Of a DNA stretch of 64,000 nt, positions 1 to 64,000 are shown piece by piece. The notes under the pieces were generated by a model. The model ran no database searches. It was not told where the DNA came from and was given only the letters and a program-made list of their open reading frames with translations. The stretch covers positions 8,083,104 through 8,147,103 of the forward strand of contig JAAONU010000001.1 in assembly GCA_012932295.1 (NCBI GenBank), read 5' to 3'. Each line of letters begins with the position of its first letter. The stretch's first letter is position 1. This DNA comes from Cyclina sinensis (lineage: Eukaryota; Mollusca; Bivalvia; Venerida; Veneridae). Made by a program: the position numbers and the translations under genes.

Positions 1-3000
1 AAATTGAAATCTTATATAAAAAATCTCAGGAGAACGGTAAAATAGCTATTTATCAGAAAATTTGAATCTTTTATAGCGATCAAAAGAGTAATAAAAGAGA
101 ATAAGCCTTTTTTATCTTTTTATTTTTTTATTCAGAAAATGCGGTATAATGAATACATGTTTGTTTCATGAAAGAAAATGAAGAGGACGGTAAGAAATAA
201 AAAAATTAATGGTGCCATCTGCAAGAGAATATATTAGAAAATTTTACAGCAATAACTTTGGCAAGTTTTGTAAGTGCTATAAAAATATTCTGATATTTCA
301 ATGTATTGCCTACTGTAAAAGAGAATTTCAGTGGAACAAAAATATTGAGATATAACCAGTTGCTTCGAAGAGTGAATCAATTCTGTAGACCAAAGATTGA
401 CCGTCCCAGTGTAGATACTATGCGATGATAATTAATAGCACATAGATCCTCAAATGTGCACATTAATACTGGCACGTGTATGCCTTCTTTGTATTTGAAT
501 TGTTTTATCTTTACTGAGAACAATATAACAATTCTCGAAAAATACTTGTTACTTACTGAATGATCATACACAGTAAGTATTTAGTAACATATGGCTAAAA
601 ATGAGAGAGATGTGTGACTAATAATGCGCAAGTATGTGTTATAAACCCAGACACATAGGAAGTACAAGGTCGTAATTATGCTACTACATAGAACAAATAG
701 ACTGAAAACGATATCACTTATCCAGAGACCTGAAATGCGTCAGAACGCAGCAAATCATATTTCCAAGATAAAGCTCAATTCAAGAAATTCCGCTAGTGTT
801 TGGTCGTTTATAGATATAAGCTACTTGCATAAAGTGGTTTAGAAAGTAATGAGTCAAGTGTACTTTGGTAGCCACGAATTCGGCCATGTCGGGGAATAAT
901 TTGACAGGGCTGTCAATGAAACCTGAGTAATTAATTTGTCTGAATGGGTTCAGAGCGTGATTTCTCCGAGAAAATTCTGTGAATGATGTTCGGAGAATTT
1001 GTAATATGATGATCTGTGACTGAACTGTGTATAAAACGCATTACGCGTATTGTAAAATTACTAAACGCTTACTAAACATTACAATAGGTCGTGCAGATTA
1101 TTAAAACAAATGATAAAAATATAATAAAAATGCATTATTTAAAGTAGATATGATATGCAGACAATAACATTAAGCAAATAACTTGAAATAACGTTATCAG
1201 TCGGTCACTTAATATGTTTGTGTAAAACAGTTTTTGCATCAAACGATCTCTTTCAAATTAAGATGTAAGTGAAAAAAATTAACAGTGTATTTTTTTTTCT
1301 TAAGACGGTATCTAAAAATATAGACCAGCAATTGGAAAGACAGCCTCTGTAGTTAGTGGATGTTTAAAGTTGCGTTCACGGTGGAAACACTTCTTAAAAT
1401 TAATAGGCATTAGAGCGTAAAATTCATCATTGATAAAAAAATGTTTTATTTGTCTATAAAGAAATTATTCTTCTTTTTAAAATGTTTTTCGCAGTAAAAA
1501 AATGTGTTTGACCTACAAATATCAATAAAACAAAAAAGATGTTTTAGATGTTTGCCGACTTTAAAAACAGCAACAACAAAAAGAACGCCAAAATAAATTA
1601 CAACAACAACACGTTAAATGCAAGCACGCTTTCCCATACACCAAAACAAAGGACTAAATAAAGACATATATCATGAAAGCAGACGAAACATATATGAACC
1701 GAGCATAGTCGTACGTAACCAGAAAGCTTCTTTGCATTCAAATGCTCGAAAAAAGCTCAAATAACAGAAAAGTCGTAAAGGCTTGTTTTACATTTAAAGC
1801 GTTTACTATGATATTTTTTGTTTGAAAATTGGCTCTTTCCTAAAGAAAGACAAAAACACTATACTGAATAATAATATATGAAAAAAATGTCTCATAATAA
1901 ACTCTAAATACAACATGATGGGCTGCCAAAGGAAATAAAATTAAATTAATACTCTGTTAGAAAGACTGCAAACGTCTCAGAAAATGCAATAAAAAATCAA
2001 GCTTTGCGAAATCTCATACGTCAAAATTCAATCAATCATATACCGTTAGGATCAAAGCCAAGTTGTAATGTAACTAAGTATTGTATCGGAGAATATATTG
2101 TGAAACAGACATATCCATTTGGAATAGGCTTGTTTTCCTACTCTATTCAGAGTCCAGAAATCTTAAGTAACCATGCGTTACAACATGTCTGGATGAAAAT
2201 TAACTTGGCTTTTAATGAAACATTTAGAGGTTATTTTGTCAGAATTAACCGAGGGTGTGATTTCTTTAGAGGTTTTAGTTGACAACTTAAAAATAAGTGA
2301 ACGATGTCATAAAATTAAAAAACTCATAACCTGATCTCAAGACACTGTGATTTGTTGATAGTTAAGCGCAAAGAATCATGTCTTGCTGTCACCTTTTATT
2401 ACATTGTTGTGTTTCTTAACGAGGGACCCATAATTTTATATACAGTCAGGCAAAAGAAAGGCATAAATATGTGTACAGACACACATAAACGTATATCAGT
2501 CGGCTTGATGTTTTTCTTCTGTGGGCTGATGTAATCCTCCACAGGCAAAATTATTTACTTGAACATTTTCTGACATCATGTTACTGTTGTCCTTCGAAGA
2601 CTTTTGTTCAAGTTTTTCTATGTTCAAACCACCATTTAATATTGTCCCAGGGATATCAGAATTACGAATTAGTTGTGGGGACTATGTTAACCTCCATTGT
2701 TTTATTCGTTTGGTCAAAGATCAAGGAGTACAGATCGAGTTTAATGCAAAATGTACCAAGTATTTATAATATATATGGGGCACTAATTGAGTTAGAACAG
2801 TCGAATTTCAAAGTTTTGTTTTTTCTTGCTCAAAGAGACCTGCCGTTGAAAATGTGATGTCTGGCATATCCTTAATTTGTTTGCCATATTTTATTTGTTG
2901 CTTCTATATTCTTAACATAATGTTTTCCGGAACACATGTTTTAACAAATTGAGGGCTTCCAGCTTTTCCTGTTTCACTTCATCATTTCAGTTTGCTATCA

Positions 3001-6000
3001 TTTCGCTCGAAATCACATTTGTTACATGTCAGATAATGGTGAATGTTCAGGCAAGGAATCCGGATGCTGGTAGAACTAGGTTAACTTTTATGCATATCAA
3101 TTCCTGCGAATTATTTCGATAAATCGTACGATGTCTTGTCATCAAAGTTCATTCAAGTAAAAGACTACGCAAATGCAATTGTACTCGTATCACACGGTCT
3201 TCAGAAAGCTAGCGGATTAACGTCAGGATGTAGAACTGCATTTATCTCTTACAAGTCCATATGAAGATTAATCCGTATTAAATTTTCAAAGACATAACTT
3301 TTCATCTAAAAGCTTCCTTGTCTTCGATTGCCTTTTAAGCCTTTGAGGGCATATTTTCCATTCGTCTTATAATGATGTGTTTAGAGTGATATATCTGTCA
3401 GCTAGAAAATAAAAAAATGTATTAGAGATATGGAAACAAAACGGGAGTCAGAAAAAAACTGTTAATTACTATGCTTCTTTTTTGCTATTTGTTATTGCAA
3501 ATAAGCATTAAGATGGCTTGGAATACTTTGAATCAAGAAATGCATATGAAATAATAATAAGTTCAAGATTTCTCCTCAAGAATTTATAAGATTATAAAAT
3601 CTAATTTACGATTTCTTGCAGTATTTCTGCATTTTTAATGTCGACAAAACTAAACTGTGATCTCTATCCGGCTCGCGCTACTAATGTATTTGCATATATT
3701 CGTATGAACACACTTTGTATATAATTAGAAAGAAGACAGTGTTTGAGGTTATCTAGTTGATTATATGCCTACATATTAATTCAACAGTGTATACATGCAG
3801 CTGAACTTTGTACATGCAAGGTAACAGCTGTTGCAATCAACCGATCGAAAAGTCCGACGAAGCAAATATATAGCCTTTATAGTGTGTGCTTACTCAGTAA
3901 GTTGATGTGAATGTAAATTGAATATAAAATATGTTTAACACATATATATAGGCTGTTACTGAAAGACAAATGATCCGTGTTATTACAGATTTTCGCAAGC
4001 TTCGATTCTATCGGGGTGTTTTTCTCCAATGTATTTTAGCTTGATATAATTTGATGACGTCAGGTTGGACACTGTTACTAAAAATTTACAAGTGATCATC
4101 ATTTTATGTACTGTTGTGGGAATGTCGCCAACAGACTAGCACTAAATAACAAAATTATCACAAACGTTGACTCTGACATCTAAGTAGCTAACTGAATGGA
4201 TTGTTGTGTTGTCACCTTTATGCAAGAACTGGGTACCTGGAGTAAAGAAGGATCTGATTTGTCTTTTCGTTGCGTTTTTCGGGTATCGTTAGTAGTTAAA
4301 TGAAATTGAAATTTCTTTCGGTTATACGTGAGTTTGATGTCGGAAGTTACCGAAGTTAATGCCTTCATATTTTCGTTATGCGTGATTAGAGTATGGGACT
4401 AGAAAGAAGACTGTCGGCCTCGAAAGTAACTGAAAGAACTAGATCTGTATTTTCATTATGCTTAAACTGGGTATCTGAAATAGCTAAGAAATCTGGACAT
4501 GCCTTTTTCGTTATTCGAACGCATTCTACTATTTCGTTATGTGTAGATTAGGTGTCAGAAGTAACTTAAACTGAGTTGAAGTACCTAAAGAACTGGATGT
4601 CTATTTTCGTTATGTATAAACTTTGTCTAGGAAAAGAAACTGTTGGAATTGGATTAATGTAGCACCTTTAGTCTGAAAGAGCTGCTGCAAGCAGAAAGGA
4701 TTTTTTTCTTTTTATTTATCAAGGAGGTTGTTTATTCTTACGAATAGTAATAAATTTATCCTTGACAGTTGCTAATGGAGAGGAGTGATTCAATATTTAC
4801 GATATGTATGAACTGGGTGCGTAGTCATGTTTCCAAGAAGGAAGAATCCGAGGATACCGAATGTACGTAAACACTTGCACTGCGTTCAAAAGCAATATTG
4901 ATATTTGAATATAATTTGTCCTAAATTACTTTAATTTGAAATGCAACAAGTCCTAAAAGCATTGTTTCTTTATCTCATTGCTATCAATTTCAATGCAAGT
5001 ATTCAACAATTTGTGTTTTAAGTATTATATTTTGAACAAACATACGTCAGTATTTTTGTAAGTATTTGTAACAAAAGTATACGTCAATATAAGTATACAA
5101 CATGTATGACAACAGTAAGATTGTGTCTTGAAGGAAAGTATAGCAGTTGTTGACCTCTCATTTTTATAGTCTTGTCGATTTCAGCGTTAAGTCTTTGACA
5201 GCATCCCCATAAAAACTGTTTTACTTTAATCTTTAAGGCGAGACAGCTTGCTTTCAACACCAGCTATCAATGATTTTACCTCCAATAAATGTTACAGATT
5301 TACATGATGAATCTTTATTGAACCGTCAAGTTCAATCCGTGTACAATCCGTGTACATATGTTTGTTTTCCAGTATTAACACCATCTGTTTGTAAACATGT
5401 AACACTGCAGCTTTCATCCGATATTATTAGATATGTACACTAAATTATAAATTATATCATGTTGAGGCTGACATGTGTTGAGATTTTGCAGGATTTTTTT
5501 ACTTGTTTTTTCTCCCTGTCCATACATGCAGTAATTCCAAATGAACTGATTAATACATGTAATGTCAGTTTTTTTTAAATATATTTTTACCTTGACTACA
5601 TTTGATAATTGTACAACCTTCTATTTTGTAAATTAAAGGAATTCTATTTTGATTTTACCGTAAGGACCAGCTTGTGCTGGAGTCTGGCAACAAAATTCGG
5701 TTCCTTTTTAATACAAACATATTAAGTCGCTTATGCTCAGGTAGTTAGGGTTTTATTCAAAAGAAAATAGTTAACAAGCCTACCTTTCCAAATGTAGCGG
5801 ACACTACACATCATTAAAAATTGTCATAGTATGGGATACTATATGTAATAGGAAGTAAACAAAATTCATGTACACATATATGCAACACAATATGCTCTTG
5901 GTTTTTTTCTATATGTATATATACGTAAACAAAGAACACAGGGGCAGGGAAAGTTTTTCTAGAAACAAATAAGTCTGAAAACCAACAACAATATACCAAC

Positions 6001-6428
6001 AAGTTTTCCATATTACTTTCACAGATAATAAAAAGAGCGCACAGTGCATATACATTTATATGTAAATTTTAAGAGATAATGTGTGGTATTTAAATATTAA
6101 ATTCCCTTTTCCGTGCTGTTCTCGCTGCCAAACAGTGCTATCATTTGCATTTATATTTATTTCTTCACATTAATACAAACAAATTCTTGATGATAAATAA
6201 CTTATGTTTTCTCTAACATCAAATAAACACGCAAACAGTAAATGAGTAACGTCTAACAATATATTTTAATAGATAGGAACTTTTTGGTGCAATAACGAAG
6301 TGTCCAGAATTGATTCATAAAGGCTTAAAACATGGTTACTATTCAAATTTTCGCTTTTTTATGATTACGTTTCCACTGAAAAATAAAGCAGTCCCTGACC
6401 AGTTAAAATAACAATAATTTAAAGACCT
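1..6428. other. AT-rich region without recognisable gene
   Basis: No reading frame here looks like a conserved protein; the longest (2004-2282, 92 codons) has no family features and no convincing splice context. Between about 4180 and 4640 there is a loosely repeated pattern (TTTCGTTATG followed by GGGTATCTGAAA-like and AAAGAACTGGAT-like stretches) that suggests a decayed tandem repeat. Upstream exons of the coiled-coil gene at 7930 could lie here, but I cannot identify any. Confidence 0.5.
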
Positions 6429-6440
6429 TCTATCGAACAA
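6429..6440. repeat. Left target-site duplication of SINE
   Basis: The 12-bp word TCTATCGAACAA occurs immediately before the SINE and again, identically, at 6716-6727 immediately after it. This is the expected footprint of LINE-mediated insertion and fixes both ends of the element. Confidence 0.85.
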
Positions 6441-6715
6441 AGGACCGGCTAGCTCAATCGGTAGAGCATCGGATTGTCAATCCCGGTTCGATCCCCACCA
6501 GGGCCTGCAAAATTTCTCCGTGATAATTGATATCGGACAATGCGTCTTTAGCTCATTTGCCCCTCACCTCTGAAGCAAGTGAGGAAGTAGTCAGTCACTT
6601 GTAGAGAAATTTGGTAAGTAAACTGGTTGGATACCCAGGAACTCTGGTAAGGTGGACTGACTCCCGGGATATGACCTTAGCTGTTAAAACTGGCGCTAAA
6701 CCCAAATAAAACCAG
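6441..6715 (+). mobile_element. tRNA-derived SINE, complete with TSDs
   Basis: The head resembles a tRNA gene: a box A-like stretch (TAGCTCAATCGGTAGAGC) and a box B-like stretch (GGTTCGATCCC) are about 20 nt closer together than in a functional tRNA because the variable-loop region is missing. The body contains AGGAAGTAGTCAGTCACTTG and TGGAGAAATTTGGTAAG-like segments, and the tail is CTAAACCCAAATAAAACCAG. I associate these segments with the conserved central and tail domains of mollusc SINEs, from memory. It is flanked by perfect 12-bp duplications (6429-6440 and 6716-6727). Pol III promoter boxes are recognisable; whether it is transcribed is unknown. Confidence 0.85.
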
Positions 6716-6727
6716 TCTATCGAACAA
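6716..6727. repeat. Right target-site duplication of SINE
   Basis: Exact copy of the 12-bp word at 6429-6440, bounding the SINE on its 3' side. Confidence 0.85.
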
Positions 6728-7904
6728 GAAACCTGACACGAAAAATAATATATCTTGTCATTATGAGTACACTAAAACAAAATATTTTTTCTCCGCTATG
6801 TAAAACATACCCTTGGGATTCTTGTCAGCTTGTATAAGTATCCTTACGTATAGATTTATTGCTACCAAGGGATCTAAAAATGAAAGAGTATTCCATATTA
6901 CATACATATTCCTTATATCGTTTGGCTCCGCAGATGAAAGATTGAGACTTAAAATCTGATATCGTAGATGAACACTGACATCCACGATAGGCAATATGTT
7001 TTATGGACGGTAGATTATGGGGGTTCCCTTGGCAATAGTTTAATGTATTACTATGAATTGAAATGGAAAGATTTTCCCGAGAACATGTTGTAATTCAATT
7101 TAGACACGTTTCCGCTTTTGCAGCGCTCCAAGAATTTCTCCAGACATTCTAACTATAGCTTTTTATCTTGTTTTTGCCTTTCGTACTCTTGTGTAAAGGA
7201 AAACACTTGTGAACAAAATTATTACTGTAAAGATTCTCCTGTAACATCATGAGGACGATATTGTGTCTTTAAATTTTATAATTTAAATTTACAAATTGTT
7301 GTGAAAATTATTATTAAAGCGATTACAGTGAACACACACGGAAAGCAATATTGTTTCTTGGAATTTTAAAATTTGAGAATAAATGCAGTAACTTTTCTTT
7401 GAAAACCAACACTTATGAAACCAAGCGTTATTGAAAATTACTGAAATTAAAACAAGGAATACATTTGTGATAGATTGGGCAGGATTCGTGCAGACGCCAC
7501 AAAGACTGTAGCCGATAAATCTTTTTAGAGAAGAGACTGTCTTTATAAGCATGAGAGCAAAGTAATGAGACCTTACAAGAGCTTCTCATGAATTTTTTAC
7601 TAGGAGGAAAAGTTACTAACAGGCATTTACGGAATGTTTGGTTTTGTGAAGAATTAGCGACGGAGATAAACTTGCTAGCACATGAACGTGTCAACGATTA
7701 TATTAAGGCGGTACTAATTTGTAGTTCATCTCTGCTTGTTTAGATATCTTTTTTTGGTAATTTATTTCGGAACATTCCTGGAGGAAATTACATGCCAAAA
7801 ACGTGGGCGGTGTGTAATCCGTTTGGTTTTCAGAGCAAACACTTGTAAAGGTAAATTTTAAATGTAACTGCTTTTTGGGTCTCAGTGACTTTTGTTTGAC
7901 TACA
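6728..7904. other. Non-coding stretch before coiled-coil exon
   Basis: AT-rich sequence with no convincing coding segment. Short frames on the minus strand here show no family features. It probably belongs to an intron or the 5' flank of the gene whose exon begins at 7930. Confidence 0.4.
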
Positions 7905-7929
7905 ATGAGCTTTCCTTCTCTGATTTTAG

Positions 7930-8265
7930 CCACAGCTTCGGGTGAGCGTTCGGGAGCCAAAGATGACGCCCGGAGAGAAAACGAACAGTTGTGTGCAGAG
8001 ATAGATAGTCTTGGGCGTGATCACAAAAAACTTAAACAAATTATTGAACATTTGACAAGAGACTATGAAGATTCCAAAGGGTATGACCCTTTAAGGAGAT
8101 ATGAAAAATTAAAAGGGATGGTGAAAAGGACTATTATGCATCTTAAACTGAACCCGGATGAGCCGAACATGATTCAGAATGTAGGGGTAGGAGGGTTAGT
8201 ACAGGGGTGCAGAGATTTCAGCCATCAAGCCGAAAGTGCCAGACGTCGGGAGGACAAATATTTAA
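7930..8265 (+). CDS. Exon A of coiled-coil gene
   Basis: The acceptor is a pyrimidine-rich tract ending in TTTTAG at 7929, and the donor is AA|GTAAGT at 8266. The exon is 336 nt with symmetric phase 1-1. It encodes a Lys/Glu-rich helix (E-N-E-Q-L then Y-E-D-S-K then R-Y-E-K-L-K-G-M-V-K-R) followed by about 45 less structured residues. If the acceptor is not used, ATG 7905 gives an alternative in-frame start nine codons upstream. Confidence 0.6.
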
Positions 8266-11200
8266 GTAAGTTTGTTTCTTGTAAATATTCAAATTGTTGA
8301 ATCGTAAATATGAATAAAATGAAGACGAACTCCTTATTAAGTGTTAGTTTTCACTTTATTCATAAACAACGACCTTCATAAGTGGTGCTTGAACATGGGT
8401 AAAAGTCTATGATTAAAGTTTCTAAACCAAAGAAGCCATGTAAAGTGCGCATTTATACTGGTGTCAGTGCTGCAGTAATAAGGGCGTTTTAGGTTACCTT
8501 TTGCATTTAGACAGCTGATTTTACTCAATGTTAACTCTATTGTGTCCTATTTATGCTTCGTTTATTACTTTGGAAGTTACCAAAGAAAATAAAAAGTGCA
8601 AAGATTAACACTTTTTTTAATATAACAATTTCTTTGTAACTATAATTTTAATTTTTGGACACTAAAAATTCCATCAGGCTCTCATAGGAACTTTCGATCC
8701 AGAATGTTGAAGTATGTGTATTATTTTTTTTTATCTAAACAAAAGTTGGAAAAATTGTGATTTCAAAAAAAAATAAATAAAGAAGAGTTTTTGATAGTGC
8801 AGAAATCTGCATTACATAATTTGTGCACATGAAAAAAGAACATAAAGAGAATGGCAAATTCATTCACTTAATTACCCAAATAGGCAAATACTGTTCGTCC
8901 TTCTGCCTGTCTGTTTTTCCGTCTGTTTCTAGAAACCGCAATTTTCCATACAGTGTTTGAATTCAAACTTTCGCTAACTAACTCAAACGTCTGAGGTTGT
9001 GCTAAAATTGAAACTCAGATATTTGTGGATTTTTATAATACGCCAAAATGTTGGCAAAATGTCCTTTCTTGTCTGTAAGCAGATTCTTTTAATCAGTTAT
9101 AAGTCACGTACTTTAGTCATGTGATGCTCTTTTTAATGTCTTATCAACGTCTTTAGTTTCATTACTAAATGCGAGTAAAAAATCTAAAATACATTAGATA
9201 TTTTTGTTTGGAAAAGTATTGACTGCTAGTCTCTAAATCTGTTACATCTTAGAGGAACATTCAGCTCAATGACATATATGATTTTAGATTGTGAGGCCCA
9301 AAATTTAAATATTTTACTGACATACAGTTATCAATTAAGTTTAAGTACTCTTCAATCAGTGAAAGCAATGTAGCAATTTATTTTTTTGTAGTAACATACA
9401 ACTTTTCTCAATATTTATGCCGTTCTTTGCTTCTGATGAGTTGAAAGGCTGAAACCATAAACTCTTTAAGAAAATATATCAAGGGATTTGAAAACTAGAG
9501 AAGCATGTCATCATGAAAAACTACAGTTAAAGAGAAATTGTTTTAACAAATAGATCATTAAACAGCAAAAGTATGAACGCGTTTGATAATGAAACATTTT
9601 AGGAATAGCATGTTTGAAAAAACAAGTTCATGATTCATGACATTCTACGTCAAAATTATTATATCTTAAATCCCTTGACTATGGACTTTTTTCTGTTTTC
9701 TAAAATTTAAACGGCTTAGACCCGCATGAAGCTCGTGTCGCATAGAGCACCCGGAGGACAGCATTTCGAAGCAAAGAGCTGTTTGGACGTCTTACATCCA
9801 CGCCGCATAAAGTTCTCGGAAGCAATGTACTTAAAATGTACACCTCGACTGTAAAAAAGTTCGTTAACTTGTTGAATAAATCTCCCCATTTCCAGGGATG
9901 ATAGTCATTTTTGCTACCATCGTAATTAGGACCATCCTAATTTTATCTTCATAAATTTATGTTGTGTCTAAAAAAATCATCGTCGCCGTTCTTATCACCA
10001 TTATTGTCACCAGTTAACCACCATTACTCCTGTTGTTGTTGGCTGATCATTATCATTATTATTATCTTCATAATCTTAGAAAATTCATTATTATAATCGT
10101 TATCAGCTTCATCTTCTACTTCGTTGTTTGTTTGGTTTTTGGGGGGCGTCATCAGCATTTCATCTTAAGTTAATACTCCTTATATTTAAAATAAATATCA
10201 TTATTACCAGCAAGTGCAACAGCAGCAGAAAAACTATCAACCTATTTTCTAACTTTACCATCACAATCCACTTGTCTTCTTTGCCGTAAAGGCTCCCCAT
10301 AACCTCTATAGCAATAACATCAGACATAACTTAGCCCATGTGTAGTTAGTATGCATCTACTAATTGTTTCAAACAATAATGTCTTTGGACGTTTCGTTTA
10401 AAGATGCAAATTATTAGCAAACCACTTGTAAAAATCATTAATTGCTCCAACAGCCTTCTCTGCATGGGGTAAAATTTATGATAAAGGCTAAAACAATGAA
10501 AAGGTCGTTGTGCTCTCAAGGTTGCTCTTTCTTGCATAGTTAAGCTACAAAAAGAATTAGTATGACCCCACGTTTTACACTATTCCAAGCAGAAAGTAAA
10601 AGTTATATATGACCATTGTACGTTATTTTAAAATACAAATAGAGCAATGATTATTTGTATTTCCATCACTCAAAATTAAACAATTCATTTTTGCATTTTG
10701 ATTTAACGTTTTCAGTTAAAAATGATAAGAAACATAAATATATTTTACCATTTTTACATTAGATTTCGTAGTATTAAACAGTACTATCTGATTCTGGAGA
10801 GTATATATACTTGATCAACCCCACATTCTACATAGGAGGTGTCAAAAGCTGACAGGATGTCATTATCAACCACAACAGAATGATACACTACAGTGGAATA
10901 AACGTCAATATCTCCCTTAGAATCTTCTAAATCTAGGAATGAGAAAATAATTACACAGTGCCGAAATAACCACAGTTCACATCATTCCTGAAAAAAATGT
11001 CCATATATTGTAGGGATGTAAGTGAACGTTCGAACGTTCGAAAGTTCGGATCCGATGCCGAACGTTCGAATGTATTTTTGGCATTCGAATGTTTAGAAAA
11101 AAAATCTATCATTTTTGTTTTCATGGGAAAATGAAATCATGAAGTGTTGAAGAAGTAAGAAAGGCGTTATAATCAGGTGAATTCACACCTACTGTTGCTT

Positions 11201-14200
11201 TAACACCTCTGTTAACACGTCTGGTCAGACGACCGTAAACTTCCGTCATCTAATGTTGGTGACCTGTGCTTTCAGCAAGTGTCACCTACAATAGCTAAGT
11301 CAATAGGTATTGGTATGTCCGTGTCAGAGTGTCGAGTCTGTGGTCAAACTAGGAAACAGAATGAAGAAATTAAATACACAGACGTGTCAGTCAGTTACTG
11401 GCACTAACCCCGATTTTACTGTTTATTGTGGCGCGATTTTCGGGTTTATTTTATTCTCTCGCAAATTCTCTAACAGTTCACATCCGTAACGCTTATAATC
11501 AGTCAAAATGTCAACCATAACTTGGGCTTCGTCTCAATTTCTTTTTCTTTTCGACCTTCTAAGTATAAATTTAAATCGAAAGGTGATTTACCCATTAAGG
11601 ATACCGGATACCGAGAAATACACATTGTGTCAATGAATTGGAAACGCTCGGATCTTATCGAGTTAACCACGTCGAGGACAATCTCCTGGCAGTGATCTCC
11701 CCTTCACTGTTAAACTTAGCTGGATTTCAGAAATTATTTTTTATTCTTTTTTCTTCAGTTATTATTGGAATTGCATCGATTTAACATGCCTTGATGTAAT
11801 GAAATTGAAAAAAAGTTTAACATTTTGTTTATTTACGTTCGACTATCATCACGTGACATGCTTTGTACTGAATGGAAAGTAAACGCTGCATGGAGTTTGG
11901 CCGAGAAGTTCGTGAAAACACTGTGTAACTATTGAGTACGAGTGATTCGAACGTTCGAACGTTCGAATGCAAAATGATCCGAACATTCGAATGCTAAAAT
12001 GAACAAATTTTGCCATCCCTAATATATTGAACACTTTGATGAAGTGAAAAACAGACTTTATTGAATGAGGTCATCAGTTGCTGTTAATACTGCATTTGAT
12101 TGGTCGAATTTTTCTTAAAATTTGGATGGCTGATTCAAAGTAGGCCTTCACCTGTTACTTGCTATTTCAAACACGGTCTGATTACTTTAACATTTTTATC
12201 TTACAGAAATTGACGGTGGCAATCCCCAAAGAGAAAATCCAAAACAAAATGAACATTATTTAGTAAGCCACCCCCTCCCCTCCTAAAAAAGAAATAACAG
12301 TTGTTCCTTTTGTACCACATTGTTGATAATCTCACGACACGACCCAGAAAGTTCTTTTCCGTAAAATATTTCATAATATTTTTATGGCGCTGCATTAAAA
12401 TGAAAGAATACGCGTTAATAAGGATTTAAATCATTCATGATTTTTTTATAAAAAATCTTGACTTTTCAAAAATACTAGAGAACCCTATCAAATACCTTTT
12501 AAAACGATGTTTAATCGAAAAAGAAGCGATCATTTTGGCACAAGATAAGCTGCGAGATATACAGTCACACTTAATACGTAACCTTAATCAGTTTTTTATC
12601 ACGTTATACGAGGGTTGATCCAAAAGTAATGTCACTGACGTGATGAAATCTTTTCTGATGGACGTATCAAACGGAAAATTTGTACTGCAGCACTTCATTA
12701 TCTTTGAAGTTTACTCTGCAAAAATTATTTAAATCGGACTTGCCACTTTCGAAATATAGGACAATTAAGGAGGCAGGGTATTGACTAGCGCCGCGCACCA
12801 ACGACGTCACGGACGTTATTTGAATCGTACGTCGTTTAGGTTATTTGATTGTCACTCCTTTTCAAAGTACCGTCCTTGATGCAATACGCATCGTTCGTGT
12901 CTGGACACCCATTTTCTGAAAACATCCCCAAACCAATCTCTGGAAAGAGCTGAGAAAGTCTTGTTGCAGGCTTGCTGTAGTTCACCCAATGTCTGGAAAT
13001 TAGTTCCACGGAGCTGTTTTTTCAGGTAAGGAAACAAGGCAAAGTCACAGGGCGCGAGATCCGGACTGTATGGTGGGTGCGGAAGTGTCTCCATTCCCAT
13101 GACATCAAGAGTGAGTCTTGTCTCACGTGCCGTATGAGGCGTGGCATTGTCGTGATGTAGGATACACCGCTCAATGTCTTCATAGAAATGTCTTCTCTTT
13201 TTACGCAATGCAGTCATGAGTTGGGTGGTTAGCACCTGCAGTAGAGCAAATTTATAATCACTCAAATATTGGGTAGACTCCACATTGCAGCTAGGCATAT
13301 TAATCAGCGATCATTTGTCATAAAATCTTAAAAGGAATTAGTCATATTCAAAAACAGGAAGTGGTGTTTTTTTAATATGAAAGCGCTTACCTTCGAATAA
13401 TACTTTGCATTGACAGTTTGGCCCTTGGGAACAGCATGGCATAACACAACACCCTCCATGTCGAAAAACACAATAAACATGTGCTTTCCAACGGTCCTGC
13501 AGGTGCGTGCCTTCTTTGGAGGCGGCGAGTCGATGTTTTTCCATTGGCTCGATTGCATCTTGGACTCCGGATCGAAGAAATAAACCCATGTTTCGTCTGC
13601 TGTTATGATTCGTCTCAGAAAGTCGTACCCCTCCTTCTTCCACCGCCGTAAAAATCGCTGTGATTCCTTTACACGAGTTGCCATTTCTTCATCTTTTAAT
13701 AACCGGGGAACCCAGCGAGCACTCACCCGCCTCATTTTCAAGTCTTCATGTAGTATTCTTTGAACTGTACCGAAGCTCATATCAAGATCTTCGCATAACG
13801 CTCTAATCGTTGAACGTCGATCTTCATTGACGGCGTCTGAAACAAGTTTGACGTTGTGATCCGATCGTGCATCAACTGGCCTTCCAGGTCTCTCTTTGTC
13901 CTCAAGTGACTCATCTCCGTCATTGAATCGCTGGAACCATCTATACACTAACCTTCTGTTCACTTTAGTTTCGCCGTATGTTTCATTGATCATGCAGACC
14001 GTATCTAATGGCGACTTCCCGAGTTTATAGCAGAAGTGAATAATTGCCCGTTGTGGCGTTTTGTCGGATATTGACATCTTTGGCTTACGCACCACCCGAC
14101 TTCAAACATAGGTTACGCACGCTAAATTTAAACCACATCAATAGAATTCCAGCACATGATAACTGACATTCATGACGTCACGTCATCATAACATCCTATG

Positions 14201-17200
14201 ATTTCGCGCATTGTTACTCAGCAAATTTTTACTTTAATTTGAGATCGTAAGTCCACAACACGGCATATTTTTCACGCGCGGCGACCATGCATCACTACGG
14301 TTTTATGATAGTGTGTAGTGAAAATATGTGAAGGTCAAATTTAACGCTACTTGGTCAGTGAATAAAAAAGTCTTAGAGAACTAACATATAGAAATTTCGA
14401 TACCATATCTTAAGAAATAAAAAAAATATGAAGGTAGTGACATTATTTCTGGATCAACCCTCGTATTATCACTGTAGACTAATACTTTATTTGAAATCGA
14501 TTCCATTTGCTGAGACTTATCATAATATGTATGTGTTTGTAGTGGGAACATCGAATCTCCATCAAGATCCATTCCCCCAGACATTCATACATTCATAACG
14601 TTCGCTATCAAGAAGAAAGGACATGAGTTGATACTGGCGTTAAAACCAAGTCAAAATGAACAAACAAAAAGGACAAGAGATAAAATATTTTGAACTTTAA
14701 ACTTAGATCATACAAAGTACACTTGAAAAAAGGACTCTGAAGGAAAAGGCCATCATTCTTTTTGTGAAAATGGCATTTAATTTGAAAACATTAAACTTGC
14801 ATTTGGTCAGAAACGCTAGGTAAGGTAGGTGGTAATTGGTATATTGTCATTCATACAATAAACAGAATCTTAAGAATGAAAATAAACATTTTGTCGTCAG
14901 ATTAATATAAAGATGCCTTGTAATTTGTAAGAAAAAAAATCTGAACCTTGCGAACTTTCAAAAGGCATGGATATGAAAAAGTATTTAATTACCTTTGCTT
15001 TGCCAGAAGTTGTATCAAATCATTGTTGGCCAAGTTGCCAAGAGTAATGGCCTTAGCTACCATATTGTATTTGTTACGATTAAGTACACATTTTTTCTTT
15101 CATTCAAAAATGTCGGATCATCTCAGTCAGTCTCGTATATAACAGGCTTCCATGCTTATTTAAATGTGAACAGACAACACTATTTATCACCTTTCCTAGT
15201 AGAAAGCTCTCCACAAAAATAAAGTGACGTTCGAAATAGACAACAGTAGGTTATGTAGGCAAGTTGGTACAAATAATACCGAAATAGACAACAGTAGGTT
15301 ATGTAGGCAAGTTGGTACAAATAAGACCGAAATAGACAACAGTAGGTTATGTAGGCAAGTTGGTACAAATAAGACCGAAATAGACAACAGTAGGTTATGT
15401 AGGCAAGTTGGTACAAATAAGACCGAAATAGACAACAGTAGGTTATGTAGGCAAATTGGTACAAATACGACACTGCAGTAAATCAATTTAATAACTTCGA
15501 AAATGTTTCTATGCTGTACTAGGGGTACGTCGTTTTGGAGCTCCAAGAAACTGACGACAAACCGTCTTGCACCAGACGCTCCCTTAGTTTTTCTGCATTA
15601 CCATTTTCATCATAAATTGCTGCAAGCAGACGTCATTACCTTGGATAATGTAGTAATATGTATGTAATTCAGTTTGTAATTCAACTCATATATTGTTACA
15701 AAACAAACGCTGTTGTCATTCAGTTGTTTGTTAACTCTTTGGTGGAGGTTTGATAGCTTTAACTGTAGAATGCAGCTAATATATTACGCTACACATATTT
15801 CATAATATTTCTGATTAACCTCCGCTTCTACTAGTATTTCCTCCATATAACATGAAAAACTGAGGTGCGTTCTTCCTTAACAATCTTGACATTTTATATG
15901 TAATGGCCGTAAAATGTTTGCTAATTGTCCTTTTTAACGTGCCTTGTTGTATACTGCACCTATTAATTCAAGACGATGAAAATATTCGGATATTCCTGTT
16001 GTATTATTGTTAAAAAATTGTCTGTGCTTACCTCTTCTTCTATGGCAGTTTGTGTTCGAGTAGTCTTTTCTTATAGCCCTTTTGACTTGGACTTTATAGT
16101 GGTTTTTTTTTGTTAACCTTGGGAATGTTTGCCTGTACTGATCCTTGTTTATCACTCGTTGCAATTTCTAAATACAGTTGTTTTAGTTGATGCCCTTGTG
16201 TCTTGTTGTTGTTGTCTGAAAACTACGCTGCTCCTGTTAGAATTGTTGTTTACCATTTTATTCTGCAGTTTTATCTTTCCAGCTTGCTTATCACAAACTC
16301 TACCTTTGATTGTTTTGCTTCCAAAAGTGCTTTTAAAAGTGCAAGGTCTTTCGATAAAACAATTTCATCATAATGCACCAAAATTGTTCTCTTACATTTG
16401 CATCCCACTGTTCAACAACAGTTCTAAATTTAATATTTTTTCCTTCTGCACTCATTACAAACAATTTTTTCACGAGAGAACAATTATAAACTGAACAATA
16501 CGTTGGGTTTCCAATGGCGCCGTGCAATATTTGCATGATATACATTGCTTTTAAAAGCTCTCGTTCTATCTTTGAATCGTCAATTGCCATTTTCCCTAGT
16601 ACATGAGTTAGGACCGGTGTTAAGCACATTATTGTATTTCACCCTGTTTCTTAAAAGATTGGTCACATGATGTGAAATACTGTCATCGTCTTGAAAACTG
16701 TTTTTCTTTCCAGAACTTCTTGCAGCTGTTGTTAAGAAATGTGAATGTGTTATTTTAACGTTTTGTATGCTGCGTCAAAATATTTATGGCCAGAAATGAA
16801 GGCAATACGTTTTAGTCAGAATATTTTGTATATAGACATGAAAGAAAAAGTACAGTAGTTTGTTTTTTTGTCTGTGTTGTTTTTGTAGTTCTCACATTTC
16901 TGTTTTACATCAGCATTGAACAGCGGAATAAGGGTGCAATAGCGGTGTTGGTCAGTTTTCAATCTTTGTCATAGTCCTTTTAAAGCATTGTTTTTGTTTA
17001 AAATGTAATTAAGCTTGTAAATCATGCATTATTGTAATACTTGTTTTCATTAATTTCAGAAATGTCAAGACAAGAATTGCAACAAGAAAATTTACAGCTG
17101 CAAGGGCAGGTGCGAGAGTTACGTCGTAAATGTGCAATTATACGGGACTTGATAGATAATCTTCATAAAAACTATGAGATGTCGAAAAGGGCACCTTTGA

Positions 17201-17262
17201 TGCAACGATATAACATGCTTAAAGCAATGGTTAAAAAAGTTATACACGACGAGTTGATTTAA
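7930..17262 (+). CDS. Unrecognised coiled-coil protein gene, 3' part (join 7930-8265, 17060-17262)
   Basis: I do not recognise this family. Two exons can be joined with matching phase. The first ends in a strong donor (GTAAGT at 8266). The second follows TTAATTTCAG at 17050-17059. Both junctions are phase 1, so the joined frame runs through to a TAA at 17260-17262. Each exon encodes a charged, heptad-like helical module of about 60 residues. In both, E-N-x-Q-L near the start is followed by a Y-E-x-S-K motif, then P-L, R-Y, L-K-x-M-V-K and a final I. The product is hydrophilic, with no signal peptide or membrane segment, so it is probably a cytoplasmic or nuclear protein. The 8794-nt intron carries a hAT-like element, a mariner and a minisatellite. 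The gene may begin upstream, or at an in-frame ATG at 7905 that would make the first exon start without splicing. Confidence 0.6.
8266..11002. other. Intron sequence of coiled-coil gene, upstream part
   Basis: No coding signal. It is AT-rich with scattered trinucleotide-like runs (CATTATTATT around 10040-10100). A slightly more GC-rich patch at about 9717-9850 has no reading frame I can recognise. Confidence 0.45.
11003..11010. repeat. 8-bp target-site duplication, left (hAT-like)
   Basis: ATATATTG directly precedes the terminal TAGGGATG and recurs exactly at 12022-12029 after the terminal CATCCCTA. An 8-bp duplication is the hallmark of hAT-superfamily transposition. Confidence 0.85.
11011..12021. 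mobile_element. Non-autonomous hAT-like DNA transposon
   Basis: The element is 1011 bp. It starts TAGGGATG and ends with the inverse, CATCCCTA, between perfect 8-bp duplications. Next to each end are dense inverted copies of CGAACGTTCG (11024-11092 and 11945-11992), which look like subterminal transposase-binding repeats of the kind hAT elements carry. No transposase remains: short frames inside show no DDE or BED-finger motifs. It therefore depends on a related autonomous element elsewhere. It lies in the intron of the coiled-coil gene. Confidence 0.85.
12022..12029. repeat. 8-bp target-site duplication, right (hAT-like)
   Basis: Exact copy of the left duplication ATATATTG. Confidence 0.85.
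12852..14077 (-). CDS. Mariner transposase, D,D34D, with intron-like insertion (join of 14077-13391 and 13235-12852)
   Basis: It cuts and pastes the element at TA sites. The N-terminal half has the helix-turn-helix DNA-binding region and a W-V-P-x-L-L linker. The DDE triad is D161 (T-A-D-E-T-W), D258 (H-H-D-N-A-T-P-H) and D293 (P-D-L-A-P-C-D-F), with 34 residues between the last two, the mariner signature. I start at ATG 14077 (M-S-I-S-D-K); the upstream extension to 14095 begins with GTG. After the codon at 13391-13393 the frame runs into a 155-nt segment, 13236-13390. That segment begins GTAAGC and ends CTACTGCAG, and removing it rejoins the conserved protein in frame, giving 356 residues. 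Most mariners have no intron. Confidence 0.9.
13236..13390 (-). other. Putative spliceosomal intron in mariner transposase
   Basis: On the minus strand it opens with GTAAGC after AAG and closes with a pyrimidine-containing CTCTACTGCAG. A TGACTAAT-like branch-point candidate lies inside. Excision restores reading at the Y-Y-S-K / V-L-T-T junction without adding or losing a residue of the mariner core. Confidence 0.75.
14464..15232. other. Intron sequence between mariner and minisatellite
   Basis: AT-rich, with no gene or repeat I recognise. Confidence 0.4.
15233..15472. repeat. 48-bp minisatellite, 5 copies
   Basis: Five head-to-tail copies of a 48-bp unit that starts GAAATAGACAACAG and ends in ATAAGACC, nearly identical. 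Because 48 is a multiple of 3 and the unit lacks stops in several frames, long repetitive frames appear on both strands. I treat these as by-products and not genes. Confidence 0.95.
15473..17059. other. Intron sequence before terminal coiled-coil exon
   Basis: No coding segment supported. Frames on both strands near 16129-16629 lack family features. Confidence 0.4.
17060..17262 (+). CDS. Exon B (terminal) of coiled-coil gene
   Basis: It begins after a TTTCAG acceptor and ends with TAA. It encodes about 66 residues that repeat the module of exon A: Q-E-N-L-Q-L, then N-Y-E-M-S-K, then P-L-x-x-R-Y and L-K-A-M-V-K-K. An ATG at 17062 lies two bases inside the exon and could also start a separate short protein. 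The stop is followed directly by a degenerate tandem repeat. Confidence 0.6.
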
Positions 17263-17580
17263 TGACTACATAATACGTTACCGAAGTCTTTGTAAGATAT
17301 CAAGAAAATCGTGTGACAGTTGATACAATGATAATGCAACAAGATAATGAAGTTTTATTAAGACGTCATTTGTGACTTAATAAGATAGTATTTTTATTTA
17401 TCAGTTGTGAGTGTTGCTGCAGTGACTACGTAACAAGATAGTGTTTTTATGATATCAGATGTGACTGTTTGTACAGTGACTACTTAATAGACATGATTTT
17501 TAAGATATCAGGGGTGACGGTTGTTGCAGTAACTACACAACAATACAGTGAATTTATTTCAAGATATCAAATGTGACTTC
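17263..17580. repeat. Degenerate tandem repeat in probable 3'UTR
   Basis: From just after the stop codon a unit of about 55-60 bp recurs with much divergence. Anchors are TGTGAC, TTG-TGCAGTGACTAC and AAGATATCA, seen near 17290, 17345, 17406, 17460 and 17515. It sits where the 3'UTR of the coiled-coil gene should be. Confidence 0.6.
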
Positions 17581-19168
17581 ATCGTCAGAAACCCGCGTTC
17601 GATCCATTCCTTTTCACTCTATTCATCGACCGTGGGGCAATCGGCTAGTGAAATATCGTACTCATGAATAATGCGTTACCTACTTTCATTGGTTTCCGAA
17701 AGATTTCCATTGCGCAATCCCAGCCAATGAAATTACTCGAAATTACAATTTGCCACTCGCGGCTGTGTTTGAATCCTGGGAAATACGTCTATTTTGCCTA
17801 CTGTCCACATTGAAGAGTATCTATCTGTAATACGGAATCTAATAGGACGAGGAATTACTTCCCTTTGCTTATTGATATTCATGAAAAGAATAATCTTCAG
17901 TCAATTGTCCCACGGTACATAATGTAGTTGTGCGGAATATGTACCGGGGGTAACCGACGATGTGACTTTTGATACATTGACTTCATACTCCACAGTGAAG
18001 ATATTGTTATGTATCAAAAATAGTGTGACCGCAAAATGAAAATGGCGGGAACATTAAATGTGATGGAAACACACGTGATTAAGAACAAGATTTTTCTAAC
18101 ACTTCAGAAGTGTTTCAGTTTATAAGGCGATGTTACACTTCACAAGTGTATTGGTTTACTATGGTGCAATAATATGAACTCTTCCTTCCAATTTGAGAGA
18201 AACATTACTTCATTGAAACGTCATGAGTATCACATTTTCTTAACGAAGACATGAGTCGACATGGCAGAGTCTTGAATGTCTTGTGTTCTTAATGATAGTT
18301 TTATGCAGGTGTCTGTAACAATCTATATTCCGCACGAAAATGTTTTTCGTAGCTTTCGAGACTTTCTTACCTGTCATATAAATCAAAGCGTGTATATCAG
18401 TGAATATTCTAAATTTGGGTTTGGACAACCGAAAGGTGCAAAGAAGATGAGGCAAAGTCAAATGGTATATTTATTTATATGTGTCATGTCTGGTATTTTC
18501 CAAACAATTTTGCCTCCCTGTTATGATACAATATACCATATTCTTTTGGTTATCCTCTTTTCAGAAACAGATCTGAAGAACATCTGCAGACAGAGTTATT
18601 ATTTTTACTGATAAATCAGAGTATGACCTGAAAACATGAAATTGTCAACGCGCTGCGTGTATGTAAATGAAATTCAAAATAAGTGATGCATTGTAGTTTG
18701 TATCACAGTTTCATCTTTTTTCGTACATTTGCAAATAAAAAGTAAGCAACAAGATTATGATGTACTATATATTTTCAATAAGCAAATCAGTTCGTGTTCA
18801 ATGCCAAGTGTAATAGCAAATAAAATTTTAATTTTACATAGTGTATTCCCTATTGTTAATCTTGAAAGTAGAGCGTTTGTTTTTTTCAATTACATTCGAC
18901 GAGGGATTGCTCCTAATAGAAATGTTATCTGCTTCATCTCTGTTCGTAGGAAAAAAAAGTCTTTGAGACAAACATCATTTTACCGAGACAATTTAAAATA
19001 ATTCTGAATAAATTGTCCTATCAAAAAAGGGCATTTTTTAAATTGTGTCGACTTTTAAAGCTTTTAACAACTAACGGTATTTATAACTAAGAAGCCGGAC
19101 AAGTGAACCAAACGTTAGAGTTTTGATATAACCGATCATTCAATATATCCGAGGAATTCCGAATTTTT
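17581..19168. other. Downstream flank of coiled-coil gene
   Basis: No convincing gene. AATAAA-type signals (for example near 18733 and 18816) could end the coiled-coil transcript. A 111-codon plus-strand frame at 18276-18611 shows no recognisable domain. Confidence 0.4.
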
Positions 19169-19250
19169 AGCTCATCTAAGCACGAAGTGCTCAAGGGTGA
19201 GCTTTTGTGAACATTGGTTGTCCTGGATTGATTGGGATAGGTGCAAATCT
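19169..19250 (+). repeat. Fragment of dispersed repeat (GCTCATCTAAGCACGAAGTG)
   Basis: It begins AGCTCATCTAAG, then GCACGAAGTGC (a small hairpin) and GGGTGAGCTTTTGTG. From memory this start is typical of a repeat family common in mollusc genomes. Its GTGAGC word recurs at the ends of other repeats in this window (about 30798 and 40741). Confidence 0.45.
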
Positions 19251-19380
19251 TCATGTAGCAGAAAATCAGCCATGATTAAAAATCAAAATACTGCACATGA
19301 GAAAGCCAATGCATTACACTGAAAAGTTTTGTTCTGAAAACATTTTTTGACAGGTTCATCTAATACGTGTTTTATCCAAA

Positions 19381-19403
19381 ACAACAACAACAACAACAAC
19401 AAT
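19381..19403. repeat. (CAA)n microsatellite
   Basis: Seven consecutive ACA/CAA triplets. Shorter runs of the same triplet lie at about 20542-20558 and 50879-50896. Confidence 0.9.
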
Positions 19404-19644
19404 ATTTATGCTATTTTTCTGTTATAGAGCAGAAGTGGGTATAGATGTCCTAAGAAATACCCTTCTACCACCTCAAAGTTAGCTTCCACGTTAATAAATG
19501 TTCATGTATTATGATGAATATCTCTCCTTTTGAAATACTGTATTATTGTGCAATATTCTCTAGCTTAATTGGCCTCTCTTCAACCTTATTGTTGTTGTTG
19601 GGGTGGTGATTGCATAAGGTGTCTTGGCAAGAGGAGGAACATTT

Positions 19645-22600
19645 TGAACACGGGTCTACCGTCCCTAAAACTTCCTGCCTAAGTGCAAATTGTTCTACTA
19701 GTTTGTTGGAAACTGATTAAGATTTTAATGAACACAAACCTTTGCTAAACATCATTATTACTTATAAAACATCAAATCGTTTGCTTTGGCGGTAAGAAAA
19801 GGTATGAAAAGCTTTTTGCAGTTTTGGATCAAGGTTATATAGTAAAAATGGTGACAGCTGATTGTAAATGTATTTAACCTTTCAGTTCATATATATATAT
19901 ATATATTAACATTTACACTCTAATTTCTCAGTTGCTGTACCGAAAAATAAGTTTTGACTTCTATTCAAAAAGGAATGATCAAGCTGATGGAAAAATAAGA
20001 ACAATTTTTCGACTAACATTATTTGTTTTTTTTCATTTTTTATACATGTATGTAACTTTTAGCATCGACAAATATTAAAAAATGGATCAGGCAGACTTAC
20101 AGACTGACAAAAGCATAATGTAGTCTTTATGTAAAACATTTTTGCTATAACTGCACTTAATGAAAGAATAAATGTATAAACATAAAAATTAGAGCAACCC
20201 CATGTAGTCCTTCGAGAACTACAAATTCGTTCAACGGCATACAGTTCGGCTAGGTGTGGCTAGGCTAGGTTCGCTCAACATATTTTGCTATAGAAGGAGG
20301 CACTGTGAAGGTCTTAAATACACAAGAAGAAGATTCGCCTGGCGAGAACAACAAATATTTATATGACAGGTGAGTTGTTTTTCTACACTACGTTTGAAAT
20401 TAAATGATACCACAGATACATTTTTTGTAACCACTTTTGTAAACAAAAAAAAAGTAATTAATACAATAATGTAGAATAATCACACTTTATAAATATTGAT
20501 AAAAAATAACGACCAATGAAAAGCTGTCTGACCTTAGGTAACAACAACAACAACAACTTCAAGTGACTTATTACTTTCAACTTGTTACTTACAACTTATT
20601 ACTTAAAACTTGTGACTTGTGGCTTATAACTTGTGACTTGTACATTAACGCTAGTCACTATTTGTGACTGCTTTAAGTACACTGCAAATCTTTATTGCTG
20701 TTGGACTCAGTGCCATGTCATACATACTGTGAACCAAATAAATAGAAATCTTACAGCAGCTAATGATTTTCATTATTATGTTTTATTTTTGGGGAAACAC
20801 CATGCCATAAACAGTTAGATTTCCACTTTTTAAAGACTTACCATATCAGAATGGTTGTCAGCGGCCATATTTTCTAAGCAGGCTGCGCGCCAAAATCTCT
20901 ACGAGGTCATATGAAGTGACATAACTACAGTCATTAGTCACAAGTCAAAATTGCAGTCCAGGGCTTTCATACCTTATGGCACACCTCGGTGTCATAGCAA
21001 GAATAGACATCTTTAATGCTTAAATTATACTTACAGTTAGACTGTCGATACATAGCCATCAAACTTACATCCGTTAAATTCATAAACCATTTCAAATCCA
21101 GTTAGTTCATACATTGATTTGATCTCATTTTTGATCGTTTCTCTGCTTTTTTTTAATTATTATTATAATAATTATGTTTCGACCTGTTTGAAACTCAAAA
21201 CAGGCCTGAAAGATCGGTAATTCATTTTCTGTACTGTCCACAGCACTTTTGAGACAATTCTCTAGTCTGTGACCTCTCGAAAACAATATCACGATGATGG
21301 TATTCTAATTAATAAAGGCTAAGTCTAGGCAAAATTGCTCTAAAATGTTTAAATAAGAACTCCTTTTGCCATAACTTGATGTGTTTTTGAGAATATAAGT
21401 ATTTATTGTACTCATAGACTTTCCGTTAGACAGTGCTCAGTTAAAAGTAAAAGCAGTAATAACAATAAAACAGTCTATTTCAATCAGTCATACATTTAAT
21501 CATTTTCATCATCATTATTACATTTATCAGCAGATTAAAATTGTTAAAATTCTATGATTTTGAATATTTTTCAGTCTTTTTTTTTTTAAATTTCAGTTAC
21601 GAACTTTTTTTAGCTTATAAACTCTAGAAAAAGAAGTGTTACCTGCTATAAATGCAGGAGTTTCACAGAGAATCTAAGCAAATCGTGAAATAAAATAATA
21701 TTCAACGACAATTATTTCACAATTCCGTTTTGTCGAGCTACATAAGCAAATTTAGGATGACAAATTACCCTGACTGTCAACTTTCATTAACTCAGCGAGA
21801 AAGAACCTGATACAAGCAATGCAAGTCAAAACATTCTGCGTATTACCGTCGGGCATCTAGCTTATAGGCATCGGTTGAAAAAAAAGACACCTGTTTATGC
21901 AACACAAAAAAAGAAATTACGCTCTTTCTGTGTGATCTTGAAATCAGCAACGCTGAAATACCTGTCAGCAAACAGATTTCATATCAAAACAAGTGTATCT
22001 GGAATAAAAATGATGTTAATTTCAAGTTAAAGAACTGGCAGTTAATATTCGTTTTCACCTATGCTTCGAAAAACATTGTAAAATTTAGTTAAGTTTGCAG
22101 TGTGAGAATGTAATTATTTCAAATGTTCCATCATGTTTTTAGTGGCTATAAATTCCGCTATATAAGTTGTTTGGTAACAGTCACTATCGTAACTAGACAT
22201 CATGATTTGCCGCTGTCAGAAGCCAGTGTAGGTAACAAGCAACGTAAAATGCGCTTCGAGGGTGCCGATGTGGATTACCTACGTGATAAGGGCTATACAA
22301 TTATAAATAAACTGACGAATCAGCGACATTTTAGTTTGATTCTCTATCCTCTATCAATACACCTCCATACATCTATACAATGAGAGATTCAAAATACATC
22401 AGTCGTTGGTTTCCAACAGTGGTAAATCAAGAAAAAGGAACGAAAATATAGATTTTGTACAGTTTTACTGAATGCGGTTAAAACCGTTAGATCATTAACA
22501 AGAAGAGTATAACAAAACTGTATAAATTCAAAGTTTGCTTTAATCATTTCGGCCCCAATAAAAATATAAATCATTAACAAACTACAAATCATTAAACTAA

Positions 22601-23412
22601 ATAACACCCGAATTGTCACTACAATAAACAGACATCAATTTTAATCAATTTAAACAATGTGCACAAAGTTTAAATAAACACTATTCAAGTTATATTTACA
22701 TGCTTAAATATATTGAAAATACTTATAGTACATATTATTTGCTTTATTATGTGTCTATATTGAAAATTACTTACAGAGATTATTTGATTTGTACTTACAT
22801 GTATGCTTTTTTCCGCGGATTAATTTTTGGGACTTCAGGAGTGTAATATTTGGTAACTACGCGGGAAGAACAAGAGCAATTATTTCAACTCAAAGTAAAT
22901 ATTGAATATGCTTCAAATAAAGACAATGAAGACACTACTAGAAAATAATTGAGTAAATGTCAGTGGTTTAATTTGGACAGGGTCGCAAGTAACATAATTA
23001 TTTCCTATTGTTTTCTAAGAATAACCATGAAATTACGTGAATTTTATGAGTTAGAATCTCGCATTCCGCGTGCTGCTACATATTGTAGTCCATGTTATTA
23101 TACATACTAGACACAAAATTTGTGACATGCCAGTTGCCTTAGTCATGAATTTTCTAAAGATGTTAATATTTACGTTTTGCAAATAAGTAAAAATACTGTG
23201 TCTTGATCTGTAAATATGATATGTTAATCAACAACAGAGGTGAAAAATATTATCCTAGCATTTGAAGGTACATATTTTACTCATCAGGGCTTGTTGCGGT
23301 AGCGTTAAACGCATTTAACATGCCTATATAATAAAATTACAATTACAAAGAAATGCTACACACATATGAAAAACGAGCTCCGCTTTGTCATGAAATCAAA
23401 CACGTGTTTGGG
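19645..23412. repeat. Segmental duplication, copy A
   Basis: Many collinear stretches match copy B (23815-27935). They include CCGTCCCTAAAAC, TTTTAATGAACACA, ACTCTAATTTCTCAG, CCTGTTTGAAA and CTTCAGGAGTGTA followed by CGCGGGAAGAACAA. Copy A carries sequence that B lacks, such as an ACTTGTTACTT-rich simple repeat at about 20565-20660 and extra DNA near 22100-22400. No protein frame is conserved between the copies, so the duplicated segment looks non-coding. Confidence 0.75.
20565..20660. repeat. ACTTGT-type simple repeat
   Basis: Variations of GACTTGT/TTACTTACAACTT recur about ten times. The stretch is present in duplication copy A and absent from B. Confidence 0.6.
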
Positions 23413-24959
23413 ATATATCTTTTCCATTTACTTAAAACTTCTTTTGACCTATGTAATCAAAAAAACAACTCTATCCGCCGAAAACAAACAGTGTGAAACA
23501 CTCCTTACGATGTGTTTTTTCTTTTGAAAATTTCCATGGACAAATATCATTAGCTCGGTTAGACATAATGATCACGTGACTCAGACAACTGCTCTCGATC
23601 CAGCCTCATTGTAAATAGACATGACGGACTCAACAAGCTCTTCATTATCAACATTCTAGCGGGTCGAGACTTGCAACGAAACACGTAGGATCCTAAAGGA
23701 TCTTTCATACATTTCTGTTTTTCCTTTTTTCTCTGATGTTCTTTTTTGTTTTTTTTTTCATCTTGGACTTATTGGGTTGACCACGACACGCCATATTTTG
23801 AAAGTTCAATTAATCGAACACGGATTATGCCGTCCCTAAAACTAAGAGCCTTACTGCCAAAGGTTCTACAAGTCTGTTGGAACTTGATTAATATTTTAAT
23901 GAACACAGGCCATTGCTAAACCCCATTATCAATTAAAAACATCAAGTCGATTGTTTTAAGGGTAAAAAAAATGTAAGAAAAGATTTTTCTTATTTTGGAT
24001 AAAGGCTACAGAGTATAAAATGATGACATCTGTTTGTTGATGTATTTAACATTTCAGTTCATATGTATTCTTAGCATTAACACTCTAATTTCTCAGCTGC
24101 CGTACCGAAAAAATAAGTTTTGACTTCCAGTTAAACCGGAAAATGAGCAAGTTGAACGGAAAGACGCACTAGTTTACATATCGACATAAAAAACGGTCAC
24201 TAAATCCAGTCACAACAATGTTTTGATAGAGCAAGTGTTACAAGATGCAGTCTTACTGACCAGATAATTAAATTCAAACACATTGAAAACTTAACAACAG
24301 CAGGGATAAAGATAACACTTGACGTAAACAAAGAAGCGAATTTTAAATAGAAGACACACAGTAAAACCAATTATTCAACTTGCTGTAAAAACAATTTTTC
24401 ATTTTTATTAATACATTGTACCTTTCATTTTCGGAAAATATTTAACAAATGTATCAGACATACATACCGACTGATAAAACATAATGTAAAATTGGCAAAT
24501 ATAGCTTCAGGTAAAACATTTTACGGTAAATGACTTAATGAAAGTTTAAATATATAAAGGGGGATAACATTTTGTAGTATTTCAAGAGCATTACAAACGC
24601 GTTTGTCGGCATACAATTTGGCTAGATTTAGGATGTATCCGTCGACTACAGATAACAAAACTCTCAGCATAATTCTGTGAAGTTGTAATATATACACAAG
24701 GTGTTTTGCCTTGGGTGAACAACAAATATGAACAGGTAAGTTATTATTCCATTTTTTACCACATCACTATTTATATATGCATAACCTTTTAGCTGAACTC
24801 AGTGTCACAGCAAGAAGGTACATTTTTAATGCTTAAATTAGACTTGCGGTACTAAAAAGTGTCGATACAAAGCCGCCAGTATAAAATCCGCCTAATTCAC
24901 AAATCATTTAAAACCCAACTAGTTTATACTTTGCTTTGATCATAGTTTTTTTTAATTGA

Positions 24960-24961
<2 letters not shown>

Positions 24962-24996
<35 letters not shown>

Positions 24997-25007
24997 TATT
25001 ATTATTT
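24962..25007. repeat. (ATT)n microsatellite
   Basis: Nearly uninterrupted TTA/ATT triplets. A shorter AATTATTATTATAATAATTA run occupies the matching place in duplication copy A (about 21157-21172). Confidence 0.85.
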
Positions 25008-25221
25008 GACCTGTTTGAAATTCAAAATTGGCCTGAGATGTGAGTACTTTATTTTCTGTATTATCCACGGAACGTTTGAGATGATTTTCTAGTGTATGTC
25101 GATTTAGAGCGAAAGGCAAATAAAATCAATATTACGATAATCAATATAACGATGCTTTTGTTCTAAATGAATAAAGGCTAAGTCTAGGCAAAATTGACAG
25201 TGAGTTCAGTCAGAAGTAGCA

Positions 25222-25377
25222 GCAGAAATAACAATAAACCAGCCTATTTCAGTCAGTCATGCAGAAATAACAATAAAACAGCCTATTTCAGTCAGTCATG
25301 CAGAAATAACAATAAACCAGCCTATTTCAGTCAGTCATGCAGAAATAACAATAAACCAGCCTATTTCAGTCAGTCAT
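25222..25377. repeat. 39-bp minisatellite, 4 copies
   Basis: Four tandem copies of a 39-bp unit starting GCAGAAATAACAATAAA and ending TTCAGTCAGTCAT. Duplication copy A holds only one unit (21453-21491), so the array expanded after the duplication. Confidence 0.95.
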
Positions 25378-26829
25378 GCATTTGATCATTATCATTATTA
25401 CATTTATCAACAGACTAACATTATTTAAGTTCTATGATCTTGAATAATTTTTCAGATTTATTTCAGATATGATCATTTCAATAGCATATTTACTATTTGA
25501 AAAAAGTGTTTCCTGCTGCGAATGCAGGAAGTTTGCAAAGAATAGATATCCATTAAATTATATATCAACGACAGTATAAATTTCGCAATTTCTTTTAAGC
25601 AATTTCAGGATGACAAATTTACCTTGTCTGCCATCTTTCATAAACTCAGCAAGAAAGAACCTGATACAAGCAGTGCAAGATAAACAAATCTGCTTATTGC
25701 CATCCGGGAAATCTCGAGTCATCGGTTGTCATAGACACCTGCTGTGACGTAAAATTTAAAAAAAAAAACTACGTTCTCTTTGGTGTGCTTTTGGAATAAG
25801 CCTTAATAAAACCAGCAAACAGATTTCATATCAAAGGAAGTTGATTTGGAATAAAAATTCTATTAGTTTCAAGTTAAAAAACTGACAAGGCTAGGCATTG
25901 TACAATTTTATTGAATGCTCATCAAAGTAAACAATTAAAACATTTAGATCATTGGACAAGAAGCGTATAACAATATTGTGTAATTTCGTTTTGTACAAAG
26001 TTTGTTTTATTAGTTCCTGCGCCAATACAAAATATAAATCATAAACTACAAATTATTATACTAAATGACATCAGAATTGTCATTAATTATGCATCAGTCT
26101 AAATAAATTCAAATAATGTGTACATAGTGTAAATAAACACTATTCAATTCATATTTACACACTTACTCTATTGAAAATATTCGTACATTATTTTGTCTAT
26201 TTTTTTATTTTTGTCTATTGAAAAATACTTATAGTGATTACTTGCTTTGTACTTTGTGTTTTTTCTGCGGAGTAATTTGTGCGGCTTCAGGAGTGTAGTA
26301 TTTGATCACTCCGCGGGAAGAACAAATGCAGTTATCTCAATTCTAAGCAAACACTGAATATGCTTCAAATAAAATTGAAACAATTAGAAAACAATAAAGT
26401 AAATTTCAGTGAATTGATTTGGAAATTACCGGTAATAACTTAAGTACTGTTTTTCAAAAAATACTATTAAAACGTGACTTTTATAAGTAAGATTCTCGAC
26501 CTCTTCCTGTACAAACATGTATATAGTCCATGTTATTTCATATTTCAAATTTGTTACACACCTGGAATATTAAAAAACAAGACAGTCTGCCCCTGCCACA
26601 GTAGAACATTGGAATGGATAACGAGTGTGAAGAGAGAAGGTTAGACCTCCTAATATGACATAGGATAATGATTTCTATTGAAAATAGGCAGGTATATTTA
26701 GATCTCAAATTTGTAAATGATGGAATCATGAAGATGAAATTGCGAGTTATTCAATTGATGAGATATTGAGAATATGGAAAATTACAATAGTTAATAAGTT
26801 ATGGAGAAGAAACAAAATGCGGACTTTAT

Positions 26830-27530
26830 ATTTGACTTCTATTTGTGACCTTGACCTTGACAGGTGACCTGGTTGTTGCTCTGTGCACATCGTCTCTATC
26901 ATTTGTGCCAAATTATTATAAACACTTTCAAGCAGTTTAAAAGTTATGGAACGGACACGATAAGTGGACTTTTTTCTATATGGCCTTTAAGTGTGACCTT
27001 GACCGTGGGGATCCGACCTGGTTGTGGAGCTCTGCACATCGTCTCATGATGGTGATCATTTGTGCCAAGTTATTTTGAAAACTTTCAAGCAGTTTAGTAG
27101 TAACGGGGCGGACACGAAATGTGGACTTTTTATATACATGTATAAACTTTAAGTTAGACCTTGACCTTTGGGGTTCCGACCTGATTGTGGAGCTCTGCAC
27201 ATCGTCTCATGATGGTGGTCATTTGTCTCAAGTTATTTAAAAACTTTAAAGCAGTTTAATAGTAACGGAGCGGACACGAAATGTGGAATTTTTTATATAT
27301 GACCTTTAAGTGTGTCCTTGACCTTGGGGGTAGCGAACTGGTTGTTGCGCTTTGCACATCGCCTCATCATGGTGATCATTTGTGCCAAAATACTTTAAAA
27401 ACTTTCCATGAGTTTAAAACTTATGGAGCGGACACGAAAACATTACCGACGGACAGACTGACAGACGGACACATGGAGGCCATTCCAATTAAAAAAAAAG
27501 TTATCGTCTTAGGATGAACTGGAAAAAAAT
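26830..27530. repeat. Dispersed repeat with about 155-bp internal tandem units (GACCTTGACC family)
   Basis: Four units spaced about 150-160 bp each carry GACCTTGACC-like, CTCTGCACATCGTCTCATGA, ATTTGTGCCAA and CGGACACGA words. The block ends in a GGACAGACTGACAGACGGAC tail, then CATTCCAATT. Similar tails close the repeats at 39600-40290 and 54079-54940. It interrupts duplication copy B and encodes no protein I recognise. Confidence 0.8.
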
Positions 27531-27935
27531 GGTATTTATGTTGCGTATGCTTAAATATCACTAAGTAACAAATTTTTTACTTCGTCTCGATTTTTCAAAA
27601 TATTTTAAAATCCATGTTTTGCAGATCTATAGTAACTGCTGCGTTATGAAAACTGGCGTCTCTCAACTTGCTCGATACCGGCAACTTGCTTTTTAAATTT
27701 TATGGATGGATATGCTTATCAATTAAAGAGGATAAAAATGTTTCCTAGCATCTGAACGTACATTTTCCACTTGTATGGCTCAGTGCTAAAACAGTTAACA
27801 TATGCAACATGATACATTATCAAAGGAAAAGTAATAAACAATTTTATCTAATGATTTTAACACTGATGAAAGAAATTAAAATGATATGCGAAACAGAGAT
27901 CCACTTTGTCATTGAATCAAAGACGTATTAAATAT

Positions 27936-29200
27936 AAGAATGAAACAGTATATTATGTTTGCTGAAATTCGAACACCATTCTGACAGCACTGGTGTTTCA
28001 AACATAATACAAACACATGTAAACAGCACGTGTACCAACACGTGTAAACATATAATACCAATACGTATGAACAGCGTGTGTTTAAATAACATACACACGT
28101 GATTACAGCACGTGAAAAAATTTAATACTAACACGTGTTAACATATAATACCAACTCGTGTAATGTAGAACAAATAATGGATTGCAAGAAATGAAAAAGA
28201 AAAATATATACCAAGGGCTTAGGCAAATAAACACTTAACTGAATGAAACCCTCTGGCAACATCAAATGCAAAAAAACATACAACCTCTCGTATACATATT
28301 ACACGTGGACAGACAAATGTGATAAAGTACATTAATTTTATGTAAACATTTTGAATTTGAGACATAATCTTTTTCTGCAGAACAAACAAGGCAATTATTT
28401 TTTTAAAAAGTATATACTTTTTTCTTCAGCATGTATCAAATGATAAAACACACACAAATTTTAATGTATCAATCAGTCATGTTAAATCCTTTATGTGTCC
28501 AGAAATTGTTAAAATAACGGAAGGAAAGCGACCTTGTTCTATCTGTTCCTTCTTTCAATTGTCAGTTTAAAAAACGTAACAAAATGTAATATCAAACAAA
28601 CAACAACGCTAGTGATATTAAAAAACGTTTTTCAGCAGAAACAAACTTGAGTGTGTATGGAAAAAACTGTATCTTATTAGGCGCGAAACAACATAAAGTT
28701 GAGGGAAATAAAACAAAGATACTCGTACTTTGCCAATTTAGAAAAAAAAACATCGTGAAGAATAAGCATGACAAAAATTAATCGATGGTCGCGAAATAAT
28801 AGACAAAAATCAAATCCTATAGCAAAAAAAGAACTATTTTCTAAACATTTTGTAGAATAATGACCAAAGACAAAAATTACAAACAATTGTTGTAAAAGTA
28901 AGAGATAACCAAAGAAATTTATGTTATGGTTGGCTTACAGAAAAGGTGTGTACTGAAGTCCTCTTCGAGCCCTTGGATCTAATGACTTAAGGATGGAATT
29001 ATCTCAATTATTCCGCTGTGATATTAAAAATAAAACGGACCAAATGGTCCTGGGAATCAATCCTGCAAGGGGACTTTAACATGGGAAGGGAGGGGGGTGT
29101 AGTCATACCACTTAAGGCATGTGTCAAATGGCAGATGGTTGAAATACCATATCACTCCACTGGATACTACCCAAACATATGAGAATGTCAGAATCTGCTT
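27936..29200. other. Non-coding, with CACGTG cluster
   Basis: AT-rich with no gene. Around 28005-28160 a degenerate repeat of ACACGTGTAAACATATAATACCAA carries five CACGTG palindromes (28027, 28039, 28096, 28109, 28132). Confidence 0.5.
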
Positions 29201-29224
29201 TAAAAACTGGAAACATATGTCAAG

Positions 29225-29595
29225 TGTCATGGAAGAGCTTCGAAACAGAAAGCAGGCCAATAGGTCAATGTAAAAAAGGTCAAAGTAGAAGTATGCATGT
29301 CAACTTATACAAAAAGTTGAAATATAAACGTCACAGCTTCAAAATCAAAGAAATGGGTCAATAGGTCATGGTCAAGGTCAGCCAAGATCAAAGTTGAAGT
29401 CTGTGTGGAAAACTATACATATAATTACATTTCATTTGCGTAGCTTAAAAAACAAGGAAGAGGGACATTAGGTCAGGGACAAGGTCAGCCAATGGCTGAG
29501 CTGAAGTCTGCATGCAAAAATATACTATTGATTAGTTAAAATTTGATTTACGTAGCTTCAAAAACAAGGAAGTACGTCACAAAAGGTCAAGAACA
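29225..29595 (+). repeat. Degenerate tandem repeat, about 115-bp unit, with AGGTCAAGGTCA-like words
   Basis: Three to four units each show AGCTTCAAAA, an AAGGAAG-like word, AGGTCA followed by AAGGTCAGCCAA, and TTGAAGTCTG. This is the reverse orientation of the GACCTTGACC words in neighbouring repeats. Confidence 0.65.
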
Positions 29596-30072
29596 AAATG
29601 TGGATGAGGGTTATGTACCTTCCTAACCAAACAAATGAAAAAAGGTGGTCCAAAGGACTTCTATACCCCCCGCCGTCAGTGTTAAGTAAAGTTCAAAGTA
29701 GTCTGAGAAAGACGGAATTGCATGTATGGTGGCATTTTGGATTGCGGGAAAGCGTTAAGTATTGCAATGACATTAATAATTTTATAATAAATAAAGAAAA
29801 AATAAGTTCAGATTAACAAAGTATTTTTTAACTGTTTTTAGACTTCTTCAATTTGTAATAGTTTGTCTTCTTTTTTTTGGTCACATGTAAATGTTCGTTT
29901 ACAACACTCAGTTACAAAATTACAATACGTGTTGACAAACATGGTATTGAGCGAAACTAAAGGCTCGAACAAATGACCTTGAAGTGTGACTCTGACCTTG
30001 AGCTGATATGGCCTGGACATATTCTCTGCACATCCTCTCAATGAGTTATACATTTGACCAATTTTTCAAACA

Positions 30073-30807
30073 AAAGCACCGCTGGGCGGGGCATTATATG
30101 CCCGAAGGGTGTTTTTTTCTAAGTATGATACATTTGTGATATAAGGGAAGAAACCTTAGACTTTGGCATTAAATGATTTGCTTTAAATTTGAATTTTTTT
30201 TGATTTATAATATTTTGAATTTAAACATTTTATGATTTTAATTTTAGAGTTTTATAAATCTTTATCATAGCAGAATTTTAGGTTTGATAATTTGTATAAA
30301 TATCAGTCTTTCAGAAGTTATCAAGTTTCATGCTGTGATGCATGGTTATCAAGTTATAGCGCAGAAATATTGATTATTTAGTTGATTGTCACCTTGACCT
30401 TCTATGTACTTACCCCGAACAGTACAGGAGTCATGTAATCAATGACGGCAATCACCCTAAGAAGTTTGAAGTCTGTATTGGAAGTAGTTGCTAAGTTATA
30501 CAGCAGAAATGATTTTCAGTGTTTAGGTCATTGTGATCTTGACATCTGACCCACTGATCCTAAGACGTACGGGAGTCATTTTCTTAATTAAATCAATAAT
30601 CATATGAAATTTGAAGTCTCTACGGCAAATGGTTGTCAAGTTACAGAGTGTAAATGATTCTAAATTTAGGTCACTGTGACCTTGACCTTTGACATACTGA
30701 CCCAAAGTTTATTTGCAATTGGCGTACTGGTATAAATGTTGCTTGCTCAGGTTAATTATGGACGACGGACAAAACACCATACTAAAAGCTTCGAACAGGT
30801 GAGCTAA
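30073..30807. repeat. Non-autonomous dispersed repeat with three about 143-bp units
   Basis: It begins AGCACCGCTGGGCGGGGCAT and ends ACGGACAAAACACC...CGAACAGGTGAGCTAAG. Inside, CACCTTGACCTT, TGATCTTGACAT and TGACCTTGACCTTT words recur at about 30390, 30533 and 30676. A truncated relative (AGCACCACTGAGCGGAGCAT ... GGTGAGCTAAA) lies at 40497-40750. Confidence 0.7.
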
Positions 30808-31796
30808 GAATTTACTGAATTTACTATATTTTTATAGAAAAGGTGAATGATTGGAGTTTCAAAAATATTTACATGCATTTGATTATTTTTTGAACAACGT
30901 CTGTGTCATTTTAATCTTAGACAACCTCTCATTAACTAAATCAAGCTTTTCTATAATCAAATAAACATTTTCATTTTATCAATGTTAAATGTTTTTGTTG
31001 CTGTTAATGACTACTCATTTGAGATTCGACAAGGCTTTCCAATTTCATCTAGCAAACGACCACTTTTACCATTTTTTCAAGAAATGTCAAATATATTGTT
31101 GTATTTTCTTTTCATTCATACCAATACATATATTGTTTTTATAGAAATTAAGAAAAAATAAACAATTTATTGAGCTGATTTTCTTACACTTAAAATTTAT
31201 AAAACAAAATTATTACAAAAACAAATTAAAATCAATAGCCTACTTTTGGTGAAATGAGTATTTGTACACACATATAGTCAATAATCGGTTAAACCTGCAA
31301 GACACCTCAATACAATCATTATTATAATTATGATATATTGCTAAATACTACGTTCAATATAATTTATCTTATTCAAAATTCATACTGAAGAAAATGACAA
31401 GATACAATTCACTGATAGAAGTTGTTCAACACCAGATATAAAGTCCTTAAGTAAAATTATAAAAAGAACTAAACTTGATCTTACATGTCTTTAAAAGTAG
31501 GGTTCATTTGTCATTTAGGTAAATCGGTTTTACCGAACGATATACATTACCCTTTCATTAATGTCCCAACTATACCTTCAACAATGCTAATAAAATGATA
31601 AATCGACATAATTATCTTTCTAATTATCCGTCTAGCAAAACAATATAATGTTCATGCGCTATATTCTGTTTTCAAAACGAAATAAGGACTTCATATCATT
31701 GACTTTCCACCGCATCTTACGAGTGGCAATTATGTCAGTTTTGTAAAGACATGAAAAGAGAACTTATTGGTCTTAATACAAACTTTGACATGAAAT
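30808..31796. other. 3' flank / probable 3'UTR of RdRP-helicase gene
   Basis: AT-rich. Read on the minus strand, an AATAAA signal lies at 31171-31166, about 630 nt after the stop codon, and is a reasonable polyadenylation signal. No other gene seen. Confidence 0.45.
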
Positions 31797-34700
31797 TCAC
31801 CGCTTCTTAGTTAATCGTCTGCCTGAGCCTTTAGAGCTGAAACGTTTCGCCTCTCTGGCTTCAATTCTGACTGGTTCGATAGCCTCCTTAAAAAGTTCGG
31901 GAGCTTCTTTTAACCAACGAGCCCAGATCTGAGAGCTAGATAACGTAGTTTTATTTCCAACGACAATCAATCCCCTCTTAGCTCTTGTTAGGAGCACATT
32001 CAATCTTTTAGAATCGTCTGAGAAACCGAGAGATGCTGTTTCATTGCACCGCACTGTGCTAACTACAATGACGTCCTTTTCCTGTCCTTGGAATCCGTCA
32101 ACAGTGCTGATCTTTACACCATTCTTTATTTTGTCTTTAAGCTTTAGCACTTGTCCTTGATATAATGTAATAATACCAATTTGGTGAACAGCAATTCTAT
32201 GTTCGCGTAAAGCTTCTTCGTCGACATTAAGTAAAACATCAATAACCTTTCCTATAACATCAACTTCTTCCTTGTTTGAGTAGGATGTTCCAGATTTTCT
32301 TTCCCTTCCGCTCACATTCACAAAGCATAGTGGTTTAGGTGATGGCCAAGGGAAGATAATACGACTTCTCTGTCCAACAGATTCTGCAGCTTTCAGTTTG
32401 TTTTCATAAAATTCCACGGATGGAAACTTCATGATATCCTGATGCATTCTGTGTTGTACATTAAGGAAACAACATTGAACCATTTTTTGGCTGCACCATC
32501 TATGAAACAATGTCGACGATAATTCAACTGTATCTGGAAGGTTAGGCGACTTGCATTCTTTTGGACATTCCTTAACAACAGGCCCAAGTTGTTTTGGATC
32601 ACCTATCATTACAAGGTGTTCGGCACCATGAATAAGACTACATAATAAAGTTGTCTCCTTGGTTTGTGTTGCTTCATCAACAAGAACAAAAGGAAATGGA
32701 ATACATTCCAATCGAGAATCTCCCGCTCCAGCACATGTCGTAAGAACAACATCCGCTGCTGCTAATACTCTGTTTATAAGTTGTGTGTTGTTATGAACTT
32801 TACCTTGTTCGTCGCGTACTTTGGCCTTTTTTGCTTCTCTATCTGCAATAATTGCTACCTGACCTTCAAGTGAAACATCGTATAAGTCGTTGTCTACACC
32901 CTCAACAGGACCAACGCGCAAGACAGAAACATGGTTTCTCAAACGGCGGGTCAGATTATCTACTGCAACATTTGTTTCAGCCACTGCAAGTATGCCTTTA
33001 TATTTCTTCATATCAACAACGTGTCTTATGATCTGACAAGCTACTTCAGTTTTTCCAGTACCAGGTGGTCCCAGAATTATACAAGCTTTCTCGATCAATG
33101 CTGACCTGATTGCATCCTTTTGACTATCGTTTAACATAACATCTGAAGACATGCATACATTTTGGGCTTCATTTTCGAGAGCATATTTGTAAGAACTTCT
33201 CGCTCTATGTGGACAGAATTTGCAGGACTGGATAACAAGTGCCAAAGTGTCATTCATTATAGTTCCTGAAACAATTTCCTTAAATGCAAAGACAATGCGT
33301 TGGAACATAACTATATTACCGATGAGATCTAGTCTCCAGTACTGAAGTTTATCCGATTTCACAGAATGCAACAAAATGTCAGGTACAGTGTTACAGATTT
33401 TTATAGATATTGCGCATGGTGCTGTGCTGAGAGTTTCTATTTGTCCTACACATACAGGTTGTTTCTCCGGTCCGTACTGATCCATATTCTGCTTCGATAT
33501 CAGGACAAACTGACCTTTGAATTTACAACGAGTTTGTTCAAGACCGCCTGTCCGGTAGAAACAAATGGTAGATATTTCCTTGTCAGCTGTGGTGTCAACT
33601 TTGAGATAAGTTATTGAAGTTTGTTTCTCTGAAGAAATATTTCTTATATTTTCATTTGTTCCCTTTTCATATTCATGCATGTGTCCCTCTATTTCAAATA
33701 ATAAATCCAGAAGATGCAAAATACCATAATTCCTAACATACAGTTGTAGACATGTTTGGTCACAGGCTACGTTTTCGCAGGAGTCTGTCGTGGCTGTCCA
33801 AGAAAGCAGAAGCTGCTCTGCAAAAATTAAAGCTGACTTCGTATCAAGGAACACAAAACTGTGCCAATTTTCCAAAACCTGTACGTACTCACTTTGAGTA
33901 ACCTGTGCAAGTGTGATTTCTAGAAGCTGAGTTTTCAGATCATTCAATTCCAGTCTACAAAGTATCGACAAAACTGAAAGCATTGCTACAGGGGCTTTCA
34001 TGACGTCTGACATGATCACAATGATTTCTGACAAAGACGTCTTCATGTCTTCTGGTAAGGAAAATGGTACAACTTTTTGTACAAGGTTGTCAAACATTTC
34101 GGTGAGAGGGTAAATAGCTTCATTCGGGACCTTCCTTGGCAACCAATTTTCTAAAACAGATCTAAATGTAAATGGATTCCCATCACAGGCAACGGTTTTA
34201 AGCCATCGACAGAGGTCTTCTTCTGAAGATAACTCAATCTCTATTTCTTTCTTTGGAAAGGCACACTCAAAATCTACCATAAAATCAGTGCCACTTCCAG
34301 TTTCTATGTCCATCTCTTCAGCAACGGGAAGATTATCGTTAACATCATATATGTCCCAGTAGGGAATGTCTCCGTTGCAGTTTTGTGCATACACTTCAAT
34401 CATCACGAATGGTGCCTTGTTAATCAATGGATGCGTTCGACCCTGCTCAAAAATCCTTCGGTAAAATCTCTGCAGGTCTACACTCAGGGCATTTCTAACT
34501 TCATCACATACACGTTTGTTCCAGTAGCCTTTCACCTTTTTCCTGTCTGTTGCATTTAACCAAACAAATGTCAAGTTTTTCTTGCGATTTCGATAAAGCT
34601 GAAACGTATCTCTTGTCAAGTCAAGAAAATATTCTTCACCAAGAATGTACTTCATTTTATACCCAAAGTGCCTGGAATAAAACAGACCTGTGATTGTGCC

Positions 34701-37577
34701 AGGGGTAACTGCTTGTTCTTGACCCATGTTCAGCTTTTCTAGTATTTGTATCTCGAGTATAACGTCATCTGGCATCTTGAATACTAGCAGTGTGTTGTCA
34801 TTTGTAGTCAGTGCTTTAAGAAGGAAACTCCAGTCAAAACTATTGTGCTTTAGGATAACATATCTTCTCCATGTGTTCAGCGGAATGTCCATTTTAAAGT
34901 AACTAAGTTCATCTTCCGATACAATGTTTGAACAATTTAGAGCATTGAGCAGTATCTTAGATGGTATTCCTTTATCCAGAGCACATATTCTTTCCTCTAC
35001 AGAAAATACTGAAAAATTCACGTCATCAGCAAAATCTTCCATAAAGAGTTCTAGTGTTTCGTTATCCGTTAGTCCATGTCTACATTCGTAGTTCCACAGG
35101 AAAAGGAATTTCTCGTATTCGGATATATTTGAATACGTTCTCTGCGCAAAATCCTGAACAAAATCTTCAGAAACACATCTATCAGCCTTTACGCTCCGGT
35201 CTACAAAACGACTTATTAATCCTGGGGTGAATTCCTCTGTAAAAGACATTGCTCTCTGGTGCATTCTGTGCCAAACGAACTTCACAGAATCAAGATGAAC
35301 TTGGTTATGCATATCATCACTCGGTTCTAAACCTTTTGGAATTTCAATTTCTTTTCCTGTTTTACTTGCGTCGATTACCTGAGAAAAAAGTTGACCAAGC
35401 CTCTCGCATTCAGTTGATTTTACCCCTTTTAAGTCCGCCCACATATTGAAGTATTTGTCAACTCTTGCTGTCAATTTTTGTGTTTCATTCTGTCTTGCGA
35501 AGTATGAAATTATCGTTTCTTCAGATATGGCAGTCATTGGTTTTGAATCTGCTCCTGGATAATCATAGGGCGGTCGGACGGATTTCGGAATTAACTGTTT
35601 GTCCCAGGTTACAAAGTACTGGTCGCCATCTAGATCAGATCCAGCTATTTCATTTGAATGTGGACGTTTACCTCTTGTGGGGAAGACTATACAGTCAACA
35701 AGATGGTGTAACTTTTCAATATCTTTGTTATCTGTTTCGTCGACGGCAGTAAGTACTCTAACATCCCCTAGCAGATAGCATGGATTCTTCAAAACTACCA
35801 CCTGGCCACGTATAGTCTTTGGATAACCTGATATTGTAAGACGAAGGAAGCACTGTCCGTACTTTAAAGTACCTGTTGGGTCACACACTCCAAATATGTT
35901 TCTAGACTCAGTAATTAGTATGTTCAACTTTTCAACCTTGGAAACCATACTAGTCTGAAGCTGTTTCAAACGTCGTTTTACACTTTCCTTTTCTTCTTGC
36001 AGTAAGTTGTCGATACCACCTACTTCATTGATACGTTGAGCCAGGTCGAACATATTTTGCCACTGTAGCATATGGATAGCTGACTCGGAATCTATCGTCA
36101 TTTTTGAAAGTGTGTTTAGGTGTTTTTCTTGTTTTTCTTCAAAGACTTCGTCCTCAATTCCAAGACCTGATAATAGCATGATAAATTGTTTGTTCAAGTG
36201 CCCAAAGGTGTATGGTTTAGAGAAATCACAAACGCCAATATAAGGGTGTTTTGTGCATTCAAATTTCTTCATAGAAGGTCTTATCATAACTGATCTATCC
36301 GGAAGTTCTCTATCCAATGCCAACACACCTTTGTATCCTTGAAGCCTAACTTGAAAAACTGCAGGTGTGTACTTTTTCTTTGAAACATCTGCGTCGACTG
36401 TAGAGGCTAGTTGTTTTGCTAACGCCTTCCCTATACCCCCACAACCATCGGTGAAGTTAAAGGTGCCGTCACGAGTTGTAATGTCTTCACTGACTACAAT
36501 ATCCTCTTCTTTTATCTTCACATCAGTTAATGTGACTCCCGAGAAGAGAAGGCCGATTCTTGCCAATCGTTTAGATACTGTCTTGATAGAATTAAAATCG
36601 CCATGTCTTTGAAGAATTTCTTTCACTTCATCACTAGTTCCCTGCCACATAAAACACTTCCTTGTTTTCAGACCACTTGCACTGCAGCCGAGGAATGAAT
36701 ACTTCAAACCATTCACGAAAACTCCACCCAACAAGATCCTCTGAGCAAATGTTGCTTTCACGCTTATGTTAAACTTCAGTAATATCATTTTTTCATGGCC
36801 TTCTTTTGAAATGAATCTGTTGGTTTCGCCGGCCTTATAACTCGTCCACTCTTGTTTCGAGGAATGTTCTGAGAGCTCTATTGTAGGAATTTCTATGAAG
36901 TTTTCTTTCTTGCATTTCTTTAAGAAGAAAGAAAAATGTGAGGGTATGATGCGATTTTCTTCTTTCAGCTTTGGATCATAGTTAAGAAGTGTTGACGACT
37001 CCAAAGGTATTTCACCTTTCATAGCTTCTTTTACAATGGAAATACGTTCTGTGATGGCCCGAGACTTTATCTCTAAAACTGGAATGTGAAATAACTGAAA
37101 AAGTTTCAGATATGTTTCTCTTACTTCTGACCACAACTCTGGCGATAATTTTAAACATTTATCATCATCGTGTTCATAATTCACAGGCCATAAGAACAAT
37201 ATCAAAGACCGTTTATACTTTTCGATGCATTCAATCACTTCACAAGTTCTCGATACGGCTTCAGAACTTCCTTCACCAATACATTTTTCCAGCAACACTA
37301 ACGCTGTGAAAATACAGTTGTCTGTTACAAACTCACGGCCTTCAATATTTACTTCCTTGCTACATTGGCTCAGTATTATATCTCTCTGAACTTCGAAAAA
37401 GTTTTGATCGTCACATCTATAGTCCATCCTACTGTTGATGCAATGTTCACTGAGTACGCTATTAGCAACATTTATTATTACTGTCTTGTCTTTAAAGTGG
37501 CGTTTGCACTGCTCTTTTAATTTTGCAATCAATTTCTTTTTACCTGCACCGGCGGGTCCACAAAATACTACGTTCAT
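31797..37577 (-). CDS. P-loop NTPase / cellular RNA-dependent RNA polymerase / SF1 helicase fusion
   Basis: A 1926-residue, single-exon protein. Residues 1-190 form a P-loop domain (G-P-A-G-A-G-K-K, 7-14) with a Lys where Walker A normally has Ser/Thr. Residues about 255-1060 are a cellular RdRP of the QDE-1/RDR/EGO-1 family: F-T-D-G-C-G-G-I (375-382), F-Q-V-R-L-Q-G (408-414), I-R-P-S-M-K-K-F (432-439), a G-D-V-R turn (604-607) and the catalytic A-G-S-D-L-D-G-D (645-652). Residues 1480-1900 are a UPF1/ZNFX1-like SF1 helicase: G-P-P-G-T-G-K-T (1503-1510), D-E-A-T-Q (1634-1638), G-D-P-K-Q-L (1659-1664), Q-H-R-M (1708-1711), V-D-G-F-Q-G-Q-E (1826-1833) and L-T-R-A-K-R-G (1863-1869). The tail is basic. 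It probably copies RNA into dsRNA for small-RNA amplification; that role is inferred. ATG 37577 has A at -3. A possible 5'UTR acceptor (TTTCAG) ends at 37591. No frameshift or stop interrupts it. Confidence 0.95.
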   Translation of the reverse strand: MNVVFCGPAGAGKKKLIAKLKEQCKRHFKDKTVIINVANSVLSEHCINSRMDYRCDDQNFFEVQRDIILSQCSKEVNIEGREFVTDNCIFTALVLLEKCIGEGSSEAVSRTCEVIECIEKYKRSLILFLWPVNYEHDDDKCLKLSPELWSEVRETYLKLFQLFHIPVLEIKSRAITERISIVKEAMKGEIPLESSTLLNYDPKLKEENRIIPSHFSFFLKKCKKENFIEIPTIELSEHSSKQEWTSYKAGETNRFISKEGHEKMILLKFNISVKATFAQRILLGGVFVNGLKYSFLGCSASGLKTRKCFMWQGTSDEVKEILQRHGDFNSIKTVSKRLARIGLLFSGVTLTDVKIKEEDIVVSEDITTRDGTFNFTDGCGGIGKALAKQLASTVDADVSKKKYTPAVFQVRLQGYKGVLALDRELPDRSVMIRPSMKKFECTKHPYIGVCDFSKPYTFGHLNKQFIMLLSGLGIEDEVFEEKQEKHLNTLSKMTIDSESAIHMLQWQNMFDLAQRINEVGGIDNLLQEEKESVKRRLKQLQTSMVSKVEKLNILITESRNIFGVCDPTGTLKYGQCFLRLTISGYPKTIRGQVVVLKNPCYLLGDVRVLTAVDETDNKDIEKLHHLVDCIVFPTRGKRPHSNEIAGSDLDGDQYFVTWDKQLIPKSVRPPYDYPGADSKPMTAISEETIISYFARQNETQKLTARVDKYFNMWADLKGVKSTECERLGQLFSQVIDASKTGKEIEIPKGLEPSDDMHNQVHLDSVKFVWHRMHQRAMSFTEEFTPGLISRFVDRSVKADRCVSEDFVQDFAQRTYSNISEYEKFLFLWNYECRHGLTDNETLELFMEDFADDVNFSVFSVEERICALDKGIPSKILLNALNCSNIVSEDELSYFKMDIPLNTWRRYVILKHNSFDWSFLLKALTTNDNTLLVFKMPDDVILEIQILEKLNMGQEQAVTPGTITGLFYSRHFGYKMKYILGEEYFLDLTRDTFQLYRNRKKNLTFVWLNATDRKKVKGYWNKRVCDEVRNALSVDLQRFYRRIFEQGRTHPLINKAPFVMIEVYAQNCNGDIPYWDIYDVNDNLPVAEEMDIETGSGTDFMVDFECAFPKKEIEIELSSEEDLCRWLKTVACDGNPFTFRSVLENWLPRKVPNEAIYPLTEMFDNLVQKVVPFSLPEDMKTSLSEIIVIMSDVMKAPVAMLSVLSILCRLELNDLKTQLLEITLAQVTQSEYVQVLENWHSFVFLDTKSALIFAEQLLLSWTATTDSCENVACDQTCLQLYVRNYGILHLLDLLFEIEGHMHEYEKGTNENIRNISSEKQTSITYLKVDTTADKEISTICFYRTGGLEQTRCKFKGQFVLISKQNMDQYGPEKQPVCVGQIETLSTAPCAISIKICNTVPDILLHSVKSDKLQYWRLDLIGNIVMFQRIVFAFKEIVSGTIMNDTLALVIQSCKFCPHRARSSYKYALENEAQNVCMSSDVMLNDSQKDAIRSALIEKACIILGPPGTGKTEVACQIIRHVVDMKKYKGILAVAETNVAVDNLTRRLRNHVSVLRVGPVEGVDNDLYDVSLEGQVAIIADREAKKAKVRDEQGKVHNNTQLINRVLAAADVVLTTCAGAGDSRLECIPFPFVLVDEATQTKETTLLCSLIHGAEHLVMIGDPKQLGPVVKECPKECKSPNLPDTVELSSTLFHRWCSQKMVQCCFLNVQHRMHQDIMKFPSVEFYENKLKAAESVGQRSRIIFPWPSPKPLCFVNVSGRERKSGTSYSNKEEVDVIGKVIDVLLNVDEEALREHRIAVHQIGIITLYQGQVLKLKDKIKNGVKISTVDGFQGQEKDVIVVSTVRCNETASLGFSDDSKRLNVLLTRAKRGLIVVGNKTTLSSSQIWARWLKEAPELFKEAIEPVRIEAREAKRFSSKGSGRRLTKKR

Positions 37578-37590
37578 CGTACTTGGGGCA

Positions 37591-37607
37591 CTGAAATATA
37601 TTCACAG
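37591..37607 (-). promoter_or_regulatory. Candidate splice acceptor in 5'UTR of RdRP-helicase gene
   Basis: Read on the minus strand, GAATATATTTCAG ends 13 nt before the ATG. It would allow an untranslated first exon upstream while leaving the whole coding region in one exon. Confidence 0.4.
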
Positions 37608-39599
37608 TTATATCAGTTTAATTGTTAAATTTGATATCAGATTAATACATGCTGATGATTTTTAATCAGTGCTGATACTAAAAAGGGATATTAAAAAGTA
37701 CATCTTTTTTATATGCAGACTATACGTAAATTCCAATTTTCTCTCTTTCTGAAAAAATGGTGGTTTCGTACAAAGTATATAGCAATAGGATACTTAACTA
37801 TGCTTAACAAAACCTCGTTGGAAATGCTAGATGCTCTCCGAAGCCAATAATGGTCTATGACATAATCCTTTCAATAAATAAAGAACAAGAGTTTTTGTGG
37901 TTTTGTCTTCGAAATTTAAAAGAAAAAACGCATATCAGGAAAAAACACAGAAATCATTTTTAAAGTGATCAGTTAAAAAAAGACACCATAAACAATTAGC
38001 GAAAATGAGAACTCGTTGGGTTACCGACTTCGAACGTTCATTTAAATCCCTTCGTAAGCTGGTATTTTATATCTTTGGTAAAATTAATCAGTCCTTAGAT
38101 CTATATAAAAGTTCACTAAATTCCAATGGGTAGTTGCTGAGAAATAATCTAGACATGGATCTTGCTCTGGTATACTATAGGTAGCAAATCAAAGGGCGCG
38201 TAACTTAGTGAAAATAATCACTACGGACCATCTACTGTTACAGTAGCTTCCCATACAGTTGCATTTAATTCCAGCAAGACGTTCCTTACAAATAGCCTGG
38301 ACACTCATTGTGCTCTAGTACTCATAATACTAAACCCCCAAAAAAGTTTCATTTATTTCAAACAAGTTATTGCTAAGAAATAGCCTGGACACGAATTTTG
38401 TTCAGGGAACATAGAAAAAACTTTCTATGAAAGAGCGTTTAGCCGAAAATTTGTAATAGCAAGGTTAAGCAAAACTATTCTAGGGGAAAACAAGTTATTT
38501 CACCGCCGATTACGGAGAGGCCGATTTTTACTGACTTGAAACGTTATTTAGGGCGTTAAGCTAAGAAGGGAAGATATACAGACAATAACAAGTGTACACA
38601 AAATTAAGAAGAAAATAAACGTTTAGTTCATTTTTTTAGAAAGAAATGTACCTGTTCGACATTTTTGTATTTACCATTTTTGTTGTTTACCTTAAAGCTT
38701 TTACGGCTTGTAGTACAACTGTACTTTTCGTAGAAGGCTGAATGTTAGGTGGCCCACTCAAAATCCTCGTGACCTTGACCCTAAAATAAATGGGAGTACA
38801 TGTAGAGAATATGCATAGGTTTTAATGTTGATGATTTTAATTAGTGAAACGAAAATAGTTTTCAAACACCGGTGAATATAACATCAGAATATCCTTTATT
38901 ACACAGCAAACCGAATCCATTTTGACATTTGTAGCTAAAACAAGACCTGTCGTTGTGAACGGATATATGCCCCCGAAGCCATACTTAGGACAAGGACATG
39001 GTTTTTTCACTGGAAATGAAGGCCAAATAGTATATGAAAGTATGACAGAAGAAGTGTGAAAGGAGAAAGGAATGTTAACAAACACATGTCAGTAGGTAGG
39101 TGTATGCACACGTTTAATAATACATAAATTACTAAACATATTTATAGTTTGGAGGTTACATGCCTGTGAAATTGCTGATGTCAGCCAAAGCAAAACCACC
39201 TTTTACATCTGATCACTGTATCATTTATTTTTAACATTTATTATTTTTAAGAGCATAGGAAGTAGATGCGTTTACCTACTATTAAGTTTGTAATACCATA
39301 AATAATTATACTGATAGTAATTATCATAAAAGACAAAGAACAACCACAGAATTAAACAAATACGTTGTTTGTAAATTGAGATAAATGCTCTGATTATATA
39401 TATAATGGCTAATAAATGCTTTCAGAACAAAATATTATTTATCATATAAATGTTGATACCAAATAACTTAAAACTCTAATAGCATATTTTTTTCAAGAAA
39501 TATTTCATGAGAACATCCAAACCAGGCTTTCATGAATGACAAAATTGTTGACCGGAAAAACTATCAATGTATTTTTGCGAAAAAAGATACCTTTCCAGT
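37608..39599. other. 5' flank of RdRP-helicase gene
   Basis: No other gene seen. It contains scattered pieces of dispersed repeats, for example GTGACCTTGACCCTAA at about 38770 and TTGCTAAGAAATAGCCTGGACA-like words near 38290-38400. The RdRP promoter and any 5' exon should lie here, but no TATA or initiator element can be named with confidence. Confidence 0.4.
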
Positions 39600-40290
39600 T
39601 AAGTGTGACCTTAACCTTTAAGCTACAAATCTAGGATTTTCTCAAATTTCAACACATGTACCCATAATTATTTCAAAATCCATCTATGAATAACAAAAAT
39701 CATGCACAAAACACCACCATCTATTCACAACTATATCAAAACTTTTGACATAAAAGTGTGACCTTGACCTTTGAGGTGGAGGCCTGATTCTTGCGTGCGA
39801 TACGTCGTCATCATGTCTAAATCATTTATGCCAAGTCATTATAAAATCCATCCTGGGATATCAGAATTGTTGGTCGGACACGGCCATTAATGCACTTTTA
39901 TGAAATATTCATATCATGACTTAGGACGTACAAGTGTGACCTTGACCTCTGAATTGGACACATATTCTTGCGCGCGACAGTTCGTCATCATGTCCAACAC
40001 ATTTATGCCAAGTCATTTTAAAATACATCCAGGAATGACAGAATTGCTGACCGGACACGACCATCAATGCACTATTATGAAAATTTCCTTTTAAGTTCAG
40101 GTGTAACCTTGACCTTTGACCTTAAACCTGGGTCTTGAATGTGACACATCGTCTCAATGTGCCACACAGTTATGCAAAATTATTTCAAAGTCCATCAATG
40201 ACTGACAGAGTTATGGACTGGACAAAAAGCGGACAGACGGACGGACGGACAGACAATTCAAAAACTATATGCCTCTCTTAGAGGGCATAA
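39600..40290. repeat. Dispersed repeat, four about 175-bp units, GACCTTGACC family
   Basis: Units begin near 39600, 39756, 39931 and 40100, each with GTGTGACCTTGACC(T). Shared words are GACACATCGTC-like, CATGTC.AA..ATTTATGCCAA, AAATCCATC and CGGACACG. The block closes with GGACAGACGGACGGACGGAC and then a short AT stretch and CTTAGAGGGCATAA. Confidence 0.8.
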
Positions 40291-40496
40291 AAATGTCAGA
40301 GAATTAGAATATATAGAGTTGAGAAGTTGTTAATATTAACTGAAAAGAAAACGTGTCAGTAAGTTTAGAACATTGTTATAATACACAAACAAACAGAAAG
40401 AAAAGAAGCTGTCCGAAAGACAGAGCGCTCGACTATTCGCATCTCATTAGTTTAAAGTGCTTGCAAAATATATAGGTAATATTGTGATAAACAAGA

Positions 40497-40750
40497 GCAC
40501 CACTGAGCGGAGCATTATTTGCCCTGAAGGAGAAGAGCTTTGAACTTGAAGTTGCCATAGGAACTTAAGTTCTTCATGGAACTAGATAAATTACACAAAT
40601 CTGAAAGGGGACAAGGCAATGAATAGTCTGGTAAAGGTAGGTTGAAAAAGGCCCAGTGGTTCTTTGAATGCAAAGGTTGATGGACAGAGAGATGGCGGAC
40701 ATTAGGTGATCCTCATAGCTCTCTTGAACCTATCTGCTAAGGTGAGCTAA
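40497..40750. repeat. Short relative of the 30073-30807 repeat
   Basis: It opens GAGCACCACTGAGCGGAGCA and closes AAGGTGAGCTAAA, matching both ends of the longer repeat, but lacks most of the interior. Confidence 0.6.
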
Positions 40751-42075
40751 AAGATGATAAGGAATGGAAGTTATGATCTGAAAACTGATTTTTTGTGTCT
40801 ACTCACTGTGACTTTGACCTTTGGCAGTGACTTTTTTATCAGTTCGACATTTTTAGCTACAAATGTCAACAAGTTTTCGGTTTGCTTTGTAATAAAGGAC
40901 ATTCTAATGTAATATTCACTGGTGTTTTTGTGAAGTATTAAAACAATAATAATAGCTGCTTAAAACAATATATATATGCAACACGGTAAATTATAATTAT
41001 GCAAAACTGCATATTTTTGCGCGCAAAACTCTACCCAATATTGCTAAGTTTAAAGAGGGTAAGAGTTTACAATTAATTCGGCGAAGAGTTATCTTTCTTG
41101 GAGGACTGATGTTTCTCAGCATCTTTCTTAATTTTCAAGTCAATCCCGTTAATGATTGCTAAGAAATAGCCATGACAGTATGTTGCATGCAAAACTTTAA
41201 TCAAGATTTCTACGTCAAAAAAGGGTCATAATTTGCCTAAAATTTGGTCAAGAGTTATCTAACTTGTCTGTTTAATGCCCCTGAAGACATTAGGGAAGTT
41301 TCACATCAGTAAGCATCACTGGTTAATAAGATAATTGCATGAAAGTAACTTGCAAACAAAACCTTAACAAGGTATAATCAACACTAACTCCAACGCCAAG
41401 GTGAGTAGAATACCTCCACTTACTTCATATGTCGAGCTAAAAATAAACTTTTTTTCAAAAAGACTTTGCACCTGGCCTTTAGGGCCTACAATATTTGCAA
41501 TATTTCAACAAAATCAAAGTAACTGAAGTCAAACTGCAGAGAACTGGGGCTATCACAGAAGTGATTAATATCCCCTCCCCGCATTCCGCTTCGTTCTGAA
41601 GGGAAGCAATTTGAAGAGTGGGAACGGGACGTAAGGAGGGATATTAGCCTGGAAATTATTAAAAGATGACTGGGTACTAACCTGTAGCAACGAAGCATTT
41701 GTACAACAACAATATATTTGTTGTGGATGTGTAAAAACCATCTTATGGTCCAGTTTATGTAGTTGCAGTCCATATATAAACTTTCAGGAATGTAGATGAT
41801 AAGGCAAGGAAGTCATGTTATGGAAACCGTTTCCTAATTTTGAAGCGCTGTGATCTTGACCTTTCACAATTTGACCCCGAAATCAATAGCGATCATCCTT
41901 GATCAAGTGAAAATGTATGAATAAGTTTTCAGCAGGACAATAGAAGATAAGGAAAACAAGTTATGGGCAGGAAACTGTTTTCTCCTGTTCAGTCACGCTG
42001 GGAAGTTGAATATTTCTATACAAAGTAATTTCAAAATCCTGTAAGATGTTCAAGTGATATGGAGCGAACCTAAAT
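40751..42075. other. Non-coding with repeat fragments
   Basis: It holds isolated TGACTTTGACCTTTGG (about 40808) and TGATCTTGACCTTTCAC (about 41850) words and repeat-like TTGCTAAGAAATAGCCATGACA text. No gene recognised. Confidence 0.4.
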
Positions 42076-42285
42076 GAGAGACAGACGGTTCCATTACTAT
42101 ATCCGTATCTTACGGCGTATAGAAATACAGTTAGGGTGTCCCCAAAGACCTAATATTCCAGTATTTTAAGTCTGTCGGTGTCACATACCTGTATTTTTCA
42201 CAGCGAAGTAGGAAATGACATTTTGATTTTTCACGACATTTTGAGAACACAATTTCATAATTTCTCATTTCTATGTAAGTATTGG

Positions 42286-42300
42286 CTTCAATTTCACATT
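42286..42300. repeat. Left target-site duplication of second SINE
   Basis: CTTCAATTTCACATT precedes the SINE and recurs at 42518-42532. The paralogous segment has a single CTTCAATTTTACATT at the same place (about 44138). Confidence 0.9.
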
Positions 42301-42517
42301 GAAGAGGCACCGTGGTCCAGGGGTAGAGCGCAGGGCTCCGAACCCGAAGGTCGCGGGTTCGAATCCCGTCCGTGGCGAGATTCTCTCACGATCTTCACAT
42401 TCCTCCAGGCTGCGCGAATACTGGTATAGAACCCAGGAAGCAGTCATCGAGCGTGATGAATCTAAGTTGTAAGAACTTGTATCGCAATCGATGTAAAATA
42501 AATGAGTCTAAACTAAA
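42301..42517 (+). mobile_element. tRNA-Arg-like SINE, complete with TSDs
   Basis: The head has box A (TGGTCCAGGGGTAGAGC) and box B (GGTTCGAATCCC) and an anticodon-loop-like CTCCGAA, which would read CCG (Arg). The acceptor and anticodon stems do not pair well, and a further 140 bp follow (TCCTCCAGGCTGCGCGAATA, then a CTAAACTAAA tail). So this is a SINE and not a tRNA gene. The bounds are confirmed by the empty paralogous site in 43925-44185. Confidence 0.9.
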
Positions 42518-42810
42518 CTTCAATTTCACATTTATGAAAGGATACCTTACAAATGTAAAACATTTAGGCAATTCATCACTAAGCATTATTTTTGTCCATA
42601 TAGGATGCTAAACAAAATGCCTTAAATTTACAATAATATTTTAGTTAAGGCGATATATTAAAGTCGCTAAATATTTCAGAAACAATCATTTTGGGTACAT
42701 TAAATGGGCAGCATACGTATATGTGTCCTTCATGTATTTTAGAAGCACCAATAATTTGTAATTTGAAAATCGATCACATTTCAAACGTCAATACATTTTC
42801 TTTACTTCTG

Positions 42811-42969
42811 AGATATCCGAAGAGTAACGCTCATTGCAAGATAATGCATGTTTAATTGTGCATCGATATCCGAAAAGTAACGCTCGTTGCAAGATAACGA
42901 ATGTTTAATTGTGCATAGATATCCGAAGAGTAACGCTCGTTGCAAGATAACGAATGTTTAATTATGCAT
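42811..42969. repeat. 53-bp minisatellite, 3 copies
   Basis: Three tandem units containing GATATCCGAAGAGTAACGC and GTTGCAAGATAACGAATG, differing at a few positions. Confidence 0.95.
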
Positions 42970-43924
42970 AGAAAAGTGTTAGACAATATTTGATGACGCA
43001 CTACACATTTCAGTAAACTGATTGTCGTTTGGAATTAATTTTGATGACATGATTCGTTTATGCGCAGCACCAAAGTCTAACGGACTGAAATCGGAAACGC
43101 TCGCCGCTTACAAATGGGAACAAATCAAAAATTCTGACTTTCAGCCGTTTTATATCGCATTTTTGGAAAAGTTAGCAAACGGGGAAAAGGCATAAAGCAT
43201 TTGGGTATAATTTATACTGTTTTCTCATTCTCGCGAAGACTGCTAGGCCTGTCTGGAATTCGAGAATACCGTCTATCAATAACTTGACTACCTAGGGCGT
43301 GCCAACCTCGAAGATGGTCACGTAGTATATTTTCTAACATAGGATAGTAATAGTAACATTTTTATAACAACCATTTCTAACATTTGTAAAATCTAAATGG
43401 ACTCACTGGATCAGAAACTTCTGCTAGACAAACATGTCGTATTAACATTATTAAAAAGATCCATACACTTTCTCCATTTTAACCATTCACTCGCTGTTTA
43501 ATTTTATTTTTCGATTTATTAAATATTTATATAATTTTTCTGTTTTGCTTGTGTGTAGTTATTCTTGATTTTCATACTTTTAGAACAGTTCGTGCAAGCG
43601 AAACCGTGCACCATATTATTTATCGCGCGGCTCTTGTTACTTTCTCGCGAGGGAATATAGCTGAAAACTAAGCCATTGTCCTTTCTGCAAGGCAACAAGT
43701 TAACTGGCTTAAATTTTAATATGTAATATCACGACAAAATAAGCCTACGGATAAATAACCCTCGATAAATTGGTAGCAAGAGACTAAAGCTTTTATGTGT
43801 ATTTATCTAAAAACTAAGGCTTAATATTTATTTCTTTTAATTTTATATTTAAAAATTAAGTAGCTTCTAATTCAAACAAAAATAAAACGACAGACAATTT
43901 ACTCATGTCGGATATTAAATGGGG
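42970..43924. other. Non-coding spacer between duplicated segments
   Basis: No gene or named element seen. A short unidentified stretch at about 43060-43190 is less AT-rich but has no conserved frame. Confidence 0.4.
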
Positions 43925-44185
43925 GACAGGCGGTTCCATTACTATATCTGTTCCTTTGTGCGTATAAAAATACAGCTAGAGTGTCGCTTAATACCTAATA
44001 CGCCAGTATTTTAAGTCTACGCATGTCACATACCTATATTTTTACAGCAAAGTAGGAAATGACATTTTGATTCAAGACATTTAGAGAACACAATTTCATA
44101 ATTTCTCATTTCAATGTAAGTATTAGCTTCAATTTTACATTTATGAAAGGGTACCTTACAGATGTAAAACATTTCAATTCAGTTC
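43925..44185. repeat. Duplicated segment, copy 2 (empty site)
   Basis: Paralog of 42076-42575 without the SINE. The uninterrupted CTTCAATTTTACATTTATG at about 44138-44156 is the pre-insertion state. Confidence 0.85.
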
Positions 44186-44399
44186 AAAAGTTTATATATT
44201 GCATAAAGCATGTAAATACAATGCCTATAGCACAATACAGTTTAACATTTTATGATACGGAGCACAGAGATTACATAAAATGTTTTCAGAAGAGGCAGAA
44301 ATATGTGTATCACAAGTTATAGAGAAACACAATCATTTTAATAGGTACAGTATTGTCTTATCATACAAAAAATAAACATATGTTAGAAACGATATACAA

Positions 44400-45160
44400 T
44401 ATTATTTTGTTATGCGTTCCTTTTTCTCATTGCTAAGTAAATGAATTTAGATAAGCCATTCAAAGTTTTACTGGAAGTGGTGGAAGTAAGAGTTTCAAAT
44501 TTATTCATGTTTCTTTCTTAGATCACTATAATGTGGACTTACTAGTAAAAAATGATATTCACTTTCAACCTGGTTCATATTACAAAAATTACAAAGTCTG
44601 TCTGCTCTTATTAAGTTTTCATATCTCCTGTTTCAATACGTAGTCTATGGGATGAGGTTTTAAATCTGCCGAGTGCATTTCTATATTTACCTTCTGGAAT
44701 AACTAACTCTTAAATACTTCTCTAATTAAAAAAATATGTTTAAAATTGCATATGACTGCAGTCAACCTGAATTTGTATGTCAGAATACCACATTTGTTTA
44801 AAAGTATCATATAATCGTTGTTTAATAATCGGGATTGGAATATCTCCAGAATCCTGGTTTAACCATACATGTACTTGAGAAAATCCATGTTTATCTAGGA
44901 GCTGTTTCATATGATACGCCCAATTATTGTTATTATATGTTCTATTTAAGTCAGCATCTTCTTTGAGTATAAAGTACGTCTGTTTAATAAGGGAAGTATT
45001 ATATTGTGATAAAATTTTTACCCAGTATCTTAATGAAATTATTTTTTCTTTGTATTTCAAATGCGAATCTCCCTGTTTCCCCATAAAGTGTAGACAAATT
45101 TGTAGACTTTTTAACACCAAGTACACTCCTGATAAAGTGTGTATGTTAATCATTTAAACA
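44400..45160 (-). pseudogene. Non-LTR retrotransposon (LINE) 3'-end remnant
   Basis: Minus-strand translation of 45153-44740 and, after a frame break, of about 44730-44480 gives the C-terminal part of a LINE polyprotein. It has an L-R-Y-W-x-K-I region, a K-S-W-like basic stretch, an S-S-H-R-L-R-I-E-T-G block and a C-N-F-C...E-Y-H-F-L-L...S-D-L-R cysteine/histidine segment, as I recall from LINEs of molluscs and other invertebrates. The reverse transcriptase itself is missing, and stops interrupt the last part, so it is a 5'-truncated dead copy. Confidence 0.65.
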
Positions 45161-45945
45161 TCAAATTCTGTATGTATACAGACAATAAAACCGTTAAAAT
45201 GCTAAATGACCCGAAATGCACAAACACTAATAACACCTTTGTCTGGGGTGTGAACTGTCTGTAAGCCGATGATTTACATGTAGTCCTTGCGAGACAAGCG
45301 AAATTACAGTTAAATCGTGAGGACATGCGACATTTCATTTGAGTGTCGCAAGGATTAATGTGTCACACATGCAAAAAAATTAATGTTAAATTTCGCCTGT
45401 ACTTCCTCGCAAGGTTTTTAAATGTTCGCTTTCTCTCGCCTGTCAAACGAGCGATATTTTACGTGACCGGAACAGGATCCCGTATTCTCACTAACTAGAC
45501 AGAGAAATCCGAAAATGTTACTAAAAAAAAGCCGTGGTGGAAAATCTTATCTCACATTGGCTTTTCTCGAATGGCTTTAGAATGCGAACTACTTTTTGTA
45601 TTATTTTAGTCAATTTCGAGCGTTCACAATTTAATTTATGTGTTTAGGTTACACTTTAAATCACTTGTTCTCTGATCAATTTGCATTTAAATCACTTAAA
45701 TCCATCAACTTTATTCATTCCTGATGTTTTAACCTACGTAATACGTTTATTTTAAATCCATTTTTACTTGAATCGGTGAAACGTGTCTCCGCCATGTTGA
45801 ATATTGAGTATTTGAAATTTGGTTGTTATGCGGTTTTTAGGTGTGAATACGCATACAAAATAGTTCCAAATATTTTCTGCGTCTGTTAGTATTTTTTTTT
45901 TTGTTCCAAGTGTGAGTTAGTGAGAAAAATAGTCAATCATTTAGC

Positions 45946-46067
45946 GTGGTTGAAGATCGGGACATCCAAACCCTCGGGTGACCGGTTCCCGATCGGAAAC
46001 TCGCCAGAGCTTCGTTTCCGGCGAAAACCAGTCACCCTCGGGTTTGAATATCCCGATCTTCAACCAC
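45946..46067. mobile_element. Foldback (inverted-repeat) element
   Basis: The left arm GTGGTTGAAGATCGGGA and on to CCCTCGGGTGACCGGTT is mirrored on the right (AACCAGTCACCCTCGGG ... TCCCGATCTTCAACCAC). The arms are about 55 bp around a tiny centre, so the single strand can form a near-complete hairpin. It is probably a miniature inverted-repeat element. Confidence 0.8.
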
Positions 46068-46366
46068 CCCAATGATAGATTCAATTAATATATCACGATT
46101 ACTGTAAGCTAATTAACATATGATCATTTTCAACAGACACTTGTCGACACTTTTTTTTTCCGAAGTTGATATAAGGCTATTATGAACTAATCAATATTTT
46201 GGCAAAAGCTCCTCCCCACACCCCGAGCCGACAAGCCAAAGGGTATAAGATAAACAACTAACGCTGATTAGGCTACCTGACTCCCATCCTTCCGGGATTT
46301 TTTAAGGTTTTTGAAGATTTTCTGAAGTACTCAGAATACACAGGAAAGAGAAACCGCGGTCAATTT

Positions 46367-47112
46367 TCCCTACACCCTACATAACACTATACTGAAAACC
46401 ACAGAAAATGCAAAATACTTAGGAGTTACAATAAATAGTAACCTAAACTGGTCATCCCATATAAACAATATCACAAAGAAAGCAAAAAACAGCAAAAGGT
46501 TCATCAGACGAAATGTCAAAACACAAAACAAACAACTCAAAGAAGCAGCATAAAAAACATATGTAAGACCACAAGTTGAATACTGCTCAACCAAATGGCA
46601 TCCATGGCAAAAATATCTCACTCACAGAATAAAAATGGTCCAGAGGTCAGCTGCAAGGTACGTTCATAATGATTACCAAAATACAAGCAGTGTAACAAAC
46701 ATGATCAAGGAACTAAAATGGTCAAGTTTAAAACAAAGGCGAAACCATGCCAGCCTGGTCATGCTACACAAAATAAAAAACAAACAGGTCAATGTCGATC
46801 ACAATCACCTTACAAACACAAGAAACAGCAAATTCCTCATCCCACAATCAAAAACACAACATCATATGAACTCATTCTTCCCAAGGACTACGACTCGGGA
46901 ACGAATTACCGACCGAGGTTAAGGCTGCCCTAACTGTGCCAGCTTTTATCAGTGGACTAAACAAGTTTTATAGATTTAAAGTATTTAAAATAATTTTTTA
47001 AGTAAGATCTTATTTTTTCTTTGTTATTATCTTTTATAATTTTAATGTTCTGACACGCGCCTGCCTAGTATAGTCAGTATTGACTTTTGGCAGTAATAAG
47101 TTGAAGTTGAAG
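46367..47112 (+). pseudogene. LINE (CR1/L2/Jockey-like) 3' end with short-repeat tail
   Basis: The plus-strand translation gives the end of a reverse transcriptase and its C-terminal domain: A-K-Y-L-G-V, L-N-W-S-S-H-I, then Y-V-R-P-Q-V-E-Y-C-S, M-V-Q-R-S-A-A-R-Y-V and a K-I-K-N block. A stop near 46552 and a shift near 46920 break it. The 3'UTR ends in GTAATAAGTTGAAGTTGAAG, a short tandem tail typical of elements that end in microsatellite-like repeats. The same 3' end occurs inverted at 49268-49445. Confidence 0.8.
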
Positions 47113-47852
47113 TTTTTCTTGAAAATAAATCCGGTCAGATTTACCAGACCGGTCTCATCAATTTGATAGTCTATCAAAATTTCGTTTGTCAGAAGTTCAC
47201 TATATGCCTATCATTCTAAGAGGAAACCCTAACAAACACAAAAAAAAATAACAGGAATCTCGTGGATTGCCAACGAGAGGCGTCGCAAGGCTATGGGCAC
47301 ACCGGAAGTTATTGTTTCGAAAAAAGACACGTAAGCCTACTTGTAAATCTAGAAATTCACTTTTAAACATATTTTGAGCACTAGGCTACTTCAGAATTAT
47401 TACTGGTTATATATCTACTAGGCTACGCTATATCTGAAAATTCCATTAAGATAAAGGATAATGCCGCTTACCTAGAATTCTTGCAAAATGTATGTGCTCC
47501 AGTTGAAAATGAATTTGTTGAACAACTGATAATTTCAATACCATTTTCAAAAAACCAGCTGAGCTTTTTTCCGAAAATATGAGCAATTGTGGGAACCCAA
47601 CGTAGAACAAAAAGCGAAGTTTTCAAGATCGGAAATACCCTTAACCAAAGTAAAGTGAAATAAATTCAGTATCAAATCGAAAAGTAAAACACTATTCGGA
47701 GAATTTTTTGACGTGTTAAAATCAACAGTCTTGTCTGTTTTTCCCATATACAAAAAAAAAAAATTCTTAGCACTAAATTTTTACTTTTATTTACATAGGA
47801 TAATTTTACATGGCTATTTCCTTGCATCTGCACCGGACACACGTGTTTCAAG
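47113..47852. other. 5' flank of DDX47
   Basis: It should contain the DDX47 promoter and 5'UTR. No TATA box is convincing. An A-run at 47751-47763 lies about 90 nt before the start codon. Confidence 0.4.
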
Positions 47853-48216
47853 ATGGCTGACAGCGACGAAGAAATTTCACAGGAAGGCCAAATAAATCAT
47901 GATAATGAAAAGGAACCAGAAGAAACAGTAACTTTTAAATCGTTGGGAGTCGTAGATGTATTGTGTGAAGCTTGTGAGGGTCTCAAATGGAAGACACCGT
48001 CAAAGATACAGCGGGAGGCCATTCCTATAGCGCTGACAGGAAAGGACATCATTGGTTTGGCAGAAACTGGGTCAGGAAAAACAGGCGCTTTTGCGATTCC
48101 TATTCTACAGTCACTCTTAGATAATCCTCAAAGATTGTTTGCACTTGTGTTGACACCAACAAGAGAACTTGCCTTCCAAATATCTGAACAGTTTGAAGCT
48201 CTTGGCTCAACAATAG
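47853..48216 (+). CDS. DDX47: DDX47 exon 1
   Basis: It encodes residues 1-121 and the first base of Gly122, from the acidic N-terminus through the Q-motif, Walker A and P-T-R-E-L. The donor is ATAG|GTGGGTAAA; the alternative GT four bases downstream would break the frame. Confidence 0.9.
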
Positions 48217-51200
48217 GTGGGTAAAAATACTGGGAAAAAACTTATTTTTCTTCCTTTTTTGCTCAGTCACTCCATGAATTCACTTAATGAATGATCTGGA
48301 GAGCATTGTTTTGACCAGTTAATGAAATAGCATTTCTTTGTTTTGTCTGGACTGATTGAGTGTGAAATCAGTGGTCTATTTAGATTTTTGAAACTTTTTA
48401 TTGAAATGTAACCTGGCAGAATTAGGGACGATACGGACCATGGGACAATAAGGACCAGACGATACGGTCCAAATTTTGGGATGATACGGACCATGTTTCG
48501 GGACAATACAGACCATGTTTAAAAAATTTATCTTCTGCTAAAAAATGTATTTTGATAACTAATGTACTGACTTGGGGAGATAGGATTTTAACAAAACTTT
48601 GCTAAAACAAATAGTTTCTGCTAGTATTTTGACTGAGTAGAGTATTTTATGTTTAATTAATATGACCGTTTAACGATTAATCCCTTGATATAGACAGTAG
48701 TGAATATGATTCCCCAGCAGCCCAACCCATATTTAAGTATACATTCACAATCATTTCTGTCTATTCTCTTACATGTCATGCTGTTTATCACACCTTAATC
48801 AACACCGTTAATAGCACACAGATTAACAAATTTAAAAAGGCGTTAAATTGACGATCCACTGCAAGTGGGCATATTGTCGATCAGCGTGAAAATCTACACA
48901 CCATTCTCTTTCAATAACATGGTTGTCAAAATAACACAATTAATTTCAAAGACTTATTGGAACTTTAGAAAAAAAAAGATAATCAAAGTGTAGTAACACT
49001 GCAAAAAGCGGTTAAAAATACTCATTAGTAGTTTTTTTTCTTCAATGTACAGTAATTTTTAAAGTACCTTGTGGCCTATGGGCCCAATTTGGGACACTGT
49101 CCAAGAACTAACCATGGATAACGTTGCTTAAATTAGCAAACATTCCAGACACTCCAACCATGTCGCTAAAGAGCTAGCCCAACAGCAAGGCTGTTGGAAA
49201 TGCCTTGTATACCTGAAGTCCACTAGAGAAATATTATCTGGCTGTATACTACCTATTTTCTTGTGACTTGTTCAACTTCAGCTTATTACTGCCAAAAGTC
49301 AGTACTGACTATTCAAGACAGGAACGTTAAAATTGTAAAAGATTAAAGAAACAAAGTAAACAGGATTTTTACTAGAGATTTTACTTAAGCATTTATTGTG
49401 AACATTTAAGATCCATAAAACTTGTTCAAGCCACTGATGAAAGCAGATAGAGCTGGGAAAGAAACAGATATACACTCACTTCTACATGTGTACTAAAGTC
49501 TTAAATGCTTGTGGAAATCCTGATTTTGTCAGATAAAATGAATTTTGACTAAATCAAAGAAATAAACAAAATTGGATTGATTTCAGCTAGTACTGGGATA
49601 CAAATTTTATTTACAGTCAGTCAGTATGCATACTAATATACAAACATTAGTTAGCAATGTGTACCTATTGAACGTCGTATTTTGGAGTGAATATTAGTCA
49701 GTGCAATGACAACATAACATATGTGTGCATAGTTTACACAGTTAAACGGTGCTCTGGCTATAATCTTCCTTTCCAGTTTTGGCAATAATATATATGTTGT
49801 ATAACATTTTGATGGGGCTATACCTGGTGTAAAGAGAAAAAAGGCAGCCAAAAGTAACACCTTGTTTTCAGCTGTTTCATTAATCTCAGTGCTTCGTAAT
49901 GTTCGATACTGAACATTGTTTGGTTTTGGACTTTTTTTAGAACATACATGTTTACATTGTCGCTGTCAGATACTGACATTTGATCTATTCTGTTTCAAGC
50001 TATTTATTGACTGTGGTACATAATATAGACTCAGCTGTACAGAAAATGTACCAGGGGTAACTAATATTAACACTTCCCATACAAAATATCTGTAATGGAC
50101 TTGACCATCTTTCAAAGAATTGTACAGGTCCATTAATTGTTTATGATGGTGCTTATTGACAATGAACTGACTGAATGGTGAATAGTGCAGACCATGATCA
50201 GACTGCAAGATTGTTCAGCCTGATCTTAGTCTGCACTGGTCCCAAAGGCAGAGTCAGTTGCCTACAGCAGGATAAGGGATAATATACATGTATGGCATTT
50301 CAGAAGTTTGATATAATTCTGGTAAAAGGTTCAAATGAATTTATGGTGTCCTGTACAAGTAAATGAATTCTCATTTTGAAATGATACTATTATTTCTACT
50401 ACTACTAGGGAATACTGTTATTGTTAGACTATCATGCAAGTTCAAAGTATAATAATTAAAATAATTTTAAACATGGTGGCAGAAATAAAAAAAAAACACT
50501 TCTGCTTTAAAAGATAGTTCTGTGGTTTTGTTCAGTATTACGTAACCTGCATGTAATATTCACAGGGTAATTGTTTGGTCCAATTAAATGTCATTCAGTC
50601 CAGTCAGATTATTGCCTATACTGGTCTGAATGTCCAGTGCTTCAAAAACTTATTCATGAAGACTGCATTCAGTTTAATAAATTATTATAATTGTTCATTC
50701 AATTTTTTATTTACACCTTCACTTTGGGTAATAATTAGTTTAATATAATTCCTATTTACATGATTCTGAAGCAAATAGAATGCTATAAATTTTAGAGTAT
50801 GTCATTCTAATATAGTTCTTAATAACTGAAAGTCTTTGATAAAGATATCTGTCATCAGTGTTTTGTATTCATTACTATCAACAACAACAACAACAGTTTA
50901 TTAGCAAAAATCGACATATAGACATGCCTTTGGCTTATGATCAGCAAACTATGTACAATAAATTCAAATATCAAGGACAAGGCATTATACAAAAAGCTGT
51001 TTTCCTTCAATTTCTTCAGGTGTAAAATGCTGTGTGATCGTTGGAGGTATTGACATGATGAATCAGGCTCTAATACTTGCCAAGAAACCGCACATCATAA
51101 TCGCAACACCAGGGCGACTTGTGGACCACCTGGAGAATACAAAAGGTTTCAACTTGAGAGCTCTCAAGTTTCTTGTGATGGATGAAGCAGACAGGATCTT

Positions 51201-53355
51201 AAATATGGACTTTGAAGAGGAAGTGGACAAAATACTGAAGGTGACGAGTAATAAGGCTTTTATTGCCATAAAATGGTAGTTGTCTTATGCCATTGCAGTC
51301 TGCCAAGTAAGTCCAAGGCCAAATGCTCATGAATTTCTCTTCAGGGCCACAAACAGCCAAACCATAGGCTGTTAGCATTACCAGTAGTGAACATGGCCAT
51401 GGGTCAAATTACTTGAAAATGACAATTATTTTTCAAAAATTCTAGGAGAATTGTTCAAATATGTATTTCAGATGAAATGAAAATTCTAAATACTTAGTTT
51501 TACTTCCTAGTGGCAAGCTGCCAACATCATATTTAGTCAATTAAGATCAGTGATGTAGGTTTAATTCACTATGTTAATGCAAAAACCCAACCATTTCAAT
51601 GGGATGCCATCTTGTCTTTATCATCATACTTTAGAAAAGCTGAAAAACTTTAACATGCAGTGACAAGATGTATTCTTTAATTTTAAGCATCTTCATTTTG
51701 GGCTTATGAAATATTATTTGTGCTTGTAGCCTATCCACGCTCTAAAACACAAATGGCATAAACGTCAGAATGTTTTTAATACAGTGACTGCTATTATTAT
51801 TGCTTTTATCATTATTCACGTCTACTTAAACCCTGAACATGCTGAAATTTTGTAATGGATTTGCCCAGCTGTGAATTAAGAACAGTCCATTCAAAGTTTA
51901 AGGGATTTCAATATCAAAATACAAAAATGGAGCTACCAACAGTATAGAGCCTGGTGTGACTGCACAGATGCAGGCTGAACTGGCTCTATACTGGTGGCAA
52001 AGGCTGATCACTTTCAGTTCCAGCAGGTTAAGGGTTAAAAGTAGAAATAACTCTACATCTCAGTTCATTACTTTGCACAGTAAATGCTTAGGATTCCATT
52101 CCTGAACTTTTTTTACCTTGCATCATGATTAAGGGCTGTTGTTTCAATATGTATAACCTTATAAACTCTATGAAAAGAAGTTGGCACCTTGTTATAGAGC
52201 ATTGATATCTATCTCTAAACTAACGTTTAGTTACATGTAACCAATGCTTGTCTGCAACAGTGGTGTTTCAGTATCTTAGGATGAGAGAACTTTACCAAAA
52301 ACAATAGGCTTGGTAGATTGGTAGGCTAGAAGACAATTGGATATTCACAAGTGATTTTCCTTTTGTCATTTTGTGAGCAGTTTCAGAGCACTATAATTTA
52401 TTCTAAAAAAAGTGTAAACTTTTCGTTAGTACTTGTAATTTACATTCAGTTTCATGTCAGTGATGTTGCAGAAGACATAGGCAGGAAAAGTCTATTTCAT
52501 ACGTTTAAATATCTGCCTATATATGTTATGTTTTGAAGTTCTGAATTTCTGTATAAAGTGTTATTATATGAAATTTTCCAGGTGATACCCAGAGAGAGAA
52601 GGACATATTTGTTCTCTGCAACTATGACAAAGAAAGTTGCAAAATTACAACGGGCATCATTAAAAGAGCCAGTGAAAGTGGAAGTGTCGTCAAAATACCA
52701 AACAGTGGAGAAGCTTCAACAGTACTATATCTTTATTCCTGTCAAGTTTAAGGATGTGTATCTTGTATATATTTTGAATGAACTAGCAGGTAATTCCTTC
52801 ATGGTATTTTGTGCAACATGTGCTAACACGCAAAGGGTGGCACTCATGTTGAGGAATTTAGGTCTAATGGCAATCCCACTGCATGGACAAATGACTCAAG
52901 CCAAACGACTCGGTGCTTTGACAAAATTTAAAAGTAAGTCTAGATCGATTTTGATAGCTACAGATGTAGCAAGTAGAGGACTTGATATTCCACATGTGGA
53001 CGTTGTTATTAACTTGGATATACCTACACATTCAAAAGATTACATTCATCGTGTGGGCAGAACCGCAAGAGCTGGTCGAGCCGGAAAATCTGTTACGTTT
53101 GTCACTCAGTATGATGTCGAACTGTATCAAAGGATTGAGCATCTGATTGGGAAACAGCTTCCGTTGTATAAAACAGAGGAACAAGAGGTGATGTTGTTGA
53201 TGGAACGTGTTTCAGAGGCGCAGCGACACGCAAAGCTGGAAATGTCAGAGGGAACAGGAAAGAAAAGAAAACACCGACCTCAGCAGGCTGAAGATGATAC
53301 TGAGGAATCAACCGGAGTCCGAAAAAAATTGATGAAACGCAAAAAACACTATTAG
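47853..53355 (+). CDS. DDX47: DDX47-type DEAD-box RNA helicase (join 47853-48216, 51020-51240, 52582-53355)
   Basis: A nucleolar ATP-dependent RNA helicase; the family (yeast Rrp3) acts in pre-18S rRNA processing. The spliced product is 452 residues, close to the roughly 455 of vertebrate DDX47. Order of motifs: a Q-motif region with F-K-S-L-G (28-32) and P-S-K-I-Q (49-53); A-E-T-G-S-G-K-T (70-77); P-T-R-E-L-A (102-107); T-P-G-R-L (151-155); D-E-A-D (176-179); S-A-T (207-209); then, in the second RecA domain, [15 protein letters not shown] and [10 protein letters not shown]. The C-terminus is Lys-rich (K-K-L-M-K-R-K-K), a likely nucleolar signal. Intron 1 (2803 nt) is phase 1 and intron 2 (1341 nt) phase 0; both are GT-AG. 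ATG 47853 has a purine at -3 and G at +4. ATTAAA at 53617, followed by a GT-rich stretch, is a likely polyadenylation signal. Confidence 0.96.
48217..51019. other. DDX47 intron 1
   Basis: It contains short GATACGGACCATG repeats at about 48430-48520, an inverted LINE 3' end at 49268-49445, a TGCAGACCATGATCAGACTG-type dispersed repeat at about 50185-50275 and a CAA run near 50880. Confidence 0.8.
49268..49445 (-). pseudogene. Truncated LINE 3' end, inverted
   Basis: Read on the minus strand it runs from CAGTGGCTTGAACAAGTTTT to TTTTGGCAGTAATAAGCTGA and GTTGAACAAG, matching the last roughly 180 bp of the LINE at 46930-47112. It is a heavily 5'-truncated insertion inside DDX47 intron 1. Confidence 0.75.
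51020..51240 (+). CDS. DDX47: DDX47 exon 2
   Basis: The acceptor is TTTCTTCAG at 51019. It encodes the GG motif, T-P-G-R-L and the D-E-A-D box, ending at Lys195 before a GTGACG donor. Confidence 0.9.
51829..52037 (+). mobile_element. MITE-like repeat in DDX47 intron 2
   Basis: About 209 bp with imperfect inverted ends (AACCCTGAACATGCTG and the inverse of CAGCAGGTTAAGGGTT). A second copy lies inverted at 59988-60201 in an NCX intron, with shared internal words such as TATAGAGCC and CAAAAATGGAGCTACCA. Confidence 0.8.
52582..53355 (+). CDS. DDX47: DDX47 exon 3
   Basis: The acceptor is ATTTTCCAG at 52581. It carries S-A-T, the whole second RecA domain and the basic tail, ending in TAG at 53353-53355. 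Confidence 0.95.
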
Positions 53356-53616
53356 GTGTTTGTAAGATATGGATATGGTTGCATGAAGTCTTTAAAATTA
53401 TTACAGTCAGACAAATCAAACCATCAAACATAACTTTAGTCTTAAAAATTTAGACACTTGGTTCTTGAATTATAATCTCTCAAGATTTAACTGAAAAGCT
53501 AGATATCAACTTGTTCTAAAGGTGCCCTTTATCTTTTTTCCTGAATATTTTAACATCTTTTTATAATTTTGTTTTGACTTGTATACTAGAACTGATTAAG
53601 ATTGTTTTGAGATCAA

Positions 53617-53622
53617 ATTAAA
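53617..53622 (+). terminator. Candidate polyadenylation signal of DDX47
   Basis: ATTAAA about 260 nt after the stop codon, followed at about 53645-53670 by a T/GT-rich stretch. This is a common variant signal. Confidence 0.5.
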
Positions 53623-54078
53623 GTTTCTGCAAATGTAAATTTTTTCATCTGTGTCCTCTGTGAGTTAAATCATTCTGGCTCTGATGCAACATCCATTTCT
53701 TGCATACTGGTGAAAATTTAAGGAGTTTTTTATGTCCAATTCAAAAAGATTTTTTTTGTGATGTCTTTCTAACAAGAGGTGTGGTCCTTCATTTCTTCAA
53801 ACCATGTTTATATTCTGTGCTCAACGCATAAATTTTACCTCACCTGAACAGATAGATTCAAAAGAGCTATAAGGATCACCTATGTCTGCCTTCTGTCTTT
53901 CCATCCACCATTGCATTCAAAGAACTACTGGGCCTCTTTCAACTTACTTTTACCAGAATATTCCTTGCATGGCCCCCTTTCAGATTTGTGAAATTTATTG
54001 ACTTCCATGAAGAAGTTGCTTTGACCAGTTTGAAAATTGTTTAGCAGAAATTTTCCTTGGGTAACCCTTTATATAAAC

Positions 54079-54940
54079 TAGATGGGTGTTCAGTGGAACA
54101 CTTGTGTCGCCCTTAGGTACTCTGTTAGAATAACTAAAAAGGTAAACAAGAGCCTGCTGGAAAAGACAGCATGCTAGTCAAAGTACAACAAGACCTGTCC
54201 ACAGACAGCATGCTCCACTTTTCTCAGTGCTGGATAATTATTATAAGCCAAGTTAAACAAGAGGCCCAAGTGAAAAAAATTTGACTGGGGCAGGGCAAGT
54301 ACCTAGTCATACAAGATGAAAAAAAAAATTTGGGTCAAGTAGTTATGTATTTAAAAAAAAAAAAAAATTGGGGCCCCGATAGTGGGGTGTGTGTGGGTGA
54401 TGGGAAGTGAAGAACCTATGTATTAAAAACAAACAAAAAAATTGGGTCGGGTGGGCAGGTTGAGGGTGGATGGGGAGTCAAGTACCTATGTAAAAAAAAA
54501 TTTTTAAAAAAAGGAACCCGGACTGGTTTGGGGATCGGATGGGGAGTCAAGCACCTATGTATTATAAAAAAAAAAAAAATTTGGGCCCCGGGGGTGGGGG
54601 GGGTTGAGGGTGGATGGGGAGTCAAGTACCTATGTATTAAAATTTTTAAAAAAAAAGGCCCCGGGGGGCGGGTTGAGGTAGGATGGGGAGTAAAGTACCT
54701 ATGTTTTAAAATTTTAAAAAAATGGGCCCGGGGTGGAGGGAGGGGGGGGGGGGGGCAGGCCTTATGCAGAGGGGACGGTGGAGGGGGGGGGGGGGAGTAC
54801 TTACCCAATATAATTTGAAAGTTTGATGTTGAAATGTTAAGAAATGGCAAAGTTATAGCCAACGTTAAGTTTTCGTGACGGACCGACGGACAAAGCGATC
54901 CCTATGTATCGCCTTTTCTTCGAAAGGGCGACACAAAAAT
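54079..54940. mobile_element. Non-autonomous element with inverted GTGTCGCCCTT ends and internal G-rich satellite
   Basis: It begins near ACTTGTGTCGCCCTTAGG and ends CGAAAGGGCGACACAAA, an inverted pair. Between them lies a satellite array (54300-54800) and the GACGGACCGACGGAC word seen at the ends of other repeats in this window. No protein is encoded; the long proline-rich frame on the minus strand is a by-product of the array. Confidence 0.65.
54300..54800 (+). repeat. G-rich/A-rich satellite, about 60-bp units
   Basis: Six to seven irregular units share GGATGGGGAGTCAAGTACC, TATGTATTAAAA, an A-run and a GGCCCCGGGGTGGGGGG-type block. The last units hold runs of 8-13 G, so the plus strand has strong G-quadruplex potential and the assembly may be uncertain here. 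Confidence 0.85.
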
Positions 54941-55904
54941 GAAATTGATCTCATTCAATAAAAAAATTGGCTTCCAGTAGTAAGATTAATTTGTCTCAAT
55001 GGGAAATTTAAGAAATCTTCTGGAAAATTGATTGATTTTTTAAAAATAATTAGCTAAAATGTGTATTGGCAGACCCTCTATAGATACTGTGGAATTATGG
55101 AGTGGGACTTATTTTCTTTTGAATGTCTTTTGGGGAAATTTTAGAAAACCTACCAAAAAACTGCTGGCTTAATTTGAAAATAATGTCCCTTGGCTTGGAT
55201 GAATTTCCGTAGAAATTTCGTAATTTATCGAGATCAATGAAAAAAACAGGGTCAGCAGGAATGGGGCATATTTTTCTTGTATGTCTTTGTAGGAAACTTG
55301 AAAATCCCTTAAAAACTGCTGGCTTGATTTGAATATAATAAGGAACAAATGTTCCTTGTTAGACCTATATAAATTACGAAATTTATTGTGATCAATGAAA
55401 AAGCATGACCACCATGAGATTGGCTTATTTTCCTTATATATGCTCAGGGGAGCACTTGCAGGTCATCATGGCCCTTTTGTTCAGCTTACTTCCCTTGATA
55501 TGAGTCATAGCTTAGTATAATAACTCCAGATTTTTTTCAGACCAAATTTAGAGGATTTTCTTTTTTGTGCTGTCTCTCATTCTATCAAGAGTAATTGGTC
55601 TTTTGTTTCTTTGAAATATGTGTGTATTTATTGTGCTCAGCACATAATTTTTTAGCTTTCCTTTCCATTGAATAGCTTAGTTTAATGAATAATAACTGAC
55701 TCCACTTCATAGCTGCCCACACAGTGTACATGTGTTGTTGCCAAACCCTAGATATGGTCTGATTAATATTCTTTAAAATTTAATCCTTTCTAGCTGATCT
55801 GTTTCGAAGAAAAAGTCAAGCTATTATGATCGCTGCTTCATCATTGTTGTCGTTGTCATGCAAAAACTTTAATTTAGCCCATAACTCAAACAATTTAAAA
55901 GGTA

Positions 55905-56175
55905 TCAGTATGAAACTTTAACTGCTTGCCTATCATGACAAGAGGCATTTGTAACACAAGGGGCATTATTCTGAAAGCTATATTTTTGGAGTTGTGGCTC
56001 GTTTTAACTTGGAATTTTTATCAAAATTGCTTAAGTTGAATGATTTCAAAACTAAGATATCAATATGAAACTTGGATTGCTTGCTTATCATGACAAGAGG
56101 CAGTTGTAACACAAGGGGCATTATTCTGAAAGCTATATTTTTGGAGTTATGCCCCTTTTTAACTTACAATTTTTT
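55905..56175 (+). repeat. Tandem duplication of about 155 bp
   Basis: Two units share TATCATGACAAGAGGCA, TTGTAACACAAGGGGCATTA and AAAGCTATATTTTTGGAGTT, at about 55934-56000 and 56084-56150. The surrounding repeat ends near 56360 with GGGGGCCACTCCGTGGAGC. Confidence 0.8.
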
Positions 56176-56904
56176 GTCAAAATTGATTATTAAGTTGAAT
56201 GATCAAAGGTATCAGTGTGAACGATATCAATATCTTGACATGAAACGTCAGAGGTATATAGACCTCCTGCAGGAGTAGTGCACAAGAACCATAACTATGG
56301 CCCCCATTGTCGACATGTAAAACAGATGAGCATTGGGGGCCACTCCGTGGAGCTCTTGTTTTACTTTGTTAAGATTGAAAGTGAAACCCATAATTGTCTG
56401 TAGTTGGAGACTAGTTAATAAAAGGTTGCCTTTGAACATGATAAATAAGGAAGACTTAGTGACTTGTAACACTTATATTTTGATTTAATCCTCAAGTTAG
56501 GACCCTTATAAACTGCACTACCTGGACAGCTGACCAGAATTCTTGCAGAAAAAAATCGGTCAGCATTGAATCTGCTGCAAACTGACCAGTGTCTTCAGTC
56601 ACTACTGCTATTACATGAGATTGGTCATGGTTTAAGTGATAAACAATTTCGTCACTAGATTGCTAGCAATATATACAATAAAGTCCTCCTTATCCACATT
56701 TCTGGTTACAATAGCTTTTTAAGCTTAATATGTAAAAACAAAAAGTTAAATTGCTTGCAATTGGTCAGGTCAGGATTATATTTTGGGCTGAACTCTAACA
56801 GTAGATTTTAGGATCTGTTTCCTGTCCTGTCCTGTCCCTTCTATGAATGGACTATTTGGAAAACGAAAAAACAATGCAACAGCTTTTTTCTTTTTTTAAA
56901 CTAC

Positions 56905-59684
56905 TTTATTTCTATCAAAATACTGGTAATTTAAAAAGGTCTGTACAAATCTGAAATGAGGTGGTTTATGTAACTTTCACACAAGCACTTTTAACAGCAC
57001 GCTAAAAATGTGGTAGAACTATCTTGCATCCAAATAAATAAAGCAAAAAAACAAGGAAACTCTCATGTACACACTTAAATGCTGGCAATAATGCAATGAA
57101 TTTACGTAAAGAATTTTATTCTTGATGACCCATTTTAGATCTATATTTTCAAATGTATTCATAGATTTTAAGAAAGGTTGAGATTTCTGTAGCAAAATTA
57201 GCTACCAAAGAAGTATAATTTACATTTGTACATGCATTATCATTTGATTTTTATGAAAGAGCTCTTTCAAGAAAGGAGCAACCATCAGGTCTAGATGCTA
57301 AGTAGATAAATATATTAAAACTTGCTTCATTTTTCCTTAAACTTTGTTTAGAGGGAATAGTTAAGCTTAGGAAATGGTTGTGATACATAATGGTTATATA
57401 TTTATTTAAACCTGATTAGCAAGTTAAAAATGGGCATTGTACTCTGCAAGCAATGTGTTGAAAATTTATATATTAGCCACATATGACCATTAAGTGATGT
57501 CAGATTAACAACAACAAAAATTCTCAGAAAAAGTTACCTTCAGATTCTCTATGTTTGAAAAAAAAAGATCTTAAAGATTTCTCTTTGAAAACCTGTTCCA
57601 CAGAACAGCATGTAAATAATATATTGCATGTTTGATCATGGAGGAACTAAACACTGTTCACTGGTTAGGTTGTATTAAAAGTTGTGCATTAATTAGTCAA
57701 ACCTAATCAATGAAAACCTTTGATGTTCAGTGGTGGTTCTCTGAAGGGTAATTAACGTGTTCCTGCAAGCTGGTTGTAGAAAGGGGAGAAAACTCTGATA
57801 TAAATAATGACAAAATTGTGGTTAAAGTAAGGAAAGTCTTTCAGGAACAATTTATTTATTGAGAGCTTCAGCTTTAAAAAGACTCTCTTAATATGTTGCA
57901 TACATGTCAATAATTTAGATATCATATACATAAAAGGACATAACCAAGTTTTGATTTTCTACAACAAATTCTTTTTCTTTTTCACTTTTTCAGAAAAAAA
58001 ATATGCGTTAGTCTGTATAAATATAACGTTATTTTGTTGGAATTTTAATTGCCTTTCCTCACTTTGGTAGGTGGGGCTACATGATAAAAATCAGATAAAA
58101 TTATAATAAAATTTCAGTCCCTTTGTAAACACAAAATGTCGTATACATAATAAACAAAAAATTGTTTCTTTTACAGTGCTACACAGCCTGTCTTACAGCC
58201 AACACTTTTTTGAAAAGTCTGTACATGAGAATTCTATTAAAATAAATCTCTGTAGCAAAAAAATCGCTGAGCTATTATGCATTTACAGGTTTATCACATT
58301 ATGAAGAGCAGTTCACAAGAATCTTGATTTTAAAAAAAAGAAATGTTGTACAGTAAATTAATATATTTTTTAACAGTTCTTTGACATTAAACATACATGT
58401 TATAAGATATTTCAACTAATACTGAAATTCACTAAAAATAATCTTTACTAAAATATATTTTTCTCGCGTATAATTTTTATCGAATACTTTGTTTGAATTT
58501 ATACATCATAAACACTATATAATACTTTATGTTGTTGTTTTTAAACAATTTTTAATACATCTTAAATTGAATTGTACGTTCAGAAATTATCTATTTTGAA
58601 GCCTAACAAATTTAAAGGAAGAACAACAACAACTGTGAAAATAAATCCAATTTCCCAGTGTACATTATATGTACTTAACAATTACACATAGATATAAAAC
58701 TAATCTATATAAGATACACTGTAATGAGAACAAAATGCGGGCTAAGTCTTATTAACAAAAAAGCTGTGTTTACCTTTAAAATTAATATTAAGGGTTTTAG
58801 AAAAAGCAGTACCACAGAATTTGGACTTTGTTGTATGGATGTGAAAAGAAGAAATGACAGATATCTCACACTTGTGGGGGGAAATAAACATTCTAAGGCA
58901 CTAATTGGGTCATTTCCAATTCCTGACATATGTACACAAACAAAAATAATCAACAAAATACATATGAATGTCATTGTGAGAAAATATAACAGAAAACTAC
59001 TCATAGAAAGACAACATCAGCTATAAAGCTTAATAAGCACTCTGGTAATAAAACAACTCTTTGTTCAAAACTTAACAAATACACACTGGCAGTTTATTCA
59101 GAGAGTATTTCAGTATTTGTGATATAACTGTGTTAATTAGCTTTCATGTCGTTTAGTTTTCAGTTGATCCTATAGCCTGTGACCCTCTAGACATTTTTTT
59201 TAAGAAAAAGACATTTTCAATAGATTAATGTCAGTTTTCTGTTATTTTTTTAATTACATAAATCTGAACGTTATTAACTATGGCATCAACCATTCTCAAA
59301 AATTTGTTATGCCAAGGGTTTAATGCTAAATTAATACTTAACATTTATGCAGTGCAAGGTGTTTTTTTAAATGAATTCATGTTGAAATGTATAATGTATA
59401 AGAAATTATGCTTTACATCGTTTAAGGCATACAACTAAATGAGTTAAAATATATATAAATAAAATCGCCATTTCTACATCTTTCGTTAATAGAAACTGCA
59501 TCAGACGACATTTCTCACATCCTCCCAGCGTATTTTGTTCGGACATAACACATTTTACATACAAATATATCGAACATTTTTAGTTTGAGAAATTCATTGT
59601 GAATGTCAGTTTTTCTTCAAAACTCACGTCATTATAGTTTTCTATTACATAAGGTAGGTGCGTTTTCTCCAATCTATGGAAAAC
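56905..59684 (-). other. Probable long 3'UTR of NCX
   Basis: 2.8 kb of very AT-rich sequence with no coding signal between the NCX stop codon and an AATAAA read on the minus strand at 56910-56905. The extent is inferred from the signal and from lack of other genes. Earlier signals within it could also be used. Confidence 0.4.
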
Positions 59685-59921
59685 TTAGAAACCAGGGATA
59701 TATTCGTATGTTTGCAAAGAGGACAAAATAACGTACAGGATCCATACAAATACGAGAAATACCCCGCAGACAATTTTTGGTGTTTTTGGACCGCCTAGCT
59801 CCCCTCCGAAGAAGCTCACGTAACGCCGAACCATAAGTACTGCGACGGTTACAACGGCGCATATGGTAAATATAGTAACACTAAATCCAAGGTCACCCGC
59901 TGGAACTTCAAAAGATTTACC
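59685..59921 (-). CDS. NCX last coding exon
   Basis: 237 nt after ATATTTCAG. It encodes the last two membrane helices with G-G-E-L-G-G-P-K between them and the C-terminal Y-I-P-G-F, then TAA at 59687-59685. Confidence 0.93.
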   Translation of the reverse strand, partial: GKSFEVPAGDLGFSVTIFTICAVVTVAVLMVRRYVSFFGGELGGPKTPKIVCGVFLVFVWILYVILSSLQTYEYIPGF

Positions 59922-62900
59922 CTGAAATATACGAAATGCACATGTGATACGGGTAAAATGTTTACAAGTGTTCATGCTCATTCAGCATTAACCCTTAACT
60001 TGCTGGAACCGAAAGTGATTAGCCTTTGCCACCAGTATAGAGCCAGGCCAGCCTGCACATCCGTGCAGTCTGACCACGCTCTATACTGGTGGTAGCTCCA
60101 TTTTTGTATTTTGATATTGAAATCCCTTAAACTTTGAATGGACTGTTCCAAATTCAAAGCTGGGCAAATCCATTACAAAATTTCAGCATGTTCAGGGTTA
60201 AATATTGATTCTATATGAAAATTTTTTTGGTCTTAAAGATGGTGGAAAAATCAATTGTGACGAATTAAATGGGTTGCAATTATTTTATTTAAGGAGCGTC
60301 TGCTGTAACAGTGTGGCCATACCACGTGGTATATGTGATGTCATTTAGGCTGTCGCAAGCAGCATTTTTTTGCCTCCTTTCGGAGGAGAAAACTGCTGTA
60401 AGTACTTTTATTTCTTCATCAATTTATGGGGATATGGTGAATGCGAAGTGGAAAACTATGCTCTACATATAGATCCTAATGATTCTTTTATCAGATGTAG
60501 TTTTTCTTAAAATTCGGGAAATAAAGAGTTCGTAAAAATATGTTTGCGATCGCAAAAATTGCATCAGTTTTCCTGAATGTTAGAAAATTCTGTACATCTG
60601 ACAAAAGATCATCAGGGCCAATAAGTAGAGCATATTTTTCCGCTTCGCATGCGCTTTATATCATTAAAATTTATAAAGAAATAAAATACAGCAGTTTTCT
60701 CCTCTGAATCAAGGGGAAAAACATGCTGCTTGCGACAGCCTAAATGACATCATTTACCACGTGGTATGGCCACACTGTTTAAGATTGAATGAATTATGTT
60801 CAAAAAACGTTCAAACTTTAATCAGCAAGTGTGTTTCCTACATTACTATCTGTTAAACTAATCTACAGTGACAAAAAGTTGTTATGTGTCTGTGGTATGG
60901 AATATCAAGAACCCAACTATTCAGACTAAAGAGCACGACCTTCTGAACGAATGAATGTATGTTTACAGAATGCATAGCAGACCTTTTCTAACCCAAGAAA
61001 TACTTCAGTGGCGCCGAAACTAACCTGTGACGTCCAATAAATGGCTGCCATTAACCATGGGAAGCCAAGACCAAGAAATACGTTTACACCGTTACTTCCG
61101 GTCACGTTACCAATCGCCATATCCGCTCCTTTCTCATTCATGGCGGCCGATCTGCTGGCAAACGTATCGGGCAAACTTGTTCCTTGAAGCAAATTTTAAC
61201 ATTTTCGTTTTATACATACTTTATTTTCCTATACGCTCTAGCAGTCAAGACGTATTGCTACAAACATGTACAGTTGCCTAAGAACAAAAATGTCGCAAGT
61301 GTCTACTAATAAAAATATTGACATGGAGTGTCAGCTGAAGTTGATCAAATATAGTATTTTTGTCATAACACTGTCAATATATTTTTAAGGTTCAACTTTA
61401 TTTCCATGTGCTATACTATCAATGACTCCATGCAAATGTGTGTTGTACGACGGGTAAATCAGAGGTCCAGTGGTAGAGCACTGGTCATGAGTTCGATCCC
61501 AAGCTCATCGAGATCTACTCACATTACTAATTGTCGTTCGGATGAGATGTTGAAATCAAGTACTTATATAACTATATTAGTCACTGAGCAAGTAGAAGAA
61601 CCTTGGGTGTCTCTGGAATGGGATGCTTTCTATAATTTGCACCACTGATCTTCGCAGCCTAAAGAAAACTTTTTTATTGGGACGTCATTCAAATGGAAAA
61701 CTAATACCGACTATTTATAAACACAAAAAAGATCTACATTCGTTGTCTTTTTAGAGAGATTATACAACACTAAAAAAATACCTAAAGCAACTAATGTGAT
61801 AGCTGTCACGGCGTCTTTGAGTCCGATAAGGCATCCGAAAATTGAGGCAAGGTCACCAATAATAGCAGTCAGGGCTCCAATGAAACACAGCGACACAATG
61901 AAACACAGCCATCCACCCCAGATTGTTGGAGGTGGCACAAAGGCGAAGATGAGCTGAAAATGTACAATAAAACGTATACAGTGTAGACTATCATAGTCTG
62001 TCTAAAATTAATCTGCAATTCCATCAACATATGTTTAGTTAACGACAAAAGCATAAAAAGAGTGAGAACGCAGCAGTTGATTATGGAAATGACACGATGA
62101 TTCTACGGTAATGTTAAAAGTCTCTTGTCTTGGAACTCAAAACGAGCTGTTCACACAATTTTTCTTCTGAAGATTTTTAGTGCAAAATGAACGCCGAGAA
62201 TCTGATTCGAAAACACATATCAAACTGAATAGCCTCACTGATAGTCTGTCTCGGATAATACAATCCAGTTGTTCAATTTAATAACGAAACTAGAAGACTT
62301 TGGATGCAGTGTAAATCCCAATGACTTTGTCTTGCCAGCTGCAGTTCAGACTCAAACCATGCTTCTCTTTTTTCTTCTTAGATACTTTCAAGACTTATGA
62401 ATAATTTGCAATAGTGATATTTAACAATTAATTAAAATTGAGTGATGTTATAAAACCTAAATTCGAGCCCAAGTCTCTTCGAATAAAGCGATTTCAACGA
62501 ATTTGATGTAAAATAAATTGGCATCTGAAATAGACTTTAATTAAAATTGAAATCAGGGTAGGACACGGTTTGGTACTAACCTTCCAACCAAAAGTGAAGA
62601 AATGCATGACATAGTCAAAAACAGTTGCATGTTCCAAATCTCCGCCATTTACGTTCATGGCTTCCACGAACTTTTGACCCCAGGTAGCACGTTGTAAACG
62701 TAAGGCATCGAGGTTGGCGTTGGTGAGGTTGGCAATGCGGTCAACAAAGCCATCAAATTCTGCAATGTTGAAAGAAAAATTTTCAAGTGTTGCGTGAATA
62801 AGTCTCCAAAATTAAATTTTCTGCATTCTAATTCATCAAGGGTAAAAAATAATTTTTATACATACATATTAAATTTGAATCAAAACTGTCTTGGCGAATG

Positions 62901-63303
62901 TAAGGTTCAGTTTTGAATAAGAAAGTCGAGAAGGCTTATCATAGATATTCAGTTTATAAATAGACAATATACAATACAGTTGCCACTCGCAGTAACACAA
63001 TATATTATAAAGGCCCTTACTGAATTTTGTCGAAAGAGCAGAACTGAACATAAAAAGCTCTCGAAAACACTTCAGGATATTCGGGAATTAGTTCGTCGAA
63101 ATAGATATAGTTGCATTATATTGTTCTGTATTATTTGTTCCTTTATGTGAACGTTTGCACACCTGCTTATGAATAATTTACAATATCAATAACATACCGT
63201 CGTCATTTACAATGGTGATAACAGTTCGGCTCAAATGTCCGATTTTGGCGCCTTTACTCACTGATTCGATGAATAATTCGAAGTTCTCGTCTTTCTCGAA
63301 TTC
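59685..63303 (-). CDS. Na+/Ca2+ exchanger (NCX/SLC8 family), 3' part, five exons
   Basis: A plasma-membrane antiporter that extrudes Ca2+ in exchange for Na+. The joined exons (63303-63198, 62759-62581, 61953-61782, 61182-61025, 59921-59685) give 283 C-terminal residues. All junctions are GT-AG and in phase. First comes the end of a Calx-beta (CBD2-like) domain ([10 protein letters not shown]). A cytosolic segment with F-D-Y-V-M-H-F-F-T follows, then a C-terminal membrane bundle. This bundle holds the alpha-2 repeat, with I-G-D-L-A-S-x-[14 protein letters not shown] and G-N-V-T-G-S-N-x-V-N-V-F-L-G. The last segments carry G-G-E-L-G-G-P-K and end Y-I-P-G-F. These are the ion-coordinating motifs of animal NCX. 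The N-terminal membrane bundle, alpha-1 repeat and CBD1 are expected beyond 64000. Confidence 0.95.
59988..60201 (-). mobile_element. MITE-like repeat, second copy (NCX intron)
   Basis: Inverted relative of 51829-52037, with the same ends (TTAACCCTTAACTTGCTGG and TTTCAGCATGTTCAGGGTTA) and the same interior words. It lies in the last NCX intron. Confidence 0.8.
60307..60779. mobile_element. Long-TIR foldback element in NCX intron
   Basis: 473 bp. AACAGTGTGGCCATACCACG at the left is mirrored at the right (CGTGGTATGGCCACACTGTT). The symmetry continues through TGATGTCATTTAGGCTGTCG and GCAAGCAGCAT, then less perfectly through the AAAACTGC/GCAGTTTTCTCCT and GAGCATA regions, so the arms extend about 150-200 bp. 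It has no coding capacity. The CCACGTGG palindrome lies in both arms. A clear target duplication is not visible. Confidence 0.8.
61025..61182 (-). CDS. NCX exon: alpha-2 repeat core
   Basis: 158 nt after GCTTCAAG. It encodes [17 protein letters not shown] and [10 protein letters not shown], ending T-S-Q before GTTAGT. Confidence 0.93.
61447..61640 (+). mobile_element. Decayed tRNA-derived SINE in NCX intron
   Basis: Box A-like GTCCAGTGGTAGAGCA and box B-like GAGTTCGATCCC lie only about 14 nt apart, so the anticodon arm is lost. Downstream GTCGTTCGGATGAGATGTTG and GTAGAAGAACCTTGGGTGTC resemble, from memory, a SINE body widespread in marine invertebrates. No target duplication found. Confidence 0.6.
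61782..61953 (-). CDS. NCX exon: first alpha-2 membrane helices
   Basis: 172 nt after ATTTTCAG. It encodes F-A-F-V-P-P-P, W-G-G-W, I-G-D-L-A-S and G-L-K-D-A-V-T-A, ending inside the A-L-G codon at a GTATTT donor. Confidence 0.93.
62581..62759 (-). CDS. NCX exon: CBD2-to-membrane linker
   Basis: 179 nt from ATTGCAG to AAG|GTTAGT. It encodes [16 protein letters not shown] and F-D-Y-V-M-H-F, matching the NCX segment that leads into the C-terminal membrane helices. Confidence 0.9.
63198..63303 (-). CDS. NCX exon: end of CBD2-like domain
   Basis: 106 nt, phase 0 start after TATTTCAG, GTATGT donor. It encodes 35 residues ending I-V-N-D-D plus one base. Its size and position suggest the last part of the second Calx-beta domain. 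Confidence 0.85.
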
Positions 63304-64000
63304 CTGAAATACAATCAAAACAATCACATATATGCGTATATTATGGGACACACTACATATATATACTTAGTTTCAAGTAAGATACACACGCACACACGCA
63401 CGCACGCACACCGGTGACTATCACACGACTTTGCATGACCTGACCATTTTTATGGTACATTAAAACCCCCGTCCGGTTCATTGAAGACTTTTTTATATCA
63501 GCTTAAAGACATTATCTCTGTATATTTTTTGTTGTTCTTTGTTGTCGTTTTTTCACCCCCCCCCCCCCCCACCTGCCAGTCTTCCCATGCCCGCATCTTT
63601 CAATACCAGGTAACTCGAAAACGTCCGCAAAGCATCTTCCTGATTAGTTTACGGTTATTGGAAACTTCCTCTTAGAGTAGCAAAATTATGTAATCATTCT
63701 TTTCAGGAAAGCTTTATCAGACAAAGCAATTAATTATTCAAGTTTACATAACTGTGATTTTCTAGAACAAAAACGTTAATTTGCCGGTAAACATGTATGT
63801 GCCAACGAACGTCTTTATACAAACGAAGGAAAACGATGATTGATTTTTGTTTCATTACGAATTCTCGTACGTTGAAAGGAGGGATTCATAAAACTGTAAT
63901 GCATTTACCAATACCTTCATCTATCTGAATATTCTGACAAAAATAGCCAAATCGTCTGAATGAGGAACTATTTATGGACCAGCTGCCTTCTACTATTGTT
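63304..64000. other. NCX intron or upstream sequence to window end
   Basis: No further NCX exon recognised on the minus strand. It contains a (CA/CG) microsatellite at about 63385-63411 and a run of 16 C at about 63556-63571. Confidence 0.5.
63385..63411. repeat. CA/CG microsatellite
   Basis: Alternating ACACACGCACGCACGCACA-type dinucleotide run, potentially Z-DNA forming. Confidence 0.85.

Follow-up and report, generated by a model that had tools for sequence, protein, structure and literature searches.

An RNA-dependent RNA polymerase joined to a UPF1-superfamily SF1 helicase in Cyclina sinensis: an intact, widespread and partly described architecture

Does a single gene of the clam Cyclina sinensis encode both a cellular RNA-dependent RNA polymerase (RdRP) and an SF1 helicase, and what might such a protein do? 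The window, which is the whole stretch of 64,000 nucleotides analysed, is AT-rich (30 to 40% GC). Its minus strand carries at 37577..31797 a single intronless open reading frame of 1926 amino acids (P0001), which runs from an ATG at 37577 to a TGA at 31799-31797 with zero internal stops. Upstream the frame is bounded by an in-frame TGA at 37604-37602, the plus strand across 31797..37577 has stops throughout, and the window holds three frames in all of at least 150 amino acids that start with ATG, GTG or TTG. At the base composition of the window, 1926 stop-free codons have a chance of about 10^-63 which, with the intact frame and the landmark motifs, rules out a frame artefact. The start agrees to within one residue with those of relatives, the first methionine of the Mercenaria homologue aligning one residue ahead of that of the window, and the predicted Mercenaria protein shows 63% identity with 100% of the query covered. 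By eye, a possible splice acceptor (tatatttcag, 37591..37600, minus) lies upstream of the ATG and suggests a putative 5' non-coding exon, and an AATAAA at 31166..31171 (minus) is a possible polyadenylation signal.

The surroundings of the gene are those of animal nuclear DNA, since genes in exon-like pieces lie on both flanks. Lying 5' of the RdRP gene are exon-like frames of a DEAD-box RNA helicase (47799-48224, 50962-51279 and 52537-53355, plus), and this gene (47799-53355) is presumably DDX47-like. Exon-like frames of a Na/Ca exchanger are at 60926-61195 and 61711-62001 (minus; Pfam Na_Ca_ex, E 2.6e-13 and 0.0078). A contaminant or viral origin is countered by these animal genes and by contig scans: at least 600 stretches of viral contigs gave at least one locus, matching the helicase part only at 24% identity, and 121 stretches of prokaryote genome contigs gave one locus, again the helicase part only, at 26% identity.

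A mobile-element framing of the gene was rejected, as only short repeat pairs (16 to 21 nucleotides) flank it, a class often due to chance. Elsewhere in the window, a mariner/Mos1-type transposase (12852-14101, minus; HTH_48, Transposase_1 and DDE_3 matches) is split over two frames and is therefore probably a dead copy. ARAGORN placed a tRNA-Arg (CCG) at 42306-42377 (plus), with a modest Rfam score of 34.6 bits; it could be a true tRNA gene or a tRNA-derived repeat. Frames at 46326-46922 (plus) resemble by eye the tail of a non-LTR retrotransposon reverse transcriptase, and a Pfam scan of the frame at 46554-46922 gave no match. Short tandem repeats at 15180-15597 and 25204-25428 read as repeated peptides.

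The chain consists, in order, of a degenerate NadR-like kinase, an RDR2-like RdRP, a probable TLDc-like part, a helical region, a 1B-like barrel and an SF1 helicase. This order is established, as are the catalytic motifs of RdRP and helicase, the folds of these two and of the kinase-like part, and the conservation of the chain. The sequence-only reading had placed a cellular RdRP and an SF1 helicase in one frame, and it was right: every landmark it named lies at its residue, and Pfam matches both enzymes. Two modules had escaped it: an N-terminal AAA_28 P-loop at residues 3-178 and, at 883-1008, a stretch weakly resembling TLD.

The N-terminal domain (residues 1-215; 36933..37577, minus) has a P-loop kinase fold like that of NadR ribosylnicotinamide kinase and thymidylate kinase, and its Pfam AAA_28 match has an E of 3.3e-7. 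It shares with NadR ribosylnicotinamide kinase the fold and, by family profile, a common DDG.R stretch. Unlike NadR, however, it is degenerate in both the Walker A and DR motifs: Walker A (37536-37559) is GPAGAGKK, which fails GxxxxGK[ST], and the DR of relatives is DN in the window. Because Walker A has lost its K[ST] step, this domain probably binds or scaffolds in C. sinensis rather than phosphorylating. Walker A in the form GxxxxGK[ST] is kept in 47 of 74 proteins with the kinase domain, truncated entries included.

The cellular RdRP core (PF05183, residues 265-760; 35298..36785, minus) is matched with an E of 3.7e-114 and 383 bits, against a cut-off of 23.8. The catalytic DLDGD (residues 648-652; 35622..35636, minus) occurs once in the protein and forms invariant columns in an alignment of 26 proteins (A1); the catalytic motif is retained in 84 of the 85 long members of the family. 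In sequence, plant RDR2 is the closest match to this RdRP (E 5.8e-65), with QDE-1 far behind (E 2.3e-5). It is predicted to copy single-stranded RNA into complementary RNA.

Behind the polymerase there is probably a TLDc-like domain, tentatively placed at the beta-rich residues ~883-1066 (34380..34931, minus) from Pfam TLD and Foldseek. TLD is the sole Pfam family that matches 883-1008, at an E of 0.051 and 13.9 bits, under its cut-off of 24.5; it was matched in 7 of 13 family members (best E 0.0032). Foldseek, for a model whose range is not given, matched TLDc structures 4acj (E 3.1e-4, TMt 0.67) and 7obp (E 3.6e-4, TMt 0.60). A 13-member profile run against PDB sequences gave zero matches at E ≤ 10, and TLDc fell outside the 50 rows of VIA-align, which is uninformative in either direction. 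Of seven further proteins scanned whole at E ≤ 1, only P0147 matched TLD (E 0.022), the domain being absent at this threshold from fungal P0084, P0174 and P0209, crinoid P0167, P0135 and rotifer P0161. In P0147 the weak TLD match lies behind the RdRP, and this protein and P0137 represent RdRP-only clusters (844 and 444 member sequences, respectively). The match to plant RDR2 ends by model residue 813 in six of seven rows and reaches 913 in one, so that the TLDc-like matches appear to fall behind the part that plant RDR2 matches.

In the models most of the link between the enzymes (residues ~1060-1480) is folded, confidence being low at ~1077-1102 and ~1456-1475, and relatives have this link too. 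AF2 models it as an all-helical region (~1103-1307; 33657..34271, minus; mostly pLDDT > 90), which is its least conserved part, and beta strands at the position of the UPF1-family 1B domain (~1320-1420; 33318..33620, minus). The latter strands span model residues 246-319 (1321-1394 of the protein), and the structural match to UPF1 and IGHMBP2 covers them.

The SF1 helicase (residues 1478-1893; 31899..33146, minus) comprises RecA1 and RecA2 with motifs I, Ia, II, III, IV, V and VI, and has a UPF1-like fold. Pfam matches AAA_12 (E 7.5e-55) and AAA_11 (E 4.5e-36), and GPPGTGKT (1503-1510), DEATQ (1634-1638), VDGFQGQE (1826-1833) and LTRAKRG (1863-1869) occur once each. Sequence matches rank UPF1 first (1.4e-58), then SEN1 (3.2e-42), SMUBP2 (2.1e-30) and ZNFX1 (3.7e-27), as does a family profile (406, 324, 283 and 274 bits). 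The helicase belongs to the UPF1/IGHMBP2/SEN1 superfamily, but is neither UPF1 nor ZNFX1. It is not UPF1 because the CH domain is lacking: PF09416 is missing from the best 25 of 30 Pfam rows (E ≤ 1), the other five ranking below E 0.064, and the RdRP part fills the place where a CH domain would precede the helicase. It is not ZNFX1 because there is no room for zinc fingers, only ~33 residues following the helicase core; NFX1-type fingers are missing from the same best 25 of 30 rows. Of the earlier label 'UPF1/ZNFX1-like', the UPF1 superfamily stands and ZNFX1 in the narrow sense does not.

The distribution of the architecture was followed in a set of 358 proteins, made up of P0001 and the best 120 each of 418, 314 and 2683 hits, with three rows shared; counts are of the listed proteins, not of nature, and the named relatives are gene predictions. 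Searches took proteins of 0.55 to 1.75 times the query length, so those with RdRP or helicase pieces favour single-domain and truncated entries. With domain models built for this set, RdRP was found in 212 of the 358, the helicase in 258 and both in 112, with RdRP before helicase in 112 of 112. Kinase, RdRP and helicase occurred together in 62, always with the kinase first, and the kinase domain never occurred without an RdRP (74 of 74 proteins, the set having been collected for likeness to the clam protein). Among the best 120 of 418 hits, the full chain as in the clam was found in Mercenaria, Mya, Dreissena, three Mytilus and the anemone Actinostola, and RdRP with helicase also in a diatom, fungi and a bdelloid rotifer (P0090, whose helicase is incomplete in the entry). 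The second search, which took shorter proteins, added the crinoid Anneissia and more fungi; the named fungal fusions in the set are without the kinase domain. Other bivalves, in which the sequence-only reading had proposed to look for it, do carry the fusion. The idea of a bivalve peculiarity falls, as the 112 proteins include those of animals, fungi and a diatom. A large RdRP-helicase group (P0016-P0079) includes many proteins whose kinase domain bears an intact Walker A and DRGP.

Some entries bear on whether relatives are truly single chains. Contigs of the full-chain proteins P0003, P0007 and P0012 (6516, 7141 and 6471 bases) extend merely 0.8 to 1.4 kb beyond the coding sequence and look like transcripts, which favours a single chain. 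Counting against it are a Dreissena isoform (X2, P0128) of 474 amino acids with RdRP only, and the RdRP entry P0122 and helicase entry P0242, which both give 1,015,685 as the longest contig and probably lie apart on one contig.

Identity to the Mercenaria protein is 59% in the kinase-like part, 69% in the RdRP core, 70% in 760-1065, 51% in the helical region, 63% in the 1B-like part and 74% in the helicase; to the anemone protein the values are 26, 55, 43, 22, 30 and 53%, respectively. By these identities, the enzyme parts are the most constrained.

The RdRP tree was built from 201 rows, namely 199 of the 212 RdRP-matching proteins (covering at least 55% of the model) and two plant RDR2 segments, and was rooted on RDR2. 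The window groups with Mercenaria and then with Dreissena and Mya (eight rows, 0.996). These bivalve rows lie inside a group with Mytilus and the anemone (0.861), which the diatom joins at 0.944, and fungal RdRPs, fused and unfused, form another group. Kinase-bearing rotifer proteins fall outside both the animal/diatom and fungal groups, so the kinase was either ancestral and lost in fungi, or gained repeatedly. In the same tree, 30 RdRP-only proteins branch with crinoid and sea-spider RdRPs.

In a FastTree phylogeny of 236 of the 258 helicases (80% of the model; 90 fused, 146 not), all 90 fused helicases fall in one group of 96, of which the other six are helicase-only, with a weak support of 0.267. 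A Cryptococcus helicase (P0333), whose best PDB match is UPF1 with ZNFX1 lower, may be sister to the fused group, as FastTree places it (0.73). IQ-TREE phylogenies under a mixture model used 68 and 66 hand-chosen rows, with HELZ2 omitted from the second and Fgrdrp5, discussed below, absent. The animal/diatom type forms one clade of 19 rows, three of them entries without the kinase domain (support 93 and 97), and the fungal type one clade of nine (99 and 100). The nine UPF1 rows make up a separate clade (SH-aLRT 100), without fused helicases. In the free IQ-TREE trees the animal and fungal helicase types stand apart, the fungal type once beside HELZ2 (90). Constraining the animal and fungal fused helicases together changed the likelihood by +13.3 (p-AU 0.775), and constraining fused helicases with UPF1 by +10.97 (p-AU 0.702); the latter was not rejected, and the trees allow more than one deep order. 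Of the trees proposed earlier for each domain separately, that of the RdRP places the window with bivalves, and those of the helicase unite the fused forms weakly or split them. RdRP and helicase distances correlate with an r of 0.951 over 90 proteins, as expected if the two halves travelled together. A single origin of the RdRP-helicase fusion is allowed by these trees.

What the protein does can be proposed from its parts. We put at roughly 60% the probability that it synthesises RNA, aided by its helicase, for a dsRNA pathway in the broad sense, whether of silencing or of antiviral defence. The RdRP would copy single-stranded RNA into complementary RNA, and the helicase would strip proteins and structure from the template; alternatively, the helicase may trail the growing strand and peel it off, freeing the template for reuse. 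UPF1-type helicases move 5' to 3' on RNA. As the RdRP would travel 3' to 5' on its template, such a helicase could either clear it head-on or follow the new strand and release it. The fusion would hold both enzymes at one site, with the helicase serving the RdRP in cis, and the dsRNA or antisense product may feed the pathway. Silencing is favoured as that pathway by the fused protein Fgrdrp5 of Fusarium graminearum, since in the accessible part of the report its deletion lowers 21 to 25 nt 5'-U reads by ~32%, a partial loss (PMC11237814).

The self-contained small-RNA amplifier predicted by the sequence-only reading is so far supported neither by this partial loss nor by animal data, and the latter favour a role outside siRNA amplification. 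In the available excerpts, RdRP1-3 of Nematostella are induced by poly(I:C), as are RIG-I-like receptors (RLRs) (PMC8476169, PMC12768352), and secondary siRNAs were not detected (PMC12768352); evidence for antiviral RNAi in bivalves is described as limited and RNAi as of limited antiviral importance (PMC6466128). Virus-derived small RNAs were not found in a sea anemone and, at 26 to 30 nt, are present in a gastropod without an identifiable RdRP, according to the portion consulted (PMC6085071). The protein may accordingly be an antiviral or innate-immune maker of dsRNA: by copying viral RNA it would set off RIG-I-like or other dsRNA sensors, and its helicase and TLDc-like parts would direct it to viral RNA or to endolysosomal membranes. 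In line with this, one oyster RdRP transcript was raised in some herpesvirus-infected samples (PMC6466128) and interferon induces the mammalian TLDc protein NCOA7-AS, which is antiviral (PMC8005160), as given in the text at hand. However, the siRNA support by Fgrdrp5 points the other way, the TLDc assignment is under its Pfam cut-off, and the induced Nematostella and oyster RdRPs may or may not belong to the fused family; we regard this alternative as possible but distinctly less probable than RNA synthesis for a silencing or dsRNA pathway in the broad sense.

A bolder and improbable version supposes that animals kept a pre-animal four-module RNA replicase as an antiviral dsRNA maker outside siRNA amplification. 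Its NadR-like domain, with motifs intact in many relatives and worn in bivalves, would sense a nucleotide or RNA 5' end, the RdRP would make dsRNA, the TLDc-like part would tie it to the V-ATPase-bearing membranes through which viruses come in, and recycling of the template would fall to the SF1 helicase. If true, it would explain why RdRPs persist in animals without secondary siRNAs.

The helicase could instead be the main activity, in UPF1-like RNA surveillance (decay or RNP remodelling), with the RdRP secondary. UPF1 is among its best matches by sequence and structure, the tree joining fused helicases to UPF1 was not rejected, and the Fgrdrp5 interaction network as excerpted includes NAM7 and an NMD factor (PMC11237814). 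Yet no CH domain was seen among the best 25 of 30 Pfam rows, UPF1 keeps a clade of its own, and the polymerase motif is retained almost throughout the long members, which makes this quite improbable. That the gene is a recent retrocopy, a horizontal acquisition or a decaying copy without function in C. sinensis is the most remote reading, for although its coding region is intronless beside exon-like genes, its distribution is patchy and its Walker A is lost, the frame is intact and close to that of Mercenaria over its whole length, its RdRP groups with those of Mercenaria, Dreissena and Mya, and the repeat pairs around it are short and often chance.

The fused protein matters because the role of RdRPs in animals beyond nematodes is an open question, which it makes testable. 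In the single-chain protein of fungi, bivalves and an anemone, each activity can be killed separately in one gene, and a trigger and a location might be traced through the kinase-like and TLDc-like modules. The fusion is no invention of clams, and it may have been concealed in annotation by generic 'AAA domain' labels. The protein architecture is real, intact, widespread and partly described; what is new is the dissected animal variant, whereas the kind itself is known.

RdRPs paired with an SF1 helicase are known as separate proteins, Hrr1 with the RdRP in S. pombe and ZNFX-1 with EGO-1 in C. elegans, whereas the clam protein is a single chain (PMC9276528, in part). The clam helicase scores nearer to UPF1, SEN1 and SMUBP2 than to ZNFX1. 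RdRP and helicase in one polypeptide are also described, in the accessible text, for Dictyostelium RrpA-C and RDRs of oomycetes, Hydra and Nematostella (PMC3661229, PMC4791657). The helicase of those RDRs, however, is of the DEAD-box type (SF2), and N-terminal in oomycetes, in contrast to the C-terminal SF1 helicase of the clam (PMC4791657); the clam protein has no N-terminal SF2 helicase and carries the NadR/TMK-like P-loop domain there instead.

Among animals, bdelloids have on average 38.9 RdRP copies, and the word 'helicase' has zero occurrences in the text available (PMC7943196). In the literature searched, mostly outside subscription journals and with terms other than NadR kinase, we met no kinase-RdRP-helicase protein and no account of the helical region or 1B-like barrel; a TLDc-like part in a cellular RdRP, sought by name, was not met among the best 10 of 7,775 records. 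The supposition that a bivalve version may be undescribed does not extend to the kind, of which two proteins are already in print. The first, Branchiostoma lanceolatum BL02069, is likewise an animal eukaryotic-type RdRP with AAA_12, which stands in a legend note alone; 'helicase' has zero occurrences in the amphioxus text, in which Pinzon et al. raise, as speculation, a function apart from RNAi (PMC6396948, in part).

The second, Fgrdrp5 (FGSG_09076), may be an orthologue of the clam protein, to which it is likened by its described domain order (PMC11237814, in part). It is fungal and, unlike the clam protein, has no NadR-like kinase domain in the description available; it was placed 'in a separate branch', and its deletion reduced ascospore discharge to 47.6%. 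As in the clam, its RdRP shares one chain with, and precedes, a helicase (DEXDc, 1277-1478) and AAA_12 (PF13087, 1475-1677), so that a fungal protein of the same RdRP and helicase architecture is already tied to siRNAs.
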